Shown: piece by piece, positions 1-64,000 of the stretch | Position numbering within the stretch: the stretch's first letter is position 1 | How the letters are laid out: each line of letters opens with the position of its first letter | Assembly (NCBI RefSeq): GCF_900103265.1 | Contig: NZ_FMWX01000001.1 | Location: forward strand, 620,001-684,000 | Length of the DNA: 64,000 nucleotides | Reading direction: 5' to 3' | DNA from: Sphingomonas sp. NFR15 | Lineage (GTDB): Bacteria > Pseudomonadota > Alphaproteobacteria > Sphingomonadales > Sphingomonadaceae | Notes under the pieces: generated by a model | What the model saw: the letters and a program-made list of their open reading frames with translations, nothing else | Told to the model about the DNA's origin: nothing | Database searches by the model: none | Position numbers and translations under genes: made by a program

Positions 1-888
1 CCATACCCATTTCAGTTCGGGCATATGCTCGAAATTCATCCCGTAGATGCCGGCGATCGCGGTCGGCACCGCCAGAATCGCGGCCCAGGCCGCTAGCTGA
101 CGGGTGATCGCGCCGGTGCGCTGCCCTTCGAGCAGATTGCTAAATTCGAACACCGACGTCAGCACCTCGCGCAGCCCTTCGACCATTGATTGTACGCGAC
201 GGACATGGTCGAGCACGTCGCTGAAATAGGGCCGCGCATCAACGTCGATACATGGCAGATCCAGCCGCACGAACTTGCCCGCAACCTCCCCCATCGGCAC
301 CAGAACACGCTGAAAGCGCATCAGCTCGCGGCGCAGCGCGAAGATCCGCGCGACCTCGTCGCGGTTGAGAAACGCGTCGATGGCGCGGCGCTCCATCGCG
401 ATCACCTCTTCTTCGATCGTCTCTACGATCGGCAGATAGCCGTCCGCGATGAAATCGAGGATAGCATGCAGGACGTAGTCGACGCCCTGCGCGAGCAGCG
501 TCGGCGCCTTTTCGAGATTGTCACGCAACGACAGATGTTTGCGCGGCGAGCCGTGGCGCACGCTGATGATGTGGCTGTGCCCGACGAAAATCGACGTCTC
601 GCCATAAATGATCTTGTCGCCTTCCAGGTGCGCGGTGCGGGCGACGACGAAAAGCTGGTCGCCATAGACATCGACTTTCGGAAGCTGGTCGGCCTTCAGC
701 GCATCCTCGATCGCGAGCGGATGAAGATTATACGCCTTCTGCAGGGTACGCAGTTCGGCTTCGTCGGGTTCGGCGATGCCGATCCAGACGAACTCCGATT
801 TGTTGTGCGCGCAATCGACCTTCTCATCGATGTCGATCTCGCGCACTTTTTTGCCGTCACGGTAGAGGTAGGCGGCAATCACGCTCAT
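1..888 (-). CDS. corA: CorA-family magnesium/divalent cation transporter (3' end outside window)
   Basis: An inner-membrane channel for Mg2+ and similar cations. Reading leftwards from the ATG at 886-888 gives an open frame of 296 codons with no stop before the window edge. It starts MSVIAAYLYR and has the acidic, helical cytosolic domain usual for CorA. The last visible residues are AGIYGMNFEHMPELKW, which contain the GMN selectivity signature that follows the first membrane helix. The second helix and the C-terminus therefore lie left of the window. An AAAGG stretch about 8 bases upstream of the ATG can serve as ribosome binding site. The gene is divergent from the RNA methyltransferase at 988, with about 100 bp of shared promoter space. 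The GMN motif makes the family secure; the transported ion is inferred from the family. Confidence 0.93.
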   Translation of the reverse strand, partial: MSVIAAYLYRDGKKVREIDIDEKVDCAHNKSEFVWIGIAEPDEAELRTLQKAYNLHPLAIEDALKADQLPKVDVYGDQLFVVARTAHLEGDKIIYGETSIFVGHSHIISVRHGSPRKHLSLRDNLEKAPTLLAQGVDYVLHAILDFIADGYLPIVETIEEEVIAMERRAIDAFLNRDEVARIFALRRELMRFQRVLVPMGEVAGKFVRLDLPCIDVDARPYFSDVLDHVRRVQSMVEGLREVLTSVFEFSNLLEGQRTGAITRQLAAWAAILAVPTAIAGIYGMNFEHMPELKWVW

Positions 889-987
889 CGACGGGCCTTT
901 GGAAACAGCGGTTTGGTGCGCGGTAGCAGAACACGTGCGCGTCGCTCAATCATCGACGCGGCGCTTTGGTTGCGGCATAGGCGGGCG

Positions 988-1782
988 ATGCCGCGCGAGA
1001 TCACCGCTTATTCGAACCCGCTCATCAAACGCGTGCGTGCGCTGCGCGAGAAACGTCATCGCCGCGAAGAAGGGCTGTTCCTCGCCGAAGGGCTGCGCAT
1101 CCTGACGGAAGCGCGCGAGAGCGGCCGCCTGCCGATCTACCTTTTCTTCGCGCGGGACAGCGCGGCGCATCCGCTGGTGCGCGCCCTCATCGCGGACGTC
1201 GAGGCGGCGGGTGGCGAGGCGATCGAGACCGTGCCCGACATCCTCTCCAAGCTGTCGGGCAAGGACAATCCGCAGGCCGTGGTCGGCGTCTTCGAGGAAT
1301 TCGCGGCCGAACTGACCAAGCTCGATCGCGGCGCCGCCAAAATCTGGCTGGTCGCCGAGCGGCTGCGCGATCCCGGCAATCTCGGCACGATCCTGCGTAC
1401 CGGCGACGCGGTCGGCGCGGGCGGACTGATCCTGATCGGCGAGTGCGTCGATCCGTTCTCGCTCGAAGCAGTGCGCGCGAGCATGGGCGCGCTGTTCACC
1501 GTGCCCATCGTTCAAAGCGGCTGGGCGGACTTCCTGACGTGGCTGCGCGCCGGCCCCGGCCAACTCGTCGGCCTCAGCCTCGACACCGATCAGCATTATC
1601 GCGAAGCGGACTACACCGCGCCGACATTCCTTCTCACCGGCAACGAAGCCCAAGGCATGCCGGACGACTATGCGAAAGCCTGTGACCTGCTCGTGAAGAT
1701 CCCGATGCTCGGCAAGGCCGACAGCCTCAATGCCGCCGTCGCGACGGCTGTGATGGCTTATGAGGTGCTCGCGCGCGCCTGA
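988..1782 (+). CDS. SpoU/TrmH-family RNA 2'-O-methyltransferase
   Basis: A 264-residue SAM-dependent methyltransferase of the SPOUT class, which 2'-O-methylates ribose in rRNA or tRNA. The N-terminal part (about 1-105) is the substrate-binding domain seen in RlmB-like proteins. The three SpoU motifs are visible: RDPGNLGTILR (127-137), LTGNEAQGM (216-224) and IPMLGKADSLNAAVA (238-252), which together form the knotted SAM site. The open frame extends much further upstream, to 190, but that part is antisense to corA. The ATG at 988, followed by PREITAYSNPLIK, matches the start of the family. Family assignment is firm. The modified nucleotide cannot be told from sequence, so no gene symbol is given. 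Confidence 0.92.
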   Translation: MPREITAYSNPLIKRVRALREKRHRREEGLFLAEGLRILTEARESGRLPIYLFFARDSAAHPLVRALIADVEAAGGEAIETVPDILSKLSGKDNPQAVVGVFEEFAAELTKLDRGAAKIWLVAERLRDPGNLGTILRTGDAVGAGGLILIGECVDPFSLEAVRASMGALFTVPIVQSGWADFLTWLRAGPGQLVGLSLDTDQHYREADYTAPTFLLTGNEAQGMPDDYAKACDLLVKIPMLGKADSLNAAVATAVMAYEVLARA

Positions 1783-1809
1783 CGTGGCGCGAGGCGCGCG
1801 CGGCTTGGC

Positions 1810-2385
1810 TCACACGGCGTCGTGCGGCACCGTCTTGGGCTCGGGTGCCGGCGCCGTCACGGGCGTAGGCGCGGTGCCGAACTTCGGCGCGGTGCCGCAA
1901 TCGCCGGAGCTTTGTGACACGACCTTCGGCTGCGCGCCCGCACCGTAAGACGTCATCTGATAGCTTTGCGTGCAACCGCCACCCTTGCCGTCACCGCTGC
2001 TATACGACGTGAACGAATAGCTGACCGTACCGCCGGCAGGTAAGCTGTTGAGCGCGGCCCGATCGATCTTGCCGTTCGTTGGTGCGGCGCGCTGCATCGC
2101 CGCGACCTGTTGCAACATCGCGTCGCGCTGACGATCCATATCGGCGAACATCTGGTCGAACGAGGCGAACGACGCGATCGGATCGAACAGCGCGACCGGC
2201 ATCGACTGGGCGACGGGGACGAGCACGACCTTCGGCGCGACATCGCCGACATAGCGAACATGCGCGACCGATCCGTCTGGAAGGTTCACGTCCATCATGT
2301 GCATCGCGCGGTCGGCGGCGAGCGCACTGCCCGCGAGCGCGGCGGTGCCGATCCCCGCCAGGGCGATCTTCGCAAACAGGTTCAT
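1810..2385 (-). CDS. Secreted protein of unknown function
   Basis: A 191-residue protein with a clear Sec signal peptide (MNLFAKIALAGIGTAALAGS, then ALA as the likely cleavage site around residue 23). It is therefore expected in the periplasm or outside the cell. The mature part has a glutamine/alanine-rich helical middle (about 85-105) and a C-terminal part with two cysteines that could form a disulphide, ending in a proline/alanine-rich tail. The ATG at 2385 has GAGGAGG upstream. I do not recognise a family. The neighbours are an RNA methyltransferase and a MAPEG gene, which give no functional hint. Confidence 0.75.
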   Translation of the reverse strand: MNLFAKIALAGIGTAALAGSALAADRAMHMMDVNLPDGSVAHVRYVGDVAPKVVLVPVAQSMPVALFDPIASFASFDQMFADMDRQRDAMLQQVAAMQRAAPTNGKIDRAALNSLPAGGTVSYSFTSYSSGDGKGGGCTQSYQMTSYGAGAQPKVVSQSSGDCGTAPKFGTAPTPVTAPAPEPKTVPHDAV

Positions 2386-2511
2386 GAGAATGCCTCCTCA
2401 GTGCTTGAAGAACCGCATGGAATGTATTCCGCGAAGCTGAACGGCCGATGAAAGCAACGTCGCGCCGCGTCGGACGTTGTGGGTGTCTCGGGGCGATCGA
2501 AGGAACGGACC

Positions 2512-2913
2512 ATGCACGTCGAATATGCGGTTCTCGCCTGGGGGTGCGTCCTCGGCTTCATCCACATCTTTGGCGCCGCGCAGGTGCGGACTGCGCAGCT
2601 CGGCATGGCGTGGAACGCCGGCCCGCGCGACGCACCGATGCCGCCGCCGACGCCGCTGGGCGGCCGGCTCGCACGCGCGCAGGCGAACTTCTTCGAAACG
2701 TTTCCGATCGTCGTCGCGGCGGTGGCGCTGCTCGGCATCACCGACATCCACACGCGCTGGACCGCGATCGGCGCGGTCGTGTGGCTGGTCGCGCGGATCG
2801 TCTATATCCCGCTGTATGCGGGCGGGATTCCCTATCTCCGCTCGCTCGTGTTCCTCGTCAGCGTGGCGGGAATCGTGATGATGCTGTGGCCGGTGCTGGC
2901 GGCGACGCTCTGA
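2512..2913 (+). CDS. MAPEG-family membrane protein
   Basis: A 133-residue integral membrane protein with four predicted helices. The central stretch RAQANFFETFPIVVAAVAL (about 57-75) is the conserved MAPEG core, the family of small membrane enzymes and proteins related to microsomal glutathione transferase. In bacteria most members are uncharacterised. The ATG at 2512 is preceded by AAGGAACGG and gives the usual length for the family. The stop at 2913 is four bases from the convergent stop of the S9 peptidase gene. Confidence 0.85.
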   Translation: MHVEYAVLAWGCVLGFIHIFGAAQVRTAQLGMAWNAGPRDAPMPPPTPLGGRLARAQANFFETFPIVVAAVALLGITDIHTRWTAIGAVVWLVARIVYIPLYAGGIPYLRSLVFLVSVAGIVMMLWPVLAATL

Positions 2914-2916
2914 ACC

Positions 2917-4962
2917 TTATTGCGTCGCCTTGCCGGTCCACCGGTCGAGCCAGCCGAGCACCTCATGATACCATTGGCGGCTTTCCTTGGGCTTCTGCAC
3001 CCAGTGGCTGCCGCCGGGGAACACGACCAGCCGCGAGGGCACATCGCGGCGCTGGAGCGCGGTGAACGCGGCGATTCCCTGCGTATAGGGGATGCGGTAA
3101 TCGCCTTCGGAGGTGATGACGAGCTGCGGCGTCTTCCATGCGGTGACGTGGTTGACCGGGTTCCACTTCTCGAACGCCTGCGGGTCTTCGTAATAGGGAT
3201 GCCCGCCATGCTCCCATTCGTCGAACCAGAGTTCCTCGGTTTCATACGCCATCGCGCGCGCATCGAACACGCCGTCATGCTGGACGATGCATTTGAACCG
3301 ATCGGGCCAATTGCCCTCGATCCAGTTCATCATATAGCCGCCATAGGACGCACCGAGCGCGCAGGCGTTGTCCCCGTCGAGCCAGCCGAACGTCTCGGTC
3401 GCCGCCTTCAATCCGGCCTTGAGGTCTTCGAGCGGCCAGCCGCCCCAATTGTTGCGGATCGCGTCGGTGAACGCCTGTCCGTAACCGGTCGAACCGTGGA
3501 AATCGACCGCGACGAGGCCATAACCAGCACCCGCGAACACCGCCGGGTTCCAGCGGTACGACCAGCTATTGTTGCTCGATCCCTGCGGTCCGCCATGCAC
3601 CATATAGGCGAGCGGCACCTTGCCCGTGGCGTCCGCCGGCTTGACCGCATAGCCCCAGACTTTGTCGTTGTTCGCACCGGTGAAGCTGAAGCGCGTGACG
3701 CTCGGCATGTCGATGCCGGCGAGCTTTTGGGCGTTGACGTTGGTCAGCCGCACCGGCTTCTTGCCGGCCAGCATCCAGAAGTCATCCGGGGCGGTCAGGC
3801 TGTTCATCGCATAGATGAGCCCCTTGGCGGTGGGCACCACGGCAGAGACATTGCCCTGCCCGGTCAGCCGCGTGACCTTGCCGGTCGCGGGATCGACCGA
3901 CCAGATCGGATTTTCCTGAATATCCTCGGCGGTGACGATCAGCTTCTTGCCGTCGCGCGTCCAGGCGATCGACTCGATCGAACGATCCCACCCCTCGGTC
4001 AGCGCACGCACCTGTCCGGTGGCGAGATCGCGCAGCATCAGCACTTGCCGATCGGCTTCATAACCCGCGCGCTTCATCGCCGCGTAGGCGAGCCACTTGC
4101 CGTCCGGCGAAACGGCGGGGATCGTGTCGGTGGCGGGATTGCCCTCGGTCAGATTGACCGGCGCGCCCGACCCATCGGCAGGCGCGGCGTAAATGTCGAG
4201 ATTGGTCGAAAGCGGCTCCTTGGCGTCGCCCTTGCGCAGCGCGAAATAGACGGTCTTGCCGTCCGCGCCCCAGGCGATCTCGCTGCCGTCGCCGAACGGC
4301 TTGGACGGCGCGTCGCCGGCCAGACCGTGCTCGATCGCGACGCCATTACCTTTCGCACCCGCTGCCGTCAGCGGCAGCACGAAAAGCTGTGAGCGCAGTC
4401 CCTCATACCAGCTCGCCCAGTGGCGCACGAACAACTGGTCGAAGGTACGGCCATTGCCGGCGCGCGAGTCCTTCTTCACCATCGGCACTTCGAGGCTCGG
4501 CGCGCCGACCCGGCGGTCGGCGTAGATCAGCAGCTTGTCGCCGGTCGGCGCGACCAGGAAGCCGCCCATGCCACCCTTGAAGTCGGTCAGTCGCGATGGC
4601 GCGCCGCCCGTCACCGGCACCGACCAGACGGCGTCATCGCCACCTTTGTCCGACTGGAAATAGACCGTCTTGCCGTCGCGGGAGAATTGCGGCGCGGTTT
4701 CGTTGACATCCACCTCGGCGACGAGCTTTTCGGGCTTGCCCCCCCGGGTGCCGAGGTCGAGCCGCCACAGATCGAAGCGGCCCGTATCGGCATCAAGGTC
4801 GGTTTCGCGCTGCTGCCACACCAGCCAGCGTCCGTCGTCGGACACGGCGGGGGCCGATACACGCGACAGCGCGATCACGTCGTCGATGGTGAGTTGGCGG
4901 GCGGCGACGGGCGCCGCGGTGACGGCGAGCAACGCGGTGCCCGCGGCGAGGAGCTTCTTCAT
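2917..4962 (-). CDS. S9-family prolyl oligopeptidase/acylaminoacyl peptidase, exported
   Basis: A 681-residue serine peptidase with an N-terminal signal peptide (MKKLLAAGTALLAVTAAPVA), so probably periplasmic. Residues about 25-420 form a beta-propeller of WD40-like/TolB-like repeats (for example SPDGKWLAYAA and SRDGKTVYFQS) that gates access to the active site. The C-terminal alpha/beta-hydrolase domain has the nucleophile elbow GASYGGYM (Ser539). Asp621 (in EGDYRIPY) and His653 (in GGSHW) complete the triad, and HGGPQGSS near the oxyanion hole is also present. Family and catalytic competence are clear. The physiological substrate is not. Confidence 0.93.
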   Translation of the reverse strand: MKKLLAAGTALLAVTAAPVAARQLTIDDVIALSRVSAPAVSDDGRWLVWQQRETDLDADTGRFDLWRLDLGTRGGKPEKLVAEVDVNETAPQFSRDGKTVYFQSDKGGDDAVWSVPVTGGAPSRLTDFKGGMGGFLVAPTGDKLLIYADRRVGAPSLEVPMVKKDSRAGNGRTFDQLFVRHWASWYEGLRSQLFVLPLTAAGAKGNGVAIEHGLAGDAPSKPFGDGSEIAWGADGKTVYFALRKGDAKEPLSTNLDIYAAPADGSGAPVNLTEGNPATDTIPAVSPDGKWLAYAAMKRAGYEADRQVLMLRDLATGQVRALTEGWDRSIESIAWTRDGKKLIVTAEDIQENPIWSVDPATGKVTRLTGQGNVSAVVPTAKGLIYAMNSLTAPDDFWMLAGKKPVRLTNVNAQKLAGIDMPSVTRFSFTGANNDKVWGYAVKPADATGKVPLAYMVHGGPQGSSNNSWSYRWNPAVFAGAGYGLVAVDFHGSTGYGQAFTDAIRNNWGGWPLEDLKAGLKAATETFGWLDGDNACALGASYGGYMMNWIEGNWPDRFKCIVQHDGVFDARAMAYETEELWFDEWEHGGHPYYEDPQAFEKWNPVNHVTAWKTPQLVITSEGDYRIPYTQGIAAFTALQRRDVPSRLVVFPGGSHWVQKPKESRQWYHEVLGWLDRWTGKATQ

Positions 4963-5003
4963 GCGCCCGGTAAAGCAGAGCGCCGGGCGCTCCGCAACGC
5001 GCT

Positions 5004-5507
5004 TTAGCGGCCCTGGCTCGTGATGCGGGCGATCTCTTTGGCGACCATCTGCTCGACCATCGCGGGCAGGTGCGCATCGAGCCAGTCGCGCAGCATCGGC
5101 CGAAGCATCTCGCGCACCATGCCTTCAAGCGTGTCGGAGCCCGAGACCTCGGGCTTCACGATCAGCCGCGACAGCGCATCGAGCGTGGCGTTCTCGGCAC
5201 CGGGCGACAGCAAGGGTTCGGCGGGCGCCTCGGCCTTGGCGAGCGCGTCGGCGAATTGGACCGGGGTCGGCTCGGGCGCGGTCATCTCGGCAGGCATCGG
5301 CTCCTCCGCCTCGTCATCAGCACCGTACGCGACCGCGTCGCTTAGCTCGAGCACGTCGTTCGGCTGGGTGAGCGGCAGCGGACGACCGCCCGCCGGGCGC
5401 AGCGGGCGACGATGACGCGCGGCGCCGACATCCCCTTCCTCGGCGATGATGCGTTTGATCGAGGAAAGGATGTCCTCCATCGATGGCTCGGAGCTGATAT
5501 CCCCCAT
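5004..5507 (-). CDS. popZ: PopZ-like (DUF2497) polar organising protein
   Basis: A 167-residue protein with the family's N-terminal signature MEDILSSIKRIIAEE (about 10-24), an acidic/proline-rich middle, and a C-terminal helical block (EGMVREMLRPMLRDWLD and VEQMVAKEIARI) used for oligomerisation. In Caulobacter the homologue PopZ assembles a polar matrix that anchors the chromosome centromere. The frame is open 27 codons further upstream but would run into tolC. The ATG at 5507, with AAGG 9-12 bases upstream, is preferred. The gene lies just downstream of tolC on the same strand. Confidence 0.85.
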   Translation of the reverse strand: MGDISSEPSMEDILSSIKRIIAEEGDVGAARHRRPLRPAGGRPLPLTQPNDVLELSDAVAYGADDEAEEPMPAEMTAPEPTPVQFADALAKAEAPAEPLLSPGAENATLDALSRLIVKPEVSGSDTLEGMVREMLRPMLRDWLDAHLPAMVEQMVAKEIARITSQGR

Positions 5508-5538
5508 TGCGATCAACCTTTTCGCCCCGGCACCTTGG

Positions 5539-7047
5539 TTAACGTTTTCTGACCGCGCTGTCTGTGGGATTTGTGGCAGGGCTGTCAACTGGTGTATCGA
5601 GAAACGGATCGAGCGGCTTGGTCACGATCGCGGTCTGCGGCGGGGTCGCGGTGGTGCGGGTCGCGACCGGCTTGGGTGCGGGCGCCGGCGCATAGTCCCA
5701 GATCGTATGGCTGACGCGCTTGTAGTTGACGACCGGATCATAGAGCGCGCCGCCGTCCAACCCGAGATCACGCGCCTCGGCCTTGCCCATCGCGGCGAGC
5801 AGCGAGAAGCCGGCGACATAGGCGTCGCGCTGCGCGGAGACGAGCGTGATCTGCGAGTTGAGCAATTCCTGCTCGGCATTGAGAATGTCGAGGATCGTAC
5901 GGCTGCCGACGCTGTTCTCGGCGCGCACGCCTTCGAGCGACAATTTGTTGGCGTTGACCGCCGCCTCGCTCGATGCGATCACCTGAAGCGAGGACTTCCA
6001 GATCGCATAGGCCGATCGCGCCTGCGCGATGACGTTGCGCTCCACCTCGGTGACCTGCTCGATCGCCTGCCCGCGCCGCGCCTGCGCCTGCCGGATTTGC
6101 GCGGTCGGCCCCCCGCCCTGATACAGCGGCAGATTGAGCTGCACGCCGACCGTCGCCGACTTGCCCGTCTGCGTCAGGCCGAACTGCGTGCCCGAGCCAA
6201 GCGAGTCGAAATAGTTGAAGTAGTTCCCGCTCGCGATCGCGCTGACGCGCGGCAACCGCGCAGCGGCTGCGGTGCCGACGTCGTACACCGTCGCGTCGCG
6301 GCTCTTCTGCGCGGCGAGAAGCGCGGGATTGTCCTTGAGCGCGACATCGACCGCGACTTCGGGATCGGCCGGCAGATTGGGCAAGGCCGGCGGCTCTTCG
6401 AGCTTGCCCGGCGGCGTGCCGACGAAGCGGATGTAGCTCTCGCGGCTCGCGATCAACTGCGCCTGCGCGCTCTGCAACTGGCTGCGCGCGAGCGCGAGCC
6501 GCGCTTCGGACTGGGCGACGTCGGTGCGCGTCAAGTCGCCGACCTGGAACCGGTCACGGCTGGCTTGGAGATTGACCTCGAGCACATGGACGTTCTGCGC
6601 GTTGAGCGAGACGATCACCTCGTCGCGGATCACGTCCATATACGCGCCCACCACCGAGCTGAACACGCTCGCTTCGGTGTCACGCAGCGACAGGCGCCCG
6701 GCATCGACGCGGGTCTCCGCCGCGCGGATCGAACTGCGGATACCACCGCCCGCGTAGAGCGGTACCGAAAGCTGCGGCTGTATGCCGATCTGGCGCTTTG
6801 GATTGGAAAGCGTGTTGGCGTCGTTGTAGACGTTTTCGCTATATTGCATGGCCGCGTTGGCGGCGGGCAGCCCCTGTGCGCGCGCGATCGGGACATTCTC
6901 ATCGATCGCGCGGACATTGGCGCGATCGGCGGTGAGCGTGGGATTGGTGTTATACGCCTTGGCCAGCGCCTCGCGGAGCGTTTCGGCACCAGCCGGCGCA
7001 GCGGCGAGCAGCAACCCCGCGCCGGCAAGAGATAGGGAATATCGCAT
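5539..7047 (-). CDS. tolC: TolC-family outer membrane efflux/secretion protein
   Basis: A 502-residue outer-membrane channel subunit for tripartite efflux and type I secretion. A signal peptide ends at AGAET (about 22). Two repeats of the outer membrane efflux protein domain follow, with characteristic openings LREALAKAYNTNPTL and VDVALKDNPALLAAQ. Each repeat carries long coiled helices rich in A, Q and R (for example the ARLALARSQLQSAQAQL stretch). The C-terminus is a proline/threonine-rich periplasmic tail. It is followed by a popZ-like gene and preceded by pcm on the same strand, a compact host cluster. Confidence 0.93.
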   Translation of the reverse strand: MRYSLSLAGAGLLLAAAPAGAETLREALAKAYNTNPTLTADRANVRAIDENVPIARAQGLPAANAAMQYSENVYNDANTLSNPKRQIGIQPQLSVPLYAGGGIRSSIRAAETRVDAGRLSLRDTEASVFSSVVGAYMDVIRDEVIVSLNAQNVHVLEVNLQASRDRFQVGDLTRTDVAQSEARLALARSQLQSAQAQLIASRESYIRFVGTPPGKLEEPPALPNLPADPEVAVDVALKDNPALLAAQKSRDATVYDVGTAAAARLPRVSAIASGNYFNYFDSLGSGTQFGLTQTGKSATVGVQLNLPLYQGGGPTAQIRQAQARRGQAIEQVTEVERNVIAQARSAYAIWKSSLQVIASSEAAVNANKLSLEGVRAENSVGSRTILDILNAEQELLNSQITLVSAQRDAYVAGFSLLAAMGKAEARDLGLDGGALYDPVVNYKRVSHTIWDYAPAPAPKPVATRTTATPPQTAIVTKPLDPFLDTPVDSPATNPTDSAVRKR

Positions 7048-7065
7048 TGCCGGCGGGGAGCCCTG

Positions 7066-7731
7066 TCAGAAGGAGAAGGTTTTCGGGCGTGCGAAGCCCG
7101 GCAGCGGTACGCATTCGACATCGGCGAAACCGACCAGACCGAAGCCGCCCGCCGTGCGCCGGCCCGAGCTGAGCCGGGTAACGCCGCGATCACTGATGCC
7201 GGCGACGGCACGGCCGCCGGGGCGGACCTGCGCGACGATCGCATCGGGTACCTGCTCGACCGCGCCGTCGATCACGAGAACGTCATAGGGCGCGCCGGCG
7301 GCGTGGCCCGCCTCGAGCGGCCCCGTCACCACGGTGACGGAGGGATAGTCGGCGAGCGCGGCGCGAGCGTCCGCGGCGAGCGTCGCGTCACTCTCGACCG
7401 CGACCACCGAGGCGACGAGTTGCGCCAGCACCGCCGCCGTGTAGCCGCCCGCCGCACCGATCAGCAGCACGCGATCGGTCGGTTCGAGATAGGCTTCGGT
7501 GAGCAGCCGGCCGGTCGCGATCGGCACGTTCTGGAAACGGCCGTGGCCGAGCGGCACGGCGGTGTCGCGATATGCGATCTCGGCGGCGCCAGCGGGCAGG
7601 AACGCCTCGCGCGGCACGCGGTCCATCGCGGCGACGACGCGCGGATCGTTGACCGCGTTGGGCCGCAATTGGCTCGCGACCATCGCGTGGCGCATGGTCT
7701 CGTAGGTCGGTTGAGATGCCGTCGAAGTCAT
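7066..7731 (-). CDS. pcm: Protein-L-isoaspartate O-methyltransferase family protein
   Basis: A 221-residue SAM-dependent methyltransferase that methylates isoaspartyl residues to start their repair. The PCMT signature is present: VPREAFLP (39-46), the region of substrate-binding IAYRDTAVPLGHG (52-64), and the SAM motif I VLLIGAAGGYTAAVLAQL (88-105). Acidic residues follow at VAVESD. It lies 18 bp upstream of tolC on the same strand, so the two may be co-transcribed. A short glycine-rich insertion near the C-terminus is ordinary for alphaproteobacterial members. Confidence 0.9.
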   Translation of the reverse strand: MTSTASQPTYETMRHAMVASQLRPNAVNDPRVVAAMDRVPREAFLPAGAAEIAYRDTAVPLGHGRFQNVPIATGRLLTEAYLEPTDRVLLIGAAGGYTAAVLAQLVASVVAVESDATLAADARAALADYPSVTVVTGPLEAGHAAGAPYDVLVIDGAVEQVPDAIVAQVRPGGRAVAGISDRGVTRLSSGRRTAGGFGLVGFADVECVPLPGFARPKTFSF

Positions 7732-7844
7732 AACGCCCCTGTCGCATAACTGTGTTGCTTATGCAATGCACTTGTCGAGATTGCCGCTTGTATCGTGGTG
7801 GCAGGGCGCCGCCAAGCCACGCGCGGATTTTTCGCAACGCGCGG

Positions 7845-7872
7845 TTGACTTGCGCGCGCGCTCCGCACAAAT
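7845..7872 (+). promoter_or_regulatory. Putative tRNA-Cys promoter
   Basis: TTGACT at 7845-7850 is a near-perfect -35 box. ACAAAT at 7867-7872, 16 bp downstream, is a weak -10. This would place transcription start a few bases before the tRNA 5' end at 7883, as expected for a tRNA gene. The boxes are seen; promoter activity is inferred. Confidence 0.5.
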
Positions 7873-7882
7873 GCCCGCCTCC

Positions 7883-7925
7883 GGCCCGATGGCGGAGTGG
7901 TGACGCAGAGGACTGCAAAGCCTCC
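7883..7925 (+). tRNA. tRNA-Cys(GCA) 5' half, interrupted after the anticodon
   Basis: The sequence begins with acceptor strand GGCCCGA (7883-7889), then T and the D-arm GGCGGAGTGGTGACGCA. The anticodon arm GAGGA-CTGCAAA-GCCTC (7909-7925) carries anticodon GCA. Four of five anticodon stem pairs form (the fifth is A-G). After this no T-arm with TTCGANT can be placed, and no TCGGGCC to close the acceptor stem appears in the next 150 bp. The 3' half of the tRNA is therefore missing here. The break coincides with the start of prophage sequence, so this is probably the left attachment site. The intact 3' half is expected at the other end of the prophage, outside the window. Confidence 0.75.
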
Positions 7926-8026
7926 TCGAATCGGCGCAAGTCCTCACAAGTTGGCAGTTTTCCCGGTCTGTTCCACCAACGGTTTTCCGTGGGTTTTGAC
8001 ACCGACTGCAAACTCGCATTTTCCCG
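7911..8026 (+). other. Putative left prophage junction (attL) with short repeats
   Basis: GACTGCAAA, the anticodon-loop sequence at 7911-7919, occurs again at 8004-8012. TTTTCCCG occurs at 7958-7965 and 8019-8026, with a shorter TTTTCC at 7983-7988. Short direct repeats beside a tRNA crossover resemble integrase core and arm sites. No integrase gene is visible in the window to test this, so the assignment rests on position and repeats only. Confidence 0.45.
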
Positions 8027-8068
8027 TTTCAGCCTGCCCTGCCCCCGATTCGCGCGGGGTGCATCCTG

Positions 8069-10033
8069 ATGGCCGCGCTCACGGGTTTCGTCGCTAGCGC
8101 CGCGCTCGCGTTCACGCCGATCTATGACGATGGCCTGTTCATCGACGGGTTTGCCGGAGGTGGCGGCGCATCGACCGGCATCGAGCAGGCCATAGGCCGC
8201 TCGGTCGATATCGCGATCAATCACAGCCCCACCGCGATCGCGATCCACAAGGCCAACCATCCCGAGACGGAGCACCACTGCCAGGATATCAAGGCAGCGT
8301 GGCCGCTCGCCGTCACGAGGATGCGTCGCGTCGCCGGCGCCTGGTTCTCGCCTGACTGCAAGGAATTCAGCAAGGCGAAGGGCGGTCCGGTCAAGGATCG
8401 CAGCATCCGCGCCCTGTGTTGGGAAGTCGTCGCTTGGCTGAAAGATGTGCGCCCGACGTGCGGCTATCTCGAGAACGTCGAGGAGTTCGAGTACGCGGCG
8501 CCGCTCGATAGCAACGGCGTGCCCATCGCCGGCCAGGAAGGCCGCGAGTTCAAGCGTTTCGTGAAGGCCATCCGCGCGCTCGGCTACCGCGTCCAGTGGC
8601 GTTTGCTCAAGGCGTGCGATTATGGCGCACCCACGAGCCGTAAACGGCTCTACATGGTGATGCGGTGCGACGGTCTGCCGATCGTTTGGCCCAAACCGAC
8701 GTACGGTGCGCCCGGCTCGACCGGCGTGCGCAGCGGGAAGCTGCTGCCGTACCGCACCGCCGCCGAGTGCATCGACTGGACGATCGCCTGCCCGTCCATC
8801 TTCGACCGCGTGCGGGAACTCGCCGATGCGACCAAGCGCCGGATCGCCCACGGCGTCATGCGCTATGTGGTGAACGCGGCCGAGCCGTTCATAGTCCCGG
8901 TGACGCATACGCAGTCGAGCCCGCGCACGAACGCCGTGTCGAAGCCGCTACCCACCATCACGACCGCCAACGGCGGAGAGTTCGCGGCAGTGGACGTGAC
9001 GGTCGCGCCGCACATTACCAAGTTCCGCACCGGATCGGTCGGCTCCGACATGGGCGCGCCGATGCCGACGGTCACGGCGAACGGGGAACCGGCCCGACCG
9101 GCTGGTGCCAGCCCGCTCGGCATGGTCGAGGCGCTGCTCGCGCCGCATGTTATGACGAACCGCAATGCCGCGAAGCCGTTCACGGCTGGCAACGAGCCGA
9201 CCCATACGATCACCGCTGGCGGCGCCCATCAGAACGCGGTTGCTGCGTCGCTGGCGCCGATCATCGTCAATACTGCGAATAGCAAGACGACCGGCAGAGG
9301 GCCCAACGCATGGAGCGCCGAGGAGCCGACGCGCACTCAGACCACTGCATCGAGCTTCGCCAATGTCACCGCATTCCTGTCTAGCTTTTACGGCAGCGAC
9401 AAGGCGAACGGCGGCGGTGAAGCGCACCAGCCCGCGAAGACGATCCGCGCGGGCGGCCAACATCACGCCGTCGTCACCGCTCACCTCGAGCAGGCAAACG
9501 GGGGTCCGCGAAACCGCAACAGCGCAGGACGTGACGCCCGCCGACCACTCAGCACTGCCACCACCACGGGATCGCAGCAGCGCATCGTCCAGACGACGAT
9601 GGTGGAGGAAGGTGATCTGCCTTCCGAGATGATGGATCGAGCCGTGAAGGTCGCAGCCTTCTTGGTGAAGTATTATGCCACCGACGGCGAGAACGAGGGG
9701 GCGCAGATCCAGCCCGTCGACCGCCCGCTCGGCACGATCACCACTAAGGCGCGCTTCGCGGTCGTCACGGTGACGATCGACGCGAAAACCTACGTCATCG
9801 TCGACATCGGCCTGCGGATGCTCAAGCCGCGCGAGCTGGCCAACGCGCAGGGCTTCCCGCCCGATTATGTGCTGGACCCGATCGTCCGCAAGTTCCTGCG
9901 CGGCAAGTGGGTCGAACGACGCCTCACCATCGCAGAGCAGATCAACGCGATTGGCAACAGCGTTTGCCCTCCCGTCGCCCGCGCCCTCGTCGCCGCGAAC
10001 CAGCCCCGCGCGCGGCAAAGGATGGCAGCATGA
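8069..10033 (+). CDS. dcm: Phage DNA (cytosine-5) methyltransferase
   Basis: A 654-residue C5-cytosine methyltransferase, the first gene inside the prophage. It has motif I FIDGFAGGGGASTGIEQA (24-41) for SAM binding. The catalytic loop is WFSPDCKEFSKAKGG, with Cys97 as nucleophile; most family members have PPCQ here, so SPDCK is a phage-type variant. The ENV motif lies at 135-137. The C-terminal motif LTIAEQINAIGNSVCPPVA (near 622-640) contains the family's GNSV. Between about residues 290 and 556 the variable region contains seven degenerate repeats of the form P-x-x-T-I-T (for example PLPTITT, PMPTVTA, PTHTITA, PLGTITT). This is where target recognition usually lies. It probably protects phage DNA from host restriction. 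The stop overlaps the next start (ATGA). Confidence 0.92.
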   Translation: MAALTGFVASAALAFTPIYDDGLFIDGFAGGGGASTGIEQAIGRSVDIAINHSPTAIAIHKANHPETEHHCQDIKAAWPLAVTRMRRVAGAWFSPDCKEFSKAKGGPVKDRSIRALCWEVVAWLKDVRPTCGYLENVEEFEYAAPLDSNGVPIAGQEGREFKRFVKAIRALGYRVQWRLLKACDYGAPTSRKRLYMVMRCDGLPIVWPKPTYGAPGSTGVRSGKLLPYRTAAECIDWTIACPSIFDRVRELADATKRRIAHGVMRYVVNAAEPFIVPVTHTQSSPRTNAVSKPLPTITTANGGEFAAVDVTVAPHITKFRTGSVGSDMGAPMPTVTANGEPARPAGASPLGMVEALLAPHVMTNRNAAKPFTAGNEPTHTITAGGAHQNAVAASLAPIIVNTANSKTTGRGPNAWSAEEPTRTQTTASSFANVTAFLSSFYGSDKANGGGEAHQPAKTIRAGGQHHAVVTAHLEQANGGPRNRNSAGRDARRPLSTATTTGSQQRIVQTTMVEEGDLPSEMMDRAVKVAAFLVKYYATDGENEGAQIQPVDRPLGTITTKARFAVVTVTIDAKTYVIVDIGLRMLKPRELANAQGFPPDYVLDPIVRKFLRGKWVERRLTIAEQINAIGNSVCPPVARALVAANQPRARQRMAA

Positions 10034-10233
10034 GCGGTCCAATCGCCGAACCGCTGTACCAGCCCGTCGCCTGCGTCTGTGGCGCTCAGTCAGAACCGCC
10101 CGCCCCCTGCGACAGTCTCCCGTGCTGGAATTGCAAGGACGGCGTAATGCGTCCGTGGGAGCCGGCGCGACCGAAATGGAAGGTCGGCAACACGGGGAAA
10201 AATCGATCGAACCCTTGCACATCAACGATTTGA
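10030..10233 (+). CDS. Small cysteine-rich (zinc-ribbon-like) protein
   Basis: A 67-residue protein whose ATG overlaps the methyltransferase stop (ATGA at 10030-10033), so the two are translationally coupled. It has CVCG and CWNC separated by about 18 residues, a spacing compatible with a zinc ribbon. The C-terminus is basic. No family is recognised. Its own stop overlaps the TIR-like gene's start (TGATG), making a three-gene coupled unit. Confidence 0.6.
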   Translation: MSGPIAEPLYQPVACVCGAQSEPPAPCDSLPCWNCKDGVMRPWEPARPKWKVGNTGKNRSNPCTSTI

Positions 10234-11000
10234 TGCCCTACTTCTGCCGCATGAAACCACGCGTCTTTGTTGCATCGTCAGTAGAACACCTGGATCTCGC
10301 CTATGCGGTGCAAGAGGGATTGGAGCACGACGCCGAGATCACTGTTTGGTCTCAGGGCGTATTCTTGCCTTCGCGTAACACGATGGCCTCACTTGTCGAC
10401 CAGTTGGATGAGACCGACTTCGCGATCTTCATCCTCGCGCCGGACGACGTCACCGAAATGCGGAGCGGATCGGTGGCGACCGTCCGCGACAACGTCATTT
10501 TTGAGCTTGGATTATTCGCAGGGCGGCTCGGACCAGAGCGATGCTACCTCGTCGTTCCCAGAGGGAATGACGAACTCCACCTCCCCACGGATCTACTCGG
10601 AATCACGCCGGCACAGTACGAGCCCAATCGCCAAGACGGCAACCTTGTTGCTGCCCTCGGTCCAGCATGTAACCGCATTCGTAAGAGCATGAAGCAACTC
10701 GGCGCCTTAGCTCCAGCACATTCGGTTTCGGATGAACCGATCTCAACCGACGAAGCGTCTGACCTGGTCTCAGATCCAAATGACTGCCTTTCCTTAATAC
10801 AATCTTGGATGGGGGCAAGGCCGTCTACCGACAATACACGCGTGATACGCTACGCGGATGTAGATCGCGACTTACGATTAGAATCTGGGTCAGCCAGGAA
10901 ATATATCAAAACCGCCGCGCAGCGCTGGGATTATATCGTTGAGCGCGAAGGGCAAGACACCATCTTATTTAAGAATGCGCCCGATACGTATAGCTTTTAA
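10233..11000 (+). CDS. TIR-like nucleotide-binding effector (CAP12/Pycsar-type TIR, PF10137-like)
   Basis: A 255-residue protein. Residues about 8-140 match the TIR-like domain of CD-NTase-associated protein 12 and Pycsar effectors: RVFVASSVEHLDLAYAVQ at the start, VWSQGVF, then a core RDNVIFELGLFAGRLG (85-100). Glu91 there is the probable catalytic NADase glutamate. The C-terminal 100 residues resemble a small winged-helix-like or ligand-sensing domain but I cannot name it. Domains of this kind degrade NAD+ on activation and cause abortive infection. No cyclase partner is encoded beside it. The ATG at 10233 sits in TGATG with the upstream stop; an ATG at 10251 is possible. A prophage-borne defence gene is the likely role. 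Confidence 0.8.
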   Translation: MPYFCRMKPRVFVASSVEHLDLAYAVQEGLEHDAEITVWSQGVFLPSRNTMASLVDQLDETDFAIFILAPDDVTEMRSGSVATVRDNVIFELGLFAGRLGPERCYLVVPRGNDELHLPTDLLGITPAQYEPNRQDGNLVAALGPACNRIRKSMKQLGALAPAHSVSDEPISTDEASDLVSDPNDCLSLIQSWMGARPSTDNTRVIRYADVDRDLRLESGSARKYIKTAAQRWDYIVEREGQDTILFKNAPDTYSF

Positions 11001-11076
11001 TCCCTAGTGTGGGCCTTCTCCACGGCCAAAGTATAGCGTCAGAATTCATCCCCCCTAGGCCCTGCCTGGTACGTGA

Positions 11077-11199
11077 GCTGAGAGGCTGCTCACAATAGGC
11101 GAGCAGACCGGCGCGATCAGCAATAGCGTCTCTCCGCCAGTCGCCCGCGCGCTAGCGGCGGCCACCCAGCCGGACATCGCGGGGAGGGTCGCGGCGTGA
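11077..11199 (+). pseudogene. C-terminal remnant of a second cytosine methyltransferase
   Basis: Forty codons read AERLLTIGEQTGAISNSV then SPPVARALAAATQ to a TGA at 11197-11199. This aligns along its whole length with the end of the intact enzyme at 8069-10033 (ERRLTIAEQINAIGNSV then CPPVARALVAANQ), at clearly less than full DNA identity. A stop at 11074-11076 closes the frame just upstream. It is therefore not a fresh duplication but the surviving 3' end of another phage-type methyltransferase. It marks where cargo genes replaced the original neighbourhood. Confidence 0.85.
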
Positions 11200-11312
11200 T
11201 GGCTCTGGCTTATCAAGGCACCCCGGCGCCGCCGCTCAATCCAAATAATGGCACCTTTTATTCGCGATCGAAATCACTTGCCCGCTGCTCCACTTCGGAG
11301 TCGCCATTTTGA
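11199..11312 (+). pseudogene. Truncated small phage ORF coupled to the methyltransferase remnant
   Basis: An ATG at 11199 overlaps the remnant's stop (TGATG) and reads MALAYQGTPAPPLNPNNG. After about 18 codons the sequence turns AT-rich and runs into the 3' end of the opposing DUF262 gene, stopping at 11312. The coupling copies the layout after the intact methyltransferase, so this looks like the beheaded start of the gene that once followed it. Confidence 0.4.
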
Positions 11313-12922
11313 AGTATCCGTAAATTACGGATTCCAAGCCGCATCGCGACGGGATAAATTATCGTGTTCTGCTCAAACAAGAAAAGATCCTTTGATCGCT
11401 GCCTAGTAAATCCCTTCATGTTATCAGAGTCGATAACGTCCATCGCGTGATCTGAAATGACATGAGCTTCCCGTTCATCCCGCGATATATTTCCTTGCAC
11501 TAGCCTCGCTCTAAATTCTGCCGCACTCGTGGGCTCAATCAAAAACCGAGCGCCTTGATCTCCACGATCAATTTTCGGTAGCTTCAGATACATGAAGGCG
11601 TCCGACGAAAATGTTCGAAGAAGATTAGTTCCCGACATTGGGTGCGTGTCATCAGCGCGTCTAGCCAGAGCCAACATCAACGCCTTAACTCGAGCGGCGC
11701 GAAGATCACTCTTCACCTCTGCAATACTTCTCACCGCTGGCGGCTCGCGAAGAGACCATTCAAAAGCGCCTACCATCACAAAATTGCGAAGATCGGTTAT
11801 CGCACTCTCAGATTGACGGCCGGTACCACCGAACAGCTCGGAGTATGTCGAGAGCCAAACCCAGTCTACAAGTTCTTCAGCGAATGCTTCAAATTCACGA
11901 TGTTGAAGCGACGTGGCAATTGCAACGATTTGGACGCGATAAGGAACCAAAGCTGGGTCTGTTATCCCAAATTTCTTCCGAAAGAATCTCGCGGTGTTTG
12001 CAATCCCTGCGAAAGTTAGATCTAGAGTCTTCGGATCGTCCCTCAACCTCCTGCTAACTTCATCAGGATTTGTCTTGTAAATGTCCGCTCCAAGGTTCAA
12101 TTTAAGACAACGAAGAACGATATCTGAGTCGATTTTATGCCATCTCAACGGCGAAAGAAGCTCGTTTCGTAAGTCTTGATCGCGTTTCAACAGATCAAAA
12201 ACAGGTGAGTAAGTGAGTGCATTGAGCATATGCAACTCACTCATATCCGCCCCACGACTATTAACGCGCTCGAAGCTCTTAGTAACAACTTCCAGACTTG
12301 CACTGTTCAACGTTATGATAGGAACTTTATACTCACGAAACGCAGAAGCAACTTCATCTGCCAAATCGATACGCTTCTCTTTTCCGTCCCCTAATCCACG
12401 TTGAAACCTCAAAAGTTCCCTGCTATTTAGCAGGATACTAATTGGTAGATAGCGATACGGATCGGCCTTGAAATCGCTCGGGTCAATGTCAACTCGGCGT
12501 TTGAAACGCTCAGACTCGTCCTCGACATCGAGGTCTGCGTATACGACGAAATCCCTCATCTCGATGTCGCGCTCATCATCGTAACTCACCCAACTCTCGG
12601 TCGCCCGAAGTGCGCCGTAGAGCGTTGAGATGCGCTGCACGCCATCCATCAGATAACGCGTTTCACCCACCGCCTTATCCGTTGGGAGTTGGTGAGGCCC
12701 CAAGCTACTGTAACAGCCGACCTCGTCATTCGAGGTCGCCCATATCATAAGCGCCCCAATCGGCAGGCCAGCGAATATGCTCTCGAAGAACTCTTTTCTT
12801 TGCGTCCAACTCCAGACGAGCGGTCGCTGAAATCGCGGAACGCGGATGCGACCTTGCGCGATATCGTCCAATACCGAGGTCAGGAAAACGACCGTTGGGT
12901 CGGCCGAAAATGTGTCACGCAT
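11258..12922 (-). CDS. DUF262 (GmrS/ParB-like fold) domain protein, third gene of candidate defence operon
   Basis: A 554-residue protein. The DUF262 core is clear: IRVPRFQRPLVWS (26-38, family motif PxxQRxxVW), FAGLPIGALMIW (50-61), the DGVQR nucleotide-site motif (93-97, usually DGQQR) and FERVNSRGADMS (217-228). In the type IV restriction enzyme GmrSD this domain binds nucleotide and partners a DUF1524 HNH nuclease. Here the C-terminal half has no recognisable HNH motif; the nearest feature is HVISDHAMDVIDSDN. The ATG at 12922 overlaps the end of the TOPRIM-like gene by 8 bases. Base composition and codons (TTA, ATA) are visibly AT-richer than the phage genes, suggesting transfer as a block. 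Confidence 0.85.
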   Translation of the reverse strand: MRDTFSADPTVVFLTSVLDDIAQGRIRVPRFQRPLVWSWTQRKEFFESIFAGLPIGALMIWATSNDEVGCYSSLGPHQLPTDKAVGETRYLMDGVQRISTLYGALRATESWVSYDDERDIEMRDFVVYADLDVEDESERFKRRVDIDPSDFKADPYRYLPISILLNSRELLRFQRGLGDGKEKRIDLADEVASAFREYKVPIITLNSASLEVVTKSFERVNSRGADMSELHMLNALTYSPVFDLLKRDQDLRNELLSPLRWHKIDSDIVLRCLKLNLGADIYKTNPDEVSRRLRDDPKTLDLTFAGIANTARFFRKKFGITDPALVPYRVQIVAIATSLQHREFEAFAEELVDWVWLSTYSELFGGTGRQSESAITDLRNFVMVGAFEWSLREPPAVRSIAEVKSDLRAARVKALMLALARRADDTHPMSGTNLLRTFSSDAFMYLKLPKIDRGDQGARFLIEPTSAAEFRARLVQGNISRDEREAHVISDHAMDVIDSDNMKGFTRQRSKDLFLFEQNTIIYPVAMRLGIRNLRILQNGDSEVEQRASDFDRE

Positions 12923-13904
12923 AAGGAACCCTTACCCAGTCTGTGATCGCCTCTAGCGTATTCTGCACACCAACATCCATTCCCTCCGCATCTATCCAAC
13001 CTCGAATTTGCTCGAGGTACTTCTCAAATTGCTGAGCAATATTATTTGAAATTCCATTTCGCAGTGAAATCTTGTCGCGCTGCGAAACGCTCGCATAAAA
13101 ATCTTTGACCTGCTGCGATTCTGGCTTTGGCCATCCAGATTTTAGGTGATAGTGATAGCGCTGCTCGACATTCATTCTTTTGTACGCGTCGACGGCTGCG
13201 CGCCGCATCGGTCGCCTGTCGCTTTTTGCGCCATCTGCCCAGCTCCACAATGCCTTGAGCGGAAGATAATTCTCGATTGCTCTTCGACTGAGGCAATGGT
13301 GCGAAATACCGGCAGCTTGGCAAAAACTCGCCATCGCGTTCGCGCTCGCGCTTCGATGGCCTGGAACCTCTCCGTCACTGTCGAATAGCACCCAACTGTC
13401 GAGCGGACCAGAAGCTCCTCGAGCAACTTGCGCCTCGAGCGATGCTCGAAGTTCGTCCAAGCCCCCGCGGCTGGAAAACTCAACCACCCCTCGCCGCTCG
13501 AAATCAAGAAACATCTCACGCAGGTCGCTGGCCATCATAGCCAACCAAAAATATCGATCATTTCGATCGTTCTCGACCCAAAGCCGTTTAGGTCGGTCCA
13601 GCAGCCTGAGAACCTCGTCCAACGGAAGTTGAATTTGATCTATATTATCGAAATTGCGTCCCGTTGTCGCCACAATCGATCGAAGTCGAAACACTGCTGC
13701 GTCACGAACAGCCCAATCTGTTGCATTGAGCCAGTCGACCTTCCGACTCTGTGATAACTGATTGAACCATTCACTACTTTTCACAGCCACCGGATCTATC
13801 GCATCTACGTAGCATTTAAGCTCCCTCGCTCGATCAAGCAGAACTTCAAGATTTCTCCAATGAGCATCCTCAGCGATTAGTTCACTGTGAATCAGGATAC
13901 GCAT
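12915..13904 (-). CDS. TOPRIM-like protein, second gene of candidate defence operon
   Basis: A 329-residue protein that I do not recognise as a named family. It shows the pattern of an OLD-type TOPRIM domain: an acidic residue in LWVENDRND (Glu111), a DxD in WVLFDSDGE (Asp175, Asp177), and RRAIENYL (207-214), the conserved region seen near the end of many TOPRIM nucleases fused to or paired with ABC-type ATPases. Residues 1-100 and 220-329 have no recognised match. The start is either ATG 13904 or TTG 13913, which overlaps the ATPase stop (TTGA). The frame ends 8 bases inside the DUF262 gene. A metal-dependent nuclease role is inferred from these motifs and the neighbouring ATPase. Confidence 0.7.
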   Translation of the reverse strand: MRILIHSELIAEDAHWRNLEVLLDRARELKCYVDAIDPVAVKSSEWFNQLSQSRKVDWLNATDWAVRDAAVFRLRSIVATTGRNFDNIDQIQLPLDEVLRLLDRPKRLWVENDRNDRYFWLAMMASDLREMFLDFERRGVVEFSSRGGLDELRASLEAQVARGASGPLDSWVLFDSDGEVPGHRSASANAMASFCQAAGISHHCLSRRAIENYLPLKALWSWADGAKSDRRPMRRAAVDAYKRMNVEQRYHYHLKSGWPKPESQQVKDFYASVSQRDKISLRNGISNNIAQQFEKYLEQIRGWIDAEGMDVGVQNTLEAITDWVRVPYA

Positions 13905-13909
13905 CTTAT

Positions 13910-15166
13910 TCAATGAGCCGAAATTCTTAGCTTGGACAAACGCCTCGCCTGGTCGACCGCCTCTCGAAATACCCCCTGTGGCCAGCCACCATGCGGAAAG
14001 CCTTCCTCATCGAATCTTATCGGGCGGAGATCAGAACCTTCAGGGCCACTCGTCACCCAATATACTATAGCATCTTCTGGTTTGAGCCGCTTCTCGACGA
14101 TCGCGATCTGAAGAGCCAGAAGCATACTTTCCGAATGGGTTTCGATAACATGCGAAGCTTTTGAGCCCTGTTCAACACACGAGATGATCTCGTCGGCTAG
14201 GTGAACTGTAGCTGCGGGATGGAGGTGCAACTCAGGCTGCTCAAAAGCCAGGATAGGTGCAACCCCGAGTTGACCCAACATCGCCTGATGGCACAACGTC
14301 ACGACCGGTAGAGCTTGCGCAATGCCTTCGCCAACGTCCCTGACGGCTACATGCATACCCGACGCCCCAAGTAAGTTGAACGGATACAACTGTCGATTGA
14401 ACGCGACCGCTCCATCGGTCTTTGCGAACGTCAACTCGGATTGGCAGGTCTTCATCAACCAAGCAGACACAGCCTCTGCGGCACCATCTTTTGCCTCGAA
14501 GCTCAGCCGAAGCACCTCAGCAACCCCCGAGCCGTCCGACTGAACCCTCGCATCCATACCCGGAAGCAACTCATAGAACCGCGGCACAGTTGCCCTTACA
14601 GCGCCTAACCAATGAACAGAATTACCAAACAAATCTAGCTGATGATTGAGCTGAAACAAGACGAGGTGATCATCGGGATCGTCACATCTTGCCGGAGCAA
14701 GGCCACGAAAATCCCATTTTGTAGCGTTACCTCCGCTTCTTACATCGTAAGATGATTTTATCTTAGTGTCTAATATTGTTCCTTCAAACCCAGAATCTCT
14801 TGTAAGTATTTTGAAACTGGACATGCACTCGCCCAATTCACCTAAACTCGCGATATCAAACTCATAACTGATGCCGCCCCAGTTCAACTTAAATGTAAGC
14901 ACCAAGGCTCCCTTCCTATTCGAAAGGTCTTGGAACCTCGCGTCGCGCAGTGCGGGAGATTTATAATCTAGGATCGTGGCACGTGGCCCCATTTGCCGCC
15001 TCTGGGCTGCTCCGGCGAGGATCGGCAGAAGGCGAAGGGCAGCACTTTTTCCGGCGCTATTCAGACCGAACAGAAGCGTTAGCGGCCTCAGCTCTAAAGT
15101 CTGCGCCTTGTTAAAAGCGCGATACCGAGAGAATTCGATACTCTCGAGGCGGCCGGAAATGCTCAT
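13910..15166 (-). CDS. AAA/ABC-type ATPase (OLD/DUF3696-like), first gene of candidate defence operon
   Basis: A 418-residue ATPase with Walker A GLNSAGKS (34-41), an ABC-type region DVGEGIAQALPVV, Walker B ILAFEQPELHLHP (305-317) and switch motif THSE (343-346). The end, EGFPHGGWPQGVFREA, resembles DUF3696-type ATPases, in which a WP-G-F motif closes the protein. The frame is open further upstream to 15328, but the ATG at 15166 has GAGGG ten bases before it and starts the conserved fold (MSISGRLESIEFSRYRAF). It heads a minus-strand operon with the TOPRIM-like and DUF262 genes. ATPases of this type act as the sensor/motor in Gabija-, Septu- and OLD-like systems. Confidence 0.85.
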   Translation of the reverse strand: MSISGRLESIEFSRYRAFNKAQTLELRPLTLLFGLNSAGKSAALRLLPILAGAAQRRQMGPRATILDYKSPALRDARFQDLSNRKGALVLTFKLNWGGISYEFDIASLGELGECMSSFKILTRDSGFEGTILDTKIKSSYDVRSGGNATKWDFRGLAPARCDDPDDHLVLFQLNHQLDLFGNSVHWLGAVRATVPRFYELLPGMDARVQSDGSGVAEVLRLSFEAKDGAAEAVSAWLMKTCQSELTFAKTDGAVAFNRQLYPFNLLGASGMHVAVRDVGEGIAQALPVVTLCHQAMLGQLGVAPILAFEQPELHLHPAATVHLADEIISCVEQGSKASHVIETHSESMLLALQIAIVEKRLKPEDAIVYWVTSGPEGSDLRPIRFDEEGFPHGGWPQGVFREAVDQARRLSKLRISAH

Positions 15167-15624
15167 CAATGTACCCTCTGTGCGGCAGAGAGACATATGC
15201 AGAAACCGAGACACGCGCCACCCAATAGGGCGTGGCTCCCCGCGCTCGCGGCACATGCAGTTAGATACCCGACCAGCCTTAAGTGACCTCACGACTAGCA
15301 ACATAAAAAAAGCGATATACCTCACCAAGTTGAGCGTATTGCCTCAACATTGGTTCAACGTGTATGCCAATATCTGACTAACCTAAAATTGAATACGCCG
15401 CGCACCTCAAAATAAAGGGGCCCTTAACCGCTTTGGCCCGCCACTTTTATTACCTAGGACCCGTGATCTACCGTACTTTTTACTTGCAATGATGGATTAT
15501 CTGCGCCCATATCCAAGTCGTCGAGGCAGTGACGCCACGGCATAGGAGCCCGACCGGGCCGACTAGGACAGGGACAACGGGGCGGGCCCGGTGCTCGCCC
15601 CTACTCCCAAGCGGAGAACGCAAG
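15167..15624 (+). other. Gene-free region between defence cargo and phage genes
   Basis: About 460 bp without a convincing gene. The left part should hold the minus-strand promoter of the ATPase operon; a weak candidate (TTGGTG, 17 bp, TATGTT) lies near 15300-15330 on the minus strand. The right part contains GACTAGGACA (15561-15570), a copy of the leader found after the hammerhead ribozymes. It also has a GC hairpin with 6-bp arms (GGGGCG/CGCCCC, about 15579-15601) before the first small phage gene. The composition changes from AT-rich to GC-rich near 15480, which probably marks the edge of the cargo. Confidence 0.5.
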
Positions 15625-15762
15625 ATGATCGATACCACCACCGCACGGCTTATCGCCTCAACCGATATGATGCTCGCCGCCGCGCGCCGCGATACCGCCC
15701 CCAAGGGCAAGCCCCGCATCGTGCCAACCATCGCAGCCATGTTCAGCGGCAAGGGGGCCTAG
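15625..15762 (+). CDS. Small phage protein, unknown
   Basis: A 45-residue ORF with a good ribosome binding site (GCGGAGAACGCAAG before ATG 15625). It starts MIDTTTARLIASTDMML and ends FSGKGA. The stop is five bases before the next start, and that leader reads CCTAGGACG. No family recognised. Placement at the head of the plus-strand run and codon use like its neighbours support it. Confidence 0.6.
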   Translation: MIDTTTARLIASTDMMLAAARRDTAPKGKPRIVPTIAAMFSGKGA

Positions 15763-15766
15763 GACG

Positions 15767-16060
15767 ATGGACGCACCTCGTACCGTCCGTCAGATGCGCA
15801 ACCGACCGACATCGTACGAAGTCGGCTTATACGACCGCGCAACGGGCGCCATGTTGAAACGCCTGGCATTCACCCCGCGGCGTACCAAGGGACAGTTGCT
15901 GAGCATTGCGTGCGCCAATAGCGCCGCAATCACCGCGATCGAACCCGATGCTGACACCATGACATACACGAACGGATCGTGGTGCACGGCTCGGCTAAGG
16001 ATCGCGTGGACGGGAAACACCGAGCGTGATTGCGCGTGCGCCATGGAGATCGCAGCGTGA
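15767..16060 (+). CDS. Small phage protein, unknown
   Basis: A 97-residue protein starting MDAPRTVRQMRNRP with AGGA just upstream. A central YEVGLYDRATGAMLKRLAF suggests a small beta-sheet fold. Two cysteines near the C-terminus (CACAM) may bind metal. The stop overlaps the GTG of the next gene (GTGA at 16057-16060), so translation is coupled. No family recognised. Confidence 0.65.
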   Translation: MDAPRTVRQMRNRPTSYEVGLYDRATGAMLKRLAFTPRRTKGQLLSIACANSAAITAIEPDADTMTYTNGSWCTARLRIAWTGNTERDCACAMEIAA

Positions 16061-16305
16061 CCGCCCCTTTCGACACTCTCGCGCTGGCGGAGGCGCTCAA
16101 GGGCACCCCCTTGGGTAAGGATGGCGCGGAAGCCGTGGCGCGTGCTATGGCTGACGTTGCAATGGCAGACGTAGCAACGAAGCGCGATCTTACCGAGCTG
16201 GGTGACCGGCTTGAACGCGCCATGCTCCGTCAGACGATAGCCCTCGGTGGCATCGTCGCGGCGATCGCCGCCGTTGCGACCACCGTCCTAAAGCTCCTCT
16301 CCTAA
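16057..16305 (+). CDS. Coiled-coil protein with C-terminal membrane helix (DUF1640/CCDC90-like)
   Basis: An 82-residue protein from a GTG start coupled to the previous stop. Residues 1-55 are helical with heptad-like spacing (VATKRDLTELGDRLERAML), followed by one hydrophobic helix IALGGIVAAIAAVATTVLKLL at the C-terminus. This layout matches small phage and bacterial DUF1640-like proteins that sit in the inner membrane with a coiled coil in the cytoplasm. Function is unknown. The TAA at 16303-16305 is directly followed by the first hammerhead ribozyme. Confidence 0.7.
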   Translation: MTAPFDTLALAEALKGTPLGKDGAEAVARAMADVAMADVATKRDLTELGDRLERAMLRQTIALGGIVAAIAAVATTVLKLLS

Positions 16306-16380
16306 GGCGAAACGTCGCGGCCCGCCGCAAGCGGGTCGCGCACGTCCGGGCGCGGTGAGCGTGCGCCCGCTGATGATGCC
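16306..16380 (+). ncRNA. Type II hammerhead ribozyme 1 (slightly degenerate)
   Basis: It starts right after a TAA stop. Order: GGC (stem II 3' strand), GAAA (16309-16312), stem III, GUC with predicted cleavage between C16346 and C16347, stem I, CUGAUGA (16370-16376), U, GCC (stem II 5' strand). Stem III pairs ACGU with ACGU plus a 10-bp inner helix across one bulged C. Stem I is seven perfect pairs (CGGGCGC/GCGCCCG). All core bases are present. The one oddity is an extra U at 16377 between the core and stem II, which may weaken activity. Structure was drawn by hand. Confidence 0.8.
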
Positions 16381-16406
16381 TGCTCATATGAAGGGACTAG
16401 GACACC

Positions 16407-16544
16407 ATGACGACCCAGACCAACACCGCAGCCGTGTCGCTTATCAAGCGCGTCGATCTGACCAAGCGCGCCCCCATCGCAATGCCAATCATCGCCACCG
16501 TCGCCATGGGCGCCCGCCCGGCGCGCCGCCCCCGCCACGGATAA
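16407..16544 (+). CDS. 45-residue phage ORF lying between two hammerhead ribozymes
   Basis: The start ATG follows the leader GGGACTAGGACA (16393-16404), which contains AGGA. The product begins MTTQTNTAAVSLIKRVDL and ends in a basic tail ARRPRHG. Its TAA at 16542-16544 abuts the second ribozyme. Cleavage by both ribozymes would release a 228-nt RNA (16347-16574) carrying just this gene. No family recognised. Confidence 0.6.
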   Translation: MTTQTNTAAVSLIKRVDLTKRAPIAMPIIATVAMGARPARRPRHG

Positions 16545-16607
16545 GGCGAAACGCGCGGCGCAAGGTCGCGCGTCTGGCGGAGCAGCCCACGCCGCCACTG
16601 ACGAGCC
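16545..16607 (+). ncRNA. Type II hammerhead ribozyme 2
   Basis: It begins at the base after a TAA stop. GGC, GAAA (16548-16551), stem III with seven perfect pairs (ACGCGCG/CGCGCGU), GUC with predicted cleavage C16574/U16575, stem I with six perfect pairs (UGGCGG/CCGCCA), core CUGACGA (16598-16604; position 7 is free in the consensus) and GCC closing stem II with GGC. Every conserved core base is present. Confidence 0.92.
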
Positions 16608-16630
16608 GGGCATACGAAGGGACTAGGACA

Positions 16631-16816
16631 ATGTTTGACGCAATCGAGAACGCTTTCCCCCACCTGATCCGCGCCATCCGCCGTGCCAACGGCATGACGC
16701 ATATGGAAGCCGTCGGCGTGATCTATGCCCACCGCTACGGCGATGGGTGCGGCGGGGTAATCCGTCGCGCCGTGAACGCGCGCCACTACCGCCTCGCCCT
16801 CAAACTCGCAGCGTAA
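16631..16816 (+). CDS. Small phage protein, unknown
   Basis: A 61-residue protein starting MFDAIENAFPHLIRAIRR directly after leader GGGACTAGGACA (16619-16630). It is helical with many arginines and ends RHYRLALKLAA. This could be a nucleic-acid or membrane-associated peptide, but nothing specific is recognised. It heads the RNA segment between ribozymes 2 and 3. Confidence 0.6.
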   Translation: MFDAIENAFPHLIRAIRRANGMTHMEAVGVIYAHRYGDGCGGVIRRAVNARHYRLALKLAA

Positions 16817-16829
16817 GGGGGTGGTGCCC

Positions 16830-17567
16830 GTGGCCTACCAGAACGAAGCCGCCGCCGCATATGACGGCATGATTGCCGCGCTCGCGCAGCCCCTCACCCA
16901 TCCGGCGCACCTCGCGCTTGACCGGGCCTGCATGGCAAAGCGGGGCGGCATCTATGGCGGGGTGCACCTCGAGACGGCCGCTTGCCTGTGGGAGGCGGTG
17001 CTCGACCTCGAGCAGATCGACGCAGGCGACCTCTCCACGCCCGAACAGATCCGCGCGCAGGCTATCCACGACTGCCGCGCCGCCATCGGGTCCAGCCACC
17101 TACGACTAACGGTCGTCGGCTGGACCGATGCCGTAGATGCGGCGTGGAAAGCCGTTGACGATCCGACCGGCAATGCGCCGGGCCAATACACGGAAAGCTT
17201 CGATTGGGACTTCGTGCCCGGCTGGATCATCGCCAACGTCGATTGGAGAAACCCGCACGGGCCGACGATTAACCCGCCCGCGCCCCCCGCGCCGCCACCG
17301 CCAGCCGCTGAGGCCGGCGCGCCGGCGCCGCGAATCAGTAGCGCGCACGGGATCGTCGTCACCTGCCCTAAGTGCGGATCGCCGAACGTGTGCTGCGATG
17401 CCGCCGCGCGCTGGGATATCGAGGCTCAAGACTGGGTGCTTGCCGGCGCACACGACGCCAAGACGTGTGAAGACTGCGGACACGATTCGGACGCTTTCAT
17501 CGAAACTGCACTCGACGCGCTCACCCCCGCGCAAAATGCCGTCGTTTTCAACGAAGCGGAGCGCTGA
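16830..17567 (+). CDS. Phage protein with C-terminal zinc ribbon
   Basis: A 245-residue protein. The GTG at 16830 has AGGGGG seven bases upstream and is chosen over the GTGs at 16821 and 16824. The N-terminal 150 residues are helical (starting AYQNEAAAAYDGMIAALA), then a proline/alanine-rich linker leads to a zinc ribbon CPKCGSPNVCCD...CEDCGHD. Proteins of this layout are common but uncharacterised in phages; metal binding is inferred from the paired CxxC. The stop is three bases before the next ATG. Confidence 0.7.
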   Translation: MAYQNEAAAAYDGMIAALAQPLTHPAHLALDRACMAKRGGIYGGVHLETAACLWEAVLDLEQIDAGDLSTPEQIRAQAIHDCRAAIGSSHLRLTVVGWTDAVDAAWKAVDDPTGNAPGQYTESFDWDFVPGWIIANVDWRNPHGPTINPPAPPAPPPPAAEAGAPAPRISSAHGIVVTCPKCGSPNVCCDAAARWDIEAQDWVLAGAHDAKTCEDCGHDSDAFIETALDALTPAQNAVVFNEAER

Positions 17568-17570
17568 ACG

Positions 17571-17906
17571 ATGGCCTTCCTCAGCACGCCCGATCTACGG
17601 AAGCTGCAAGACATGGTGATGGCCGGGGACGAGATTTCCCGCGCCATAGCAATCGGTATCCTCACCAAGGCCGCCGACGGGATCGCAGACGCGAGTCTGC
17701 GGGAGCAAGCTTTCGACCGGTACGCCACCGACGAAATCGAAATCGACGACGAACCCGCCACGTCCCCGGCCAACAATGGGACATGGGTCGCAGCGTGGGT
17801 GTGGATCGAGCAGCCCGATTCGGACGCCTGCGCGACGTGCCGCGATGCGATCGAAGCGCGGCTCCTCCCCTGCGATGAATGCGGCGCGCAAGACGAAGAC
17901 GAATAG
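17571..17906 (+). CDS. Small acidic phage protein with two CxxC pairs
   Basis: A 111-residue protein starting MAFLSTPDLRKLQDMVMAG. The first 60 residues are helical. The C-terminal part has CATC and CDEC, suggesting a zinc-binding site, and ends in an acidic tail. Its TAG stop shares its last G with the first G of ribozyme 3. No family recognised. It closes the RNA segment between ribozymes 2 and 3. Confidence 0.65.
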   Translation: MAFLSTPDLRKLQDMVMAGDEISRAIAIGILTKAADGIADASLREQAFDRYATDEIEIDDEPATSPANNGTWVAAWVWIEQPDSDACATCRDAIEARLLPCDECGAQDEDE

Positions 17907-17968
17907 GCGAAACGCGCGGCCCCGCGCCGCGCGTCCGGAGGGATGGCCCGCCCCTCCGCTGATGAGCC
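17906..17968 (+). ncRNA. Type II hammerhead ribozyme 3
   Basis: GGC overlaps the upstream TAG by one base. GAAA (17909-17912) leads into stem III of nine perfect pairs (ACGCGCGGC/GCCGCGCGU) with a five-base loop. GUC gives predicted cleavage C17935/C17936. Stem I is seven perfect pairs (CGGAGGG/CCCUCCG). The core CUGAUGA (17959-17965) and GCC complete it. No core base is missing. The gene after it starts 25 bases downstream. Confidence 0.93.
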
Positions 17969-17992
17969 GGGCATATGACTAGGATAGCACCC

Positions 17993-18598
17993 ATGGAAAT
18001 CGCATTCGCCAACAAGACGGCCGATCAGCAGCGCGCGCAGATCGAGGAGACCGCCCGCCGCTTGGTCGCAAACGAAGTACGCTATTGCGTGTCCGCGCTG
18101 GTAAGCACGCTCGCCGCGCGTGAATGGGACGGTAGCGACGGTATCGATCCGGACGATCTTTATCGTTTGGCCGAGCGCGAGCCGGACGCGGACGACTACC
18201 GCGACGCTGCGCGCGAAGCTGGGGTGTTCGATACGCCCGCCAAGCCTGGCGGCGGGGCTCGCTCGCTCGTGGTCGAGCGTGACCAGTTCAAGGTGTGGTG
18301 CTTCGTGACGACCGACGAAGACGGCGACGAGGACGATCGCGGCACTAGCGACGACGGAACAGAGGTAGGCGCGTGGCGGGCGGCATTCGATTCGCTCGAC
18401 CTCGACCGCCCACAGGGCTCGGAAGCGTATGAGCACTGGCTAGTTTCGGACTGGATGGCCGACAAGCTGGCCGCCGCCGGCGAGAGCGTAGCCCGCGATG
18501 TCGCCGGCCTCACCATTTGGGCGCGGTGCACCACCGGTCAGATGATCGCGGCAGATGCCGTAATTGAACAGATCGCCCGCGAAGTGTTGGAGGCGTAA
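17993..18598 (+). CDS. Phage protein, unknown
   Basis: A 201-residue protein. The ATG at 17993 has AGGA eight bases upstream, within the leader GACTAGGATAG; an in-frame ATG at 17975 has no ribosome binding site. The product is acidic (TTDEDGDEDDRGTSDDGTE around 105-125) with helical ends. A tryptophan-rich VWCFVTT segment and WLVSDWMADKLA suggest a small globular fold. Not recognised. It is the first gene on the RNA released after ribozyme 3. Confidence 0.65.
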   Translation: MEIAFANKTADQQRAQIEETARRLVANEVRYCVSALVSTLAAREWDGSDGIDPDDLYRLAEREPDADDYRDAAREAGVFDTPAKPGGGARSLVVERDQFKVWCFVTTDEDGDEDDRGTSDDGTEVGAWRAAFDSLDLDRPQGSEAYEHWLVSDWMADKLAAAGESVARDVAGLTIWARCTTGQMIAADAVIEQIAREVLEA

Positions 18599-18600
18599 CC

Positions 18601-18822
18601 GTGGCAACCGCACGCGAGCACACCCGCACCATCATCACCGCCACGGACTCGGCTTGGGATGCAATCCGCTATTTCAACGGCCGCGTTTACAACGGGCATG
18701 GCGAGCTGAGCGACCCGAGCTACGCCCGCTCCCAGCTTCGGGACGCAAAGCGCAACATAGAAATCGCGATCGCAGCCATCGACGCGGCCGGCGACGTGGG
18801 CTGGACCAAGCACGACGATTGA
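18601..18822 (+). CDS. Small phage protein, unknown
   Basis: A 73-residue protein from a GTG with GGAGG about ten bases upstream. It starts MATAREHTRTIITATDSA and is helical in its second half (SQLRDAKRNIEIAIAAID). No family recognised. The TGA is one base from the first base of ribozyme 4. Confidence 0.65.
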   Translation: MATAREHTRTIITATDSAWDAIRYFNGRVYNGHGELSDPSYARSQLRDAKRNIEIAIAAIDAAGDVGWTKHDD

Positions 18823-18823
18823 C

Positions 18824-18892
18824 GGCGAAACCCCCGCCCGTGGCGAACGGGCGGGGGTCGCGCGGGACTGGCCGAACCGCGCCTGATGAGCC
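18824..18892 (+). ncRNA. Type II hammerhead ribozyme 4
   Basis: GGC (18824-18826), GAAA (18827-18830), then stem III of twelve perfect pairs (ACCCCCGCCCGU with ACGGGCGGGGGU, loop GGCGA). GUC gives predicted cleavage C18859/G18860. Stem I has six perfect pairs (GCGCGG/CCGCGC), followed by core CUGAUGA (18883-18889) and GCC. This is the most stable of the four by stem length. Confidence 0.94.
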
Positions 18893-18911
18893 GGCCATAG
18901 GACACGACACC

Positions 18912-19967
18912 ATGAAGAAATCGAAGATCCATCAGCCCGGCGAAGCGGCACCCTATGCGGACGCTGCCGCCCGCCAGTATCTCGAATGGCTGGCAGACCG
19001 GCGCGGCATCACCGTGCCCGAGGGCGCAATCTTCCGCCTTGATGGCGTGTGGTCGAGCTATGGCAAAGGCGCTGTGTTGCTCGTCGCCATGCCCGGCTAT
19101 GGCGTGCCCGATGTCGTCACAATGGAAACGCTCGACGATTCGGGCGCGGTGATCCGGTCGCAGCCGGTCGCAGTATCGCCCGCCGGCGCAATTTCGCTGC
19201 GGGCGGATCAGGTGCAAGCCGCCACCGGCCTCGCGAAGGTGCGCCAGCCCCGCCCCGCGAAGCGCCGCCCTACGCTCGACCCGCGCCGCGCCCTGAGCAT
19301 GTCGGCCGAGGAGATGGCGGCGTATTGCGCCGCCCACCGTGGCGATTCGCGCGTCGCGGAGCAGCAGCACGGGCCAGCGGCTGAACCAATGCCCGCGCCT
19401 GCCCCTGATCCCGCGTTGGTGGAGCGAGCGGTCGAGCCCGTCGCCCCGTCCGCTGTGCCGGTCGAACAGCCCGCCGGGGATGTTGTGGCGGCGCTCCTCG
19501 ATCGTATCGCCAAGCTCGAAAACGCGGTGGATGTGTTGCTCCTCCACGCGCTTGAGGTGGACACCCCCGCCCGTGGGAATGACACACCCCCCGCCGTGGA
19601 AAAAGAGCCCGCGCAAGTTGAGCCCAAGTTGCCGCGAGAGGCACGGATACGAATCGTTCGTCGCTATCTGGCCATGCGGGAGGAGCGCGAGCAGCTGCGC
19701 GCCCGAGTCGCTGAGCAGAACAGGCGCCTTGATACGCTGGCATGGGAGAATGACGCCGCCTTGGCTGATCTCGCAGCCGCGCAGACCCGCGCCGATCGCG
19801 CGGAGACGACCGTGCGCCATGGCGTCGACGAGATGCACGGGCGCGTGGTGAAGCTCGAACGCGATGTCTCCACCTGGCAGCGCCGGGCGGAACAGGCGGG
19901 ATGGAAACCGCAACCGTTCCAGCTCGTCGCGCTGATGACGGGGAAACGGCCGGAGGCGGCAGCGTGA
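18912..19967 (+). CDS. Phage protein with C-terminal coiled coil, unknown
   Basis: A 351-residue protein beginning MKKSKIHQPGEAAPYADA, after leader CATAGGACACGACACC. Residues 1-110 form a globular domain (FRLDGVWSSYGKGAVLL), residues about 110-220 are proline/alanine-rich, and residues about 230-330 are a long charged coiled coil (MREEREQLRARVAEQNRR and similar). The stop overlaps the ligase GTG by four bases. It is the first gene downstream of ribozyme 4. Not recognised; a scaffold or DNA-associated role is possible. Confidence 0.65.
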   Translation: MKKSKIHQPGEAAPYADAAARQYLEWLADRRGITVPEGAIFRLDGVWSSYGKGAVLLVAMPGYGVPDVVTMETLDDSGAVIRSQPVAVSPAGAISLRADQVQAATGLAKVRQPRPAKRRPTLDPRRALSMSAEEMAAYCAAHRGDSRVAEQQHGPAAEPMPAPAPDPALVERAVEPVAPSAVPVEQPAGDVVAALLDRIAKLENAVDVLLLHALEVDTPARGNDTPPAVEKEPAQVEPKLPREARIRIVRRYLAMREEREQLRARVAEQNRRLDTLAWENDAALADLAAAQTRADRAETTVRHGVDEMHGRVVKLERDVSTWQRRAEQAGWKPQPFQLVALMTGKRPEAAA

Positions 19968-20797
19968 CAGCGGAGATAATCCCCTTCCAGCCGCCGCCGC
20001 TCGCGCCGCGTAACCCGCGCTTCGTGCCCGGCCCGACGGAGGTCGTGCAGTTGGCCGGGATGTGGGATGGCGGCCCCCTCCCCGTGGGATGGGATGCCGA
20101 GGAGAAGATCGACGGCATCCGGTGCGCGTGGATCGAGGGACAGCTATACAGCCGCGAAGGGGCCGGACTTGAGATTCCGCACGTCGCCGCTGAGCTTGCG
20201 AGGCTCGAGCGCCGTTTCGGACAACGCATGATGGTGGATGGAGAGTATCAGGAGCCGGGCGGCTTCCTCGATACGCTTGCCTGGCACTCCTCCCGTGGCA
20301 AACGCAAGGCGACGGGCACGTTCCACCTGTTCGATGCTGTACCGCTCGACGACTGGCGCGCGGATGCCTGCGAGGAGCCGTTGACGGAGCGCAGGCGCTT
20401 CATCGCCGCCGCAATAGGCGATTGGGAGCCGCGGCACCTCCGCCGCGTCCTACCCTTGCCCGTGGGAAACCGTCGCGACGTCGAGGATCTTGCGGCGGCG
20501 GTGTGGGCGCGCGGTGGTGAGGGGCTGATGCTCAAGGATGGCGCCAGCCTCTACCGACGCGAGCGATCGACCTCCTGGCTCAAGGTCAAGCGCAAGCTGG
20601 CGCTGAGCGGTATCGTTCGCGAGGTTCTGCATGGCGGCAAGGCCCTCTCCGTGGAGATCGGAGGCCGGAAGGTGCGCGTTTCCTCGCAGCTGCGCCCCAC
20701 CCCGTCCGCGGGAATGCACGTCTCGATTGAGGCGATGGAATGGAGTAGCACGGGCGCGCTGCGGCAAGGAATCGCCGTCGGCATAGGAAGGGACTAG
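19964..20797 (+). CDS. ATP-dependent DNA ligase (nucleotidyltransferase core)
   Basis: A 277-residue protein from a GTG coupled to the upstream stop. It carries the covalent nucleotidyltransferase motifs in order: motif I EEKIDGIRCAW with adenylated Lys48, motif III VDGEY (about 95), motif IV GEGLMLKDG (about 188) and motif V SWLKVKRKL (about 207). A short OB-fold-like tail follows. The length is like minimal phage ligases. It seals nicks, presumably in phage DNA. Because ribozymes in the same transcript produce RNA ends, an RNA substrate cannot be excluded, though the motifs fit DNA ligases better. The stop lies inside the next gene's leader. Confidence 0.85.
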   Translation: MTAEIIPFQPPPLAPRNPRFVPGPTEVVQLAGMWDGGPLPVGWDAEEKIDGIRCAWIEGQLYSREGAGLEIPHVAAELARLERRFGQRMMVDGEYQEPGGFLDTLAWHSSRGKRKATGTFHLFDAVPLDDWRADACEEPLTERRRFIAAAIGDWEPRHLRRVLPLPVGNRRDVEDLAAAVWARGGEGLMLKDGASLYRRERSTSWLKVKRKLALSGIVREVLHGGKALSVEIGGRKVRVSSQLRPTPSAGMHVSIEAMEWSSTGALRQGIAVGIGRD

Positions 20798-20800
20798 GAC

Positions 20801-21184
20801 ATGGGCGACTACAGCAAGCAGCGGATGCAGGTGAACAACGCGCAGGATCTGCGCTTTGATGGTCAGCTGATCCAGGAATACTCGACGCAAAATCGCGACG
20901 GCACCAAGGATCGTTGGACAGAGATCCGCCTCTGGGAAACCGAGGGCGGCTCTTGGATCGTTGAACAGGTCGGCTGTTCGAAGCGCGCGGGCGAAAGCAA
21001 CCTGCGCGACGCACTCGTGTTCGAGGAAGTTCGCAACGAGTTCGAGGAATCTGTCAGCGACGCCGAGGCGAAAGATTATCAGCGGGAGCTCCACGAAAAG
21101 GTTATGACCTTCCTCGGCTGGACCGCCGTGGCAAAGGCGTTCGCCAAGCAGGCCGGCTGGGAAGTGGTGCGTCACGTACCGTGA
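20801..21184 (+). CDS. Phage protein, unknown
   Basis: A 127-residue protein. Its leader GGGACTAGGACA (20790-20801) is identical to those after ribozymes 1 and 2, but no ribozyme precedes it. The first half (DLRFDGQLIQEYSTQNRDG) is beta-rich; the second is helical and charged. Its stop overlaps the next GTG by four bases. Not recognised. Confidence 0.65.
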   Translation: MGDYSKQRMQVNNAQDLRFDGQLIQEYSTQNRDGTKDRWTEIRLWETEGGSWIVEQVGCSKRAGESNLRDALVFEEVRNEFEESVSDAEAKDYQRELHEKVMTFLGWTAVAKAFAKQAGWEVVRHVP

Positions 21185-21447
21185 AGCCGGACCGAACGGA
21201 GGCGCAGGTGCGGGCGACGCTTGATCGCCTGCGTACCGAGCGCAACGTCAGCCTCGCGGCGCTGTCCCGCATGATCCGCCGCAACGAGGCGTATCTGCAA
21301 CAGTTCGTGTCGCGCGGTACGCCTGCGCGCCTGGCCGAGGATGATCGCCGGATGCTGGCGATCTTCTTCAACATCGACGAGCGCGAACTCGGCGCGCGTG
21401 ACCCCTGGGTGCCAGCTCAGACGCAGAAAAGCCGGGCAAGGGGATAA
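21181..21447 (+). CDS. Small helix-turn-helix DNA-binding protein
   Basis: An 88-residue protein from a GTG overlapping the previous stop. ERNVSLAALSRMIRRNEAYL (about 20-40) is an XRE-like helix-turn-helix, and QQFVSRGTPARL resembles the DNA-binding half of LexA/S24-type repressors that have lost the peptidase half. It is the last gene of this plus-strand run; its stop lies inside a hairpin terminator. A regulator of the accessory operon is a reasonable guess. Confidence 0.65.
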   Translation: MKPDRTEAQVRATLDRLRTERNVSLAALSRMIRRNEAYLQQFVSRGTPARLAEDDRRMLAIFFNIDERELGARDPWVPAQTQKSRARG

Positions 21448-21461
21448 CCCCCCTGCCCGGC
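21431..21461 (-). terminator. Hairpin terminator shared by converging operons
   Basis: GCCGGGCA (21431-21438) pairs perfectly with TGCCCGGC (21454-21461), with extra G-C pairing inside. On the minus strand the hairpin is followed by TTTTCT, so it can end the late structural operon without Rho. On the plus strand it overlaps the end of the HTH gene and lacks a U-run. Convergent operons meet here. Confidence 0.8.
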
Positions 21462-21553
21462 CTCAGCTTACCAAACCGTTTCGTTTCGTGCGTTGTGAAA
21501 GTGTTGGCAATTCAGGCATCGCGCCCCAGCCGCTCCCTCAACTCACGTTTCGA

Positions 21554-22342
21554 TCAGATCATCGACATAAGCTCGAACTCGGTTTCGTAACGTCCGGCCT
21601 TCACCCCGCCCGTGGCGTAGGGCAGCGTCTTGAACCACCCGAGGTACGTCTTCGCCTGGCGCGTGACCGTCGCCGCCGGGTCGAAGCACCAGTACGAGAC
21701 GCCACGCTTGCCGAGCCCCTCCGCGAGCGGCCGGAACTTCTGTTCCCAATCCTCATCGCTGAGCCAGCCGAACTTGAGGTTGAGCGAGCGGAAGATGAGG
21801 CCAGCCGCTTCGTCGGGAACTCCCCACCTCGTCACATCGAGGGTGCCGAGGTCGGTCGTATCGAGCTTGAAGTCCTTGTCGTAGTAGGTGGCGGGCGTGA
21901 GCCGCTGTCCGAGGATCAGGCTCGAGGCGCTGAAATCGCCGGTGTGACCGCCGATGTCGATGCGCCAGTACCGCGCTACGATGGGCGCGCCGAGCATCAG
22001 GTGGGAATGGTAGAGACCGTCGCCGCGCGTGATCGCGGGATCAATGAAGGGGCGATCGCCGCTGTCGTAGAGCACTCCACCATTCCCCACCGGCGCATTG
22101 TCCAGGCGGAGGCGGATCGTCGTGCCCGGCAGCGCCGACGCGGCGATCAGCGCGCAGAAGTCGATCGATTGAGCGGCGCCGAAATCCCCCGATACCCACG
22201 CGTTCGCCGGCCCGTTGGTCTGCCAGATCAGGCCGATGTGCTTGGGATAGCCGAGATGCACCGCCGGCCGGCTCGCGCGCTGGTTGCCGGTAGCGATCGT
22301 GCCCAGCGCGAGCGGGACGACTGCGAAAGGAAGCTCGATCAT
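21554..22342 (-). CDS. Phage tail-associated protein, unknown
   Basis: A 262-residue protein at the far end of the late operon. Stretches such as KHIGLIWQTNGPANAWVSGDFG and YWRIDIGGHTGDFSASS look like a galactose-binding or discoidin-type beta-sandwich, as seen in minor tail proteins that touch carbohydrate. The start is one base past the upstream gene's stop codon. Its distance from the tail tip genes makes a virion role uncertain. No catalytic motif is seen. Confidence 0.6.
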   Translation of the reverse strand: MIELPFAVVPLALGTIATGNQRASRPAVHLGYPKHIGLIWQTNGPANAWVSGDFGAAQSIDFCALIAASALPGTTIRLRLDNAPVGNGGVLYDSGDRPFIDPAITRGDGLYHSHLMLGAPIVARYWRIDIGGHTGDFSASSLILGQRLTPATYYDKDFKLDTTDLGTLDVTRWGVPDEAAGLIFRSLNLKFGWLSDEDWEQKFRPLAEGLGKRGVSYWCFDPAATVTRQAKTYLGWFKTLPYATGGVKAGRYETEFELMSMI

Positions 22343-22343
22343 G

Positions 22344-22721
22344 TCAGCCCCACGTCGTCAGGGTCGAGCGGTCACGCTCGAAGTCCAGGCCGATCTCAAC
22401 GACGGCAGCCTTGCCGTTGACGCCTCGCTCCTCGTCCACGACCTTCGCCGTGGGGATTGCTGGGTCGACCGGCATGGACGACGGCAGAGCAACCGCGCCA
22501 GCGGCTACCATCGTCAGGCGGCGACGCTCTGCGGAGAGCAGCGCGAGACGCTCATCGCTCATCGCCTGTGCATCGATGACGCTGTCGAAGAAGGTCTCGA
22601 TGGGGTCAGTCGTGTCGCGCGCCGTGGTGCCGTAGCGCCCGACCACCGTCGCGTCGGGACCCGAGATCGCGACGCGAAACTGTTGCAGGATAAAGCCGAT
22701 CCGCGCGGGAGTGGCGGGCAT
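22344..22721 (-). CDS. Phage protein, unknown
   Basis: A 125-residue protein. The ATG at 22721 has a strong GGAGGA six bases upstream, which decides the start over an open frame reaching 22805. It begins MPATPARIGFILQQFRVAIS, typical of small phage proteins encoded beside tail genes. It ends just before the gene at 22342 and probably is co-translated with it. Not recognised. Confidence 0.65.
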   Translation of the reverse strand: MPATPARIGFILQQFRVAISGPDATVVGRYGTTARDTTDPIETFFDSVIDAQAMSDERLALLSAERRRLTMVAAGAVALPSSMPVDPAIPTAKVVDEERGVNGKAAVVEIGLDFERDRSTLTTWG

Positions 22722-22871
22722 AATTCCTCCATGATTGAGAACGGATAGATGTCCGGGGGCTTCCAGACGGGCCGCTCCGCGCGGCTCAGGACTGATCTCG
22801 CTCAACCTTGCTCGGCGGTGACGATCGCGAGAAGGTAGTGCGTTCCGAATCGACGCGCACGGAGATGGTCG

Positions 22872-23149
22872 ATGAAAATCCGCATGATCCTGGACGTCGA
22901 TGTTCCACTGTTCGCGGAAGAGCCGGACGACGATCCCGAGTTCACGCCCAGTTCGCAGCAGAATACGGCGCGCAACCCTCGATCTCCCCAGAGACGGTCG
23001 GGCGCGTCCTCGCCGCGATGCTGGCTGCCCCGGATGCGGACACCTTTCAGGCCATCGCGATTGAGGAGGGCCTGTTCACGCGCATCGAAAGCGTCAGGCT
23101 CGTCAGCGCCGAGACGCTACCCGACCCCGATCAGCGAGTGATGCTCTGA
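22872..23149 (+). pseudogene. Frameshifted small gene upstream of the SRAP gene
   Basis: ATG 22872 opens a plausible start, MKIRMILDVDVPLFAEEP. A different frame takes over after about 25-30 codons and gives a plausible end: SPETVGRVLAAMLAAPDAD, then RIESVRLVSAETLPD, with a stop overlapping the SRAP ATG (TGATG at 23148-23151). The two halves join with a one-base shift near 22940-22960. No slippery heptamer is evident, so this is more likely a mutation or sequence error than programmed frameshifting. Confidence 0.5.
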
Positions 23150-23778
23150 TGTGCAATCGAGCCCGCATGTCGAACGAGCCCGAGACCCTGTGGGGCTCGG
23201 CGTCGAAGCTGTTCAGCGAACGGCCGCGCGACAACCGCTTCGATCCACGCGAACTGCGCCCGAAATCACGCAGCTACGTCATCCGCGAGCAGGATGGCGA
23301 GCGCGCGTGGGACGTGATGACTTGGGATGTGCTCGGAGGCGGCGCGGCATGGCCGATGACAAACGTTCGCAACCTGAGCCTGAAACAATGGCGCGCCCTT
23401 GCCGCGAAGCCTGAGAACCGCTGCATCGTACCGCTCACCGAGTTTTGCGAGTTCACGCCCGAAAAGCACGATCTCGGTGATGGCAAGCCGCCGTTGAAAG
23501 GCGAGATGTGGTTTCAGGTGCCGGATCAGCCGGTGTTCCCGGTCGCCGGCTTCTGGCAACGCACGCGCGAGGGCAACGGCTTCACGATGGTGACGTGCGA
23601 CCCGAACGCGCTGGTCGCGCCGATCCACCCCAAGGCGATGATCACCATCCTCGCGCCCGAGGACGTGGATACATGGCTGCGCGGCAGCTACGACGACGTG
23701 GTCGCGTTGCAGCGGCCCTACCCGGCCGAGAAGATGACCGTGCGCGGGCCAGTGTTCCCCACGCGTGGGCGCACCTAA
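23149..23778 (+). CDS. yedK: SRAP-family abasic-site protein (YedK/HMCES-like)
   Basis: A 209-residue protein of the SOS-response-associated family that crosslinks to abasic sites in single-stranded DNA through Cys2. The start MCNRARM places Cys2 correctly. CIVPLTEFCEF (about 92-102) carries the conserved glutamate, and HPKAMITILAPEDVDTWL corresponds to the family's HxRMP region, in a variant form. It lies on the plus strand inside the minus-strand late region, so it is an independently transcribed addition, perhaps protecting replicating phage DNA. Confidence 0.9.
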   Translation: MCNRARMSNEPETLWGSASKLFSERPRDNRFDPRELRPKSRSYVIREQDGERAWDVMTWDVLGGGAAWPMTNVRNLSLKQWRALAAKPENRCIVPLTEFCEFTPEKHDLGDGKPPLKGEMWFQVPDQPVFPVAGFWQRTREGNGFTMVTCDPNALVAPIHPKAMITILAPEDVDTWLRGSYDDVVALQRPYPAEKMTVRGPVFPTRGRT

Positions 23779-24179
23779 CAGGGCTTCTGCCCCACCCGGT
23801 CGCCGTGACCTTCCAGCGGGTCGCTCACGAGGATCTCGAACGGCGCGAGCTGCTCGACGATCCGTTCGGCGATCAGGTTTCGGGCGTCAGCGCGCGTGCC
23901 CTGATGCCCGGAGCGCGCCGCATTGTGGGTCAGTGGGCCGAGCGCCAGCACGGCCGATCGGATCAGAGCCTCGACCTCCGATTGCCCGGCGGGAAGGCTG
24001 TCCGAGCCGAAGAACATCGGATCGCGCAACGTCGTGAGAAGCGCCTGACAGACCTGCTTCGCCCCAGCCTCACGCTTCGCGATGTCGCGGTTCGCGAGGC
24101 ACTGGAACCATGAGTTGCCGACTCGCCCGACCGCGAACCGGGTGCAGAATTGAAGTTCGTCCGAAGCGATTTGTCTCAT
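23775..24179 (-). CDS. Phage protein, unknown
   Basis: A 134-residue protein starting MRQIASDELQFCTRFAVGR. The frame is open to 24389, but the upstream part is arginine/serine-rich in the way of a shadow frame, so the ATG at 24179 is preferred. It is helical with a conserved-looking VCQALLTTLRDPMFF. It converges with and slightly overlaps the SRAP gene. Not recognised. Confidence 0.5.
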   Translation of the reverse strand: MRQIASDELQFCTRFAVGRVGNSWFQCLANRDIAKREAGAKQVCQALLTTLRDPMFFGSDSLPAGQSEVEALIRSAVLALGPLTHNAARSGHQGTRADARNLIAERIVEQLAPFEILVSDPLEGHGDRVGQKPC

Positions 24180-24240
24180 CCCCAATATGAGAACGAAAAA
24201 GGAACGAAGCGCAAGCGATTCGGCGAAGCGCGGCCGGCGC

Positions 24241-24618
24241 TCACTTCGCCTTGGGGCATTCCGCCGATGCCTTGCCGGTGCTGAAAATCGCCTCGGTGCA
24301 GATCCACAGCTTGCTGTTCGCCACGATCCGCGTGTTGAGCTTCTCGACCGCACCGACCGCCTCCCCCAGGCTGTCGTAAAGTTCCTCAAGCACGCTGCGG
24401 CTGATCGCCACCTCGTCGCCCGGCACGGCGCGCGCGGTCAACGGCTTCAGCCGCTCGGTCTGCGACAACTCACTCGATCGCTGCGGCAGCGCCGGCCGCT
24501 CGGTTCGCGCGCGCGATGCTTTCGTTGAGGCGGTCACGCACCCGGTCGACAGGAGCGGCAGGGAGAGGGCGAGGATCATCGCCAGCGGGGCGCGGCGCAG
24601 GCAAGCTCGAAAAAGCAT
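24241..24618 (-). CDS. Putative outer-membrane spanin (Rz1-like lipoprotein)
   Basis: A 125-residue protein with an N-terminal signal ending in lipobox LLSTGC (about 22-27), so it should be lipidated and anchored in the outer membrane. The mature part is helical and charged. Its first half overlaps the end of the inner-membrane spanin gene in another reading frame, the usual Rz/Rz1 arrangement. With the inner partner it would fuse inner and outer membranes at lysis. The family is inferred from layout and lipobox. Confidence 0.7.
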   Translation of the reverse strand: MLFRACLRRAPLAMILALSLPLLSTGCVTASTKASRARTERPALPQRSSELSQTERLKPLTARAVPGDEVAISRSVLEELYDSLGEAVGAVEKLNTRIVANSKLWICTEAIFSTGKASAECPKAK

Positions 24619-24895
24619 CGTGGATTTCCTTCGTGGTAAGATCGATGTGGACGGTCGCGTCCTGAGTGCGTGCCTGCGTGTCGGTCGCGATGGCCGTGGC
24701 GACGTGAGCGGCCGTCTGCTCGTCCTTGCGCGCGACGATGATCGGGGTCTGATCCGCGCGGGGCCAGATCTTCGTAAGCCCGAATACGACGGCGCCGAAA
24801 ATGGCAGCGGCGATCATCACCACGCCGACGATGGTGCCGATCCGCTTGGCCCGCGTGATGGCGGTCGGCTCCAGCACGGATAGCAGCCCGGTCAT
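24470..24895 (-). CDS. Putative inner-membrane spanin (Rz-like)
   Basis: A 141-residue protein with one N-terminal membrane helix (IVGVVMIAAAIFGAVVFGL, about 23-41) and a long periplasmic helical domain. The ATG at 24895 overlaps the endolysin stop (ATGA). The last 149 nt are shared, out of frame, with the lipoprotein gene at 24241-24618. Position directly after the endolysin and overlap with a lipoprotein identify it as the i-spanin. Confidence 0.7.
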   Translation of the reverse strand: MTGLLSVLEPTAITRAKRIGTIVGVVMIAAAIFGAVVFGLTKIWPRADQTPIIVARKDEQTAAHVATAIATDTQARTQDATVHIDLTTKEIHDAFSSLPAPRPAGDDPRPLPAAPVDRVRDRLNESIARANRAAGAAAAIE

Positions 24896-25407
24896 GCCGC
24901 ATGCTCCGGCAACAGCCCCTTCTCCAGCTTCGCGTACACCTTGCCGGCGCACTCGATCTTGGTGATGATGCCGTCGCGGTTGGCATCGAGGCCGGCATTC
25001 TGGCGGTAGGTGGTCGGCTTCACCGCCTTGCTCCACAGCACCGCGTCCATCGGCTTGCCGATCGCCGCCGGCCACAGGATCGCCATGTACACGTCGGCGA
25101 GCGTCTTGAGTCGCCCATAGGGGCGGAAGTAGCGCTCGACCCAATCAAGCTGCTGCACGGGCGTGAGCGCCGCCAGCTTCGCGGTGGTCGTTCCCATTGC
25201 CGCCGCCGTCGCCGGCATGAACTGGATCAGCCCGACCGCGCCCGATCCCGCCATGTTGGCGACCGAGGAAGAGAATGTCTCGCCGCTCTCCCACGCCATG
25301 CAGGCCATCAGGTTGTTCGGGTCGATGCCGAGGTTCGCGCCGATCGCGCGCACGCGCGTCCGGAACGCGGAGGACACATGCGCGCCCCACGCCAGTTTGT
25401 CGGTCAT
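24892..25407 (-). CDS. Endolysin, lytic transglycosylase-like
   Basis: A 171-residue cell-wall hydrolase. CMAWESGETFSSSVANM (36-52) contains the probable catalytic Glu40, and GAVGLIQFMPATAAAMG (56-72) is the conserved SLT-type fold element. A later DANRDGIIT (about 143-151) looks like a calcium-binding loop. No signal peptide is visible, so release would need the holin. It sits in a holin, endolysin, spanin order. Confidence 0.8.
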   Translation of the reverse strand: MTDKLAWGAHVSSAFRTRVRAIGANLGIDPNNLMACMAWESGETFSSSVANMAGSGAVGLIQFMPATAAAMGTTTAKLAALTPVQQLDWVERYFRPYGRLKTLADVYMAILWPAAIGKPMDAVLWSKAVKPTTYRQNAGLDANRDGIITKIECAGKVYAKLEKGLLPEHAA

Positions 25408-25422
25408 GTCAGTCTCCAGTGG

Positions 25423-25824
25423 TTAGGGAGTGGGATCGCTGCCCGTGATGCCGCCAAGCCAGCGATCGACGTACTTCTTGGCGATGGCGATGATGCCGGC
25501 GCCGAGGACACCGAGGCCGGTGCCGAGCAGCAGCGCGACCAGCGGGGACGGCCGCACCGAAATCACCGCCGCAGCGGTGAACATCAGCGCGAGCGCGGCG
25601 ACGGGGATATCGAGCGACCAGCGGTGCCGCGCGTAATCCTTCTGCACAGCCCAGAAGCGGACGGCGAAGCATGCGCACAGCGCTGCGATCATGCTGCCGG
25701 CCTCGAATTGGTAGCCCAGCACGCTCCAGATCGTCGGCTCGCTCATCGCCGCTACCTTGCCGTCCGTTGCCGCGACCGCGACGGGCACCGCTGCCGCGAG
25801 CGGGAGGAAGCCCTTCCAGATCAT
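25423..25824 (-). CDS. Putative holin
   Basis: A 133-residue membrane protein with about three hydrophobic segments: FLPLAAAVPVAVAA, FEAGSMIAALCACFAVRFW and two close helices from IPVAALALMF to GAGIIAIA. The C-terminus is short and polar. The ATG at 25824 overlaps the preceding gene's stop. Position immediately upstream of the endolysin supports a holin, the protein that opens the inner membrane at lysis. Confidence 0.6.
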   Translation of the reverse strand: MIWKGFLPLAAAVPVAVAATDGKVAAMSEPTIWSVLGYQFEAGSMIAALCACFAVRFWAVQKDYARHRWSLDIPVAALALMFTAAAVISVRPSPLVALLLGTGLGVLGAGIIAIAKKYVDRWLGGITGSDPTP

Positions 25825-26354
25825 CGCGTGGATACCACGCCGATCGCCGCGACCAGACTGAGCAGCGCGATCGCGGCCGGTCGCCGGAGCATCGGCAGCG
25901 ACGCCCAAATATCGACCGGGAACGGCCGCCTGCGGAGCTGCTCGACCAAGCCGCGCTCCGAAAGCTTGAACATCGCAATTGCTGTCACCCCGAACAGCGC
26001 CGCGATCGGATCGAACACGCGCTGGAGCGTCAGCAACAGCGCCGTGTCGTGCGGAAAGTCAGGGTTCCAGCCCCACAACACCGCAGCGCCGAGACCGAAT
26101 CGGATGAACCCGGCCAGCCCGAGCGACAGGCCGATCGCGCGCCAGATCGTCACCGGATGCCGCCAGCTATCGCGCGCGCGATTGCTCCACATCGAGAGCA
26201 GCATGTTGACCGCCAGCATCGTGAACAGCACGAATGCCGCCGTCATGAAGGCGAGGTTGATGACGACGAGCCAGCCGTGGCCGTCGAAACTCGGTGGAGC
26301 GGCCGTGCGCGGGCCGCTCGCGACCGCAGCGGCCGCGATGCTTTCGTTCGTCAT
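25821..26354 (-). CDS. Phage membrane protein, unknown
   Basis: A 177-residue protein with four predicted membrane helices (for example LVVINLAFMTAAFVLFTML and the C-terminal AIALLSLVAAIGVV). AAGGAAAA lies upstream of ATG 26354, which is preferred over an upstream open frame. It is coupled to the holin-like gene by a four-base overlap, so it may be a second holin or an antiholin. Confidence 0.6.
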   Translation of the reverse strand: MTNESIAAAAVASGPRTAAPPSFDGHGWLVVINLAFMTAAFVLFTMLAVNMLLSMWSNRARDSWRHPVTIWRAIGLSLGLAGFIRFGLGAAVLWGWNPDFPHDTALLLTLQRVFDPIAALFGVTAIAMFKLSERGLVEQLRRRPFPVDIWASLPMLRRPAAIALLSLVAAIGVVSTR

Positions 26355-26433
26355 CGGATTTTCCTTGTGCGGGAGGTGCGGAGGCGGGCCGGCGCGGCGT
26401 CTTATGTGCGGAGCATTTGGGGGAGGAAGAGGT

Positions 26434-26565
26434 ATGCGCAGGTATCTGTGGGGCGGGTTCACCATCCTCAGCGTGATGGTGTTGCTGCCGATCGCGCTGA
26501 TACTGCTACCGTTCTACGTGTGGGATCAGGGCAAGGATTCGTCGCGGCTGTACGACCTGTATTGA
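26434..26565 (+). CDS. 43-residue single-span membrane peptide on the opposite strand
   Basis: ATG 26434 has a strong GGAGGAAGAGGT upstream and encodes MRRYLWGGFTILSVMVLLPI then ALILLPFYVW and a polar tail. It is one hydrophobic helix with positive residues at the N-terminus. It runs opposite to the late operon in a 230-bp space between two minus-strand genes. Role unknown; a lysogenic membrane peptide is possible. Confidence 0.5.
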   Translation: MRRYLWGGFTILSVMVLLPIALILLPFYVWDQGKDSSRLYDLY

Positions 26566-26584
26566 GCGCGCGGCGGGTTTGAGG

Positions 26585-26878
26585 TCAGCCCGAGGAACCG
26601 GCCGGCACGGCCTTGTCGAGCCGGCCCATGATCTCGACCAGCGCGGCGACGTGGAACGACAGCAAACCGTCCGCCTCGTTGCCGCTGACGATCGCCGCCA
26701 GACCATCACGGACGGTCGCCCATTCCGACGTTGCGACGAGCGCGGCCGTGGCGGTACGATAGGCGGCGCGTCGGGCGGTGAGTTCGGCAGCCTTCTTCGC
26801 GCGGTCGAACTCCACGAGCTGCTGCGCGCGCGCGAGCTGCTCGGGCGTGTATTCGATTTGTGCTTCGGCGTCGGCCAT
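26585..26878 (-). CDS. Small helical phage protein, unknown
   Basis: A 97-residue protein (MADAEAQIEYTPEQLARAQQ) predicted to be helical. It follows the tail fibre-associated gene by 18 bp and precedes the lysis genes. It may be a tail fibre chaperone or assembly factor, judged by place only. Confidence 0.6.
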   Translation of the reverse strand: MADAEAQIEYTPEQLARAQQLVEFDRAKKAAELTARRAAYRTATAALVATSEWATVRDGLAAIVSGNEADGLLSFHVAALVEIMGRLDKAVPAGSSG

Positions 26879-26896
26879 TGCGTGTTTCCTTCCTGC

Positions 26897-28054
26897 TTAG
26901 ACCGCTGGCGGGGTGAACGTGTCGCCTGCGTAGCGCCCGCCGGCACCGAATGCGTCCCGCCAAGCGGCGTAATCGAGCGCCTGTACCTGGGCATACGAGC
27001 GGCCCGAAACCGTCAGGTCTTCGATGTAGGTGCGGTACAGCACGCGTGACGCCGACTTGTTGCCATAGGTGCTGGCGCTGGCGAACGCGTCGGTGTGCCC
27101 GACGACGAACGGCTTCACGGCGATATTGGAGAAGGCCACTGCACTCGTCGCACCATTGACGCCGATCGCCCGGAGACGCGTGCCCACGGTGTTCGGGTTG
27201 GCCGCCTGGCTGTCGAAGAACCCGATCCGCTGGCTGGTTCCGGCTTGAGGCAGGAACGTATAGCCCGTGCCGTCCTGCTGGGTCCAAACGGTGACGAACC
27301 TGCCCGTCGAGGTGGTGATGTCGCAGATCGCTTGCTGCGGCGGGAACGCCGAGCTGCCGACACCGGGCCTCGTCACGCTTTCCCACGTGCTGACGTAATA
27401 GGCATGGGCGAGGTTGGCGAAGATGTAGTTCTTGAGCCTGGCCTTGCTGTCGATCCCCTGCCACGCGCCGGACACGTTATCGTTCGTCTGCGAGATCGCG
27501 AGGTGCAACCCGCCCTTCGGCGTACGCTCGCGCATGAAGAGGCTGGCGGAGTCGGAATTCACGACGAAGGTGTTCGACAGGTTACCCGCGTCGCCAGCGG
27601 TCGCGGTGATCGTCCCGACCGCAACGTTGATGCCCGCCGCAGTATAGCCGATCGCGTAAACCCCTTCTCGGCCGGGCGTGCCGCTAACCTGGCTCGCCAC
27701 GAAATAGGTGTCGGCGGCGGGCATGTTCGCCCCGTTGAGCGTCTGGCCGACCACGATCGCGCCTGCGGCGATCGCGGTGACGGTCATCACATTGCCGGCA
27801 TTCCCAGCGGAGCCGTTGTCGATGCGCGCGGTGAAGACGGCCGCGCCGAGGACGTCGCGGAAGCGCTTCCACGCGATGTTCGGCATATCGGCGCCGGTGG
27901 CTGGAACACCGGCGATCGGGCTCGCCGAGTGCGCGGGTTCGACGAGCAGAAGCGAACCGGGCACCAGCAGCGAGTCGTCATCGTCCGCCCAGGGCAGGGT
28001 GGGATCGGGGTCGCCGTCGAACGGCAGGGCATTGTCGAGGCCGTAGGAAACCAT
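26897..28054 (-). CDS. Phage tail fibre-associated/receptor-binding protein
   Basis: A 385-residue protein starting MVSYGLDNALPFDGDPDP. The sequence is rich in G, A, T, N and S with repeated short strands (GNVMTVTAIAAGAIVVGQTL), as in beta-structured virion surface proteins. It follows the SGNH fibre gene in the same operon. No specific domain recognised. A virion surface role is inferred. Confidence 0.6.
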   Translation of the reverse strand: MVSYGLDNALPFDGDPDPTLPWADDDDSLLVPGSLLLVEPAHSASPIAGVPATGADMPNIAWKRFRDVLGAAVFTARIDNGSAGNAGNVMTVTAIAAGAIVVGQTLNGANMPAADTYFVASQVSGTPGREGVYAIGYTAAGINVAVGTITATAGDAGNLSNTFVVNSDSASLFMRERTPKGGLHLAISQTNDNVSGAWQGIDSKARLKNYIFANLAHAYYVSTWESVTRPGVGSSAFPPQQAICDITTSTGRFVTVWTQQDGTGYTFLPQAGTSQRIGFFDSQAANPNTVGTRLRAIGVNGATSAVAFSNIAVKPFVVGHTDAFASASTYGNKSASRVLYRTYIEDLTVSGRSYAQVQALDYAAWRDAFGAGGRYAGDTFTPPAV

Positions 28055-28072
28055 GTGCGGTCCTTTCTGAAA

Positions 28073-30448
28073 TCAGACGATCGGAAGGGACGGCCACCAG
28101 CCCTTGGCGACGATCGCGCGGTAGTAGCGCAGCGCCAGGAGGCCGTAGCCGAAGTTGTTGAGGTGCAGGAAATCGCCGTTGCCGGTGGTGGCGCCGTTGC
28201 GCATGCCACTCGGGATATATCCCGCCGCCAGATCCTGCGCGTCGGTGCGCCCATTGCTGTATGCGCCGTAGCTGTCGGGCACGAAGCCGAGCGTGAACAT
28301 CTCTTCGGCTGTGGGCGCGGCGTTTATATCGACGAACCGGCCCGGATAGGTGGCAGCCAGGGTGTCGCGAAGCGTGTTGAAGCCGGCCAGCGCTTCCCCC
28401 ACGGTCGCGATCGTGCCGCCGACGAGGAAGCGCGGCTGATAGGCCGTCTGATACGCCACGCTTGCCGCGAGGGCGTTGAGGATCGCCGCCGTCGCCGTCG
28501 CGTTCGTGCCGTCGTTGCGGCCATATTGGTAGATTTGGACGCGCGGCCGGCTCGCCACGCCGAAGTCGGGGATGAAAGGCGTGTTCGCGGGGCACGGCAC
28601 CGCCGCGCCCGGCGACGATCGCGTGAAGGTGTACGTCGAAGCGTTCCGCCCGCTCACCGAATTGCCGGAGAGCGTGCCGGGCACGCCGGCCAGCGTTCCG
28701 GTCAGCGTGGCTGAACCCGAGATGCCCGAGTTGTAGAGCAGATCTTGGCTGTAGCTCGTCACGACCACCCCGCCCGAGGCCGGGATCAGGTTGTCGGTCA
28801 CGCTGATCAAGGCGGGCGTTCCGCCTTGCCGCGCGACGATATCGGCGGAGATCTGACCGCCGATGCCGCGATTGTTAACGGCGGCGACAACCGAGCCGAG
28901 CCGATCGGCCAATTGCTTGGGATACGGGCCTTGCTTCGCCCCCGCGCCGTTCGCTCCGGCGCCGGCCGTGAGGCTGTCACCGTAGCAGTCGAGGATATCG
29001 TAGGGATCGACCGGCCAGATCGCTCCGCCCGTGGCCGGCGCGTACATCATGCGGCCGTCAGCATCGCTGTCGAACAGCACCTTGTCGTCGGGCGTGAGGA
29101 TCGGGAAGCGGTAGCTGCTCAAGCCTGTCGTGATCTGGAACCGGGCGCTGTCGGAGCGGCGTCGTGTGCTGATCTGCGACTTACCGTTGGCGTCAAGCCC
29201 GGCCATCGCGATGAAGTTGGCGTTGATCGAGGCCGCGCGGTTCGCGCCGCCAAGCCGATCGACCAGCTTCACGCCCGGCTGATCGTCGATGACGGCCGAG
29301 GCCGGCATGGTGAGCTTGCGCGGATAGAAGCCCTGTGCCGGGTTCAAGCTGGCGTACAGCCGCTGGCCGATGCGCCAGCGGGCCGACACGCCGAGTTCGG
29401 GCGGGAGCGCCCTGAGCTTGTCTCCGACGTTGGCGCCCATCAGCCTCGCGGCAAGCGCGCTGCCGTCCTCGAATTTCGCGGCGAGCGGAAGCGTCAGCTT
29501 CCGGGGGTAGAACCCGTTCGTGACATCGATGCTGGCGTACAGGCGATTTCCGATCCGCCAGCGCGCACCCGCGCCGAGTTCGGGGGCGAGCGCCTTGATC
29601 TTGTCGCCGGTATTCGCGCCGACGAGCCGCCCGTAGAGCACGCTTCCGTCGTTGAACCGGGCACTCACCGGCAAGGTCAGCTTGCGCGGGTAGAAGCCGT
29701 CGGCGGCATCCAGGCTGGCATAGAGACGGTTGCCGATCCGCCACCGCGCACCAACGCCCAGCTCGTGCGGGAGCGCCCTGATCTTGTCGCTCGTATTCGC
29801 CGCCATCAGCCGCGAGCGCACCGCGCTCCCATCCTCGAACGTTGTGGTGACGGGGAGCGTGAGCTTGCGCGGGTAGAAGCCGTTCGCGGCATCCAGGCTG
29901 GCGTAGAGGCGGTTGCCGATCCGCCAGCGCGCCTTGCCGGTCAGGCCGGAAGCGGGGCCGACGCGGGTGAAGAAGGTGCGCAGATCGCCCACCGTATCAG
30001 CGTTCGCCGCTGCGATCTGAGCGGCGGCGGCTTGGTTGCGGGCCAGCTCGCTTGCAGCCGCCGCGTCCTCCGTGACAGCGATCGCGGTTTCCTTCGCGGC
30101 TGTCGTCGCTGCGGTGGCATCCTCCGCAGCCTGCTTCGCGAGGTCGATTGCCGCGATCTTTGAAGTCGCGGTGCCGAGGATCGCGTCCAGGGTTTCGGCG
30201 TTTGCACCGCCAAGCGCGATAGCCTTCATCCGCGCGAGGCACGGCATATAGACCGTCTGCCCCGAGATGTTGACGACGGGGTAATAGCCAAGCGCGCCTG
30301 TCTTGCCGCCGTTCGCGTCGAAGCTGTCGGGGTCGTCGGTTGAGCCGGCGAGGAACAGGATCTGCCAGTTGACCGAATTATCGAGCGTCGCGAGGAACGT
30401 CTGTAGCTGCGCGCTGATCGCGGAGAGTTGATCGTCGGTAGTGCTCAT
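28073..30448 (-). CDS. Tail fibre with internal repeats and C-terminal SGNH hydrolase
   Basis: A 791-residue protein. Residues 1-160 are helical, with an alanine-rich coiled coil (about 105-150). Four tandem repeats of about 61 residues follow, each starting with a form of ARWRIGNRLYASLDAANGFY and PRKLTLP. The last 300 residues are an SGNH hydrolase: YGDSLTAGAG (nucleophile near 490), a GRND block and DFLHLNNFGYGLLA with the Asp-His pair. Such domains deacylate surface polysaccharide or lipid, helping adsorption. ATG 30448 is chosen; the frame continues upstream as a shadow of the tip gene. Confidence 0.85.
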   Translation of the reverse strand: MSTTDDQLSAISAQLQTFLATLDNSVNWQILFLAGSTDDPDSFDANGGKTGALGYYPVVNISGQTVYMPCLARMKAIALGGANAETLDAILGTATSKIAAIDLAKQAAEDATAATTAAKETAIAVTEDAAAASELARNQAAAAQIAAANADTVGDLRTFFTRVGPASGLTGKARWRIGNRLYASLDAANGFYPRKLTLPVTTTFEDGSAVRSRLMAANTSDKIRALPHELGVGARWRIGNRLYASLDAADGFYPRKLTLPVSARFNDGSVLYGRLVGANTGDKIKALAPELGAGARWRIGNRLYASIDVTNGFYPRKLTLPLAAKFEDGSALAARLMGANVGDKLRALPPELGVSARWRIGQRLYASLNPAQGFYPRKLTMPASAVIDDQPGVKLVDRLGGANRAASINANFIAMAGLDANGKSQISTRRRSDSARFQITTGLSSYRFPILTPDDKVLFDSDADGRMMYAPATGGAIWPVDPYDILDCYGDSLTAGAGANGAGAKQGPYPKQLADRLGSVVAAVNNRGIGGQISADIVARQGGTPALISVTDNLIPASGGVVVTSYSQDLLYNSGISGSATLTGTLAGVPGTLSGNSVSGRNASTYTFTRSSPGAAVPCPANTPFIPDFGVASRPRVQIYQYGRNDGTNATATAAILNALAASVAYQTAYQPRFLVGGTIATVGEALAGFNTLRDTLAATYPGRFVDINAAPTAEEMFTLGFVPDSYGAYSNGRTDAQDLAAGYIPSGMRNGATTGNGDFLHLNNFGYGLLALRYYRAIVAKGWWPSLPIV
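29290..29932 (-). repeat. Four 183-bp coding repeats in the tail fibre gene
   Basis: Units begin (minus strand) at 29932, 29749, 29566 and 29383, an exact 183-bp period. Each encodes a version of the RWRIGNRLYAS module. The last unit is shortened and diverged (NPAQGFYPRKLTMPAS). Such repeats can expand or contract by recombination, changing fibre length. Confidence 0.85.
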
Positions 30449-30458
30449 GATCTTCCTA

Positions 30459-33284
30459 TCAGCGCCCGAAGGCGAGCCAGTCGAACCCGTCGATCTGCTC
30501 GTCTTCGCTGGTTGCGGCCTGCGTTCCGACCGTCGCGCCGAAGCGCGTTGGAGCGCCCACATTCTGGAGCCACAGGTCTCGGTAGATGGAGAAATTCTCG
30601 AGATACGGCACCGGCACGAAGCTGTGGCACGCGTTGGGAAATGGCGTTTCGAAGACGACGGAAAGCTGAACCTCGGTCCCGATGTGGGCACGATATCGTC
30701 CCCACTTCATGACCACGCCGCCCGGCAACTTCTGCGTGCCTTCGGACCCGTCGAAGACATTCTGGTTGGCTTCGAATTCGGGGTCCATTGATCCAAACTC
30801 AAGCAGTTCGGCATAGACGTGCTTCAACGTTGTCTTGCCACTGACGGTGTCGACCTCGAAGATCTGGTTATCGCCCACTACGAACTTGTCCGCAGCGACG
30901 ACAAACAGCCGCTCCGCCCCGTCGATCTTGAACCCCGTGATCTTCGCGGCCCCACCAGCGTCGACAGTGACCATCAACTGCGCGATCGCCTGTTCGCCGT
31001 TGACCGTATCGAACAGCAGCGAGATCGAGCTTTCGTTATTCCCGACCCGAGATTTCAGCGTCGTCACGTCGGTCACGCGCGCGCCTTCTTCATCGGCGAT
31101 AGCTTGACTGAGCCGCGTTTCCGTGCCCGCAATCGCCCCGTTTGGCCCGAGGATCGAAGCCGATAGGTCGGCGATCATCTGCGCGGTCGCACTCTGCTGA
31201 TCGGCCAGCGCAAGGCTGAGCTGATCCACCGCCGCTGCGATCGGGCCGCTCGGGCCAGTGATCTCCGCCTTCAGATCCGTGTCGGCCTGTACGCGCGCAT
31301 CATGCTCCGTCACCACCGCTTGGTTGAGCTGCGTGAACGCCGCGTCCAGCGCGTCTCCATTGGCGGTGATCGCCGCCTGAAGCTGTTCGAACGCCTCGGC
31401 GCGCGCGCTGTTGGCGTCTGCGATGGCTTGCTGCAACTGGGTGACAGCAGCGGCGATCGGACCATCGGGGCCGGTGATCGCCGCATCGAGCGCCTGCAAC
31501 GCCAGCGCTTGCGCATGATCGCCATCGGCAATCGCCTGCAAGAGCTGCGTCACCGCCGCCGCGATGGGGCCGTCTGGCCCGGTGATCGCGGCTTCGACTT
31601 CGACGATCTGCTGCGCGAGCGCGAGACCTTGCTCGATCCGTTCCGTGATCTCGGTTCGAACGCGCGCACCCATCGGGATGCCGTCGAGATGGGTCGCCGA
31701 ATCCGTGCGCGTCTTCCGGGCGAACGCGAGCAACTGGTTCTTGATCTGCGTCAGCGCCGTTTCACGCGTGCGATCGACCAGCCCCTTCGCACCTTCGACG
31801 AGCTTGTCGGGATCGGGCGAGCTTGCCAGTTCCGATAGGGCGTCGATCACGTGCTCCGCCGGCACGCCGCCGACGTTGGTGCCGGCGGGCGCACCGCTGG
31901 TGGCCCCCGGCTCCGCCGGCTTGAGATCCTCGATCGGCGTGCCGTCGTCGTATGTGGCGCGCGTGCGCCCGGACAGCGACGCCCAAAACTCGCTGTTGTC
32001 AGCGGGCCTATGCCCCGCCGAGGGCGTCAGCGAGATGTAAAGCCAGCTGCTTCCGTCCGGCAGCGTGACGATGTTGCCTTCGCGATATACCGTGTCCTCG
32101 GCATAATCGCCTTTCGGGATCAGCGGGGCCTCGAATGCGATCTCATCGAAGGTCTGCACGCGCCAGTTGCGCGCGCCGCCCATCTGGATGCGCTTGTACG
32201 GCGGGCTCACCTCGTTCTCGGTTGATTTCAGGACGGGCGGGAGTTGGCGGCCCTGTGCGTCCAGCGTGACCGACGCGTTGCCAAGCGCGATGCGCGTGAC
32301 GAACAGTTGGCCGAGCCATGACACCCCGGCTTGCGCGTTGCAGGGCAGAGCAAGCCGAGCCGCCAAAGCGAGAACCGTCTCCTGCTCCGTCAGCACGACG
32401 TTGACGGCTCGATCGACGGCCTGGTCCAGTCCCGCGATCGAAAGCGCCAGATTCGCGGCGTCGATCCCTGCCCGCAGCGCGACCCGGCGAATGATCGCGC
32501 CGGTGCGCCTGATCCACTGTCCACCGGCAGGGCTGTCGCCATCGACGTCGGCGGTGATCAGGCCGGCGGGCGGGGCACCGAGACGCACCAGCCCGAGCGC
32601 GAGGCAGGTGGCCCACTTTCCCTCGGGCACATTGGCGGCCAGCAGCGCTGCCAGTGTCGGCGCATCACCCAACGATGGTCCGAGGTCCGCGCCACGCTCA
32701 AAAAGGGCGTTAACGGCTTTGATGGGGCCATATGCGGAGAACTGGAAGACGTAGTTGATCGAGTCGATCTGGACCGGCTCAACGTTCGATGCGCGACCGA
32801 ACACCCACGGCTTGAACTTGCCCTTGAGGCTGTCCTCCCCCTCGATCCCGCCTGTGCCCGCGTATGCGTCGAGCACGTCCACCTCGAACGGCGAGGTATC
32901 GACCTTGGCAGTTGGCGCGAAGGTCGAGCCATCAACCGTGTAGGTATCGATCCTGCCCTTGAACACCAGCTCGAGCGTGGCGTCGTCCGCATCCGCCAAG
33001 GCGTAGATCGAGACCGGAGCACCGGCCCAGCGGCACCAGCCCGTCGCGAAGCCACCGAGCCCAAGAGCCATCAGGTTGACCGAAAAGGCAGCGCTTCCCG
33101 GATCGATCGCGGTGGTGAAGTCGCCATCGAACAGCTTGAGCGTGAGCGCCGGCGCCTTCGTGATGGCCGGGATCCAGATCTGATCGGCGACACCCGTCAG
33201 CCTGCGGTCCTGCGCCTGGCACGCGCGGAGCGTCGGCCGCGTACCATCCGGCAGCAGCGGGGAGATCTCGATGAGGGAGAACAT
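30459..33284 (-). CDS. Tail tip attachment protein J-like (DUF1983) with C-terminal gp53-like domain
   Basis: A 941-residue tail tip/central fibre protein. The N-terminal 440 residues form baseplate-hub-like domains. Residues about 540-740 contain repeated helical modules AAITGPDGPIAAAVTQLQQA. A J-type segment follows (IAQLMVTVDAGGAAKITGFK, then LFVVAADKFVVGD), diagnostic of DUF1983. The C-terminus (KWGRYRAHIGTEVQLSVVF, then FETPFPNACHSF) is a receptor-binding domain of the gp53/long tail fibre type. It starts where the tape-measure gene stops. Host specificity probably resides in the last 120 residues. Confidence 0.88.
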   Translation of the reverse strand: MFSLIEISPLLPDGTRPTLRACQAQDRRLTGVADQIWIPAITKAPALTLKLFDGDFTTAIDPGSAAFSVNLMALGLGGFATGWCRWAGAPVSIYALADADDATLELVFKGRIDTYTVDGSTFAPTAKVDTSPFEVDVLDAYAGTGGIEGEDSLKGKFKPWVFGRASNVEPVQIDSINYVFQFSAYGPIKAVNALFERGADLGPSLGDAPTLAALLAANVPEGKWATCLALGLVRLGAPPAGLITADVDGDSPAGGQWIRRTGAIIRRVALRAGIDAANLALSIAGLDQAVDRAVNVVLTEQETVLALAARLALPCNAQAGVSWLGQLFVTRIALGNASVTLDAQGRQLPPVLKSTENEVSPPYKRIQMGGARNWRVQTFDEIAFEAPLIPKGDYAEDTVYREGNIVTLPDGSSWLYISLTPSAGHRPADNSEFWASLSGRTRATYDDGTPIEDLKPAEPGATSGAPAGTNVGGVPAEHVIDALSELASSPDPDKLVEGAKGLVDRTRETALTQIKNQLLAFARKTRTDSATHLDGIPMGARVRTEITERIEQGLALAQQIVEVEAAITGPDGPIAAAVTQLLQAIADGDHAQALALQALDAAITGPDGPIAAAVTQLQQAIADANSARAEAFEQLQAAITANGDALDAAFTQLNQAVVTEHDARVQADTDLKAEITGPSGPIAAAVDQLSLALADQQSATAQMIADLSASILGPNGAIAGTETRLSQAIADEEGARVTDVTTLKSRVGNNESSISLLFDTVNGEQAIAQLMVTVDAGGAAKITGFKIDGAERLFVVAADKFVVGDNQIFEVDTVSGKTTLKHVYAELLEFGSMDPEFEANQNVFDGSEGTQKLPGGVVMKWGRYRAHIGTEVQLSVVFETPFPNACHSFVPVPYLENFSIYRDLWLQNVGAPTRFGATVGTQAATSEDEQIDGFDWLAFGR

Positions 33285-36200
33285 CAGAAGTTCTGTCGTG
33301 CCGGCTGGTAGGTGGGATCGTCACGGAGGTCGCCGAGTTGGATCAGCGTTCCGAGGTTGCGGTTCGTGGCGGTAAGCTGCTGGACGACCGCTTGCGTGAT
33401 CGTGCCGGTCTGCGCGTCGATGGCCGCGCGCTGATCCGCGAAACCCGCGGCGATCGCGGCGATCAGACGGTCATCGCTACGGAGCGGCACGACATTGCCC
33501 GACGATGAGGAGGCGAACGCCGCCTGGATCGCTGCGGTGATCTGCGGAGCGGCCATCATCGCAACCCGGTCCGCCGGGATCTGCAACGCGGTGGTCTGTG
33601 CCGCGATCGCCTGTGCAATCGCGAGTGGCAAGGCCGTGTTGTCGTTCGCGGCGATCGTCCCCGCAGCCGCACCCGTGCCGCTGAGCAGGCTCGAGCCAGA
33701 CGACACGCCCGCAGCCCCCTGCGCGGCGGCTGCCGCATCAGTCACCTGAGAGGCCGTGGTGCTGACGAGCGCACCGGCGTTGGCGATCGCCTTGCTGGTC
33801 AACTGCGTGATCTCGGCGAGCTTGTCGAAGTACGCCTGGCTCGAGCCGTAGAGTTCTCGCTCGATGTCGAGATACGTCTGCGCCGCCGAGGTGAACGCGT
33901 CCTGGTCGACCTTGCCCCCGCTCTGCACGGTCGCGGCGAGCGGTTCGAACGCTGCTTTCGCAGCCGCCTCCCGCGTCCGCAGCGACAGGCCGTTGTCGCC
34001 CTTGAAATTGAGCGTATCGAGGAACTCCTTGAGCGTCCCGGTAAGCTGCTGCTGCGCGTCCTTGATCGCGTCGGCACGCTCGAGCGCATACAACTGCTCG
34101 AGCTGCGCATAATCCTCGGCGGTGGCACTGGCCTCGGCGAAGGTGGCGCGCAGCGTGTCGAACTTGGCGTCCACCTCGTCGATCGCAGCGCCGACCGGAT
34201 CGAGGCGCGCCTTCAGATCCTTGAACACCTGCTGGAAGCTGAGCGCCTTCTGAAGCGCGGTATCGAGATCCTTGCCGGCCTTGAGCAGGTTGATGGCGCC
34301 CTGCCTGATCCCCTTGATCGCGCCGTCGCGGATGGCGTCGAGGATCGCGTATTGGACGGCCGCGTCGGCGCCATCTTTACCAAAGTCGACGAGGCCGCTG
34401 GCGTGCTTCGAATCAAGCGAGCCGGTATAGCCGGTCGTGCTGACCCGGTATTTGCCATCGAAGGTGCCGATCGAGACGTTGAAGGACCCGAGTTGCGCGT
34501 TCAGCGTCGACGCGATCTTCTGCAACCCCGACTGGACGGAGCCAGCGAGCGAGTTCGCATTCGACGTTGCCGCGCTGTCGTTGCCGAACGTCTGGACCGG
34601 GCCATTCGCCGAGGTGACGAGCGCCCCGCCCCGCTTGATCTTCGTGAACAGGCTGCCGACCAAGCCGCCGACGACGCTCAGCGCCGGCCCAAGGAACGAC
34701 CCGAACGAGCCGAGCGCCTTGCCGATCGGCGAGTTCGCACCGAAGAGCTTATCGGTAATACCTTTATCACCGAGCAGCCCGCCGACCGCGCCGCCGACCG
34801 TCGACCCGGTCTGGTTGAGGCCGAGCCCGAGCGACTTGGAGATTCCGGCGATGAAGCTGCCCGTCGCGGCACCCTCGAACGCCTTTCCTGAGAACTTGCC
34901 GATCGACTGACCAATGGCCTTTGCGTTCTCAGGGTTCGTGAACAGGCCAACGATCGACGTGGTGAGGTGCCCCACCGCCGCACTCACCGGGTCAATCCGC
35001 TCGGTGCGCTGCGACAAATCACCGTACCCGCCGCTCTGCCGGAGGATTCTATCCACCATCCTGCCGAGGTCGCTGGCGCTCGGCGCATAGCCGAGCAACG
35101 GTCGCGCGGTCACAACCACATCGGACCCGTTTTCGCCTCCGGTGACGGTGTTGCCCGCCGCGCGCACCGCCATCGCTGCGGGGAGCGCTCGGAACGACGC
35201 GATCACGTCATCTGTCGTGTCGCGAAGATCCGCGAACTTGTCCGTGGTCGTTTGGGTGCTGGTCGCGACCTGTTGAACCGCAGTGGCGAACTCGTCGGAA
35301 GACTGGCGGACCGAGCCATATCCCGAAATCTGGTCCTGCAACTCGCGAAACGATGGCCCCAACAGGTTTTCGAAAAGCTTCTGTCCCTTGAACGTCTGGA
35401 AAACGTCGAGCAGCTTGGTCGGCGTTTTCAGAAGCTGGCCGAGATCGCCGCGGACGAACGACTGTGTGGCATCCGCCAGGACCGTCTTCGTGCTCGCGAG
35501 CGCGTCGAGCAGGATCTGTTGCTTGGCCCGCACCGCGTCGACCGCGAGTTGCTGCTGGTGTAGCGCCTCCACGTTCGCGAGGATGCGGTCACGCTCCTCC
35601 TGCGTCACCTTGCCCTGCGTGTTCTCAAGCTGGATGATCAGTTGGAGCGCATCGGCCTCCGCCTGCCGGCCCTGCAACACGAGCTGCTGAACCGCGTACT
35701 GCTCGCCCTGTTGCTTGATCAGGTCGCGGTACGGCTTGGTGAGCCCGTTCTCCACGACACCCTTCGCCTTTTCGGCGTCGGCGATCAGCTCCTTGAACCC
35801 CGGCGGCTTCAACCGCTGTAGCTTGGCGATCGTCTCGTTCAGCGTCTGCGTCGCCGTTGTGGCGCGGTCCACGAGGCGCGGCTGATCGTCGAACTCGCCG
35901 TTGATCTTTCTGATCGAATCGCCGGCCTGCTGCGCGTAATCGAGCATCCGCTGATACTCGCGCGCCGCCTTAGCGCTCTCCGCCGCAGCGCGTTTCAGCC
36001 CCTCGGCCCGCTGGACCTCTACGTCCGCCGCCTGGACACGCTGACGATAGGTATCGGCGCTGATCACGCCCTGCCGGAGCAGTTCGCTGTTCTCGGCCTT
36101 GGTAAGGGCCAACTGTGCGCGCGCCTTCTCAACCGGGCTGTCTGCCGCCGCGAGCGCCGCCTGCGCGTTCAGCTTCGAGATCTGGCTGCCGCCGGTGGCC

Positions 36201-38563
36201 TTTGCCGCGGCCAGCGCCGCCTTCTCGGTCTTCTTGGCCGCATCGGTGAGCGCGAAGAACTTGTCCTGCGCCGCCTTTGTGTCGGGGTTGCCGAATGCGC
36301 CCTTCTCGAACCTGCGCTGTAACGAGTTAACGGCATCCTCGTAACGGTGCGTCGCCGCGGTGGCCTTGTCATTGGCATCCTCAACCCCGCGAAGGACGAG
36401 CTTGGCGCTGCCAGCCGCGATCGCGCGCTCGGCGGTGGCTGACCGGAGCGCGTTGAGCTTCAGTGCCTCGTTCGTGTCCGCAATGGCCTGATCGGCAACG
36501 GCGACCTGGCCGCCCGCCGCGACCGCCGCGCCGGCGGAGCCGACGTTGGTCGTGCCAGCGCCAGACGCGCGCTTCTGCTCGACCAGCTGCTGCCGAAGCA
36601 GGGCGTCGAGCAGGCCGCGCTTGCGGATCTCGAGTTGGCGCGTCGCCTCGGCCGCCGCGAGGTCGTCCTTGATGCCCTGAGTGGTCTCGTGGTTCAGCGA
36701 CGCCTGCGAGTTGTTGAGGCGATCGACGGCATCTTGCAGGCGTTTCACGGCCTCGGCGTGGATCGTAGCGGCCACCGAGGCGGCCTCATGGGCCTTGGCG
36801 CTCTTGTTGGTGCCAACCGTCATTGCCGTGAGCACGGAGATGCCGGCGAAGATCAGCGTGCCCCATGGACCGGCGAAGAAGTTGGCGAAGCGCCCGGCCG
36901 CGCCACCGGCGCCGGCCATGACGAAGGCCAGCTGAGACGCCTGCTGCGAGAACGCCAGCATCACGTTCTGACCGCCCTGCACCTGGACGAAGAAGTCCTG
37001 GAACTGCTGCGAAGCTTGGATCGTCGCGAACCGCTGCTGCCGCGCAGAGTTCGTGATCAGTGCTCCGCCAGCACCGAAGCTGATCCCCGCCGCGCGCGCC
37101 GCCGCCGCGACCCTGCCCTGCGTCGCGGCCAGTGCTTCGAGGCGGCTCGCCTCGGCCCCCGCTGCGGCCGCCGCTTCGCGCGAGGTCAACGCGAATGCCC
37201 GGTCCGCCGCCGTCGCCGTGTTCTCAGCGGAGGCGGCGATCCGCGCCGCCGCTGCGACCTGCTCGAGCGCGTTGGCCTGCTGGCGCGCGGCCGTGGCTGC
37301 GGCCTGCGTTCCGGCCGGATTGAAATACAGCGCCGGTGCCTGTGCCGGCGCCGCCACAAGTCGCCCGGCCTCCGCGACCGCGCGGGCGAGTGCTTGCGCC
37401 TGGCGGTCGGCTGCGGCAGCTGCGGCGTCGGAAGCCTCCCGCGCGCGCGCGATATTCGCCGCAATGCCCGCGCTGCGGTTCGCCACGCGACCGAGCACCT
37501 GTTCGAGCGTAACGCCGGAAAGCGCCGCGCGATCGATCGACGCTTCGCCCGCCAAGAGCCGATCGACGGCTGTCTTCGCGACGTTGCTGGTGATCTTGAG
37601 CCCGTCCGCAGCGCGGTCGATGCCCTGTGACAACGCGCCAGCGGTGCGGTTCACGCGGGCGAGCACCTGGTCCAGCGTCGTCGCCGACACCACGGCCCGG
37701 TCGACTGTGGCGTCGCCGGCCATGAGGCGGCTCACCGATGAGCGAGTATCAACTGTCGCTGGTGCGAACACGCCCCTGGGGGCTGCGTAAGCCGCGCTCG
37801 CCGCGCGTTGCGTCTCCGCGAGGGTGCGGAGACGATCCGCCTCGAGCTTGGCCGCCTCCGCCGCCTGGCGCGCCCCGTCGGCATAGGCGCGGTCGGTCAG
37901 GGTCGCGCGCTGCACGCTGGCGAGCGACTGCTCCGCCGCGCGCGCTACTGCCTCAAGCTGCATCGCCTGAGAACGCGCCGCGCTGGCCGCCACCTCCGCG
38001 CTCGACGAGTCCAGATTGAACCCGATACGCTGCGGCGCTGCGATCAGCTTCGCCATCTCGTTCGCACGCTGGCGATCGAGCGCGATCAGGCGGTTGCCCT
38101 CCGCCTCCGCCTGGTTGAACGCTGCCGTCTGCGCGGCCCCGCGCGCGCGGATCGTCTGCATGGCGGCATCGAACTCGCGCTGGATCGCGACGACCGCCTC
38201 GGCGGATGCGCGCGCCTTCTGCTGCGCGAGCGCATTCTCGGCCGCAATACGTTCGTTGGCGATGCGCTGGAACGGCGCGGTGGAAAGAGCGGCGAGACCG
38301 GCGCGGATACCGAGCGGATCAGCGTCCCGCTGCGCCGAGCGGTTCGTGAACGCCGCAACGCTTTGAGCGAACCGCTCCACCTGTCGGCGAGCGCCGTCGA
38401 GGTTGAACGCACTATCCGCGCGCCGACCCGCCGCCTCGAACGCAGCACCGGCCCGCCCGCCGGCCGCGCTGATGAAGGACTCGATGTTCCGGACGGTGCC
38501 TTCAAGGCTGCCATCCTCCTTGACGGAGATGACGAGCGGGAAGGTATTCACGCTGTACGCCAC
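33284..38563 (-). CDS. Tail tape measure protein
   Basis: At 1759 residues this is the largest gene, which sets tail length and helps DNA entry. It is mostly alanine-rich helix and coiled coil (for example AARQQANALEQVAAAARIAA) with hydrophobic segments near residues 550-590 (FANFFAGPWGTLIFAGISVL) and 1300-1400 (SFGSFLGPALSVVGGLVG). It begins with GTG at 38563 preceded by AAGGAAG. The position after the frameshifting chaperones and before the tip gene is the standard order. Confidence 0.92.
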   Translation of the reverse strand: MAYSVNTFPLVISVKEDGSLEGTVRNIESFISAAGGRAGAAFEAAGRRADSAFNLDGARRQVERFAQSVAAFTNRSAQRDADPLGIRAGLAALSTAPFQRIANERIAAENALAQQKARASAEAVVAIQREFDAAMQTIRARGAAQTAAFNQAEAEGNRLIALDRQRANEMAKLIAAPQRIGFNLDSSSAEVAASAARSQAMQLEAVARAAEQSLASVQRATLTDRAYADGARQAAEAAKLEADRLRTLAETQRAASAAYAAPRGVFAPATVDTRSSVSRLMAGDATVDRAVVSATTLDQVLARVNRTAGALSQGIDRAADGLKITSNVAKTAVDRLLAGEASIDRAALSGVTLEQVLGRVANRSAGIAANIARAREASDAAAAAADRQAQALARAVAEAGRLVAAPAQAPALYFNPAGTQAAATAARQQANALEQVAAAARIAASAENTATAADRAFALTSREAAAAAGAEASRLEALAATQGRVAAAARAAGISFGAGGALITNSARQQRFATIQASQQFQDFFVQVQGGQNVMLAFSQQASQLAFVMAGAGGAAGRFANFFAGPWGTLIFAGISVLTAMTVGTNKSAKAHEAASVAATIHAEAVKRLQDAVDRLNNSQASLNHETTQGIKDDLAAAEATRQLEIRKRGLLDALLRQQLVEQKRASGAGTTNVGSAGAAVAAGGQVAVADQAIADTNEALKLNALRSATAERAIAAGSAKLVLRGVEDANDKATAATHRYEDAVNSLQRRFEKGAFGNPDTKAAQDKFFALTDAAKKTEKAALAAAKATGGSQISKLNAQAALAAADSPVEKARAQLALTKAENSELLRQGVISADTYRQRVQAADVEVQRAEGLKRAAAESAKAAREYQRMLDYAQQAGDSIRKINGEFDDQPRLVDRATTATQTLNETIAKLQRLKPPGFKELIADAEKAKGVVENGLTKPYRDLIKQQGEQYAVQQLVLQGRQAEADALQLIIQLENTQGKVTQEERDRILANVEALHQQQLAVDAVRAKQQILLDALASTKTVLADATQSFVRGDLGQLLKTPTKLLDVFQTFKGQKLFENLLGPSFRELQDQISGYGSVRQSSDEFATAVQQVATSTQTTTDKFADLRDTTDDVIASFRALPAAMAVRAAGNTVTGGENGSDVVVTARPLLGYAPSASDLGRMVDRILRQSGGYGDLSQRTERIDPVSAAVGHLTTSIVGLFTNPENAKAIGQSIGKFSGKAFEGAATGSFIAGISKSLGLGLNQTGSTVGGAVGGLLGDKGITDKLFGANSPIGKALGSFGSFLGPALSVVGGLVGSLFTKIKRGGALVTSANGPVQTFGNDSAATSNANSLAGSVQSGLQKIASTLNAQLGSFNVSIGTFDGKYRVSTTGYTGSLDSKHASGLVDFGKDGADAAVQYAILDAIRDGAIKGIRQGAINLLKAGKDLDTALQKALSFQQVFKDLKARLDPVGAAIDEVDAKFDTLRATFAEASATAEDYAQLEQLYALERADAIKDAQQQLTGTLKEFLDTLNFKGDNGLSLRTREAAAKAAFEPLAATVQSGGKVDQDAFTSAAQTYLDIERELYGSSQAYFDKLAEITQLTSKAIANAGALVSTTASQVTDAAAAAQGAAGVSSGSSLLSGTGAAAGTIAANDNTALPLAIAQAIAAQTTALQIPADRVAMMAAPQITAAIQAAFASSSSGNVVPLRSDDRLIAAIAAGFADQRAAIDAQTGTITQAVVQQLTATNRNLGTLIQLGDLRDDPTYQPARQNF

Positions 38564-38641
38564 AGAGACTTCCTTCCTTCGCTGAATGGTTCGAGACGAG
38601 CCGTTGACCGCTCGGTGCAGGCCCGCGCGTGGCGGGGATGA

Positions 38642-39340
38642 TCAGTTCAGTTCTTTTCCGAGCAGCTGCGCCATCGCGCGCTGCCGAGCCGCCGCGATCT
38701 GACGCGGATTGACGCGGCGTTGCCGCCGGGTGCGTCGGATGCCGACGAATGCCACGATGCCGACCCTCGCCCGTCCCGCGCCGACCTTGCCCCGCTTGGG
38801 CAGTCGTCGTGCCTTGCCGGAGCGGGCGAGCTGGATGGTCGTGTCCTTCACGACATAGAACGCTTCGCCGAAATGCCGGCCCTTGATGAAAACGAGCGGC
38901 CCGATGCTATTCTCGAGTCCGGTCGCTCGATAGAGTTCTGGCGTCATCCGGCGGCGCCCTGCCTTGCGGGGGATCTCACTCGTAGCGATCCAGAGGTACT
39001 TCCCGCGGACGGGCGCAATGTCCGTCGTATCCTGATCAACATACGCGCGCAGCGCGCCGGCGGTACGGGATGACTTTATCCGGGCGTAAACGAAGCCGGC
39101 AACGTCGAACCCCCGGCCCAGGCCGCTCGGAACCTTACCCTTCTTGAGATCCGACGTCGCGCCGATCGCATTCGCCAGATTGCCGAGCCGCTGGCTACGC
39201 ATCTCCTGTCGAATATCATCGCGCGCGCCGAAGGCGGCTCTGTCCGTCGCGCGCGCGGCGGCCCGCGCGAGCCGGCCGCCGAGATCTCGGCGGTACGGTC
39301 CCGGCGAGGCGCCGCGCTGTGGTTCAACCTTCCAGCGCAT
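38642..39340 (-). CDS. Phage tail protein (DUF6441-like)
   Basis: A 232-residue basic protein starting MRWKVEPQRGASPGPYRRDL. Its ATG overlaps the end of the frameshifted chaperone frame. It contains helices around 30-60 and a basic C-terminus (GIRRTRRQRRVNPRQ). It resembles uncharacterised tail proteins found between chaperones and tape measure in related phages. The role in the tail is inferred from place. Confidence 0.65.
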   Translation of the reverse strand: MRWKVEPQRGASPGPYRRDLGGRLARAAARATDRAAFGARDDIRQEMRSQRLGNLANAIGATSDLKKGKVPSGLGRGFDVAGFVYARIKSSRTAGALRAYVDQDTTDIAPVRGKYLWIATSEIPRKAGRRRMTPELYRATGLENSIGPLVFIKGRHFGEAFYVVKDTTIQLARSGKARRLPKRGKVGAGRARVGIVAFVGIRRTRRQRRVNPRQIAAARQRAMAQLLGKELN

Positions 39341-40271
39341 CAGCGCTTCTTGTCGTAGCGCGCCCACTCACGGGCGATGATGTCGAACGCTGTGATGAGG
39401 CGTACCGGCTGATCGAGATACGGCGCGCCGTCCGGCCAAGCGATGGTGCCGTGAACGTCACGGCACCTGAGCCACATGATGACGAGATCGCGCGCCTCGG
39501 CATCTACCTTCAGTCCATCGCCGGCTGTGAAGGTGAAGTCTCCGATGGTTCGGTCCCGCCCGTCGTCTCCGATCCATCCGTCGTCGAGCCATCCGGGGTG
39601 ACGGACTGCGACGACGGCGAGGGCGAGTTTTTTTCCGTGTCCACCTCGAGGTCGAGCAGGCCGAGCGCGTGAACCTGCAACTGCGTGAAGCCGACGCCGA
39701 TCACCCCTTCGACCTTGTCCGCGATCGCCTTCTTCTCGATTCGGTCGACCTCCGCCTCGAGCGCGTCGAGCGTCGCCATCGGCACCTCGCCGTCCTCGAG
39801 CCGGAACGGTGTCTCGACGCCGGACCAGCCGCACAGGAACAGCCCGAGCGCGATCTTCGGCGCCTCCTGGTTGAACAGCCAATTGTCGGCGTCCATCGAT
39901 CGCAGCATCGGCCAGTTGTCGGAGAGCCGTTGAAGCGCAGTGGCAATCTCCTCCGCCTCCGCCAGATCGATAGCGATGGTGCTGTCGGTCGCGGCCTGCT
40001 TTACGGTCTCCCAATAATTGGTGAGCCGTGCCTCGTTCGCGCGCAGCTGGTCATCATTGCCGATCCACAGCGCCCGCATGGCGCGGATCGCCTCCGCCTG
40101 AACGTCGACGTCCGAGTAGAAGCGCAGGCCGGCGCGCTTGAGCCGCTGCGCATAGATCCGCTGCGACCTCGGCGACGCGGGTCGAAAGCGGAAGGTGGGC
40201 CGAGGTTCGAGATTGCCGAACGACGGCGGGAAGAAGTCCGAGATCTCCGACCCCGATGCAGGTACGCTCAT
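39340..40271 (-). CDS. Tail assembly chaperone, -1 frameshift product (gpGT-like)
   Basis: Ribosomes that slip back one base at 39627-39633 leave the G-like frame after DTEKK. They continue LALAVVAVRHPGWLDDG to the stop at 39340, giving about 310 residues. The T-like part contains VDAEARDLVIMWLRCRD and ends REWARYDKKR. It has no start codon of its own in a plausible place and overlaps the next gene's ATG. The need for a shift is therefore strong. The extension would recruit tail tube subunits, as known for lambda GT. Confidence 0.8.
39510..40271 (-). CDS. Tail assembly chaperone, unshifted product (gpG-like)
   Basis: A 253-residue protein starting MSVPASGSEISDFFPPSFGN. It ends in a serine/threonine/glycine-rich tail after the slippery site, which suggests the tail is not structurally important. 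It lies between the tail tube and tape measure genes, as lambda G does. These chaperones bind the tape measure protein during tail assembly. The ATG is 26 bp downstream of the tube protein stop. Confidence 0.8.
   Translation of the reverse strand: MSVPASGSEISDFFPPSFGNLEPRPTFRFRPASPRSQRIYAQRLKRAGLRFYSDVDVQAEAIRAMRALWIGNDDQLRANEARLTNYWETVKQAATDSTIAIDLAEAEEIATALQRLSDNWPMLRSMDADNWLFNQEAPKIALGLFLCGWSGVETPFRLEDGEVPMATLDALEAEVDRIEKKAIADKVEGVIGVGFTQLQVHALGLLDLEVDTEKNSPSPSSQSVTPDGSTTDGSETTGGTEPSETSPSQPAMD
39578..39633 (-). promoter_or_regulatory. Programmed -1 frameshift signal (slippery site plus hairpin)
   Basis: On the minus strand the zero frame reads GAA AAA AAC, so A-AAA-AAC (39633-39627) is a canonical X-XXY-YYZ heptamer. 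After nine bases a perfect 9-bp stem forms, CCGTCGTCG (39617-39609) with CGACGACGG (39586-39578), around a 22-base loop. Heptamer, spacer and stem fit textbook -1 frameshift architecture. Confidence 0.88.
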
Positions 40272-40297
40272 GGAAGGTGCCCCTTTCCGGTTGGTGA

Positions 40298-41494
40298 TCA
40301 GAAGGTCGGCGGGAAGCCGAACACGAGATTGATCGTGCGGTCGGCGCCATCGACGAACGCCTGACCGGTGTTGGTGACGAAGTCGCCGCTGTTGTCAGGC
40401 GAGCGGTAGTTGAACCGCATATCGCTCACGAGCACGCCGAAGCAGTTGCCGCTGGCGAGGCCCCACATCGCGTAGAGCGGATAATACCCCTGCTCGTCCG
40501 CCATCCCGATATCGTCGAAGTTCGCGAGCGTGGTTTGGTTCAGCGTCATGTCGACCGTTCGCGTGGTCTCGGTCGTCTGCGATGCCTCGCTGCCGGTCGG
40601 TCGGTTCGGGTTTGGCGGCGCGGCCACCTGCGCGGTGAAGTCGATCGTCACGCTCGAGCCGCCCAGCTGCTTGTTCGCGATCCACAGCTTGCCGTCACGG
40701 AAGGGCGGCACAGCCAGTCCCACGGGCGGCATCGGCGCCTGATCGTCATAGGCGCCCTGGACGTCACCGGTGAGCGTGAACTCGATCGAGGGCACGTCCT
40801 GCGAGTTCTTGCTCGAGGTCGGCAGGTTGATCTTGAAGGCGGAGATCGCCAGCCCGACGCCGTCGACACGCCGCGATCCGAGCCAGACCGAGGCCGACAA
40901 CGAAGGGCCGTCGCCGGGCGAGAACATATAGGCGATCTGCTTGATCAGCTGCCAGTTGCCGTCCGTGATCGCGGTGTCCGAGGTTTCCGGTAGAACAGCG
41001 AGCTTGCTCGCGTCGTTCGCGCGAACCATGCTCAGGCCCTTCTTGCCCGCGCCGAGGTGCGAGAGCTGGACCATCTTGCCCTTGTAGAGATCGATGGTGG
41101 CAGCGGCAGTCGCGCCGAGCACGACGCTCGATGTGGTGCCACCGGCGGCAACCGGTTCCGGCGCCGCCGGGATCGCAACCGAGACGATCGATTCGGCGAA
41201 GCAGGCGGCGCGCAACAGCCGTCCGATAACCAGCACGTCGGCGGCGGGCGGGGTCGTGCCGCCCGGCCCGCGCAGCAGGATGCGACCGGAGACCTCGAAC
41301 GTCTTGCCCAGCACCTTCGGGCCCGGCCGGTGCTTGGTACCGGTGAACTCCTTGATGTCGGCGGTGATGCCCTGAATATTGCCCTTGAGTTCGGCGCACG
41401 TGATCAGGTCGGTCGTGTTGTTGGGAGCGGCAAATACGCCCGGCGTCGGCTCGACCTTGAGCGCGAGCACCGAAGCGAGAGAGAGATCGCCCAT
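40298..41494 (-). CDS. Major tail tube protein
   Basis: A 398-residue structural protein starting MGDLSLASVLALKVEPTPGV, a typical tail tube opening (a short strand followed by EPTPG). The rest is beta-rich with duplicated-looking halves (VSGRILLRGPGG and SIEFTLTGDVQGAYDD). A C-terminal NLVFGF strand closes it. Its place before the frameshifting chaperones fits the tube, and no sheath gene is next to it, so the phage is a siphovirus. Confidence 0.8.
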   Translation of the reverse strand: MGDLSLASVLALKVEPTPGVFAAPNNTTDLITCAELKGNIQGITADIKEFTGTKHRPGPKVLGKTFEVSGRILLRGPGGTTPPAADVLVIGRLLRAACFAESIVSVAIPAAPEPVAAGGTTSSVVLGATAAATIDLYKGKMVQLSHLGAGKKGLSMVRANDASKLAVLPETSDTAITDGNWQLIKQIAYMFSPGDGPSLSASVWLGSRRVDGVGLAISAFKINLPTSSKNSQDVPSIEFTLTGDVQGAYDDQAPMPPVGLAVPPFRDGKLWIANKQLGGSSVTIDFTAQVAAPPNPNRPTGSEASQTTETTRTVDMTLNQTTLANFDDIGMADEQGYYPLYAMWGLASGNCFGVLVSDMRFNYRSPDNSGDFVTNTGQAFVDGADRTINLVFGFPPTF

Positions 41495-41535
41495 CGGGAG
41501 GGTTCCTTTCGGTTGAGGCGGTTGTCAGACGCTGA

Positions 41536-41775
41536 TCAAGCAGCGTCGGTTTTGGCGGTGGACTTGCCACCGGAGGGCTTCTTCGCGCCGTCCCCCTCGC
41601 CGCTGGCCGCGGTCGTCTCGGCCGCCGGCGCGGGCGACGCGACGATCGCCCCGGTGAGCAGATCCTCGCCCGTGGCACCGTTGGAGGCGTTCTTGTGAAC
41701 GCGGTTGAAGTCGATCGATGCAGCCGGGAAAGCGGGGGCAACCGCCGCCGGGATCTCCGTCGTCGTGTCGGTCAT
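41536..41775 (-). CDS. Small acidic/alanine-rich phage protein
   Basis: A 79-residue protein with AAGGA upstream of ATG 41775. It begins MTDTTTEIPAAVAPAFPAAS and has a lysine-rich C-terminus (KKPSGGKSTAKTDAA). It is low complexity and probably partly disordered. Not recognised. Confidence 0.6.
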   Translation of the reverse strand: MTDTTTEIPAAVAPAFPAASIDFNRVHKNASNGATGEDLLTGAIVASPAPAAETTAASGEGDGAKKPSGGKSTAKTDAA

Positions 41776-41797
41776 GATGATGTCCTTGCTTGCGGGT

Positions 41798-42259
41798 TTA
41801 GAAGATGCCGCTCGCGCCGAGGATCGTCGTGAAATCATCACGCGGCGTGAGGAACGAGATTTCGGCGGTGAGGATCGCGCAACCGAGATCCGGCGTCGCG
41901 TCCAGCTCGGCGGTGGCGGTGCGCAGTTCGAACTGCTGCAACATGCCACCCAAGGTTCGATCAGCCGCGACCAGCGCGTTGCCGCGCGCGATCATGCGAG
42001 ACAGGTTGGCGGAGATGCCGCCGAACGTCAGATCTTCCTCGTAAAAGTCGAAGTCAAAGGTGCATTCGTGCAGCATCTCGCCCTGCCCCATCGCGGGCGT
42101 GAACTCGATCTGCACGCAGCGTATCGCCATCGCGGGGCGCTCCTCCTCGCGGATCGGATCATCCTCCGAGCGATCGACGAACACGTTGATGCCCATCCCT
42201 TCTCGGAAGAGAGCGGTGGCGGCTTCCGTCACCTTCACGATTGCGGGATCGCCTGCCAT
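41798..42259 (-). CDS. Tail terminator/completion protein (gpU-like position)
   Basis: A 153-residue protein. The ATG at 42259 overlaps the previous gene's stop (ATGA). It starts MAGDPAIVKVTEAATALFRE, helical, then beta strands (RCVQIEFTPAMGQGE). Size, order and fold pattern fit minor tail proteins that cap the tail tube. Assigned from context. Confidence 0.6.
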   Translation of the reverse strand: MAGDPAIVKVTEAATALFREGMGINVFVDRSEDDPIREEERPAMAIRCVQIEFTPAMGQGEMLHECTFDFDFYEEDLTFGGISANLSRMIARGNALVAADRTLGGMLQQFELRTATAELDATPDLGCAILTAEISFLTPRDDFTTILGASGIF

Positions 42260-42588
42260 CAGGCGCCCGCCTTCTTGAGCGGCAGCACCCAAGTCGCGCC
42301 GGTCGAGCCGCGATCACGGCCCTTCATGGCCCAGACCTTGCCCGGCAGCAGGGCGACGGTGATCCGGTCGCCCGCCACCGGATCGGCAACGAGGTCCATC
42401 GGGACTTCGACCCGGACGGCATCGGCTGCGGCGGCGGAGTTGCCCGGATTGACGATCGTGGTGTCGAACTCGACCCACGCGTTGAACGTCACCGATGAAC
42501 CATCGGCGAACGTATAGGTGATCTCGTCGCCCAAGGCGTCGTTGACGCCACGCTCAAGGGCGAGCGTGGCGTCGCGGAGCGTGGTCAT
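42259..42588 (-). CDS. Head-tail joining protein
   Basis: A 109-residue beta-rich protein (ITYTFADGSSVTFNAWVEFD, then DRITVALLPGKVWAM). It lies between the capsid and the tail genes with one-base or four-base overlaps on both sides. Such small barrels close the connector in lambda-like phages (FII-like). Assigned from context and size. Confidence 0.6.
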   Translation of the reverse strand: MTTLRDATLALERGVNDALGDEITYTFADGSSVTFNAWVEFDTTIVNPGNSAAAADAVRVEVPMDLVADPVAGDRITVALLPGKVWAMKGRDRGSTGATWVLPLKKAGA

Positions 42589-42941
42589 CAGGCGGCGGGC
42601 GGCGCGTCGGCGCTGGCGGCGGCGGCGAGGTCAGCGACGCGCTTTTCGGCCGCTTCCTTACCCTGGACGATCTCGGGCTGATCAAGGCCGGGGCCGGTGA
42701 TGGCATATTTCCCGAACCCCTGATGCGCCATCGAGAACGCGCCATTGGTCTCGCTCTCGTCATCGTCGTCATCGTCGAGGCCGTCGGGATGCTTCCATCC
42801 CTTCGGCTTCTCGATCGACCCGTCGATCACGAAGTCATTGATCAAGGCGTCCGGCACCTCCTTGATCATGCCGGCTTTCGCCACGATCATGCTCGTGCCG
42901 TCGTGGAACACCCGCTGACGCAGGAACTTGTGCTTGGCCAT
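42588..42941 (-). CDS. Small phage head-region protein, unknown
   Basis: A 117-residue protein starting MAKHKFLRQRVFHDGTSMIV, with an acidic run (LDDDDDDESE, about 55-64) and an alanine-rich C-terminus. It is 12 bp downstream of the major capsid gene. It may be a connector or head-completion factor. Not recognised. Confidence 0.6.
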   Translation of the reverse strand: MAKHKFLRQRVFHDGTSMIVAKAGMIKEVPDALINDFVIDGSIEKPKGWKHPDGLDDDDDDESETNGAFSMAHQGFGKYAITGPGLDQPEIVQGKEAAEKRVADLAAAASADAPPAA

Positions 42942-42953
42942 AGTACCTTCTCC

Positions 42954-43970
42954 TTAGACCTGAGCGAGCAGGACGAGGTCCGGCCGCATGTTGAGGAAAC
43001 CCGGATAGGAATAGATCTCGGGCTGGACCCACTGGTCGCGCTGGGTGTCGCGCACGAGCAGCGGGTAATAGCGGCGGCCCATCTGGTGCATGGTCTCGAA
43101 CTGCTCGTTGTTCGGACCCATGACGTGCTTGAACATGCCCGGCACGCCGGTCGGGAAGATCTTGCACTGGCTGGCGGTGATGCCGATCTGGGTGTTGCCG
43201 CGATAGCGGATCCAGTCGACGCCCGCGAAATGGAAGATCTCGTACCGCTGCATCCCGCGCAGATCTGCCGCCGCAGTCCAGTTGAGGTACGTCTTCTCGA
43301 CGTCGGGGTGCGTCACCAGCCGATTGAAGAAGCCGGCGCTGCAAAGGGCCCGGATCGCGAAGGCCGGCGCGTTGCCCGCAAGGCTGGCTTGCTCGATCGG
43401 TGTCACGATCAGCTCGTCGATGTCGCGACGCAGCTTGCCGGGGAGCGGATTCGCGTTGTCGAGATCTAGGTCGATCACGGTCGGCTGCGAAATACCGAAC
43501 TCGGCATAGAGGTCGATGATGATCGAACCGTTGGGGTTCTTGACCACACCGTTGAGCGCGCCGAGCCGGTGCAGCTCCTCGGTGCCTTCGAGATCAACGA
43601 TCAGCTGATCCTGCTTGCGAGCGAGCACTTTCGCCAGCGTCTCGACGTCGCCCTCGCCGTCGTACGGCCGCAGGTTGGCGATCTGGTGCGCGTAGATCTG
43701 GTCGCCCTTCGCCACGCGCGGGAGCTTGAACTGGCGGATCGACTTGGCCGGCTCAGTGCCCATCTCGATCGGCGCGCCACGGAGGCTGGTGTTGATGAGG
43801 TTGAGCTGACCAGCCCGAAACTCGATCTGGATCGTGTCGGTCGCGACCGGCTCGGGCTCGAATCCGATCAAGGTGTCCAGGCCGGTCGGCACATACGGGA
43901 TCTTGTCGATCGCCTTGAGCATCGAAGTGACGCTGAAAGTCGGGTCGTTGAAAACGTCGAAGGTGATCAT
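42954..43970 (-). CDS. Major capsid protein (lambda gpE-like, PF03864)
   Basis: A 338-residue capsid subunit. The family pattern is visible: FNDPTFSVTSMLKAIDKIPYV near the N-terminus, RQFKLPRVAKGDQI (about 80-93), LARKQDQLIVDLEGT in the spine region, and a C-terminal RDTQRDQWVQPEIYSYPGF (about 306-324), which is typical of gpE-type proteins. It forms the icosahedral shell together with the decoration protein just upstream. Confidence 0.9.
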   Translation of the reverse strand: MITFDVFNDPTFSVTSMLKAIDKIPYVPTGLDTLIGFEPEPVATDTIQIEFRAGQLNLINTSLRGAPIEMGTEPAKSIRQFKLPRVAKGDQIYAHQIANLRPYDGEGDVETLAKVLARKQDQLIVDLEGTEELHRLGALNGVVKNPNGSIIIDLYAEFGISQPTVIDLDLDNANPLPGKLRRDIDELIVTPIEQASLAGNAPAFAIRALCSAGFFNRLVTHPDVEKTYLNWTAAADLRGMQRYEIFHFAGVDWIRYRGNTQIGITASQCKIFPTGVPGMFKHVMGPNNEQFETMHQMGRRYYPLLVRDTQRDQWVQPEIYSYPGFLNMRPDLVLLAQV

Positions 43971-44001
43971 GGCGTAGCGCTCCTTTGCGCGAATGGCGTC
44001 G

Positions 44002-44394
44002 TCAGGACGCGTGCTGGGGAAGAACCTTCATGCCCTTGGCGCGCAGGGCGTTGAGGGCAGCGAGAAGGTCGGCGGCGGCGATGCCTGCCTTGGCGATCAG
44101 GTCGTTGCCGTTGATCGTCGCCGGGCCGTTGACGGTGGCAACGGTGACGGCGTCCGCGTTGGTGGCGTCCGTCTTGTGAAACAGGATCGCCGCGGCGACC
44201 TGCGCACCGTTATTGAGGGCGACATCATGGGCGACGTACTTGCCCGACGCGGTGATCTTGCCGAGGATCTGGCCGGGGTAGAGGACACCGGCGCCGCTCG
44301 CGACGATGATCTCCTCGTTGATGATGTTCGGGGCTGCGCTCTCGCCGAGGTAGCAGCCGGGACGGCGGAAATCGTAAGAGTTCATGGACGGCAT
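44002..44394 (-). CDS. Head decoration protein (lambda gpD-like)
   Basis: A 130-residue protein with an extended N-terminus and a core GVLYPGQILGKITASGKYV (about 36-54), the gpD/HDPD family pattern. Trimers of this family cement the expanded capsid. The order protease, (190-residue protein), decoration, capsid agrees with lambda C-D-E. Confidence 0.85.
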   Translation of the reverse strand: MPSMNSYDFRRPGCYLGESAAPNIINEEIIVASGAGVLYPGQILGKITASGKYVAHDVALNNGAQVAAAILFHKTDATNADAVTVATVNGPATINGNDLIAKAGIAAADLLAALNALRAKGMKVLPQHAS

Positions 44395-44409
44395 GACGGC
44401 TTCTCCTTG

Positions 44410-44982
44410 TCAGCGCTTGCTGTGCTGGGGGCGAACGCGGTCCCAGATCGCGTCCGCCGACTTGCTATCGGCGGCGGGCGTCTCGGCACCCGCGCCGAGC
44501 TGCGGGTTCTGCGTGCTCACCAGCGCGGCGAGCATCGGATCGGCGGCGGCCGAACCCTTGGGCGACTTCGCGAGCAGGCCGGTGATCTCGTCGGTGCTCA
44601 TCGAGGTCTGAAGCATATCGGCGGCCTGGCGCTCGCGGCCGGTACAGTGCTCGCATGCGAACACGGTCGCGACCCGAGCGCGCTCATCGGCTCGGATCTG
44701 CGCCTCCGCGCTCAGTGCCGGCGCGGGGGGCGCGGGATCAGCGGCGGCTTGTTCGGGCTGCTGCTCCTCCTCCGGCGCGGGAGCCGGCGGCGTGACGCCC
44801 GCCTCGTCCTCTTCGTCTTCCGCCGGCGGCGCCGGAGGATCGGCGGGATCGCCGGTGGGGTCTTCCGCCGCCTGCACCGGCGGCACCGCGCCGGTCGTCG
44901 TGTCGAGCGCGTGGAGCGCCGAGCCGCCGAGCAGAGCGCGGGCAGCACGGGACACTCCCGCGAAACGCGAGTTGGTGTTCAT
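44410..44982 (-). CDS. Phage head-region protein, unknown (possible scaffold)
   Basis: A 190-residue protein; ATG 44982 has AAGGAGA upstream. The N-terminus is followed by a proline/glutamate-rich segment (residues 45-90) and helices with CEHC (about 123). The C-terminus is helical. It sits between the protease and decoration genes, where a scaffolding protein is expected. No direct family match. Confidence 0.6.
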   Translation of the reverse strand: MNTNSRFAGVSRAARALLGGSALHALDTTTGAVPPVQAAEDPTGDPADPPAPPAEDEEDEAGVTPPAPAPEEEQQPEQAAADPAPPAPALSAEAQIRADERARVATVFACEHCTGRERQAADMLQTSMSTDEITGLLAKSPKGSAAADPMLAALVSTQNPQLGAGAETPAADSKSADAIWDRVRPQHSKR

Positions 44983-45005
44983 CACAGTCTCCTTGGTCGG
45001 TAGGG

Positions 45006-45902
45006 TCAGGCTCGCGCGAGCGAGCGTTGCAGCTTTGCCCAGGCTTCCGGCTCGGACATGATGCCGTCCATGAGCCCCAGGCGGAGGCCATCGCGCGCGT
45101 CGAACCAATCGGCCTCCGTCGCATCGACCGACTGGATCGAGATCGCGCGGCCGGTTGCGACAAGCTTGTTGAAGCGCGTCCGCGTGTCGTCACACCAGAT
45201 TTGCAGCTTCTCGGCCGCCTTCTGATCGAGGTTCTCGTACGGCATCGTTCGGGCCTTGCGGTCGCCCGCGCGGACGATCGTCACCTTTACCCCGCCCTTT
45301 TCGAGCGCGGCCGTCAGATCGACGTGCATCACGAAGCAGCCGATCGAGCCGACGATGGCATCCTCAGGGCCAAACACCTTGTCGCAAACGCAGGACAGGG
45401 CATAGGCGGCGCTGGTCGCCTGCTCATTGACGTAAGCCCAGATCGGCTTGCCGCCCTCGCTCTTCGTGCACTGCGCGATTTCGGCGGCCAGCGCGAAGCA
45501 GCCGGCCGTCGCGCCGCCCGGCGAATCGACGTCGAGCCAGATCGCCCGAACGTCATCGTCCGCCATCGCGGCGCGCAGCTTGCGCGCGATACCGTCGTAG
45601 CCGGTCATGCCCGAGATTGGATCGAGATAGCCGTACTTGTGGACCAGCGTGCCCGAGATCTCGATGACGGCGACGCCATCAGCCATAGGGTAAGGCTTCC
45701 AGTCCTCGTAGGAGCGCCGTGCCTCGCCAGAGCTCATGGCCGCCTGCATGTCAACCGCGTCCATGACGCTGCCGTCGAGCCGCTCGAACGACCCGATGCC
45801 GAGCCGCTCGCGCAGCGCCGCGACGATCACCTCCGCCTTGCGCGGATCGATCATCACCGGGACGTTGAAGAGCTGCTGCGCCACATGGGCAAGTTTCGTC
45901 AT
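45006..45902 (-). CDS. S49-family (SppA-like) capsid maturation protease (gpC-like)
   Basis: A 298-residue serine protease with a Ser-Lys dyad. IWLDVDSPGGAT (121-132) is the conserved oxyanion/substrate region. NEQATSAAYALSC contains Ser164 and RAGDRKARTMPYE contains Lys216. It would cut portal and scaffold during head maturation. The ATG at 45902 overlaps the portal stop (ATGA). Confidence 0.9.
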   Translation of the reverse strand: MTKLAHVAQQLFNVPVMIDPRKAEVIVAALRERLGIGSFERLDGSVMDAVDMQAAMSSGEARRSYEDWKPYPMADGVAVIEISGTLVHKYGYLDPISGMTGYDGIARKLRAAMADDDVRAIWLDVDSPGGATAGCFALAAEIAQCTKSEGGKPIWAYVNEQATSAAYALSCVCDKVFGPEDAIVGSIGCFVMHVDLTAALEKGGVKVTIVRAGDRKARTMPYENLDQKAAEKLQIWCDDTRTRFNKLVATGRAISIQSVDATEADWFDARDGLRLGLMDGIMSEPEAWAKLQRSLARA

Positions 45903-47566
45903 GCGTCCGCTCCTGCCGACTGCCGCGCATCGATCGCGTCCTGATCGTCCATCCCACCGCCGGCGTTGGTATCGTTGCCGCCGCCGGCGTTCCCCGTCCC
46001 GACGGTGGACGGGTTGCTCGAGATGGGCAGGCCGTACTTGCGGCGCTCTTCCAGCTCGCGCTTCTGCTGCCAAAGGACGTCACGCCAATCGCGACCCTGC
46101 TCGGCGCAGTCGATCTCGAGGTTGGAGACACCGCCTTCACGGTCGACCGCCGAGCCGTCGGCTTCCTTCTTCCGGTCGATGATGCCGCGGCCCGGCCCGA
46201 TCCACTCGCACTGTGTCAGCGCGTCGCGCCAAACGTAGAACATCGTCTTGCCGCCGGGGATCTCCACCAGGTCGCGGGCGACTGCCTCCTCGAGCCAGGC
46301 AGCAAAGATCGGCGTGCAGAACATCTGCGTGAACAGGTGGCGGTCGGCAAGTAGGCCGCGCCAGATCTCGTTGAGAAGGGTCCGCGCGCTCGAGTAATTG
46401 ATGCCGGACCAGTCGTTGGACAGCTGCTCATACGAGAGGCCGAGCGCGCTCGCGATCGCGCGCAGGATGTAGTTCTGGAAGGTGACGTAGTTGCTCGAGG
46501 CGCGTTCGGATGTGAGCGTCTCGATGCTGTCGCCGTCGGGCACGACCGCGACACGCACCCCGTTGAAGGTGAGGTCGGCCTGCTCGTAGAAATCGGCGCG
46601 GTGCGCGTCGGTGCTCTCGTCGATGCCGTCGTCGACGGGCGACATCGATGCCGCCATATCATCCGAGCTGCGCTTGGTCCGCGCGTACAGGCCGAAGATC
46701 GCGTTGGTGATCTGCGCCTGCAACTCGGTTTTATCGGCGAGCCCCTGCTGCGTGATCCGCGAGATCGCGGAGGCGAGCCGTCCAATCGAATGATGCTGGT
46801 GCGCCCGTCGCTTGGCAATGGCTCGCACGAAGAGCGGGCGCCCGGTCGCCGTCTCGCGCGGGATGCGCGTCCACGCCAGCGACTTGTAATCGCCGGGGGC
46901 ATCGTCCGGGTGGCTGTTGCGGACGTGGTATGCGACCTCGGCGCCCCACTGGTCCAACTCGACGCCGCCGCGCAACGTCGCGCTGTCCGGCGCGCCATCC
47001 TTGTTCGACAGCCGGTCCGGGTCGACCACCAGCACCGACGTCTGGAACGGGCTGCCACGGTCGAGCATATACATCGCGGCGCAGGCTGAGCCGTCAACGA
47101 CGTAGTGGCGATATGCCAGTTGCACGAGGCCGCCGAAATGGTGGTGGCGCTCGACGTCGCACACGAACCGCGACGATTTGCCCCAGACCCGGAACAGCGC
47201 CTCCACCTTCGTTGCCCACTCGTCGGCCCACTCCGCCGAAAGCCCCATCGCGGCGAAGTCCGGCTTGAGCTTGAGCCAGATGTTGGAACCGACGACCGCG
47301 TCAACGCGGCGGTCGATGCCGCCGTTGATCAGCGCGTTGTTGCGATCGATGTCGCGCGATCGCGCTACGATCCTGTCGCGCGACTGCATCACCTCGTTGT
47401 CGGGCGAGCGCAGACGCGGATTGAAGCCCGATAGCTCCTGGCTGTGCCCGCCGGCCACATAAGCCGGCGACGTCAAACCCAGCGAATAGGCACGCTGCTT
47501 CGGCGCCCCGACCGTCGCGGTGATTGTGCCGGCGGAGGTGCCGCCGGTCGCCACCGATGGCGTCAT
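45899..47566 (-). CDS. Portal protein (lambda gpB-like)
   Basis: A 555-residue portal subunit. Typical lambda-B features are present: RDIDRNNALINGGIDRRVD (near 71-89), DPDRLSNKDGAP, and a C-terminal half with YEQLSNDWSGINYSSARTLL. Twelve copies would form the DNA channel at one capsid vertex. The C-terminus is glycine/asparagine-rich. Coupled at both ends by four-base overlaps. Confidence 0.92.
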   Translation of the reverse strand: MTPSVATGGTSAGTITATVGAPKQRAYSLGLTSPAYVAGGHSQELSGFNPRLRSPDNEVMQSRDRIVARSRDIDRNNALINGGIDRRVDAVVGSNIWLKLKPDFAAMGLSAEWADEWATKVEALFRVWGKSSRFVCDVERHHHFGGLVQLAYRHYVVDGSACAAMYMLDRGSPFQTSVLVVDPDRLSNKDGAPDSATLRGGVELDQWGAEVAYHVRNSHPDDAPGDYKSLAWTRIPRETATGRPLFVRAIAKRRAHQHHSIGRLASAISRITQQGLADKTELQAQITNAIFGLYARTKRSSDDMAASMSPVDDGIDESTDAHRADFYEQADLTFNGVRVAVVPDGDSIETLTSERASSNYVTFQNYILRAIASALGLSYEQLSNDWSGINYSSARTLLNEIWRGLLADRHLFTQMFCTPIFAAWLEEAVARDLVEIPGGKTMFYVWRDALTQCEWIGPGRGIIDRKKEADGSAVDREGGVSNLEIDCAEQGRDWRDVLWQQKRELEERRKYGLPISSNPSTVGTGNAGGGNDTNAGGGMDDQDAIDARQSAGADA

Positions 47567-47808
47567 CGACCGAACCTCACGCTCAGCGCGCGGAAGCGCG
47601 GACGGCCGCTGCCGGCTGCGCGATCCAGCGCCTCGATCTGATCGTCGACTTCCGCGATCGCGCCCTTGATGTCATCGGGCGTCATCGTCGCGTACACCAC
47701 GCGGCGGCCGTCCCGCTGGTATTCCTTGACCTGTTGCCCGGTCAGAAGAGACGTGCGCGCGCTGACGAGCGCGGCGCGGTCGGCAACGAGCTGCTCCCGT
47801 GTCGGCAT
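47563..47808 (-). CDS. Head-tail joining protein gpW-like
   Basis: An 81-residue protein, MPTREQLVADRAALVSARTS, with helical halves and the pattern of lambda gpW. GGAGGAA lies upstream; two ATGs in a row (47811 and 47808) are possible. It overlaps terminase and portal, the same order as lambda A-W-B. Confidence 0.85.
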   Translation of the reverse strand: MPTREQLVADRAALVSARTSLLTGQQVKEYQRDGRRVVYATMTPDDIKGAIAEVDDQIEALDRAAGSGRPRFRALSVRFGR

Positions 47809-49922
47809 CATTTCCTCCTGTTGAGTGCCGCCATTCGCTCTCGAGCGGTTGGCGCGCGTGTGGTGACGGGCACGGCAGCCGGCGCAGGCTGGCCGATCTC
47901 GTCGACGGATATTCTGACCGGCTTCGCCCAAACGGGGCGCTTCGCGATCCAGTCGATGTCGGCGCGGTCGGGGCGCAGCATTAACCGCGCCGCCTCGGCG
48001 TAGCCGAACAGATCCAGCGTCTCGTTCGGGCCGCGACGCTCCCAGACATCGTCGATCAGCACCTCGCCTGAGAACTCGGCGAAGGTCGATTTGGGCAGGC
48101 CGCGCGCGAAGTAGCACTGGCCCGGCCCGCCATCGGTCGTTGCTACGCGCTCCACCGAGAGCGTCTTGAGCTTGTGCACGCCGAGATCGAACTCGAGCAC
48201 AACCGGCAGCACCGATTTGCCCATCTCATCGACGCTGACCTCGCGGCCTTTCGGCGGAAGTTCCGGCGCGGCCGGCGACTTCGAGCCCTTAATCAGCCGG
48301 ACGCGCTCCCAACGCTGCGCCTTGCCCCAAGAGTAGCCGGCCCGCGACATGCGCCGCGCGAACTCGCGGGCTTTCCATGTGACGTGGCCGTCGCCTGTGT
48401 CGATCGTCATGGCCGCGACCGGCAGCGCGAGATCCGGGTCGTCCGCGAGCGGCACCAGCCGGTCGAGAACCTCCGTGCGCAACACGTTCCAGTCGTCGAT
48501 ACGCTCGGCTGGCCTCAGATCGCGCAGCACCCCGTCGGGCCAACGGCGCTGCTTCAAGGTGACGCGATCGATCAACCAGGACCTGCCCTCGAGATCCCAG
48601 CCCCAGAAGCCAACGTCGAACTTGGACCCACCCGGATCGACGGCGGCAGTCACGAACAGGGCCTGGCTCGGCACGGTCCCGACCTTGAACCCGTCGGCGT
48701 CCTTCGCCCGCTCCTCGAGCTTGCCCGCGTCCAGCGCCTGCGCCACGCCGTCCGCCCCCTCGTAGATCTCGCCCAGAACCTTCGCCGAGACCTCGCGGAG
48801 CCGCTCCGGTCGCTTCGTGCGCTCGTATGTGACGAGCGCGCTGATGTACCGCCGCGCGAGATCGGCCCAAGACACCCACGGCGACATCGCGCCGTGTATC
48901 CAGAACCCCATCACCTTCCGCGAGCGTGGCTCACCGGTGACGTTGCCGTTCACATCGATCGACTGGCCTTCATGCACCCATTTGCCAGCGGCGTTCATGG
49001 CGCGCTTGGCCTCGTTGTCGATGATGCTGCCGCAGTGCGGACAGCTGAGCCCGGCCGTCTTCGCGACGTGATCGAACATCTCGTCATCGCTCACGCCGGT
49101 CAGCCTCACGTAGAAGAGCGTGGTGCGCCAACCCTTCGGCGCGGTCGGGCAAGGGCTCGAGAAGCCGCCGCAGTCCGGACAGGGCCAGTACCAAATCCCC
49201 CGGCTCGACTCCTTCCATGCCGCCGCGACCCCGGAGGTCCAGCCCGCATCCATGTGGCTGCACACGTAGCCCTTGAACCGGGTGCCGACCGTCGTGCCGC
49301 GGATCAGCATCTGGTCGATCATGGAGTTGCGCAGCTTCGGCCGGGCCGAATCCACCTCGTCCACCACGATAAGCCCGCCGGTGCGCCCCGTGATGGTGCG
49401 GGCGTTGATCTGCAAATATTCAAGGATGCGGCCGGCGATGCGCTTGAACGTGCGCTTGTCGTCGCTGCGCCCCTTGCCGACCTTCGCCTGGATGTCAGGG
49501 TGAAGCTCGAAGATCTTCGTGACCGTGCGGTCGATGTAGCTGTCGCGCTCGCTATCCGAGCCGAGATACCACAGCACATCCGGCACCGGCCCGAATTTGA
49601 GCCGCTTGAACAGGATATTCTCCGCACCGATCGTTCCACCGACGCGGCCCGGCTTGGGCACGATGATCAGGTTCGTCGCCGGATCGTCCCCCGCCTCTTG
49701 CGGCCCCAGCATGTAGGGCGTCAGATCCGGGTTCCAGAGCGAAGCGCCCGTCCCCTCGGCATGGGGAATGTACCGATAGCGCGCCGCGCAGTCGGTCGTC
49801 GAAATGTCCTCCGGCGGCGTCAGCAGTTGCAGCGCTTCGCGCGCCATCGTCACCGGGTCGGCGCAGAACTCGTCGCGGGAGAGACGGTCCAGGTCCCGCC
49901 CCACCTCTTCAAGCGCGTCCAC
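47808..49922 (-). CDS. terL: Terminase large subunit (gpA-like)
   Basis: A 704-residue packaging motor and nuclease. Walker B is clear: GGLIVVDEVDSARP (about 183-196). The Walker A region reads VPKPGRVGGTIGAE, where the usual GK-T/S lysine is replaced by glycine; a lysine three residues into the motif may act instead. Two CxxC pairs (CPDC and CPHC) form the family's zinc ribbon. The C-terminal nuclease domain has VTAAVDPGGSKFDVGFWGW, AMTIDTGDGHVT and late acidic residues. The gpA family is clear from order and motifs. Confidence 0.92.
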   Translation of the reverse strand: MDALEEVGRDLDRLSRDEFCADPVTMAREALQLLTPPEDISTTDCAARYRYIPHAEGTGASLWNPDLTPYMLGPQEAGDDPATNLIIVPKPGRVGGTIGAENILFKRLKFGPVPDVLWYLGSDSERDSYIDRTVTKIFELHPDIQAKVGKGRSDDKRTFKRIAGRILEYLQINARTITGRTGGLIVVDEVDSARPKLRNSMIDQMLIRGTTVGTRFKGYVCSHMDAGWTSGVAAAWKESSRGIWYWPCPDCGGFSSPCPTAPKGWRTTLFYVRLTGVSDDEMFDHVAKTAGLSCPHCGSIIDNEAKRAMNAAGKWVHEGQSIDVNGNVTGEPRSRKVMGFWIHGAMSPWVSWADLARRYISALVTYERTKRPERLREVSAKVLGEIYEGADGVAQALDAGKLEERAKDADGFKVGTVPSQALFVTAAVDPGGSKFDVGFWGWDLEGRSWLIDRVTLKQRRWPDGVLRDLRPAERIDDWNVLRTEVLDRLVPLADDPDLALPVAAMTIDTGDGHVTWKAREFARRMSRAGYSWGKAQRWERVRLIKGSKSPAAPELPPKGREVSVDEMGKSVLPVVLEFDLGVHKLKTLSVERVATTDGGPGQCYFARGLPKSTFAEFSGEVLIDDVWERRGPNETLDLFGYAEAARLMLRPDRADIDWIAKRPVWAKPVRISVDEIGQPAPAAVPVTTRAPTARERMAALNRRK

Positions 49923-50571
49923 CGATCCCCCATCGTGCGAGCGACGCGTCGACCCGATCGCGCACCGTGATCAGTACCGTGCGCAGCTCGCCTTGCACGT
50001 CCGCGCGCAACTCGGCCGGCCATTGGCCCGCCACGTCGAGCCGCTCCGCGACTGCGAGCGTCTCCGCCTGCATCGTCGCCATCACATGCGCGAACAGCGC
50101 GGCAACCTGATCGGCGCGGACATACTCGCCCTGCAACTGCTTGAGGCGGTGCGTCGTCATCTGCGCCTCGGCGAGCGCCTTCATGCCCCGAGCGTCCGAG
50201 GCGCGATCGGCAGCGGCGCCGGGTCCAGCGGCGACGTCGGACGAAGGGGCGGCGCCCTCTGCCCCGCCGAACCCGGCCAAGCGGGCAATCTCCGCCTTCC
50301 GCGCCTCTTTCCCTGCTTTCAGGAATCGAGCTTGCTTGATCAGGTAATCGAGCACGTCGACGAGATCGAACTGCCACGCCTCGCCGACGCGCCCGCGTTG
50401 CTTCACCGGGAACGCCGCATCGTTCGCGATCCAGCGCTCGACAATCCGCCAGGTGGCGCCGGTTGCGCGGGCCATCGCCGCTGCGTTGACCATTTCGCCA
50501 GCCGTCGCTGCCTCACGCGATTTCAAGAGCGAATCGAGGTAGTCGGCCGGGCTGACCGCTACCCTCGGCAT
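49909..50571 (-). CDS. terS: Terminase small subunit (Nu1-like)
   Basis: A 220-residue DNA-recognition subunit. The N-terminal part holds a winged helix-turn-helix (NAAAMARATGATWRIVERWI, about 29-48) followed by FDLVDVLDYLIKQARF, a Nu1-type pattern. The C-terminal helices mediate assembly. The start is 50-80 bases downstream of a strong terminator. It would bind cos sites, which I could not locate in the window. Confidence 0.85.
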   Translation of the reverse strand: MPRVAVSPADYLDSLLKSREAATAGEMVNAAAMARATGATWRIVERWIANDAAFPVKQRGRVGEAWQFDLVDVLDYLIKQARFLKAGKEARKAEIARLAGFGGAEGAAPSSDVAAGPGAAADRASDARGMKALAEAQMTTHRLKQLQGEYVRADQVAALFAHVMATMQAETLAVAERLDVAGQWPAELRADVQGELRTVLITVRDRVDASLARWGIGGRA

Positions 50572-50622
50572 GTCATGCTCCTGATCCCGTAGAGTTGTTA
50601 AACGCCAACCCTTCCGGGCAAC

Positions 50623-50651
50623 AAAAAAGCCCGCAAGAAAACTTGCGAGCT
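50623..50651 (-). terminator. Intrinsic terminator between early operon and terminase
   Basis: On the minus strand AGCTCGCAAG (50651-50642) pairs with CTTGCGGGCT (50637-50628) around a TTTT loop, ten pairs including one T-G. A run of six T follows (50628-50623). A textbook Rho-independent terminator. It lies after the Q-like gene, so late genes would need antitermination or a promoter below it. Confidence 0.9.
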
Positions 50652-50704
50652 TCTGTGGCGGGCGTAATTCGCCAAGGCCGATCTGCCCGTATTTGGGTTC
50701 CGGG

Positions 50705-51391
50705 TCAAGATCTTCTTTGGGGCATCGAACGAATTATCGGTGCGACATACACCATCAACCCCAACAAACCTCTCCTAAATGCTGCCGAACCGTTGGTATA
50801 TCTGCATTTTGCGAGCCTAGATGCTTCCCTGACAGAGAAATCATGGAGAACAACTTGATCGAAGAGACTGATCACATCGTCTGGCACAAAGCGGCGTGAC
50901 CATCGAAATTCGTCTCGCGCCTCAGCCTCGGTGGCCGTCTTCGCAAGATGGCCGAACGTTTTAGGTCCGTCGCCGAACTTGGGATAAAACGTGCTCGCCA
51001 CTAGCGGGTCGAGCCCAGATCGTTCCCACTGTCCCCGATACCAACCACAACAGGCGAACTCCTCGATGTCGAGGACGCCGGCACGAAACAACTTCGTGAC
51101 CCGGTCGACACGCCTGACTGTGATTATCGGCTCGCGCACCGTCCCTTCGACCTTCTCAGTCTCGTAGGGGTCGAACTGGTCGCGGGCGAGTTGCTCCTCC
51201 GGCAGCGTGTCGCGCGACTCCTGCAAGTTGACGAAGCGCCCATGTGCTACCTCGATCCGCGCTGCACGCCGGCGTTGATCGGTCTCGCGATCCATCAGGT
51301 CGCGGTTGATGATACCGCGCACTCGCAACTGCTCGCGCTCGCGCGCCGCGCGAATCCTTGCGAGCGGATCTAGCTCGTCCCGGTCGTTCAT
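50705..51391 (-). CDS. Phage regulator-like protein, possible late activator/antiterminator
   Basis: A 228-residue protein. The N-terminal third is highly charged (LARIRAAREREQLRVRG). The C-terminal part has an HTH-like segment FSVREASRLAKCRYTNGSAA (about 195-214). It is the last gene of the leftward early operon and ends just before a strong terminator and terminase, the position of lambda Q. The function is inferred from the position. Confidence 0.6.
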   Translation of the reverse strand: MNDRDELDPLARIRAAREREQLRVRGIINRDLMDRETDQRRRAARIEVAHGRFVNLQESRDTLPEEQLARDQFDPYETEKVEGTVREPIITVRRVDRVTKLFRAGVLDIEEFACCGWYRGQWERSGLDPLVASTFYPKFGDGPKTFGHLAKTATEAEARDEFRWSRRFVPDDVISLFDQVVLHDFSVREASRLAKCRYTNGSAAFRRGLLGLMVYVAPIIRSMPQRRS

Positions 51392-51585
51392 TACTTTCCC
51401 CGCTTCCCAAAGAGTTTCTCGGCCAAAATCTCAGCCTGTTTCTGATCCGTCCAATTTTGCAGCCAGGTCGGGTTGATCAGGATCAGCCCATGTTGGTGCC
51501 ATGCCTCCCGCGCTGCGCGTTTCGCCGCTGCCGGATCGGGCTGGTGATGAAGGCGCGCGAACGGTGCGAGGCTGGACTGGCTCAT
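51391..51585 (-). CDS. Small phage protein, unknown
   Basis: A 64-residue protein starting MSQSSLAPFARLHHQPDP, helical, ending AEKLFGKRGK. It overlaps the genes on both sides by one to four bases, so it belongs to the same operon. Not recognised. Confidence 0.65.
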   Translation of the reverse strand: MSQSSLAPFARLHHQPDPAAAKRAAREAWHQHGLILINPTWLQNWTDQKQAEILAEKLFGKRGK

Positions 51586-52058
51586 GCCGCCGCCCCTTCC
51601 TGCCGCTGCCGCACCTCGATGCGGCGGTTCGGCGCCTCTCCCGTGATGAACCAGACGCGCCCACCGTGCTCGCGCGCGTTCAGATCATCGCAATGGCGTT
51701 GCAGCTGATCGATCCCGCCGGCTGCTTCCTGAGAGTGAATCTCGCGGCACAGGTCGATCAACTCGCTCGCCTTGGGCATGAAGCGGCTGGCGCGCACCCA
51801 CTTGCGGCACGCGCGCTCAAGCAGCGCGGGCGGTATGTCGGCGACGTCGAGAATGAGCAGCCGCATCGTCTCTGCGTGCGCCTCAAGGTCGGCCTGAACC
51901 GAAGGACGGTAGCGCAGGCCCATCTCGCCAATCAGGCGGGCTGTAGTCGGGTGGACCCTCGGCTGCACGGGCTCGTCGAACGAGATCGAGCGCTGGGTCG
52001 GGGCGGTGTCCTCGAAGGTCGCCAGCGCTCGGCTGGCTAGTGAACTGACGGGCTCCAT
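51582..52058 (-). CDS. Phage protein downstream of the replication initiator (lambda P position)
   Basis: A 158-residue protein with GGAG eleven bases before ATG 52058. Its first 58 codons overlap the end of the initiator gene in another frame; a shorter form from ATG 51923 is possible. The core (LLILDVADIPPALLERACRK, then WVRASRFMPKASELIDLCRE) is a helical pattern common in small phage replication helpers. In lambda the gene in this place is the helicase loader P. A loader role is inferred. Confidence 0.6.
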   Translation of the reverse strand: MEPVSSLASRALATFEDTAPTQRSISFDEPVQPRVHPTTARLIGEMGLRYRPSVQADLEAHAETMRLLILDVADIPPALLERACRKWVRASRFMPKASELIDLCREIHSQEAAGGIDQLQRHCDDLNAREHGGRVWFITGEAPNRRIEVRQRQEGAAA

Positions 52059-52950
52059 GCTGGTCGTCTCCGTTGGGATCGTAGATACCGCCCCAGCCCT
52101 TGGCTGCGGCATGTTCGAGCAGTCGGCTTGGCGGCCACTCAGGGCTTGAGAGGCGATCGAGGTCGCGCAGCAGCTTGGTGTGCGCGGTCGCGGTGTTCGC
52201 CAGCTTCTTGCGCTTTCGGTTGGCGAGGAAGTCACGCCAGACCTGATCGGTCGCGAAGTCGGGCTTCGGGAACACGTCCTGCGCGCGCTGCGCGGGAATA
52301 GGGGTGATAACCCCTATTATCCCTGTCCCTGTCCCTGTCTCTAGCGATCCCGGTGGGATGGTTTCGTGATCCCGGTGGGATGCTGTAGTCGTCCCGGTGG
52401 GATCATCTGCGCGTCCCGGTGGGATCGACGCTGCATCCGTTCGGGACTCCCGACGTCGTGCTTTCGCGAGCGATTTGGAGTCGGGGGCGATCGCCGCGAG
52501 GCGGTCTGCGGCGTCCGACAGCATGGCTTCGATCGGCGTCGCATCGAAGGTCGACTTCCACCGCTTCGCGTTGCCGGCACCGCTCGAGATGCGCTGCACG
52601 AGCTTCTCGATCCACGCCTCGAGCGCGAACTCGCAAACGGTCTCGTGATACAGGCGTCCGTCTTCGCATTCGACGAAGCCGCGCAACGCGTCCTTCTTGA
52701 CCTTCCGCCACGTTTTCACGTCGCGACCGAGCCCCGCCGCCTTCGCGAGCGCGCCGTCTTCGTTCTCGAGCGAACCAGCGGGGATCGCGTGCCAGGCGGA
52801 GAACCAGAGATTCACGCCGGCGCGCCACGCGCTGTCGTCGATCACCGCGTCGAAGCTGGACTGCCTCAGACGAGATATGTCGATCATCATCCGCTGGAAG
52901 TCGCGCAGATCGCAATCTGGCGGCGTCAACGGCATCCTGAGGTTACTCAC
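51883..52950 (-). CDS. Phage replication initiator-like protein (DUF1376-like, O position) containing iterons
   Basis: A 355-residue protein from GTG 52950, with AAAGG seven bases upstream. The N-terminal half (PLTPPDCDLRDFQRMMIDI, then GRDVKTWRKVKKDALRGFVE) matches the DUF1376-type winged-helix domain of phage initiators. The middle is a low-complexity linker (about residues 175-235) that encodes the iterons. The C-terminus may contact helicase. Lambda O has the same design, a DNA-binding domain and a linker whose DNA is the origin. Confidence 0.75.
   Translation of the reverse strand: MSNLRMPLTPPDCDLRDFQRMMIDISRLRQSSFDAVIDDSAWRAGVNLWFSAWHAIPAGSLENEDGALAKAAGLGRDVKTWRKVKKDALRGFVECEDGRLYHETVCEFALEAWIEKLVQRISSGAGNAKRWKSTFDATPIEAMLSDAADRLAAIAPDSKSLAKARRRESRTDAASIPPGRADDPTGTTTASHRDHETIPPGSLETGTGTGIIGVITPIPAQRAQDVFPKPDFATDQVWRDFLANRKRKKLANTATAHTKLLRDLDRLSSPEWPPSRLLEHAAAKGWGGIYDPNGDDQHGARQFTSQPSAGDLRGHRPDPALDLVRRARAAEGPPDYSPPDWRDGPALPSFGSGRP
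52297..52318. repeat. Inverted repeat beside the iterons
   Basis: AATAGGGGT and ACCCCTATT form a perfect 9-bp palindrome around GATA. It is followed by three TCCCTG repeats (about 52320-52341) and then the iterons. It could be a hairpin or protein site of the origin, and it is the most A/T-rich spot in the gene. Confidence 0.6.
52347..52425. repeat. Four 22-bp iterons, likely phage replication origin
   Basis: The partly palindromic core RTCCCGGTGGGAT starts at 52347, 52369, 52391 and 52413, an exact 22-bp period, two helical turns. All four cores are identical apart from the first base. They lie inside the initiator gene. Equal phasing would place bound initiators on one DNA face. Origin function is inferred by analogy with lambda. 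Confidence 0.8.
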
Positions 52951-52986
52951 CGGATCGCCTTTCCGCACCGGTATCGATGCTGTTCA

Positions 52987-53556
52987 TCAGCGGCTGCCGA
53001 ACTGCCGCACGAGCGGGACGGCACTTCGCCAAGGTGGTGTGAAGCCGAGCGCGTCCGCCGCGTAATCAAGGATGCCGAGCGCCTCGGCCTGATCGTGCTT
53101 GGCCGGCTTCCAACCGAACTCGCCGCAGCGATCCATCGCCAGCCCCTTGAGGTCGACCTTGATCTGCTTGCCGGTGAGCGGGTCTCGCGGACGCTTGATG
53201 CCGCCGAGAAAGTGCCGCCGCCAGGACGACTGATTGACCGCGCGCACGATGCGACATTCCATCGCATCGCCCCAGCTCTCGGCGTGCATCGCGAGGCCGT
53301 GCAGCACGTCTATAGTGCGCTGGTTGGTTATGCCCGCGCCGGGTCCGAGATTGAGCGGCGTTTCGTAGAACACCGCGTCGATCGTGCCGAGCATGTGGAT
53401 CTCGGACATGCACTGGTGCAGCTTGCCGAACGTGCCGCCCAACGAAGTGAACTCGCTCCCGAGCACCCAGACGCCGGACGCGGGGCCAGCGTCGGCGGGG
53501 GACCATGTGGCCCAACCCGCCGAGCGCATCGACAAGTCCATTGCGAGAATTCGCAC
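52987..53556 (-). CDS. RuvC-like Holliday junction resolvase
   Basis: A 189-residue nuclease of the RNase H fold. The N-terminus VRILAMDLSMRSAGWATW carries the first catalytic Asp7. DAVFYETPLNLGPGAG has the second acidic residue (Glu), and KHDQAEALGILDYAAD holds the final Asp pair. Start: GTG 53556, with GGAG ten bases upstream in the preceding gene's end. It would resolve recombination or packaging branches. Confidence 0.85.
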   Translation of the reverse strand: MRILAMDLSMRSAGWATWSPADAGPASGVWVLGSEFTSLGGTFGKLHQCMSEIHMLGTIDAVFYETPLNLGPGAGITNQRTIDVLHGLAMHAESWGDAMECRIVRAVNQSSWRRHFLGGIKRPRDPLTGKQIKVDLKGLAMDRCGEFGWKPAKHDQAEALGILDYAADALGFTPPWRSAVPLVRQFGSR

Positions 53557-53563
53557 CGGACGG

Positions 53564-54037
53564 TTACTCCGCCGCTTCGGCGTCGGGCGCTGCGCCCACG
53601 TCGTTCGCGGTGGTCGGCTCTTCGCCCGCGAGATCGCTGTCATCGGCGGGGTGCGGAGGGATCGTCACCAGCTTGGGCTTCGAGCGCTTCGGCTGCGTCG
53701 GGATGATCTCCTCCCGCTGCTGGCCCGCCGCCACGTCGAGCAGATCGTGCGGCATCGCCACGCCGAGCGCCTTGAACAGGCCGTTGAGCGAGCGGAGGTA
53801 ATCGTCGCGCTTCGACTCCTCCATCTCGAAGATGCGGAAGGCGGTGCGCGCGGCGGCGGGCTGGATGTTCGCCCGCTTCTTGATCGCCTTGTAGGCGGTC
53901 GACTGCTCCTGCGCGAACTCGCCGACCCGCGACTGCGCAGGCTTAATGTCCTCGCGGTACAGCTTCACCGCGAGGTCGAAGTCCGGCTTTGCAACCTCCC
54001 CACTGATCGGGGCGGCGGACCTTGCCATTCGTGCCAT
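53564..54037 (-). CDS. Phage protein, unknown
   Basis: A 157-residue protein. AAGGAGA lies ideally spaced for ATG 54037, less so for the ATG at 54043. The N-terminal 90 residues are helical (FDLAVKLYREDIKPAQSRVG, AYKAIKKRANIQPAAARTAF) and the C-terminus is acidic and disordered. Its place just before RuvC suggests DNA metabolism. Not recognised. Confidence 0.65.
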   Translation of the reverse strand: MARMARSAAPISGEVAKPDFDLAVKLYREDIKPAQSRVGEFAQEQSTAYKAIKKRANIQPAAARTAFRIFEMEESKRDDYLRSLNGLFKALGVAMPHDLLDVAAGQQREEIIPTQPKRSKPKLVTIPPHPADDSDLAGEEPTTANDVGAAPDAEAAE

Positions 54038-54191
54038 CGTCATTCTCCTTGTGAGGGCGTCGGGGGGAGGGATTGGACCGGACTCGGTATGGGGCTCAGG
54101 GGGGCCACCGAGACGCACCGGCAACGGGGTGTCATGGAAACCCATCCCCCCTCTTTCGCGCCCCCGACGGGCGCGGCGTTCTTGAAAGCGA

Positions 54192-54389
54192 TCATCCGGC
54201 TTCACCGCGGAGGATGCGCAGCTCGCGAGCGCGCGTTTCCTCCGGCGAGAACCTGCCCGCCGGCAGGAAAAGCCGGTTGGGGTCCATGATCGCACCATTG
54301 GCGAGCGCGTGCAGCGCCGCCGGGGTAAAGTCCTCAGCGGCGGTGCCGATCGTCTCGGCTATCTGGCGGCGGCGCTCCTCGGGCGTCAT
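54192..54389 (-). CDS. Small phage protein, unknown
   Basis: A 65-residue protein starting MTPEERRRQIAETIGTAA, overlapping the methyltransferase stop by four bases (ATGA). Helical, with a proline-rich middle. The 150 bp between it and the next gene hold no ORF or clear signal. Not recognised. Confidence 0.6.
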   Translation of the reverse strand: MTPEERRRQIAETIGTAAEDFTPAALHALANGAIMDPNRLFLPAGRFSPEETRARELRILRGEAG

Positions 54390-54958
54390 GCGGCTTCCCC
54401 GAAGTGCTCGGTCTGGTTGCCCCAAGCATCCCAGCCGGTCCGCTGCTCGCGCGCGAACAGCTCGGCGTAAGGCCCGGCGTAGAGTGCCTCGACATCGTCG
54501 TGGAGGTTCTCGGGCTTGCGGCTGTGCTCACGCGTCGGCGCGACGATCAGGTTGCGGACCGAGCGCGAGCGCACGGCAGGCTTGCCGATCGTGCCGAGCA
54601 GATAGAACTCGGCCGCCGAGCGGAAGCAGTAGCCGGTGCCGAACGCCCATGCGGTGTCGGTGCTGGACCGCTTCGCCCAAGCGCCGGCCGACTTGAACGT
54701 GAAGCCCCATGCGCGCAGCAACTCGATGGCGTCCGGCAGCATCGGCGCGGTCGCCCACATGAACAGCGCGCAGTCCGGCGCAGCGAGGTGTCCGACCGGC
54801 AGCGCGGCAATCGCGGCGGTCTCCATGCATGGATAGTGCGCGACCGGGTTCTTGGCCTCGCCTTCCGCAGAGAAGTTGCGGAAATACCAAGGCGGATCGG
54901 CGATGATGGCGCCGTAACCGAACATGCGGAGGGAGCCGAAGGGCCAGGTCTCGGCCAT
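54386..54958 (-). CDS. MT-A70-family adenine N6 DNA methyltransferase
   Basis: A 190-residue methyltransferase with the diagnostic DPPW (in YGAIIADPPWYFRNFS, about 15-30), a SAM/target-binding middle (ALFMWATAPMLPDAIELL) and a C-terminal RKPENLHDDVEALY that completes the family pattern. It would modify adenines in phage DNA. It is the second DNA methyltransferase of the prophage. Confidence 0.9.
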   Translation of the reverse strand: MAETWPFGSLRMFGYGAIIADPPWYFRNFSAEGEAKNPVAHYPCMETAAIAALPVGHLAAPDCALFMWATAPMLPDAIELLRAWGFTFKSAGAWAKRSSTDTAWAFGTGYCFRSAAEFYLLGTIGKPAVRSRSVRNLIVAPTREHSRKPENLHDDVEALYAGPYAELFAREQRTGWDAWGNQTEHFGEAA

Positions 54959-54962
54959 CGCC

Positions 54963-55427
54963 CTACCCCGCCGTCCGCGCGAGGCGTTCGCGGTATCCGT
55001 CGAACACCTGAGCCGCCGCCTCGATCGCGTCGCGGTTCGCGCGAAGAGCGTCGTCGGAGAGTTCTCCGCCGGCCGAGGTCGCTTCCTGCAACGCTACGAG
55101 GGCGCGCATGATGACGAGCACCGCTTCGGCCGCCGGCAGGTGGCAAGCGTCCAGCGGCACGATCTTCATGTCGATCAGCGCCATCACAGCGTTGGCAAAC
55201 TGGCCGTTCCACTCGCGCGTGCCGAGCAGGAACGAGATGAGACCCATGTCCCCCTCGCCCGATGCGTAGCCGGCGGCGGTCTCGCGCTGCTTGCCGAGCA
55301 CCAAGCCGACGTCGTTCCAGGACAGATCGTCCTGCTTTTTGATGGCCGCGATGCTCGCGCCTAGCGTCTCAAGCGCCTTCGTTCCCGAAAACGACCGCCG
55401 TCTGCGGTGGAAATCCGACGCGCTCAT
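54963..55427 (-). CDS. HTH-containing phage protein, unknown
   Basis: A 154-residue protein. LSWNDVGLVLGKQRETAAGY (about 35-54) is a helix-turn-helix-like stretch. The C-terminal half is helical. The ATG at 55427 overlaps the small gene at 55424; an upstream in-frame ATG at 55451 also exists and neither has a strong ribosome binding site. Not recognised. Confidence 0.6.
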   Translation of the reverse strand: MSASDFHRRRRSFSGTKALETLGASIAAIKKQDDLSWNDVGLVLGKQRETAAGYASGEGDMGLISFLLGTREWNGQFANAVMALIDMKIVPLDACHLPAAEAVLVIMRALVALQEATSAGGELSDDALRANRDAIEAAAQVFDGYRERLARTAG

Positions 55428-55546
55428 ACCGTAACGGCCCCGGCATGACATGCACGCCCCAAGGGGTTCACAGGGAGGTTCGAGCGCCGCAGATCCAGAC
55501 GGAGGCCATTAGGGTCCGTCGGCAGCGCATCGAACACGTCGCACAT
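55424..55546 (-). CDS. Tiny phage ORF, doubtful
   Basis: Forty codons (MCDVFDALPTDPNGLRLDLR) whose stop overlaps the next ATG by four bases, like other joints in this operon. The ribosome binding site is weak. It may be real because of the coupling, but length and lack of a match leave doubt. Confidence 0.4.
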   Translation of the reverse strand: MCDVFDALPTDPNGLRLDLRRSNLPVNPLGRACHAGAVTV

Positions 55547-55589
55547 CGCTAGGTTCGCGCCCAGCGCGCTTCTGGGCCCCAAAGCTGCG

Positions 55590-55865
55590 CTAGTCACCGG
55601 AAAGTGCCTCCGCGCTCGCAGCTGCGGCGGCGTATTCGTCAACGGCGCACATGGCTATGCTACGCGCCGCCCCTGCCGGGCCGCGAGCAATTTGCCCAAG
55701 CATTGCGGCGACGACATCGGCCGCCAGCGCTCGAACCTCAGCTCGCTGCGTAGCGGTCAGGCTGGATCGTACAATGCCAAGGTTTTGCAGGTCATAGCTA
55801 TCGCCATGCCCGGAGCGCACCAACCGCCGAACCGCGTCCTCCTGCTCGGGGGTAAGGGCGCTCAT
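55590..55865 (-). CDS. Small phage protein (MSALT family), unknown
   Basis: A 91-residue protein starting MSALTPEQEDAVRRLVRSGH. It resembles the gene at 56022-56312 (MSALTDAQAAEVRGIVAEM), so the two are probably paralogues produced by tandem duplication. Helical. Not recognised. Confidence 0.6.
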   Translation of the reverse strand: MSALTPEQEDAVRRLVRSGHGDSYDLQNLGIVRSSLTATQRAEVRALAADVVAAMLGQIARGPAGAARSIAMCAVDEYAAAAASAEALSGD

Positions 55866-55915
55866 GCAGCGGCTCCGCTCAGGACCAGTGTGCATGCAAC
55901 AAGAGGAGACGAAAA

Positions 55916-56152
55916 ATGGCTGACGTTCGATCTATCCACGCAATTGCTTGGTTTACAGCGAGCGCGACCGCCCGAATTGCGCATGATTTGGCAGACCAAG
56001 GCCTGCTCTCCGATGACGCGATCAATCATCTGCACGCTCTCCTCGCAGTCGCGCGCAAGCACATTGAGGCGCTCGGGGATGTTGATTCCGAGAGCACGTT
56101 GCTCGCACTTGAGCAGCAATTGCCCTTCGCCAGTCGGCCCCCTGCTCCTTGA
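55916..56152 (+). CDS. Small plus-strand phage ORF, unknown
   Basis: A 78-residue helical protein with GAGGAGA upstream of ATG 55916. It begins MADVRSIHAIAWFTASATAR. It lies opposite to the leftward early operon and its 3' part overlaps, antisense, the end of the gene at 56022-56312. It could be expressed in the lysogen when the leftward promoter is off. Confidence 0.5.
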   Translation: MADVRSIHAIAWFTASATARIAHDLADQGLLSDDAINHLHALLAVARKHIEALGDVDSESTLLALEQQLPFASRPPAP

Positions 56153-56312
56153 TCGATTCAATATCGGCGATACACTTAGCCGCGAGTGCTTCCGCGACCG
56201 CGTGACGCACATGATCGCGAACTGCGGCATCGCTGCCGTTAAGCGCGCTGGCGATCATCTCCGCGACGATCCCACGCACTTCGGCAGCCTGCGCATCTGT
56301 GAGCGCGCTCAT
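56022..56312 (-). CDS. Small phage protein (MSALT family), unknown
   Basis: A 96-residue protein starting MSALTDAQAAEVRGIVAEM. Its ATG overlaps the Cro-like stop (ATGA). The last 25 residues look like shadow sequence of the plus-strand ORF, so the functional part may be the first 70. Paralogue of the gene at 55590. Confidence 0.5.
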   Translation of the reverse strand: MSALTDAQAAEVRGIVAEMIASALNGSDAAVRDHVRHAVAEALAAKCIADIESIKEQGADWRRAIAAQVRATCSRNQHPRAPQCACARLRGERADD

Positions 56313-56542
56313 GCCGCAGCCGCCTCGGCCGGCGTTTCGCCTCCTATGGGGGATTCCAGCCAAGACTGGATCAGCACCTCGCCGTTCGTCGCCTTCTCGA
56401 TGGCGTGTGCCAGATCCAGCGACGGGCGTACCCTGTTGCGGCGAAGCTTGCTGACCATCGAGCGATCACGTCCAATCAGCGGCGCGAAATCCGCGTCGTT
56501 GATCGCGTGGCGCTTCAGATAGGCGTCGAGGGAAGTGCTCAT
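56309..56542 (-). CDS. Cro-like HTH repressor
   Basis: A 77-residue XRE-type DNA-binding protein, MSTSLDAYLKRHAINDADFA then LIGRDRSMVSKLRRNRVRPS as the helix-turn-helix. It is divergent from the S24 repressor across a 94-bp operator region and heads the leftward early operon. A TTGACC box (56577-56572) lies upstream of it. No ribosome binding site is visible, so its mRNA may be leaderless. Lambda Cro position. Confidence 0.8.
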   Translation of the reverse strand: MSTSLDAYLKRHAINDADFAPLIGRDRSMVSKLRRNRVRPSLDLAHAIEKATNGEVLIQSWLESPIGGETPAEAAAA

Positions 56543-56552
56543 GCGCTCGTAT

Positions 56553-56637
56553 TGTGCAAGCGATGCACACAGGTCAAGTACGAAATGTGCAGAATATGCG
56601 CACGACACCGGATGGCGCTCTGTGCATGACGCGCACA
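56553..56637. promoter_or_regulatory. Immunity operators OA, OB, OC
   Basis: Three 17-bp sites of the form TGTGCAnnnnnTGCACA: 56553-56569 (perfect), 56586-56602 (TGCGCA in the right half) and 56621-56637 (CGCACA in the right half). They fill the space between cro and the repressor gene. OA overlaps the candidate cro promoter and OC overlaps the repressor start codon. Confidence 0.8.
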
Positions 56638-57335
56638 TGGACGTTGACTGGCTCAAAGCGCGCAAGCGCGAACTCAGCATAACCGACGCTGATTTGGCGC
56701 CGGCAATGGGTGTTGAACGGTCGGTTGCTAACAAGATTGCGAACGGGAAGGTCGAGCTAAACGCGCGCCGGGCAGACGCTGTGGCAGCCCTACTAAAGGT
56801 CAACCGAGACGAGGTTCTTTATCGCTTCGGGATCTCGGCTGCACAACCTCCGGCCGAGTCGGCCGCAAGGCTTCCAGCTGCAATTTCTGATCACCAGCCC
56901 ACTCGTTCGATTGGAGCGGGAGAAACTGTTGGTGTTATGCGAATGGACCTATCTTATGCGATGGGACCCGGCACCGACATCGACCAAGATTACATCGACG
57001 GAGAGATCGTCCAACTCGATGTCAGCTTTTTGCGGCGGCTAACACCCTCATCGCCGGAGTTGATCCGGATCGTAAATGGCGTCGGCGATTCCATGTTCCC
57101 CACGATCCACGACAGCGAGGATCTCGTCCTAGATCTCGGTCAGAGAACGCTCAATTTGCAAGACAGAATATGGGCGATCTCCCTTTTCGGTGTGGGAGCT
57201 GTGAAGCGCCTCCAAGTCGTTGGGCAAGGTCGGATCGAGGTGATCAGTGACAATCCCGACGTGCCGAACCGCGAAGTGGATGCCGAGGACATCATTATCG
57301 TTGGTCGCGTGGTAGGATCGATCCGCAGACATTAA
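56637..57335 (+). CDS. CI-type repressor (HTH plus S24 peptidase)
   Basis: A 232-residue lysogeny repressor. Residues 10-50 are an XRE helix-turn-helix (LSITDADLAPAMGVERSVAN). The C-terminal peptidase S24 domain has Ser152 (GVGDSMFPTIHDSE) and Lys190 (GVGAVKRLQVV). An Ala94-Gly95 bond (SIGAGETV) is a likely RecA-stimulated self-cleavage site. The ATG lies at the edge of operator OC with no ribosome binding site, so the transcript may be leaderless, like lambda cI from PRM. Confidence 0.9.
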   Translation: MDVDWLKARKRELSITDADLAPAMGVERSVANKIANGKVELNARRADAVAALLKVNRDEVLYRFGISAAQPPAESAARLPAAISDHQPTRSIGAGETVGVMRMDLSYAMGPGTDIDQDYIDGEIVQLDVSFLRRLTPSSPELIRIVNGVGDSMFPTIHDSEDLVLDLGQRTLNLQDRIWAISLFGVGAVKRLQVVGQGRIEVISDNPDVPNREVDAEDIIIVGRVVGSIRRH

Positions 57336-57354
57336 TATTTTGGGGGGAGACGAG

Positions 57355-57894
57355 ATGAACCTGAAGCTCGTTTTCGCGGCAGCTGCATTCTTTGTTTGCG
57401 CTCCTGCCATAGGGGAACGCAAAGCACCCCCGCCGGAGCCCACCACGCGTCCCAAATGGATCGACGTGCGACGGGAAGGCGAGCGGAAGTTCAAGAGCGT
57501 TTTGGTCGACCCCGATTCAGCGCAGATCTCCTATTCTTCCGGATTTCAGTGGGGCTATTTAAAGCCTCCCCTCACCGCTCGTACATATGGCTGGATTGCT
57601 TGTGGTTCCGCGAACGCGAAGAACACCATGGGCGGCTACGCTGGCGCGCGCCCCTTCTTTATTTTAGTCGACGCAAACGGAGGTGTTCAGGCCGATTTCG
57701 CTGACGAGTACGTATCGACGTGCGATCAGGGAAAGCCGGTGCCGTTGCAGCCGGAACTTGAGACATCGCCAAGCACTGTCATCCCATCGTCTAAAGCGGA
57801 TGAATTAGGCAAGCTTGCTGACCTGAAGTCCAAGGGGGTATTGACCCAGGCAGAGTTTGACGCAGAAAAAGCGAAGCTCCTGGCGCGCCCCTAA
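57355..57894 (+). CDS. Secreted protein with C-terminal SHOCT domain
   Basis: A 179-residue protein with a signal peptide (MNLKLVFAAAAFFVCAPAIG) and GGGGGAGA upstream of ATG 57355. A SHOCT domain ends the protein (ADELGKLADLKSKGVLTQAE). Two cysteines in the middle could form a disulphide. It follows the repressor and is probably expressed in the lysogen, so it may alter the host envelope. That role is inferred from position. Confidence 0.7.
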   Translation: MNLKLVFAAAAFFVCAPAIGERKAPPPEPTTRPKWIDVRREGERKFKSVLVDPDSAQISYSSGFQWGYLKPPLTARTYGWIACGSANAKNTMGGYAGARPFFILVDANGGVQADFADEYVSTCDQGKPVPLQPELETSPSTVIPSSKADELGKLADLKSKGVLTQAEFDAEKAKLLARP

Positions 57895-57898
57895 AACT

Positions 57899-58291
57899 AT
57901 GCGCGCTATGTCTCTCAATGTGGTGGGTGCACAGCACCCGAACAAGCGAGGTCCGACTCGACTATTCGCTGTTGAACTATGTCGTCCAGGCGATCTCGTT
58001 GAACTTCGACCGGAGCCCAAGAATCCAAAAGACGAGTACGCCGTCGCAGTTTACAATAGCGCTGGGATGCAAATGGGCTACCTGAGTGCTGAACGAGCGC
58101 CGTGGATCGGCGGCATGATCCGCAGCGGGCGCGAGATTCGCACCGTCTTCCAGCATCAGACCAGCTACGGGGCAGTGATTCGGCTCGCATTTGATGGCGA
58201 CGATCCTGACCTCACAGGGCTACGAATGGCGCCGCCGCAGCCGCCTAGCGAGGTTGAATTCTGGCCAGACGAGGAGTGGCCGGACGAATAA
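57899..58291 (+). CDS. HIRAN-domain protein
   Basis: A 130-residue protein (or 127, from ATG 57908). Residues about 20-100 are a HIRAN domain: VELRPEPKNPKDEYAVAVY then MQMGYLSAERAPWIGGMI. HIRAN domains bind 3' ends of single-stranded DNA at damaged forks. The tail is acidic. It follows the SHOCT gene with no clear ribosome binding site and ends directly before operator OD. Confidence 0.7.
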   Translation: MRAMSLNVVGAQHPNKRGPTRLFAVELCRPGDLVELRPEPKNPKDEYAVAVYNSAGMQMGYLSAERAPWIGGMIRSGREIRTVFQHQTSYGAVIRLAFDGDDPDLTGLRMAPPQPPSEVEFWPDEEWPDE

Positions 58292-58342
58292 AGTGCATAT
58301 GATGCACATTAGGCGTTGACGTAATTGTGCAATGAATGCACA
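58292..58342. promoter_or_regulatory. Operators OD, OE and early rightward promoter region
   Basis: Two more operator copies: 58292-58308 (AGTGCAtatgaTGCACA, one mismatch) and 58326-58342 (TGTGCAatgaaTGCACA, perfect). TTGACG at 58316-58321 between them is a good -35 box; the -10 is weak. Repressor bound here would shut off the rightward early genes. Confidence 0.75.
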
Positions 58343-58374
58343 CAAGGCCCATCGAACCCGATGGGAGCCTTGCA

Positions 58375-58887
58375 ATGCAACTCTTTCTCGCGGCTGGCCT
58401 GGCCGCAGCGTCCGCCCCTTCCATAGCCTTCGCCGGGCTGTGGTGGCACGAGCATCGCCTTCGCCGCGGCGAGCAGCTGTTCTCCGTCTTCATGACGCAG
58501 CAACGCGACACGCTGCTGACGGAATTGCGCCGGCTTAAAGAGGTCGAGGCCGGTCGCAGCAAGATCCGGTCCGCAGCGATAGCCCGCGGCAATCGCACCC
58601 GCTCCTGGCGCCGCGCCGCCGCGGAGTTCGACCCGTCGAAGTACGAGAAGGCGACCGTCGGCACGGTGGTCGAGGGCACCCGCGTCATCGTCGATGAAGG
58701 CTTTCCCTGCATCAAGCCGGGCACGCGCCACTATGTCCGAAAGGACGAGAACGGCTTCTACATCGCCTGCACGAGCGGGAGCCATTACCTCGAGGGCCAG
58801 CTCGAGGAGGGCGACGTTTATCTCGGCGTCTATCTCGCGCCGTCACCGCGCGACGAGGTGCCAGCGATCGAAAGCGCCGCCGCATGA
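58375..58887 (+). CDS. Membrane-anchored phage protein, unknown
   Basis: A 170-residue protein, first of the rightward early operon; GGGAG precedes ATG 58375. It has one N-terminal membrane helix (FLAAGLAAASAPSIAFAGLW), a helical stretch, and a C-terminal small domain (HYVRKDENGFYIACTSGSHY) that looks SH3-like. Not recognised. Confidence 0.65.
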   Translation: MQLFLAAGLAAASAPSIAFAGLWWHEHRLRRGEQLFSVFMTQQRDTLLTELRRLKEVEAGRSKIRSAAIARGNRTRSWRRAAAEFDPSKYEKATVGTVVEGTRVIVDEGFPCIKPGTRHYVRKDENGFYIACTSGSHYLEGQLEEGDVYLGVYLAPSPRDEVPAIESAAA

Positions 58888-59126
58888 GCGCGATCGCTTC
58901 GATCGAGACGTGGCAACCCCTCGCGTATGTGTCGCACCGTCGACGCTACCAACTGAACCGCACGAACGGCGCTACCGAGATCAGCACGCACGATGACCTG
59001 AGCGAGGCGAGCGACATGCTCGAGGCGTTCGGCCGCGCGCACGCTGATGACGCGGAGGCGGTCGCCGGGATCTACGACTTCCACACGCTGACCTTCGTCG
59101 ACGCGTTCTGCGGCGGGGTGGCGTGA
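58884..59126 (+). CDS. Small phage protein, unknown
   Basis: An 80-residue protein overlapping the previous stop (ATGA). MSAIASIETWQPLAYVSHRR, then helical AFGRAHADDAEAVAGIY. Not recognised. Confidence 0.6.
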   Translation: MSAIASIETWQPLAYVSHRRRYQLNRTNGATEISTHDDLSEASDMLEAFGRAHADDAEAVAGIYDFHTLTFVDAFCGGVA

Positions 59127-59407
59127 TGGAACGCTTCCGGTCCGGGATGGAGGTCATCAACGCCGGCGCTCCGGTAGCAAATCCGGTCGTCACCGCAGAA
59201 TGTTTCGGCCGCGAGTTTCCATTCCTCCACGCCGCATCGATCGTCGTGCGGCCGAGCGCGGACCTCACCGCGACCGAAATCTGCATCGCGCACCCGGCGT
59301 TCGCGGTCGGGCTCTTCCTCGGACTGAGCGCCGAGAGTGCGCGCGACGTGGCGCGCTGGCTTATCGCCGCCGCCGCCGAGGTCGATCGGGCGGGGATACC
59401 CTCATGA
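59126..59407 (+). CDS. Small phage protein, unknown
   Basis: A 93-residue protein whose ATG overlaps the previous stop (TGATG). It has a mixed strand/helix pattern ending in AESARDVARWLIAAAAEVDR. Not recognised. Confidence 0.6.
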   Translation: MERFRSGMEVINAGAPVANPVVTAECFGREFPFLHAASIVVRPSADLTATEICIAHPAFAVGLFLGLSAESARDVARWLIAAAAEVDRAGIPS

Positions 59408-59484
59408 AGCGCGCGATCCAGCTGTTGCTGATGGGCTGGCTGCTCGGCGCCACCATCGCCCTCGTCATGGCCGTGCCCGCCTGA
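59404..59484 (+). CDS. 26-residue membrane peptide
   Basis: A tiny ORF, MKRAIQLLLMGWLLGATIAL then VMAVPA, coupled by ATGA to the gene before. One hydrophobic helix with an N-terminal KR, oriented with its N-terminus in the cytoplasm. Real use is suggested by the coupling; function unknown. Confidence 0.5.
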   Translation: MKRAIQLLLMGWLLGATIALVMAVPA

Positions 59485-59520
59485 GCGGCACCCACCCCTT
59501 TTCAAACAGGAGACGCCATC

Positions 59521-60708
59521 ATGGCAGAGACCGCCGTCGTATCTCGGGCAGAAGAGCCCGCCACCCAAGACATCATCCAGGAGGCAACGACCAACCCGGT
59601 CGCAGTGCTCACCGATGAGGCGAAGTTCGACCAGTTCTACCAGCGCATGAAGGAAGAGACGGACGGCTTACAGGCCGACGTCAGCACCAAGCGCGGTCGG
59701 GACGCAATCGCGGCGATGGCCTACAAGGTGTCGCAGACGAAGACGGCCATCGACAAAGCCGGTCTGGCGCTGACGGAAGGCTGGCGCAAGCAGACCTCGA
59801 CCGTGAACGCGGCTCGCAAGAAGATCACCACCAAGCTCGACGAGCTGCGCGACCAGGTGCGCGCGCCGCTGAACGCTTGGGAAGAGACCGAGAAAAAGCG
59901 TGTCGCTACCTGCGAGGCGACGATCGCCCGCCTCGCGCGCGATGGCGTCGTGCAGCTGGCCGATACGAGCGAGCAGATCCGCGCGCGCATCGCAGCCGTC
60001 ACCGCGACGGAAATCGACGAGGCGGTCTATCAGGAGTTCGCGGAGCAGGCGCTCGCCGTGCGCGAGGCGACGCTCGCCAACCTCGAAATCGCCGTTGGCC
60101 GGCTTGAGAAAGAGGAAGCCGACCGCGCAGAATTACAGCGGCTGCGCGAGGCCGAAGCGCAGCGTCTCGCCGCCGAGGCCGAGCGGGCACGCGAAGAGGA
60201 ACGCCGCGCGGCCGAGCAGCGCCGGCAGGAAGAGATTGAACGCGAACGGCAGGCAACGGCTCAGCGCGCCGAGGAGCAGCGCCAGCGCGATATCGAGGAA
60301 GCATCGCGTCGCGAACGCGAGCGGATCGAGCAGGAAGCGCGCGATCGCGAGGCCGCCGCCGAGCGCGAGCGCCAAGCCGAACGTGACCGCGTGGAGCGGG
60401 AGCGCGCCGCCGAACGCGCCGAGTCCGAAGCGCGCATCGCGAAGGCAGAGCGCGAGGCACAGGCCGAGCGTGAAGCCGCCGCCGCCCGCGAGCAGGCGCG
60501 CCGCGACGAAGAGCAGCGCATCGCCGCCGAGCAGCGGCAGGCTGCCGAGGAACAAGCGGCACGCGAGCGCGACATTGCGCACCGGTCGGCGGTCAACGGC
60601 GAGGCGCAGGCGGCTATCGTGTCCCTCGGGGTCAAGGATCAGGTCGCTCACAACATCGTGCTGGCAATCGCCGCTGGCACGGTGCCGCACGTCCGGATCG
60701 CCTACTGA
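59521..60708 (+). CDS. Long coiled-coil phage protein beside recombination genes
   Basis: A 395-residue protein. Residues 25-200 form helices; residues about 200-355 are an unbroken highly charged E/R/A coiled coil (AEAERAREEERRAAEQRR and similar). A short C-terminal domain follows. CAGGAGACGCC precedes ATG 59521. It overlaps the RecE-like start by one base. Such proteins accompany phage recombination modules and may scaffold them; this is inferred. Confidence 0.7.
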   Translation: MAETAVVSRAEEPATQDIIQEATTNPVAVLTDEAKFDQFYQRMKEETDGLQADVSTKRGRDAIAAMAYKVSQTKTAIDKAGLALTEGWRKQTSTVNAARKKITTKLDELRDQVRAPLNAWEETEKKRVATCEATIARLARDGVVQLADTSEQIRARIAAVTATEIDEAVYQEFAEQALAVREATLANLEIAVGRLEKEEADRAELQRLREAEAQRLAAEAERAREEERRAAEQRRQEEIERERQATAQRAEEQRQRDIEEASRRERERIEQEARDREAAAERERQAERDRVERERAAERAESEARIAKAEREAQAEREAAAAREQARRDEEQRIAAEQRQAAEEQAARERDIAHRSAVNGEAQAAIVSLGVKDQVAHNIVLAIAAGTVPHVRIAY

Positions 60709-61622
60709 TGTCCGGGCAGCTGATCACGAAGCCGGGTGCCTATCCGGGCATCGACGGCGAACGCTACCACGCGCAGGAGATCTGCGACGGTCCCTCGATC
60801 AGCAGTTCGGGGCTCAAGCTGATCACGTCCAAGAGCCCGGCGCATTTCTGGGCGCAGTCGCCCAACAATCCGCGCCGGGTCCACCGCCGCGACAAGCGCC
60901 ACTTCCGCGTCGGTCGCGCGCTGCATGACGTCCTGCTGATCGGCGGCGCGGTTCCGGCCAATTACCATCTGACGCCAGACGGCTTCGACCCGCGCCACAC
61001 GAACAAATGGTCGGACAGCATGGACGGCTACCGCGCGGCGATCGCCGCCGGGCAGACCATCCTCTCCGTCGGCGAGTTCCGCCTGGTGCAGGCGATGGCG
61101 GAGTCTGTCTCCAAGCACGAACTGGCTGGCGCACTGCTCACCGCCGGCGAGCCCGAGATGACCCTGGCCGCGCGCGACCCAAAAACGGGCGTGTGGCTTC
61201 GCGCGCGCCCGGACGTGCTGCCGACCGTCATGGAGATCATCCCTGACGTCAAGACGGCCGAGGACGCCTCGCTCGAGGCGTACGAATCGTCCGCCACCCG
61301 CAACGGCTATTTCCAGTCGGCCGCCCATTACATCGACGTGATCAATCTCGTGTTCGGCGAAGCGCGCCGCCGCTTCGTGCTGATCACGATCGAGAAATCC
61401 CCGCCCTACTGCGTCGTCATCGACCACCTCGACGACGACGATCTCGAGCAGGCGCGGATGCTCAACCGCAAGGCAATCGACCTGTTCGCTGCCTGCACCG
61501 CGTCCGGCGACTGGCACGGGTACAACCCGCCCGGACGACCGATCCGCGCCCTCCACATGGCCGCGTTCCAGCGCACCATCATCGCGAAGATGATCGAGCG
61601 CGGCGAACTTTCCTACGACTGA
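60708..61622 (+). CDS. RecE-like exonuclease (PD-(D/E)XK, DUF3799/PF12684-like)
   Basis: A 304-residue nuclease. The early SISSSGLKLITSKSPAHFW motif and FRVGRALHDVLL are typical of RecE/exonuclease VIII. Catalytic residues lie in RARPDVLP and IIPDVKTAEDAS (D-x-K). YFQSAAHYIDV follows. It would resect double-stranded DNA ends to leave 3' single strands for the annealing protein two genes on. Confidence 0.85.
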   Translation: MSGQLITKPGAYPGIDGERYHAQEICDGPSISSSGLKLITSKSPAHFWAQSPNNPRRVHRRDKRHFRVGRALHDVLLIGGAVPANYHLTPDGFDPRHTNKWSDSMDGYRAAIAAGQTILSVGEFRLVQAMAESVSKHELAGALLTAGEPEMTLAARDPKTGVWLRARPDVLPTVMEIIPDVKTAEDASLEAYESSATRNGYFQSAAHYIDVINLVFGEARRRFVLITIEKSPPYCVVIDHLDDDDLEQARMLNRKAIDLFAACTASGDWHGYNPPGRPIRALHMAAFQRTIIAKMIERGELSYD

Positions 61623-61632
61623 AAGGACGACG

Positions 61633-62277
61633 ATGATCCTCGGATACGACACGGAAACGACCGGCCTCCCGCGCTGGAAAGAGCCGTCGGACCACCCGCA
61701 ACAGCCCCATCTGGTGCAGCTCGCCATGATCCTCTTCGACATGGAGGGGCGCGAGGTCACGCGCTGGGCCAACCTCGTGAAGCCGGGGTACGGCGCTGTC
61801 ATGGAGCCCGAAGCGTTCGAGGCCCACGGCATCACGCTCGAACGCGCGCGCGACGAGGGTGTCGAGCCGCGCCAGGCATTCGCTGCGTTTCAGGACATGC
61901 TGCTGAGCGCCAAGCTGATGGTCGGCCACAACGAGAGCTTCGATCGGCGCATGATGCGCATCCATGCGGCCCGGCATCTCGGCTTCAAATGGGAGCCGCC
62001 GATCCCGAACTTCTGCACCCTCTATCGCACGAAGTATATCATGCGATTGCCGGCGACCCCGAAGATGATCGCCGCGGGTGTGCCGGGTCCGAAGTCGCCC
62101 AACCTCGGCGAGTGCGTGAAGCACTTCCTTGGGGAGGAGATGGTCAACGCCCATGATGCGCTCGCCGACATCGAGTACACGATGCGGGTCTTCTGGCACC
62201 TCGTCCAGAAGCTGAACGTGCCGATGTTCAAGGCGCCGAGCAAGGCGAAGGGCTTCTTCGAGACGGTGACGGTCTGA
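61633..62277 (+). CDS. DnaQ-like 3'-5' exonuclease (DEDDh)
   Basis: A 214-residue exonuclease with motif I GYDTETTGLP (Asp6, Glu8), motif II GHNESFDRRMM and motif III HDALADIEYT with the DEDDh histidine. It is between RecE-like and annealing-type genes. It may trim ends during recombination or proofread. Confidence 0.88.
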   Translation: MILGYDTETTGLPRWKEPSDHPQQPHLVQLAMILFDMEGREVTRWANLVKPGYGAVMEPEAFEAHGITLERARDEGVEPRQAFAAFQDMLLSAKLMVGHNESFDRRMMRIHAARHLGFKWEPPIPNFCTLYRTKYIMRLPATPKMIAAGVPGPKSPNLGECVKHFLGEEMVNAHDALADIEYTMRVFWHLVQKLNVPMFKAPSKAKGFFETVTV

Positions 62278-63344
62278 TGGCCGGCGCTGTCACCCCTGCC
62301 GAGATCCTGAACCAGCGCGCGGGCGTGCCCGCAAGCCAGGCGACGCGCGTCGAGCAATCGCGCGCGATCGCCGAGGTGCAGGCCGCGTTCGCCGTGGCGC
62401 AGGCTCGGCCGCGCGACGCCGCGCGCGCGCTGGCGCAGATCCTCGAGTCCTGCCGCATGAAGACCGTCGCCGAGAGCGCCTTTTTCAAGTTCCCGCGCGG
62501 TACAAGCAGCATCACCGGCGAGACCATCCATCTCGCGGTCGAGATGGCGCGTTGCTGGGGCAACATCAGCTACTCCGTCGTGGAACTCGAACGGAACGAC
62601 GAGCGCGGCATCTCCGAGATGCTCGCCACTGCAACCGACCTCGAGACCAACACGACGAGCCGCACCAGCTTCATCGTGCCGCACAAGCGCGACAAGGAGG
62701 GCAATAAGCCGGCGACCCCGCTGATCTCGATGCGTGACATCTACGAGAACAACGCGAACATGGGCGCGCGCCGTCTCCGTGAGTGCATCTTCCGGGTACT
62801 GCCTACCTGGCTGATCGAAGAGGCGAAGGCCGCCTGCTACAAGACGCTCGAGAACGGCAGCGACGACCGTCCGCTACCGGTCCAGTTCGCCGAGGCAATT
62901 GCCGCGTTCGAGCAGCTGGGCGTGTCGCAGGCTCGGATCGAGGCCAAGCTCGGCCCGATCACCAGCCTGACGCTTCTCGATCTCGCCGGGCTCAAGATCA
63001 GCTACCGCAGCATCACGCGGAAAGAGATCTCCGCCGACGACGAGTTCCCGCGCGCATCGCTTGAGGACACGACCGACGCGGCGCGCCGGGTCGCTGAGCA
63101 GGTCAAGCAGGCACCGGCAGCCGATGTCTCGCCGGTGGCCGGCGCTAGCGACGCCGGCGAAGATCCCCGCCGCCGCGTCGCCGACCAGATCATCGCGACG
63201 GTCGGCAAGCTCACCTCGTCGGTGGACATCTCGAACCTGCGCGGCCTGCGCGGCGAGGACATCGCCGCTCTGCCGGACGAGATGGCGGCGGAGGTCGAAG
63301 AAGCCTTCCGCAAGGCGCTCGGCAAGATCGGGCCCGCGAAGTGA
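62277..63344 (+). CDS. Putative phage single-strand annealing/recombination protein
   Basis: A 355-residue protein. Conserved-looking blocks EQSRAIAEVQAAFAVAQARP, ESAFFKFPRGTSSITGETIH, MARCWGNISYSVVELER and TSRTSFIVPHKRDK appear in a widespread group of uncharacterised phage proteins next to RecE-like nucleases. Position suggests a RecT/Erf-like annealing role. The C-terminal third is alanine-rich linker and helix. Confidence 0.65.
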   Translation: MAGAVTPAEILNQRAGVPASQATRVEQSRAIAEVQAAFAVAQARPRDAARALAQILESCRMKTVAESAFFKFPRGTSSITGETIHLAVEMARCWGNISYSVVELERNDERGISEMLATATDLETNTTSRTSFIVPHKRDKEGNKPATPLISMRDIYENNANMGARRLRECIFRVLPTWLIEEAKAACYKTLENGSDDRPLPVQFAEAIAAFEQLGVSQARIEAKLGPITSLTLLDLAGLKISYRSITRKEISADDEFPRASLEDTTDAARRVAEQVKQAPAADVSPVAGASDAGEDPRRRVADQIIATVGKLTSSVDISNLRGLRGEDIAALPDEMAAEVEEAFRKALGKIGPAK

Positions 63345-63580
63345 GCGGGCCCGCCTGCCTCTGGTGCGAGCGCCCGATGGCCCCGTCCGGCCAGCGCAAG
63401 AAGTTCTGCTGCACCGCGCACCGCGGCGCCTTCCACGAGGGCTGCCGTCGGCTGGGCGAGCGCATGTTCGCAGAGGGCGCGGTGACGCTGGCCCAGCTGC
63501 GCATGGAACACGGCGGAGACGCCGTTGACGGCTCGCGGGGGGCCGGAACCACCCCCGCCGAAGGAGAAGGTCATGAGTAA
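63341..63580 (+). CDS. Small zinc-finger-like phage protein
   Basis: A 79-residue protein coupled by ATGA. CLWCERPMAPSGQRKKFCC then TAHRGAFHEGC gives four to six possible zinc ligands, a pattern seen in small DNA-binding fingers. The C-terminus is glycine-rich and overlaps the HU leader. Confidence 0.65.
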   Translation: MSGPACLWCERPMAPSGQRKKFCCTAHRGAFHEGCRRLGERMFAEGAVTLAQLRMEHGGDAVDGSRGAGTTPAEGEGHE

Positions 63581-63830
63581 GCAAGCATTGATCGACGGGG
63601 TTGCGGCCACGGCTGGCGGCACCAAGGCCGATGCGGCGAAGTATGTCGACGCGGTCGCATCCTCGCTGCACCAGATCGTGGCGGGCGGCGGTCGTGTGAT
63701 CCTGCCGCCGCTCGGCACGTTCGCGCTCAAGCAGAAGGCCGCGCGCACCGCGCGCAACCCGAAGACGGGCGAGACGATCCAGGTCGCGGCCCGGCAGGAC
63801 GTGCACCTCAAGCCGTCGAAGGCGCGCTGA
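63573..63830 (+). CDS. HU-family DNA-binding protein
   Basis: An 85-residue HU/IHF-like protein. AAGGAGAAGG precedes ATG 63573. It starts MSKQALIDGVAATAGGTKAD and has the arm signature: LPPLGTFALKQKAARTARNP, then KTGETIQVAA. It bends DNA and could assist integration, replication or packaging. Overlaps the end of the gene before by eight bases. Confidence 0.92.
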   Translation: MSKQALIDGVAATAGGTKADAAKYVDAVASSLHQIVAGGGRVILPPLGTFALKQKAARTARNPKTGETIQVAARQDVHLKPSKAR

Positions 63831-63833
63831 GAC

Positions 63834-64000
63834 ATGAGCGCCAGTGCGACCAAGCCTGAGCCGGGAAGCCGCGCGGCGCACTGGCGCTCGGTTCACCTCG
63901 CTGGCGATCGCGGCCCGATCATGCGCCGCACGCCCATCTTTTTCCCATTCTGGAAGCCCGAGCATGAGCTGCGGGCGATAGAGGAGAAGCGCCGTGGCTG
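63834..64000 (+). CDS. Phage protein, 3' end outside window
   Basis: An open frame from ATG 63834, two bases after the HU stop region, runs to the window edge with 55 codons visible: MSASATKPEPGSRAAHWRSV, then FFPFWKPEHELRAIEEKRRG. No family recognised. It continues the rightward early operon. Confidence 0.5.
   Translation, partial: MSASATKPEPGSRAAHWRSVHLAGDRGPIMRRTPIFFPFWKPEHELRAIEEKRRG

Follow-up and report, generated by a model that had tools for sequence, protein, structure and literature searches.

We confirmed, on sequence evidence, four type II hammerhead ribozyme motifs on the + strand of the window, the 64-kb stretch of DNA analyzed here, all of them located between genes. The surrounding region is likely a prophage operon; terminase, portal, and tail fibre genes lie near the array, and the region falls within a 57,375-base virus record in IMG/VR. 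The four hammerheads (copies 1 to 4) separate five gene blocks:

15767-16305, + strand: gene block 1, ORF A (97 aa, 15767-16060) and ORF B (82 aa, 16057-16305)
16306-16380, + strand: copy 1, type II hammerhead, predicted cleavage after C16346; extra U16377 between A9 and stem II
16381-16406, + strand: leader after copy 1, pseudoknot tail GCTCA, then AAGGGACTAGGA, likely ribosome binding site
16407-16544, + strand: gene block 2, ORF C (45 aa)
16545-16607, + strand: copy 2, type II hammerhead, predicted cleavage after C16574; RF02276, 30.8 bits
16608-16630, + strand: leader after copy 2, tail GGGC, then AAGGGACTAGGA, likely ribosome binding site
16631-17906, + strand: gene block 3, ORFs D (61 aa), E (248 aa), and F (111 aa), with gaps of 4 and 3 nt
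17906-17968, + strand: copy 3, type II hammerhead, predicted cleavage after C17935; RF02276, 32.0 bits
17969-17992, + strand: leader after copy 3, tail GGGC, then ACTAGGA
17993-18822, + strand: gene block 4, ORFs G (201 aa) and H (73 aa), with a gap of 2 nt
18824-18892, + strand: copy 4, type II hammerhead, predicted cleavage after C18859; RF02276, 30.5 bits
18893-18911, + strand: leader after copy 4, tail GGCCA, then ATAGGA
18912-21447, + strand: gene block 5, ORF I (351 aa), ORF J (ATP-dependent DNA ligase-like, 19901-20797), and ORFs K and L

ORF B belongs to PHROG 17872, a family of unknown function. The only wide gaps in the operon, 86-101 nt long, are those occupied by the copies; at each of the seven other junctions between ORF A and ORF L, the neighboring ORFs overlap or lie 2-4 nt apart. 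The placement next to stop codons described in an earlier note on this DNA was confirmed: TAA codons ending at 16305 and 16544 directly adjoin copies 1 and 2, the first base of copy 3 is the last base of a TAG, and the TGA before copy 4 ends at 18822, one base before the motif. A start codon follows 19-26 nt 3' of each motif. No promoter-like sites beyond chance expectation were found; the blocks are presumably co-transcribed.

Core, stems, and pseudoknot of the four copies

All four elements of the earlier note were recovered on the + strand at the positions listed above, and its cleavage positions (C16346, C16574, C17935, and C18859) are the sites predicted here. A scan for core plus stems over both strands of the window returned exactly these four matches, copy 1 only if an extra base was allowed in the core pattern. 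The core-only pattern matched six sites in the 4.4-Mb genome, namely, copies 1 to 4 and two others (L002 and L007), for which the stem scan found no stems even at relaxed thresholds; GCGAAAC and GTC are fixed in this pattern, so other forms of stem II or of the cleavage site are missed by it.

Each copy contains the type II hammerhead core (CUGANGA, GAA, A15.1-U16.1, H17, and G10.1-C11.1) in the type II order, with loops closing stems I and III and stem II open. The claim of an intact core stands for these required bases; the core region as a whole is not identical in all four because an additional U separates A9 from stem II in copy 1. Counted from A15.1-U16.1, stem III comprises 14 pairs in copy 1 (with one bulge and a wobble) and 9, 9, and 12 pairs in copies 2 to 4, which agrees with the previous counts for copies 3 and 4 and replaces the 7 pairs previously given for copy 2; the stem ends 29-41 nt past the preceding stop codon. 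The stems had also been described as completely different, which is not the case for copies 2 and 3: they have a common 5' strand of stem III, ACGCGCGGC, and one pair differs (G.U versus G-C).

The Rfam type II model, proposed previously as a check, is matched by copies 2 to 4, which align to positions 1-66 of 66 of RF02276 (Hammerhead_II) but score 30.5-32.0 bits, below the gathering score of 37, which is a library cut-off and not a structural feature. The corresponding E values were 0.015-0.035 in a scan of the 64 kb and 3.1e-6 to 7.5e-6 when RF02276 alone was run against the virus record. Copy 1 reached 22 bits, the lowest of the four, in a short permissive search only. The copies have the permutation, core, and stem order of this family and differ from the model, whose stem II has 2 pairs, by a 3-bp stem II and, in copy 1, by the extra U. 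Minimum-energy folding reproduced the three-stem hammerhead in copies 3 and 4; copy 1 folded into stems III and I, and copy 2 into stem III only. The fold z-score was -2.90 for copy 4 and unremarkable for copies 1-3 (-1.18, 0.55, and 0.05, respectively).

Covariation of the stems was weaker within the four copies than had been claimed, but became evident for stems I and III once relatives were included. Six related loci supplied 14 elements, in which 91 of 98 stem III cells were paired (65.0 ± 4.4 with swapped partners; none of 1000 swaps reached 91), as were 83 of 84 stem I cells (47.8 ± 4.9; none of 1000 reached 83). Stem II, paired in 39 of 42 cells, lay weakly above the swaps, 34 of 1000 of which reached 39. 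The loop I-tail pseudoknot could form 5, 4, 4, and 5 bp in copies 1 to 4, and swaps, which gave 2 to 6, were not clearly worse; the match within the four copies was not decisive, and the related arrays were needed. Over the 14 elements, the pseudoknot runs summed to 64, compared with 48.2 ± 3.0 for swapped partners, and none of 2000 swaps reached 64. These swap statistics ignore the relatedness of the elements and take the best-paired reading where several are possible. The pseudoknot between loop I and the 3' tail is present in the majority, not all, of the known type II members (PMC3088659). At the level of sequence, this analysis demonstrates the core, the three stems, the loop I-tail pseudoknot, the order, the strand, and the placement between stop and start codons.

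Related prophage loci

Locus L318, from genome G228 of the same genus, contains an array, and genes B, D, I, J, and K have orthologs there. In the related prophage arrays, two-sided changes preserve the pairing of stem I, stem III, and the loop I-tail pseudoknot. Copies 3 and 4 both have orthologs in L318, the former with such two-sided changes; one stem III pair is lost between copy 4 and its counterpart L318c, and two of eight between copy 2 and L318a. The window has ORFs G and H between copies 3 and 4, where L318 has a 233-aa ORF between the orthologous ribozymes, and ORFs C, E, F, G, and H had no match at E ≤ 0.01 in 8,001 bases of L318. Judging from these ORFs, the genes that lie between orthologous ribozymes are exchanged.

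As in L318, a related ligase gene is preceded by type II elements in L138 (genome G355, same family), L282, L284, and L289; these four loci and L318 have one to three elements, compared with four here, and other gene blocks between them. Where hosts of the ligase relatives are named, most are sphingomonads, and 14 of 17 ligase-bearing relatives had no element in the flanks examined. Pattern matches passing the stem test occurred in 2 of 295 genomes of the genus and 2 of 298 of the family, our own included in both cases, with a strict pattern that misses most extra-U forms. Neither near-identical DNA nor, by tblastn, ORF F was found in INPHARED, in which the L037 array also had no match. ORF G was detected only in its own genome among the 295 of the genus, and searches of viral contigs with ORFs F and B returned only their own record.

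Predicted transcript cutting and alternative readings

We consider it highly probable that these are four type II hammerheads, one in each of the wide gaps of what is probably a prophage operon, predicted to split its transcript into five mRNAs. Hammerheads as a class cleave after C17 and produce a 2',3'-cyclic phosphate on the upstream fragment and a 5'-OH on the downstream one, and by this known chemistry each copy would be cut after C17 with the same ends. With one cut per hammerhead, one long transcript would become five mRNAs, of which those of blocks 2-4 would measure 228, 1361, and 924 nt, respectively. The hairpin topology proposed in the earlier note is supported by the sequence: stem III would cap the upstream 3' end and stem I the downstream 5' end. 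Topologically, only the type II order would give a closed hairpin at both new ends, so that no reading frame would be cut in a released mRNA, and each would keep a ribosome binding site of its own. Such cutting could provide small, exchangeable gene blocks with independent stability and dosage.

A chance origin of the four elements is very unlikely as judged from sequence controls. Five scrambled cores gave no match in 755,229 bases of viral loci searched on both strands, compared with 116 matches to the true core, one of which is copy 3 from our own prophage. With an extra base allowed, scrambled cores matched 0, 0, and 1 times and, in a second set that covered 2.2 Mb, 0, 1, 1, and 1 times. 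For 140 distinct phage matches to a pattern that does not demand pairing (repeats and our own prophage record removed), stem III extended by at least 4 further pairs in 107 (6.6 ± 2.6 with swapped partners), and stem I had at least 4 pairs in 125 (8.6 ± 2.9). It is hardly conceivable that the hairpins are GC-rich inverted repeats that arose by chance, or that they are terminators or another riboswitch. In favor of such readings, one could point to the GC content of 65% and to a weak match of copy 1 to the fluoride riboswitch (RF01734). That match reached 17.6 bits where 34 is needed; terminator-like sites number two in 15300-21700, compared with 5.1 in shuffled sequence, and both are on the - strand; and the stems covary, which, with the empty or nearly empty scrambled-core controls, argues against all such readings. 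Some copies, above all copy 1, could be decayed, inactive relics: copy 1 has the extra U beside its core and the lowest Rfam score, and copy 2 misfolds in the energy model. When any base was allowed at the site between A9 and stem II, however, an extra base recurred in 116 distinct phage elements (U in 99, A in 15), which argues against simple decay of copy 1. Such elements reach 54.6 bits in Rfam (L070:2377; L043:3452 is likewise above the cut-off), so the extra U is no novelty either, and the extra-U form is the first element in four of the six related loci. We therefore regard relics among the copies as unlikely. An extra nucleotide at the same place in a viroid hammerhead core was reportedly described by De la Pena and Flores in 2001.

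Two further readings accept the motifs as ribozymes. The motifs might have been kept as the shared boundary of exchangeable gene cassettes, as recombination junctions or as insulators for newly gained genes, with mRNA cutting secondary. The replacement of ORFs G and H by the 233-aa ORF and the lack of matches to five ORFs in L318 fit this view, but a single pair of arrays was compared, the difference at ORFs E and F has a ribozyme-less edge at the D/E junction, and a relative of ORF C might escape detection because this ORF is very short. Moreover, two-sided changes that keep pairing in the stems and pseudoknot fit selection on RNA structure and are not needed for recombination; we consider a primary boundary role quite improbable. 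Alternatively, translation could gate the ribozymes. The footprint of a ribosome at a stop codon extends over downstream bases, here GGCGAAAC, and a ribosome halted at the abutting stop would cover them, so that the core would fold only after release. Consistent with gating, 176 of 328 phage elements start -2 to +6 nt from the stop of a long ORF (11.7 ± 3.8 expected at random positions; 22 on the opposite strand), and in Streptomyces phage Paedore 6 of the 12 elements begin no more than 6 nt past an annotated stop. Yet genome compaction alone predicts equal placement, the other 152 of the 328 elements misfit, with a second peak at 17 nt, and in phage R4 an annotated stop lies within 6 nt of the start of only 2 of the 9 elements, although the R4 CDS calls look doubtful there. 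Gating is accordingly a doubtful possibility. Equally tentative is a combined scheme in which type II hammerhead arrays would act as translation-gated dicers in phage operons: with each ribozyme beginning at a stop codon, the terminating ribosome would mask the core, cutting would follow its release, and the ribozyme would mark the edge of an exchangeable cassette leaving the operon transcript as a hairpin-capped mRNA that has a ribosome binding site of its own.

Comparison with known hammerhead arrays

The earlier note had suggested that an array parceling out an operon was new. Clustered prophage hammerheads had already been reported, and their processing of transcripts into operon- or single-gene mRNAs proposed, by Perreault et al. 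in 2011 (PMC3088659); the array described here is therefore a clear new example, not a new kind. In that work, three tandem arrangements, from A. tumefaciens, A. caulinodans, and C. scindens, were cleaved in vitro, and one was cleaved in E. coli (PMC3088659). As in those clusters, several close hammerheads flank single genes or short blocks in a prophage, and the type II members have the loop I-tail pseudoknot (PMC3088659); the differences are another phage, other genes, and four elements here that are all type II, each at most one base from a stop codon.

The terms "stop codon" and "translation" are absent from the main text of that paper (PMC3088659), and no statement of a stop-codon placement rule was found in searches of the open-licence PMC literature on phage or prophage hammerheads and operons. 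What this analysis adds is that a start at a stop codon is common in phage elements and that gene content is exchanged between orthologous ribozymes. The role of prokaryotic hammerheads was listed as an open question in a 2017 review (PMC6155905), and the present array is a clean case: its orthologs occur in a related prophage, and placement at the stop codon gives a rule that can be tested.

Streptomyces phages Paedore and R4, with 12 and 9 type II hammerheads, respectively, in the stretches examined, resemble this prophage in having type II arrays among small hypothetical genes near one genome end. Phage R4 has long been used in the laboratory, and its nine elements would allow a test of the idea in a standard host. 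These arrays differ from the one described here in that they are larger and carry annotated genes other than those of the window, and in R4, 6 of the 9 elements lie inside annotated CDSs.

Four predicted hammerheads in a prophage operon

In a likely prophage operon made up of + strand ORFs A to L (15767-21447; J resembles an ATP-dependent DNA ligase), scanning for the hammerhead core together with its stems identified four elements between genes:

16306-16380, + strand, type II hammerhead motif (copy 1)
16545-16607, + strand, type II hammerhead motif (copy 2)
17906-17968, + strand, type II hammerhead motif (copy 3)
18824-18892, + strand, type II hammerhead motif (copy 4)

All four follow the order stem II, GAAA, stem III, TC, cleavage site, stem I, CTGANGA, and stem II, which, as read from the sequence, is that of type II hammerheads; core and stems at 16306-18892 (+) thus bear out the permutation proposed in the earlier note. 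Stem II has 3 pairs in every copy. In copies 1 to 4, respectively, stem III has 14, 9, 9, and 12 pairs, with one bulge and one wobble in copy 1, and stem I has 8, 6, 7, and 6 pairs; the earlier stem III counts for copies 2, 3, and 4 were 7, 9, and 12. The core bases, previously described as intact throughout, are present in all four copies, but copy 1 carries one additional U (U16377) at the boundary between A9 and stem II; nor are the stems completely different in sequence, given that copies 2 and 3 have a common stem III 5' strand. Across the whole genome, a core-only pattern matched copies 1 to 4 and two further places, which had no stems in the scan, relaxed thresholds included. Energy folds were mixed: copies 3 and 4 folded as the hammerhead, copy 1 formed stems III and I, and copy 2 formed stem III only.

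In the 64 kb scan with the Rfam type II model (RF02276), the check proposed earlier, copies 2, 3, and 4 scored 30.8, 32.0, and 30.5 bits, respectively, with E values of 0.015-0.035; these scores fall short of the gathering score, which is 37. Copy 1 was not matched in that scan and reached 22 bits in a permissive search of 181 bases. When RF02276 alone was run on a 57 kb IMG/VR record, copies 2 to 4 had E values of 3.1e-6 to 7.5e-6 and copy 1 was again absent from the matches; this record is 100% identical to the window across the 17,728 bases fetched and so represents the same or a near-identical genome, not independent evidence. The fluoride riboswitch model matched copy 1 weakly (window 16297-16389; 17.6 bits against a cut-off of 34), a reading that was rejected; the match probably reflects a chance resemblance in GGCGA and GCUGAUGA.

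With the start codons that we chose, the junctions containing copies 1 to 4 span 101, 86, 86, and 89 nt; of the seven ribozyme-free junctions, four have gaps of 4, 3, 2, and 3 nt and three overlap by 4, 67, and 4 nt. The ribozymes thus fill the only wide gaps of the operon, delimiting the blocks A-B, C, D-E-F, G-H, and I-J-K-L. As claimed earlier, a start codon follows each element, at 26, 23, 24, and 19 nt. Within 15300-21700, sigma-70-like promoters did not exceed chance (one, on the - strand, against 0.9 expected), so a single operon transcript is inferred. The leader of ORF K (window 20781-20800), GAAGGGACTAGGAC, is identical to those of ORFs C and D; because no ribozyme precedes K, this leader is probably a shared phage ribosome binding site. 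Downstream, the - strand encodes portal, terminase large subunit, and tail fibre genes. Two other features lie upstream:

8069-10033, + strand, DNA methyltransferase-like ORF
13910-15328, - strand, AAA-type ATPase (PF13175, PF13304), within the 11258-15328 region

Two poorly characterised ORFs adjoin the ATPase (window 11258-15328, - strand), and these four ORFs could constitute a defence module.

Pairing in viral loci and in related arrays

The viral sets are samples: the core-plus-stem scan covered the first 80 of at least 120 viral stretches and yielded 116 elements in 62 loci, including copy 3 of the window's own prophage and a few that overlap one another. Five scrambled cores yielded 0 elements in the same 80 loci; when one additional base was permitted, such controls produced 0, 0, and 1 elements there and 0, 1, 1, and 1 in 237 loci (2.2 Mb). 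Pattern matches were also taken without demanding stems, with repeats and the own record removed and the best-paired reading chosen where several were possible, which introduces a small bias towards pairing. At least 4 further stem III pairs were present in 107 of 140 distinct matches (6.6 ± 2.6 with swapped partners) and at least 4 stem I pairs in 125 of 140 (8.6 ± 2.9); a second set (n = 176) gave 127 (11.0 ± 3.0 swapped) and 123 (9.7 ± 3.0 swapped), respectively.

In G228, which belongs to the same genus, the order is B, element, D, element, 233-aa ORF, element, I, ligase, and K, where the aligned parts of B, D, I, ligase, and K are 45, 73, 44, 56, and 61% identical to the window; ORF C had no match in this stretch (L318). 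Elements also lie upstream of a related ligase in four more loci (L138, L282, L289, and L284). The L284 element and the first in L282 were detected only by the search without stem demand, and L282a, L282b, and L284a, individual elements of these loci, have one stem II mismatch each. Among 14 elements, 91/98 stem III cells are paired (65.0 ± 4.4 swapped) and 83/84 stem I cells (47.8 ± 4.9), values reached in 0/1000 swaps each, compared with 39/42 for stem II (36.0 ± 1.1; 34/1000 swaps), and the run sum of the pseudoknot between loop I and the 3' tail is 64 (48.2 ± 3.0; 0/2000 swaps), all these swap statistics ignoring relatedness. With two-sided changes at 5/7 stem III and 6/6 stem I positions, the covariation claimed earlier is upheld by the relatives. 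Between copy 3 and its ortholog L318b, stem I differs by two two-sided changes and the pseudoknot shifts from GCCC/GGGC to GCCT/AGGC; between copy 4 and L318c, it shifts from TGGCC/GGCCA to GGTC/GACC. Counting against covariation, stem III lost one pair between copy 4 and L318c and 2/8 between copy 2 and L318a. Pseudoknot runs of the four copies alone are indecisive (5, 4, 4, and 5 matched; 2 to 6 mismatched); loop-tail runs in 328 phage elements average 3.22, compared with 2.52 ± 0.05 with swapped tails, and 135 of the elements have runs of at least 4.

Between orthologous ribozymes and flanking genes, gene content was exchanged (window 16821-18822 versus L318:2728-3522): the window carries E-F and G-H, and L318 one 233-aa ORF without a match to those.

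Among 17 ligase-bearing loci (L278-L286, L288-L295; own excluded), the fetched flanks contained elements in 3 (L282, L284, L289) and none in 14, some of which appear to be a single genome sampled twice (L288 and L278; L290 and L280). The strict pattern occurred in 16/295 genomes of the genus and 24/298 of the family sample, the stem test being passed only by the window's genome plus G228 and plus G355, respectively; these counts are lower bounds, since most extra-U forms and other forms of stem II escape this pattern.

Extra bases, tails, and stop codons

Of 329 distinct elements, 116 carry a single additional base at the boundary of A9 and stem II (U 99, A 15, G 1, C 1), a proportion that reflects a deliberate search with base identity left free, not natural frequency. 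Stem I tends to be longer in these elements (relatedness ignored), and the first element has the extra-U form in 4/6 related loci (window 16377, L138:1008, L282:6932, L289:658).

NTCAG, the reverse complement of core CTGAN, occurs within the first 14 tail nt of 35/328 elements (L014, L026, L027, L037, L038, L054, L057, L060, L075, L195, and other loci), compared with 12.4 ± 3.2 in shuffled tails; the word GTCA is almost as frequent (34). In 25/35, N and the variable core base form a pair (13 T-A, 12 C-G; the others are 3 T-G, 4 T-T, and 3 T-C), with Fisher p 1.5e-5 when the 7 T-T and T-C rows are dropped and relatedness is ignored. The loop I-tail run is at most 3 in 31 of the 35. Re-pairing of such a tail with the core could follow cleavage or take its place.

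Of 328 distinct phage elements, 176 start -2 to +6 nt from an ORF end, counting ORFs with a minimum of 60 open codons (30 where they meet a contig edge), compared with 11.7 ± 3.8 at random positions and 22 on the other strand; 152 have no such placement, and a second peak lies at 17 nt. An open-frame start codon lies within 90 nt downstream in 309/328, 181 of these at 20-30 nt. In the stretches fetched, Streptomyces phages Paedore (L298) and R4 (L297) have 12 and 9 type II elements. By the deposited Paedore annotation, 6/12 begin 1-6 nt past a stop and 11/12 finish 13-28 nt ahead of a start; in R4, an annotated stop lies no more than 6 nt from the start of only 2/9. Six of the nine R4 elements fall within annotated CDSs, and these CDS calls may be wrong. 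Both compaction and gating by a terminating ribosome are compatible with the stop-codon tendency.

Predicted processing and known clusters

Hammerhead cleavage produces a 2',3'-cyclic phosphate and a 5'-OH. Beyond the core, stems, pseudoknot pairing, placement, and conservation of the array, which are demonstrated here, cleavage is predicted at copies 1 to 4; it would leave hairpin-capped RNA ends and may change mRNA stability.

The earlier suggestion that an operon-parcelling array is new does not hold: Perreault et al. 2011 (PMC3088659) already describe type II hammerheads, the pseudoknot, prophage clusters, and the operon-processing idea. They also report strongly slower cleavage when the pseudoknot of a type II element is broken, and found that three tandem arrangements cleaved in vitro and one did so in E. 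coli. Of 12 virus records searched with RF02276, namely the window's own and 11 others chosen mainly because they hold many elements, four gave 11 matches each. In the open-licence literature on phage and prophage hammerheads, we found no statement of the stop-codon tendency or of cassette exchange between orthologous ribozymes, and these two are the contribution made here; the four-copy array itself is a further case of the clustered prophage hammerheads already described.
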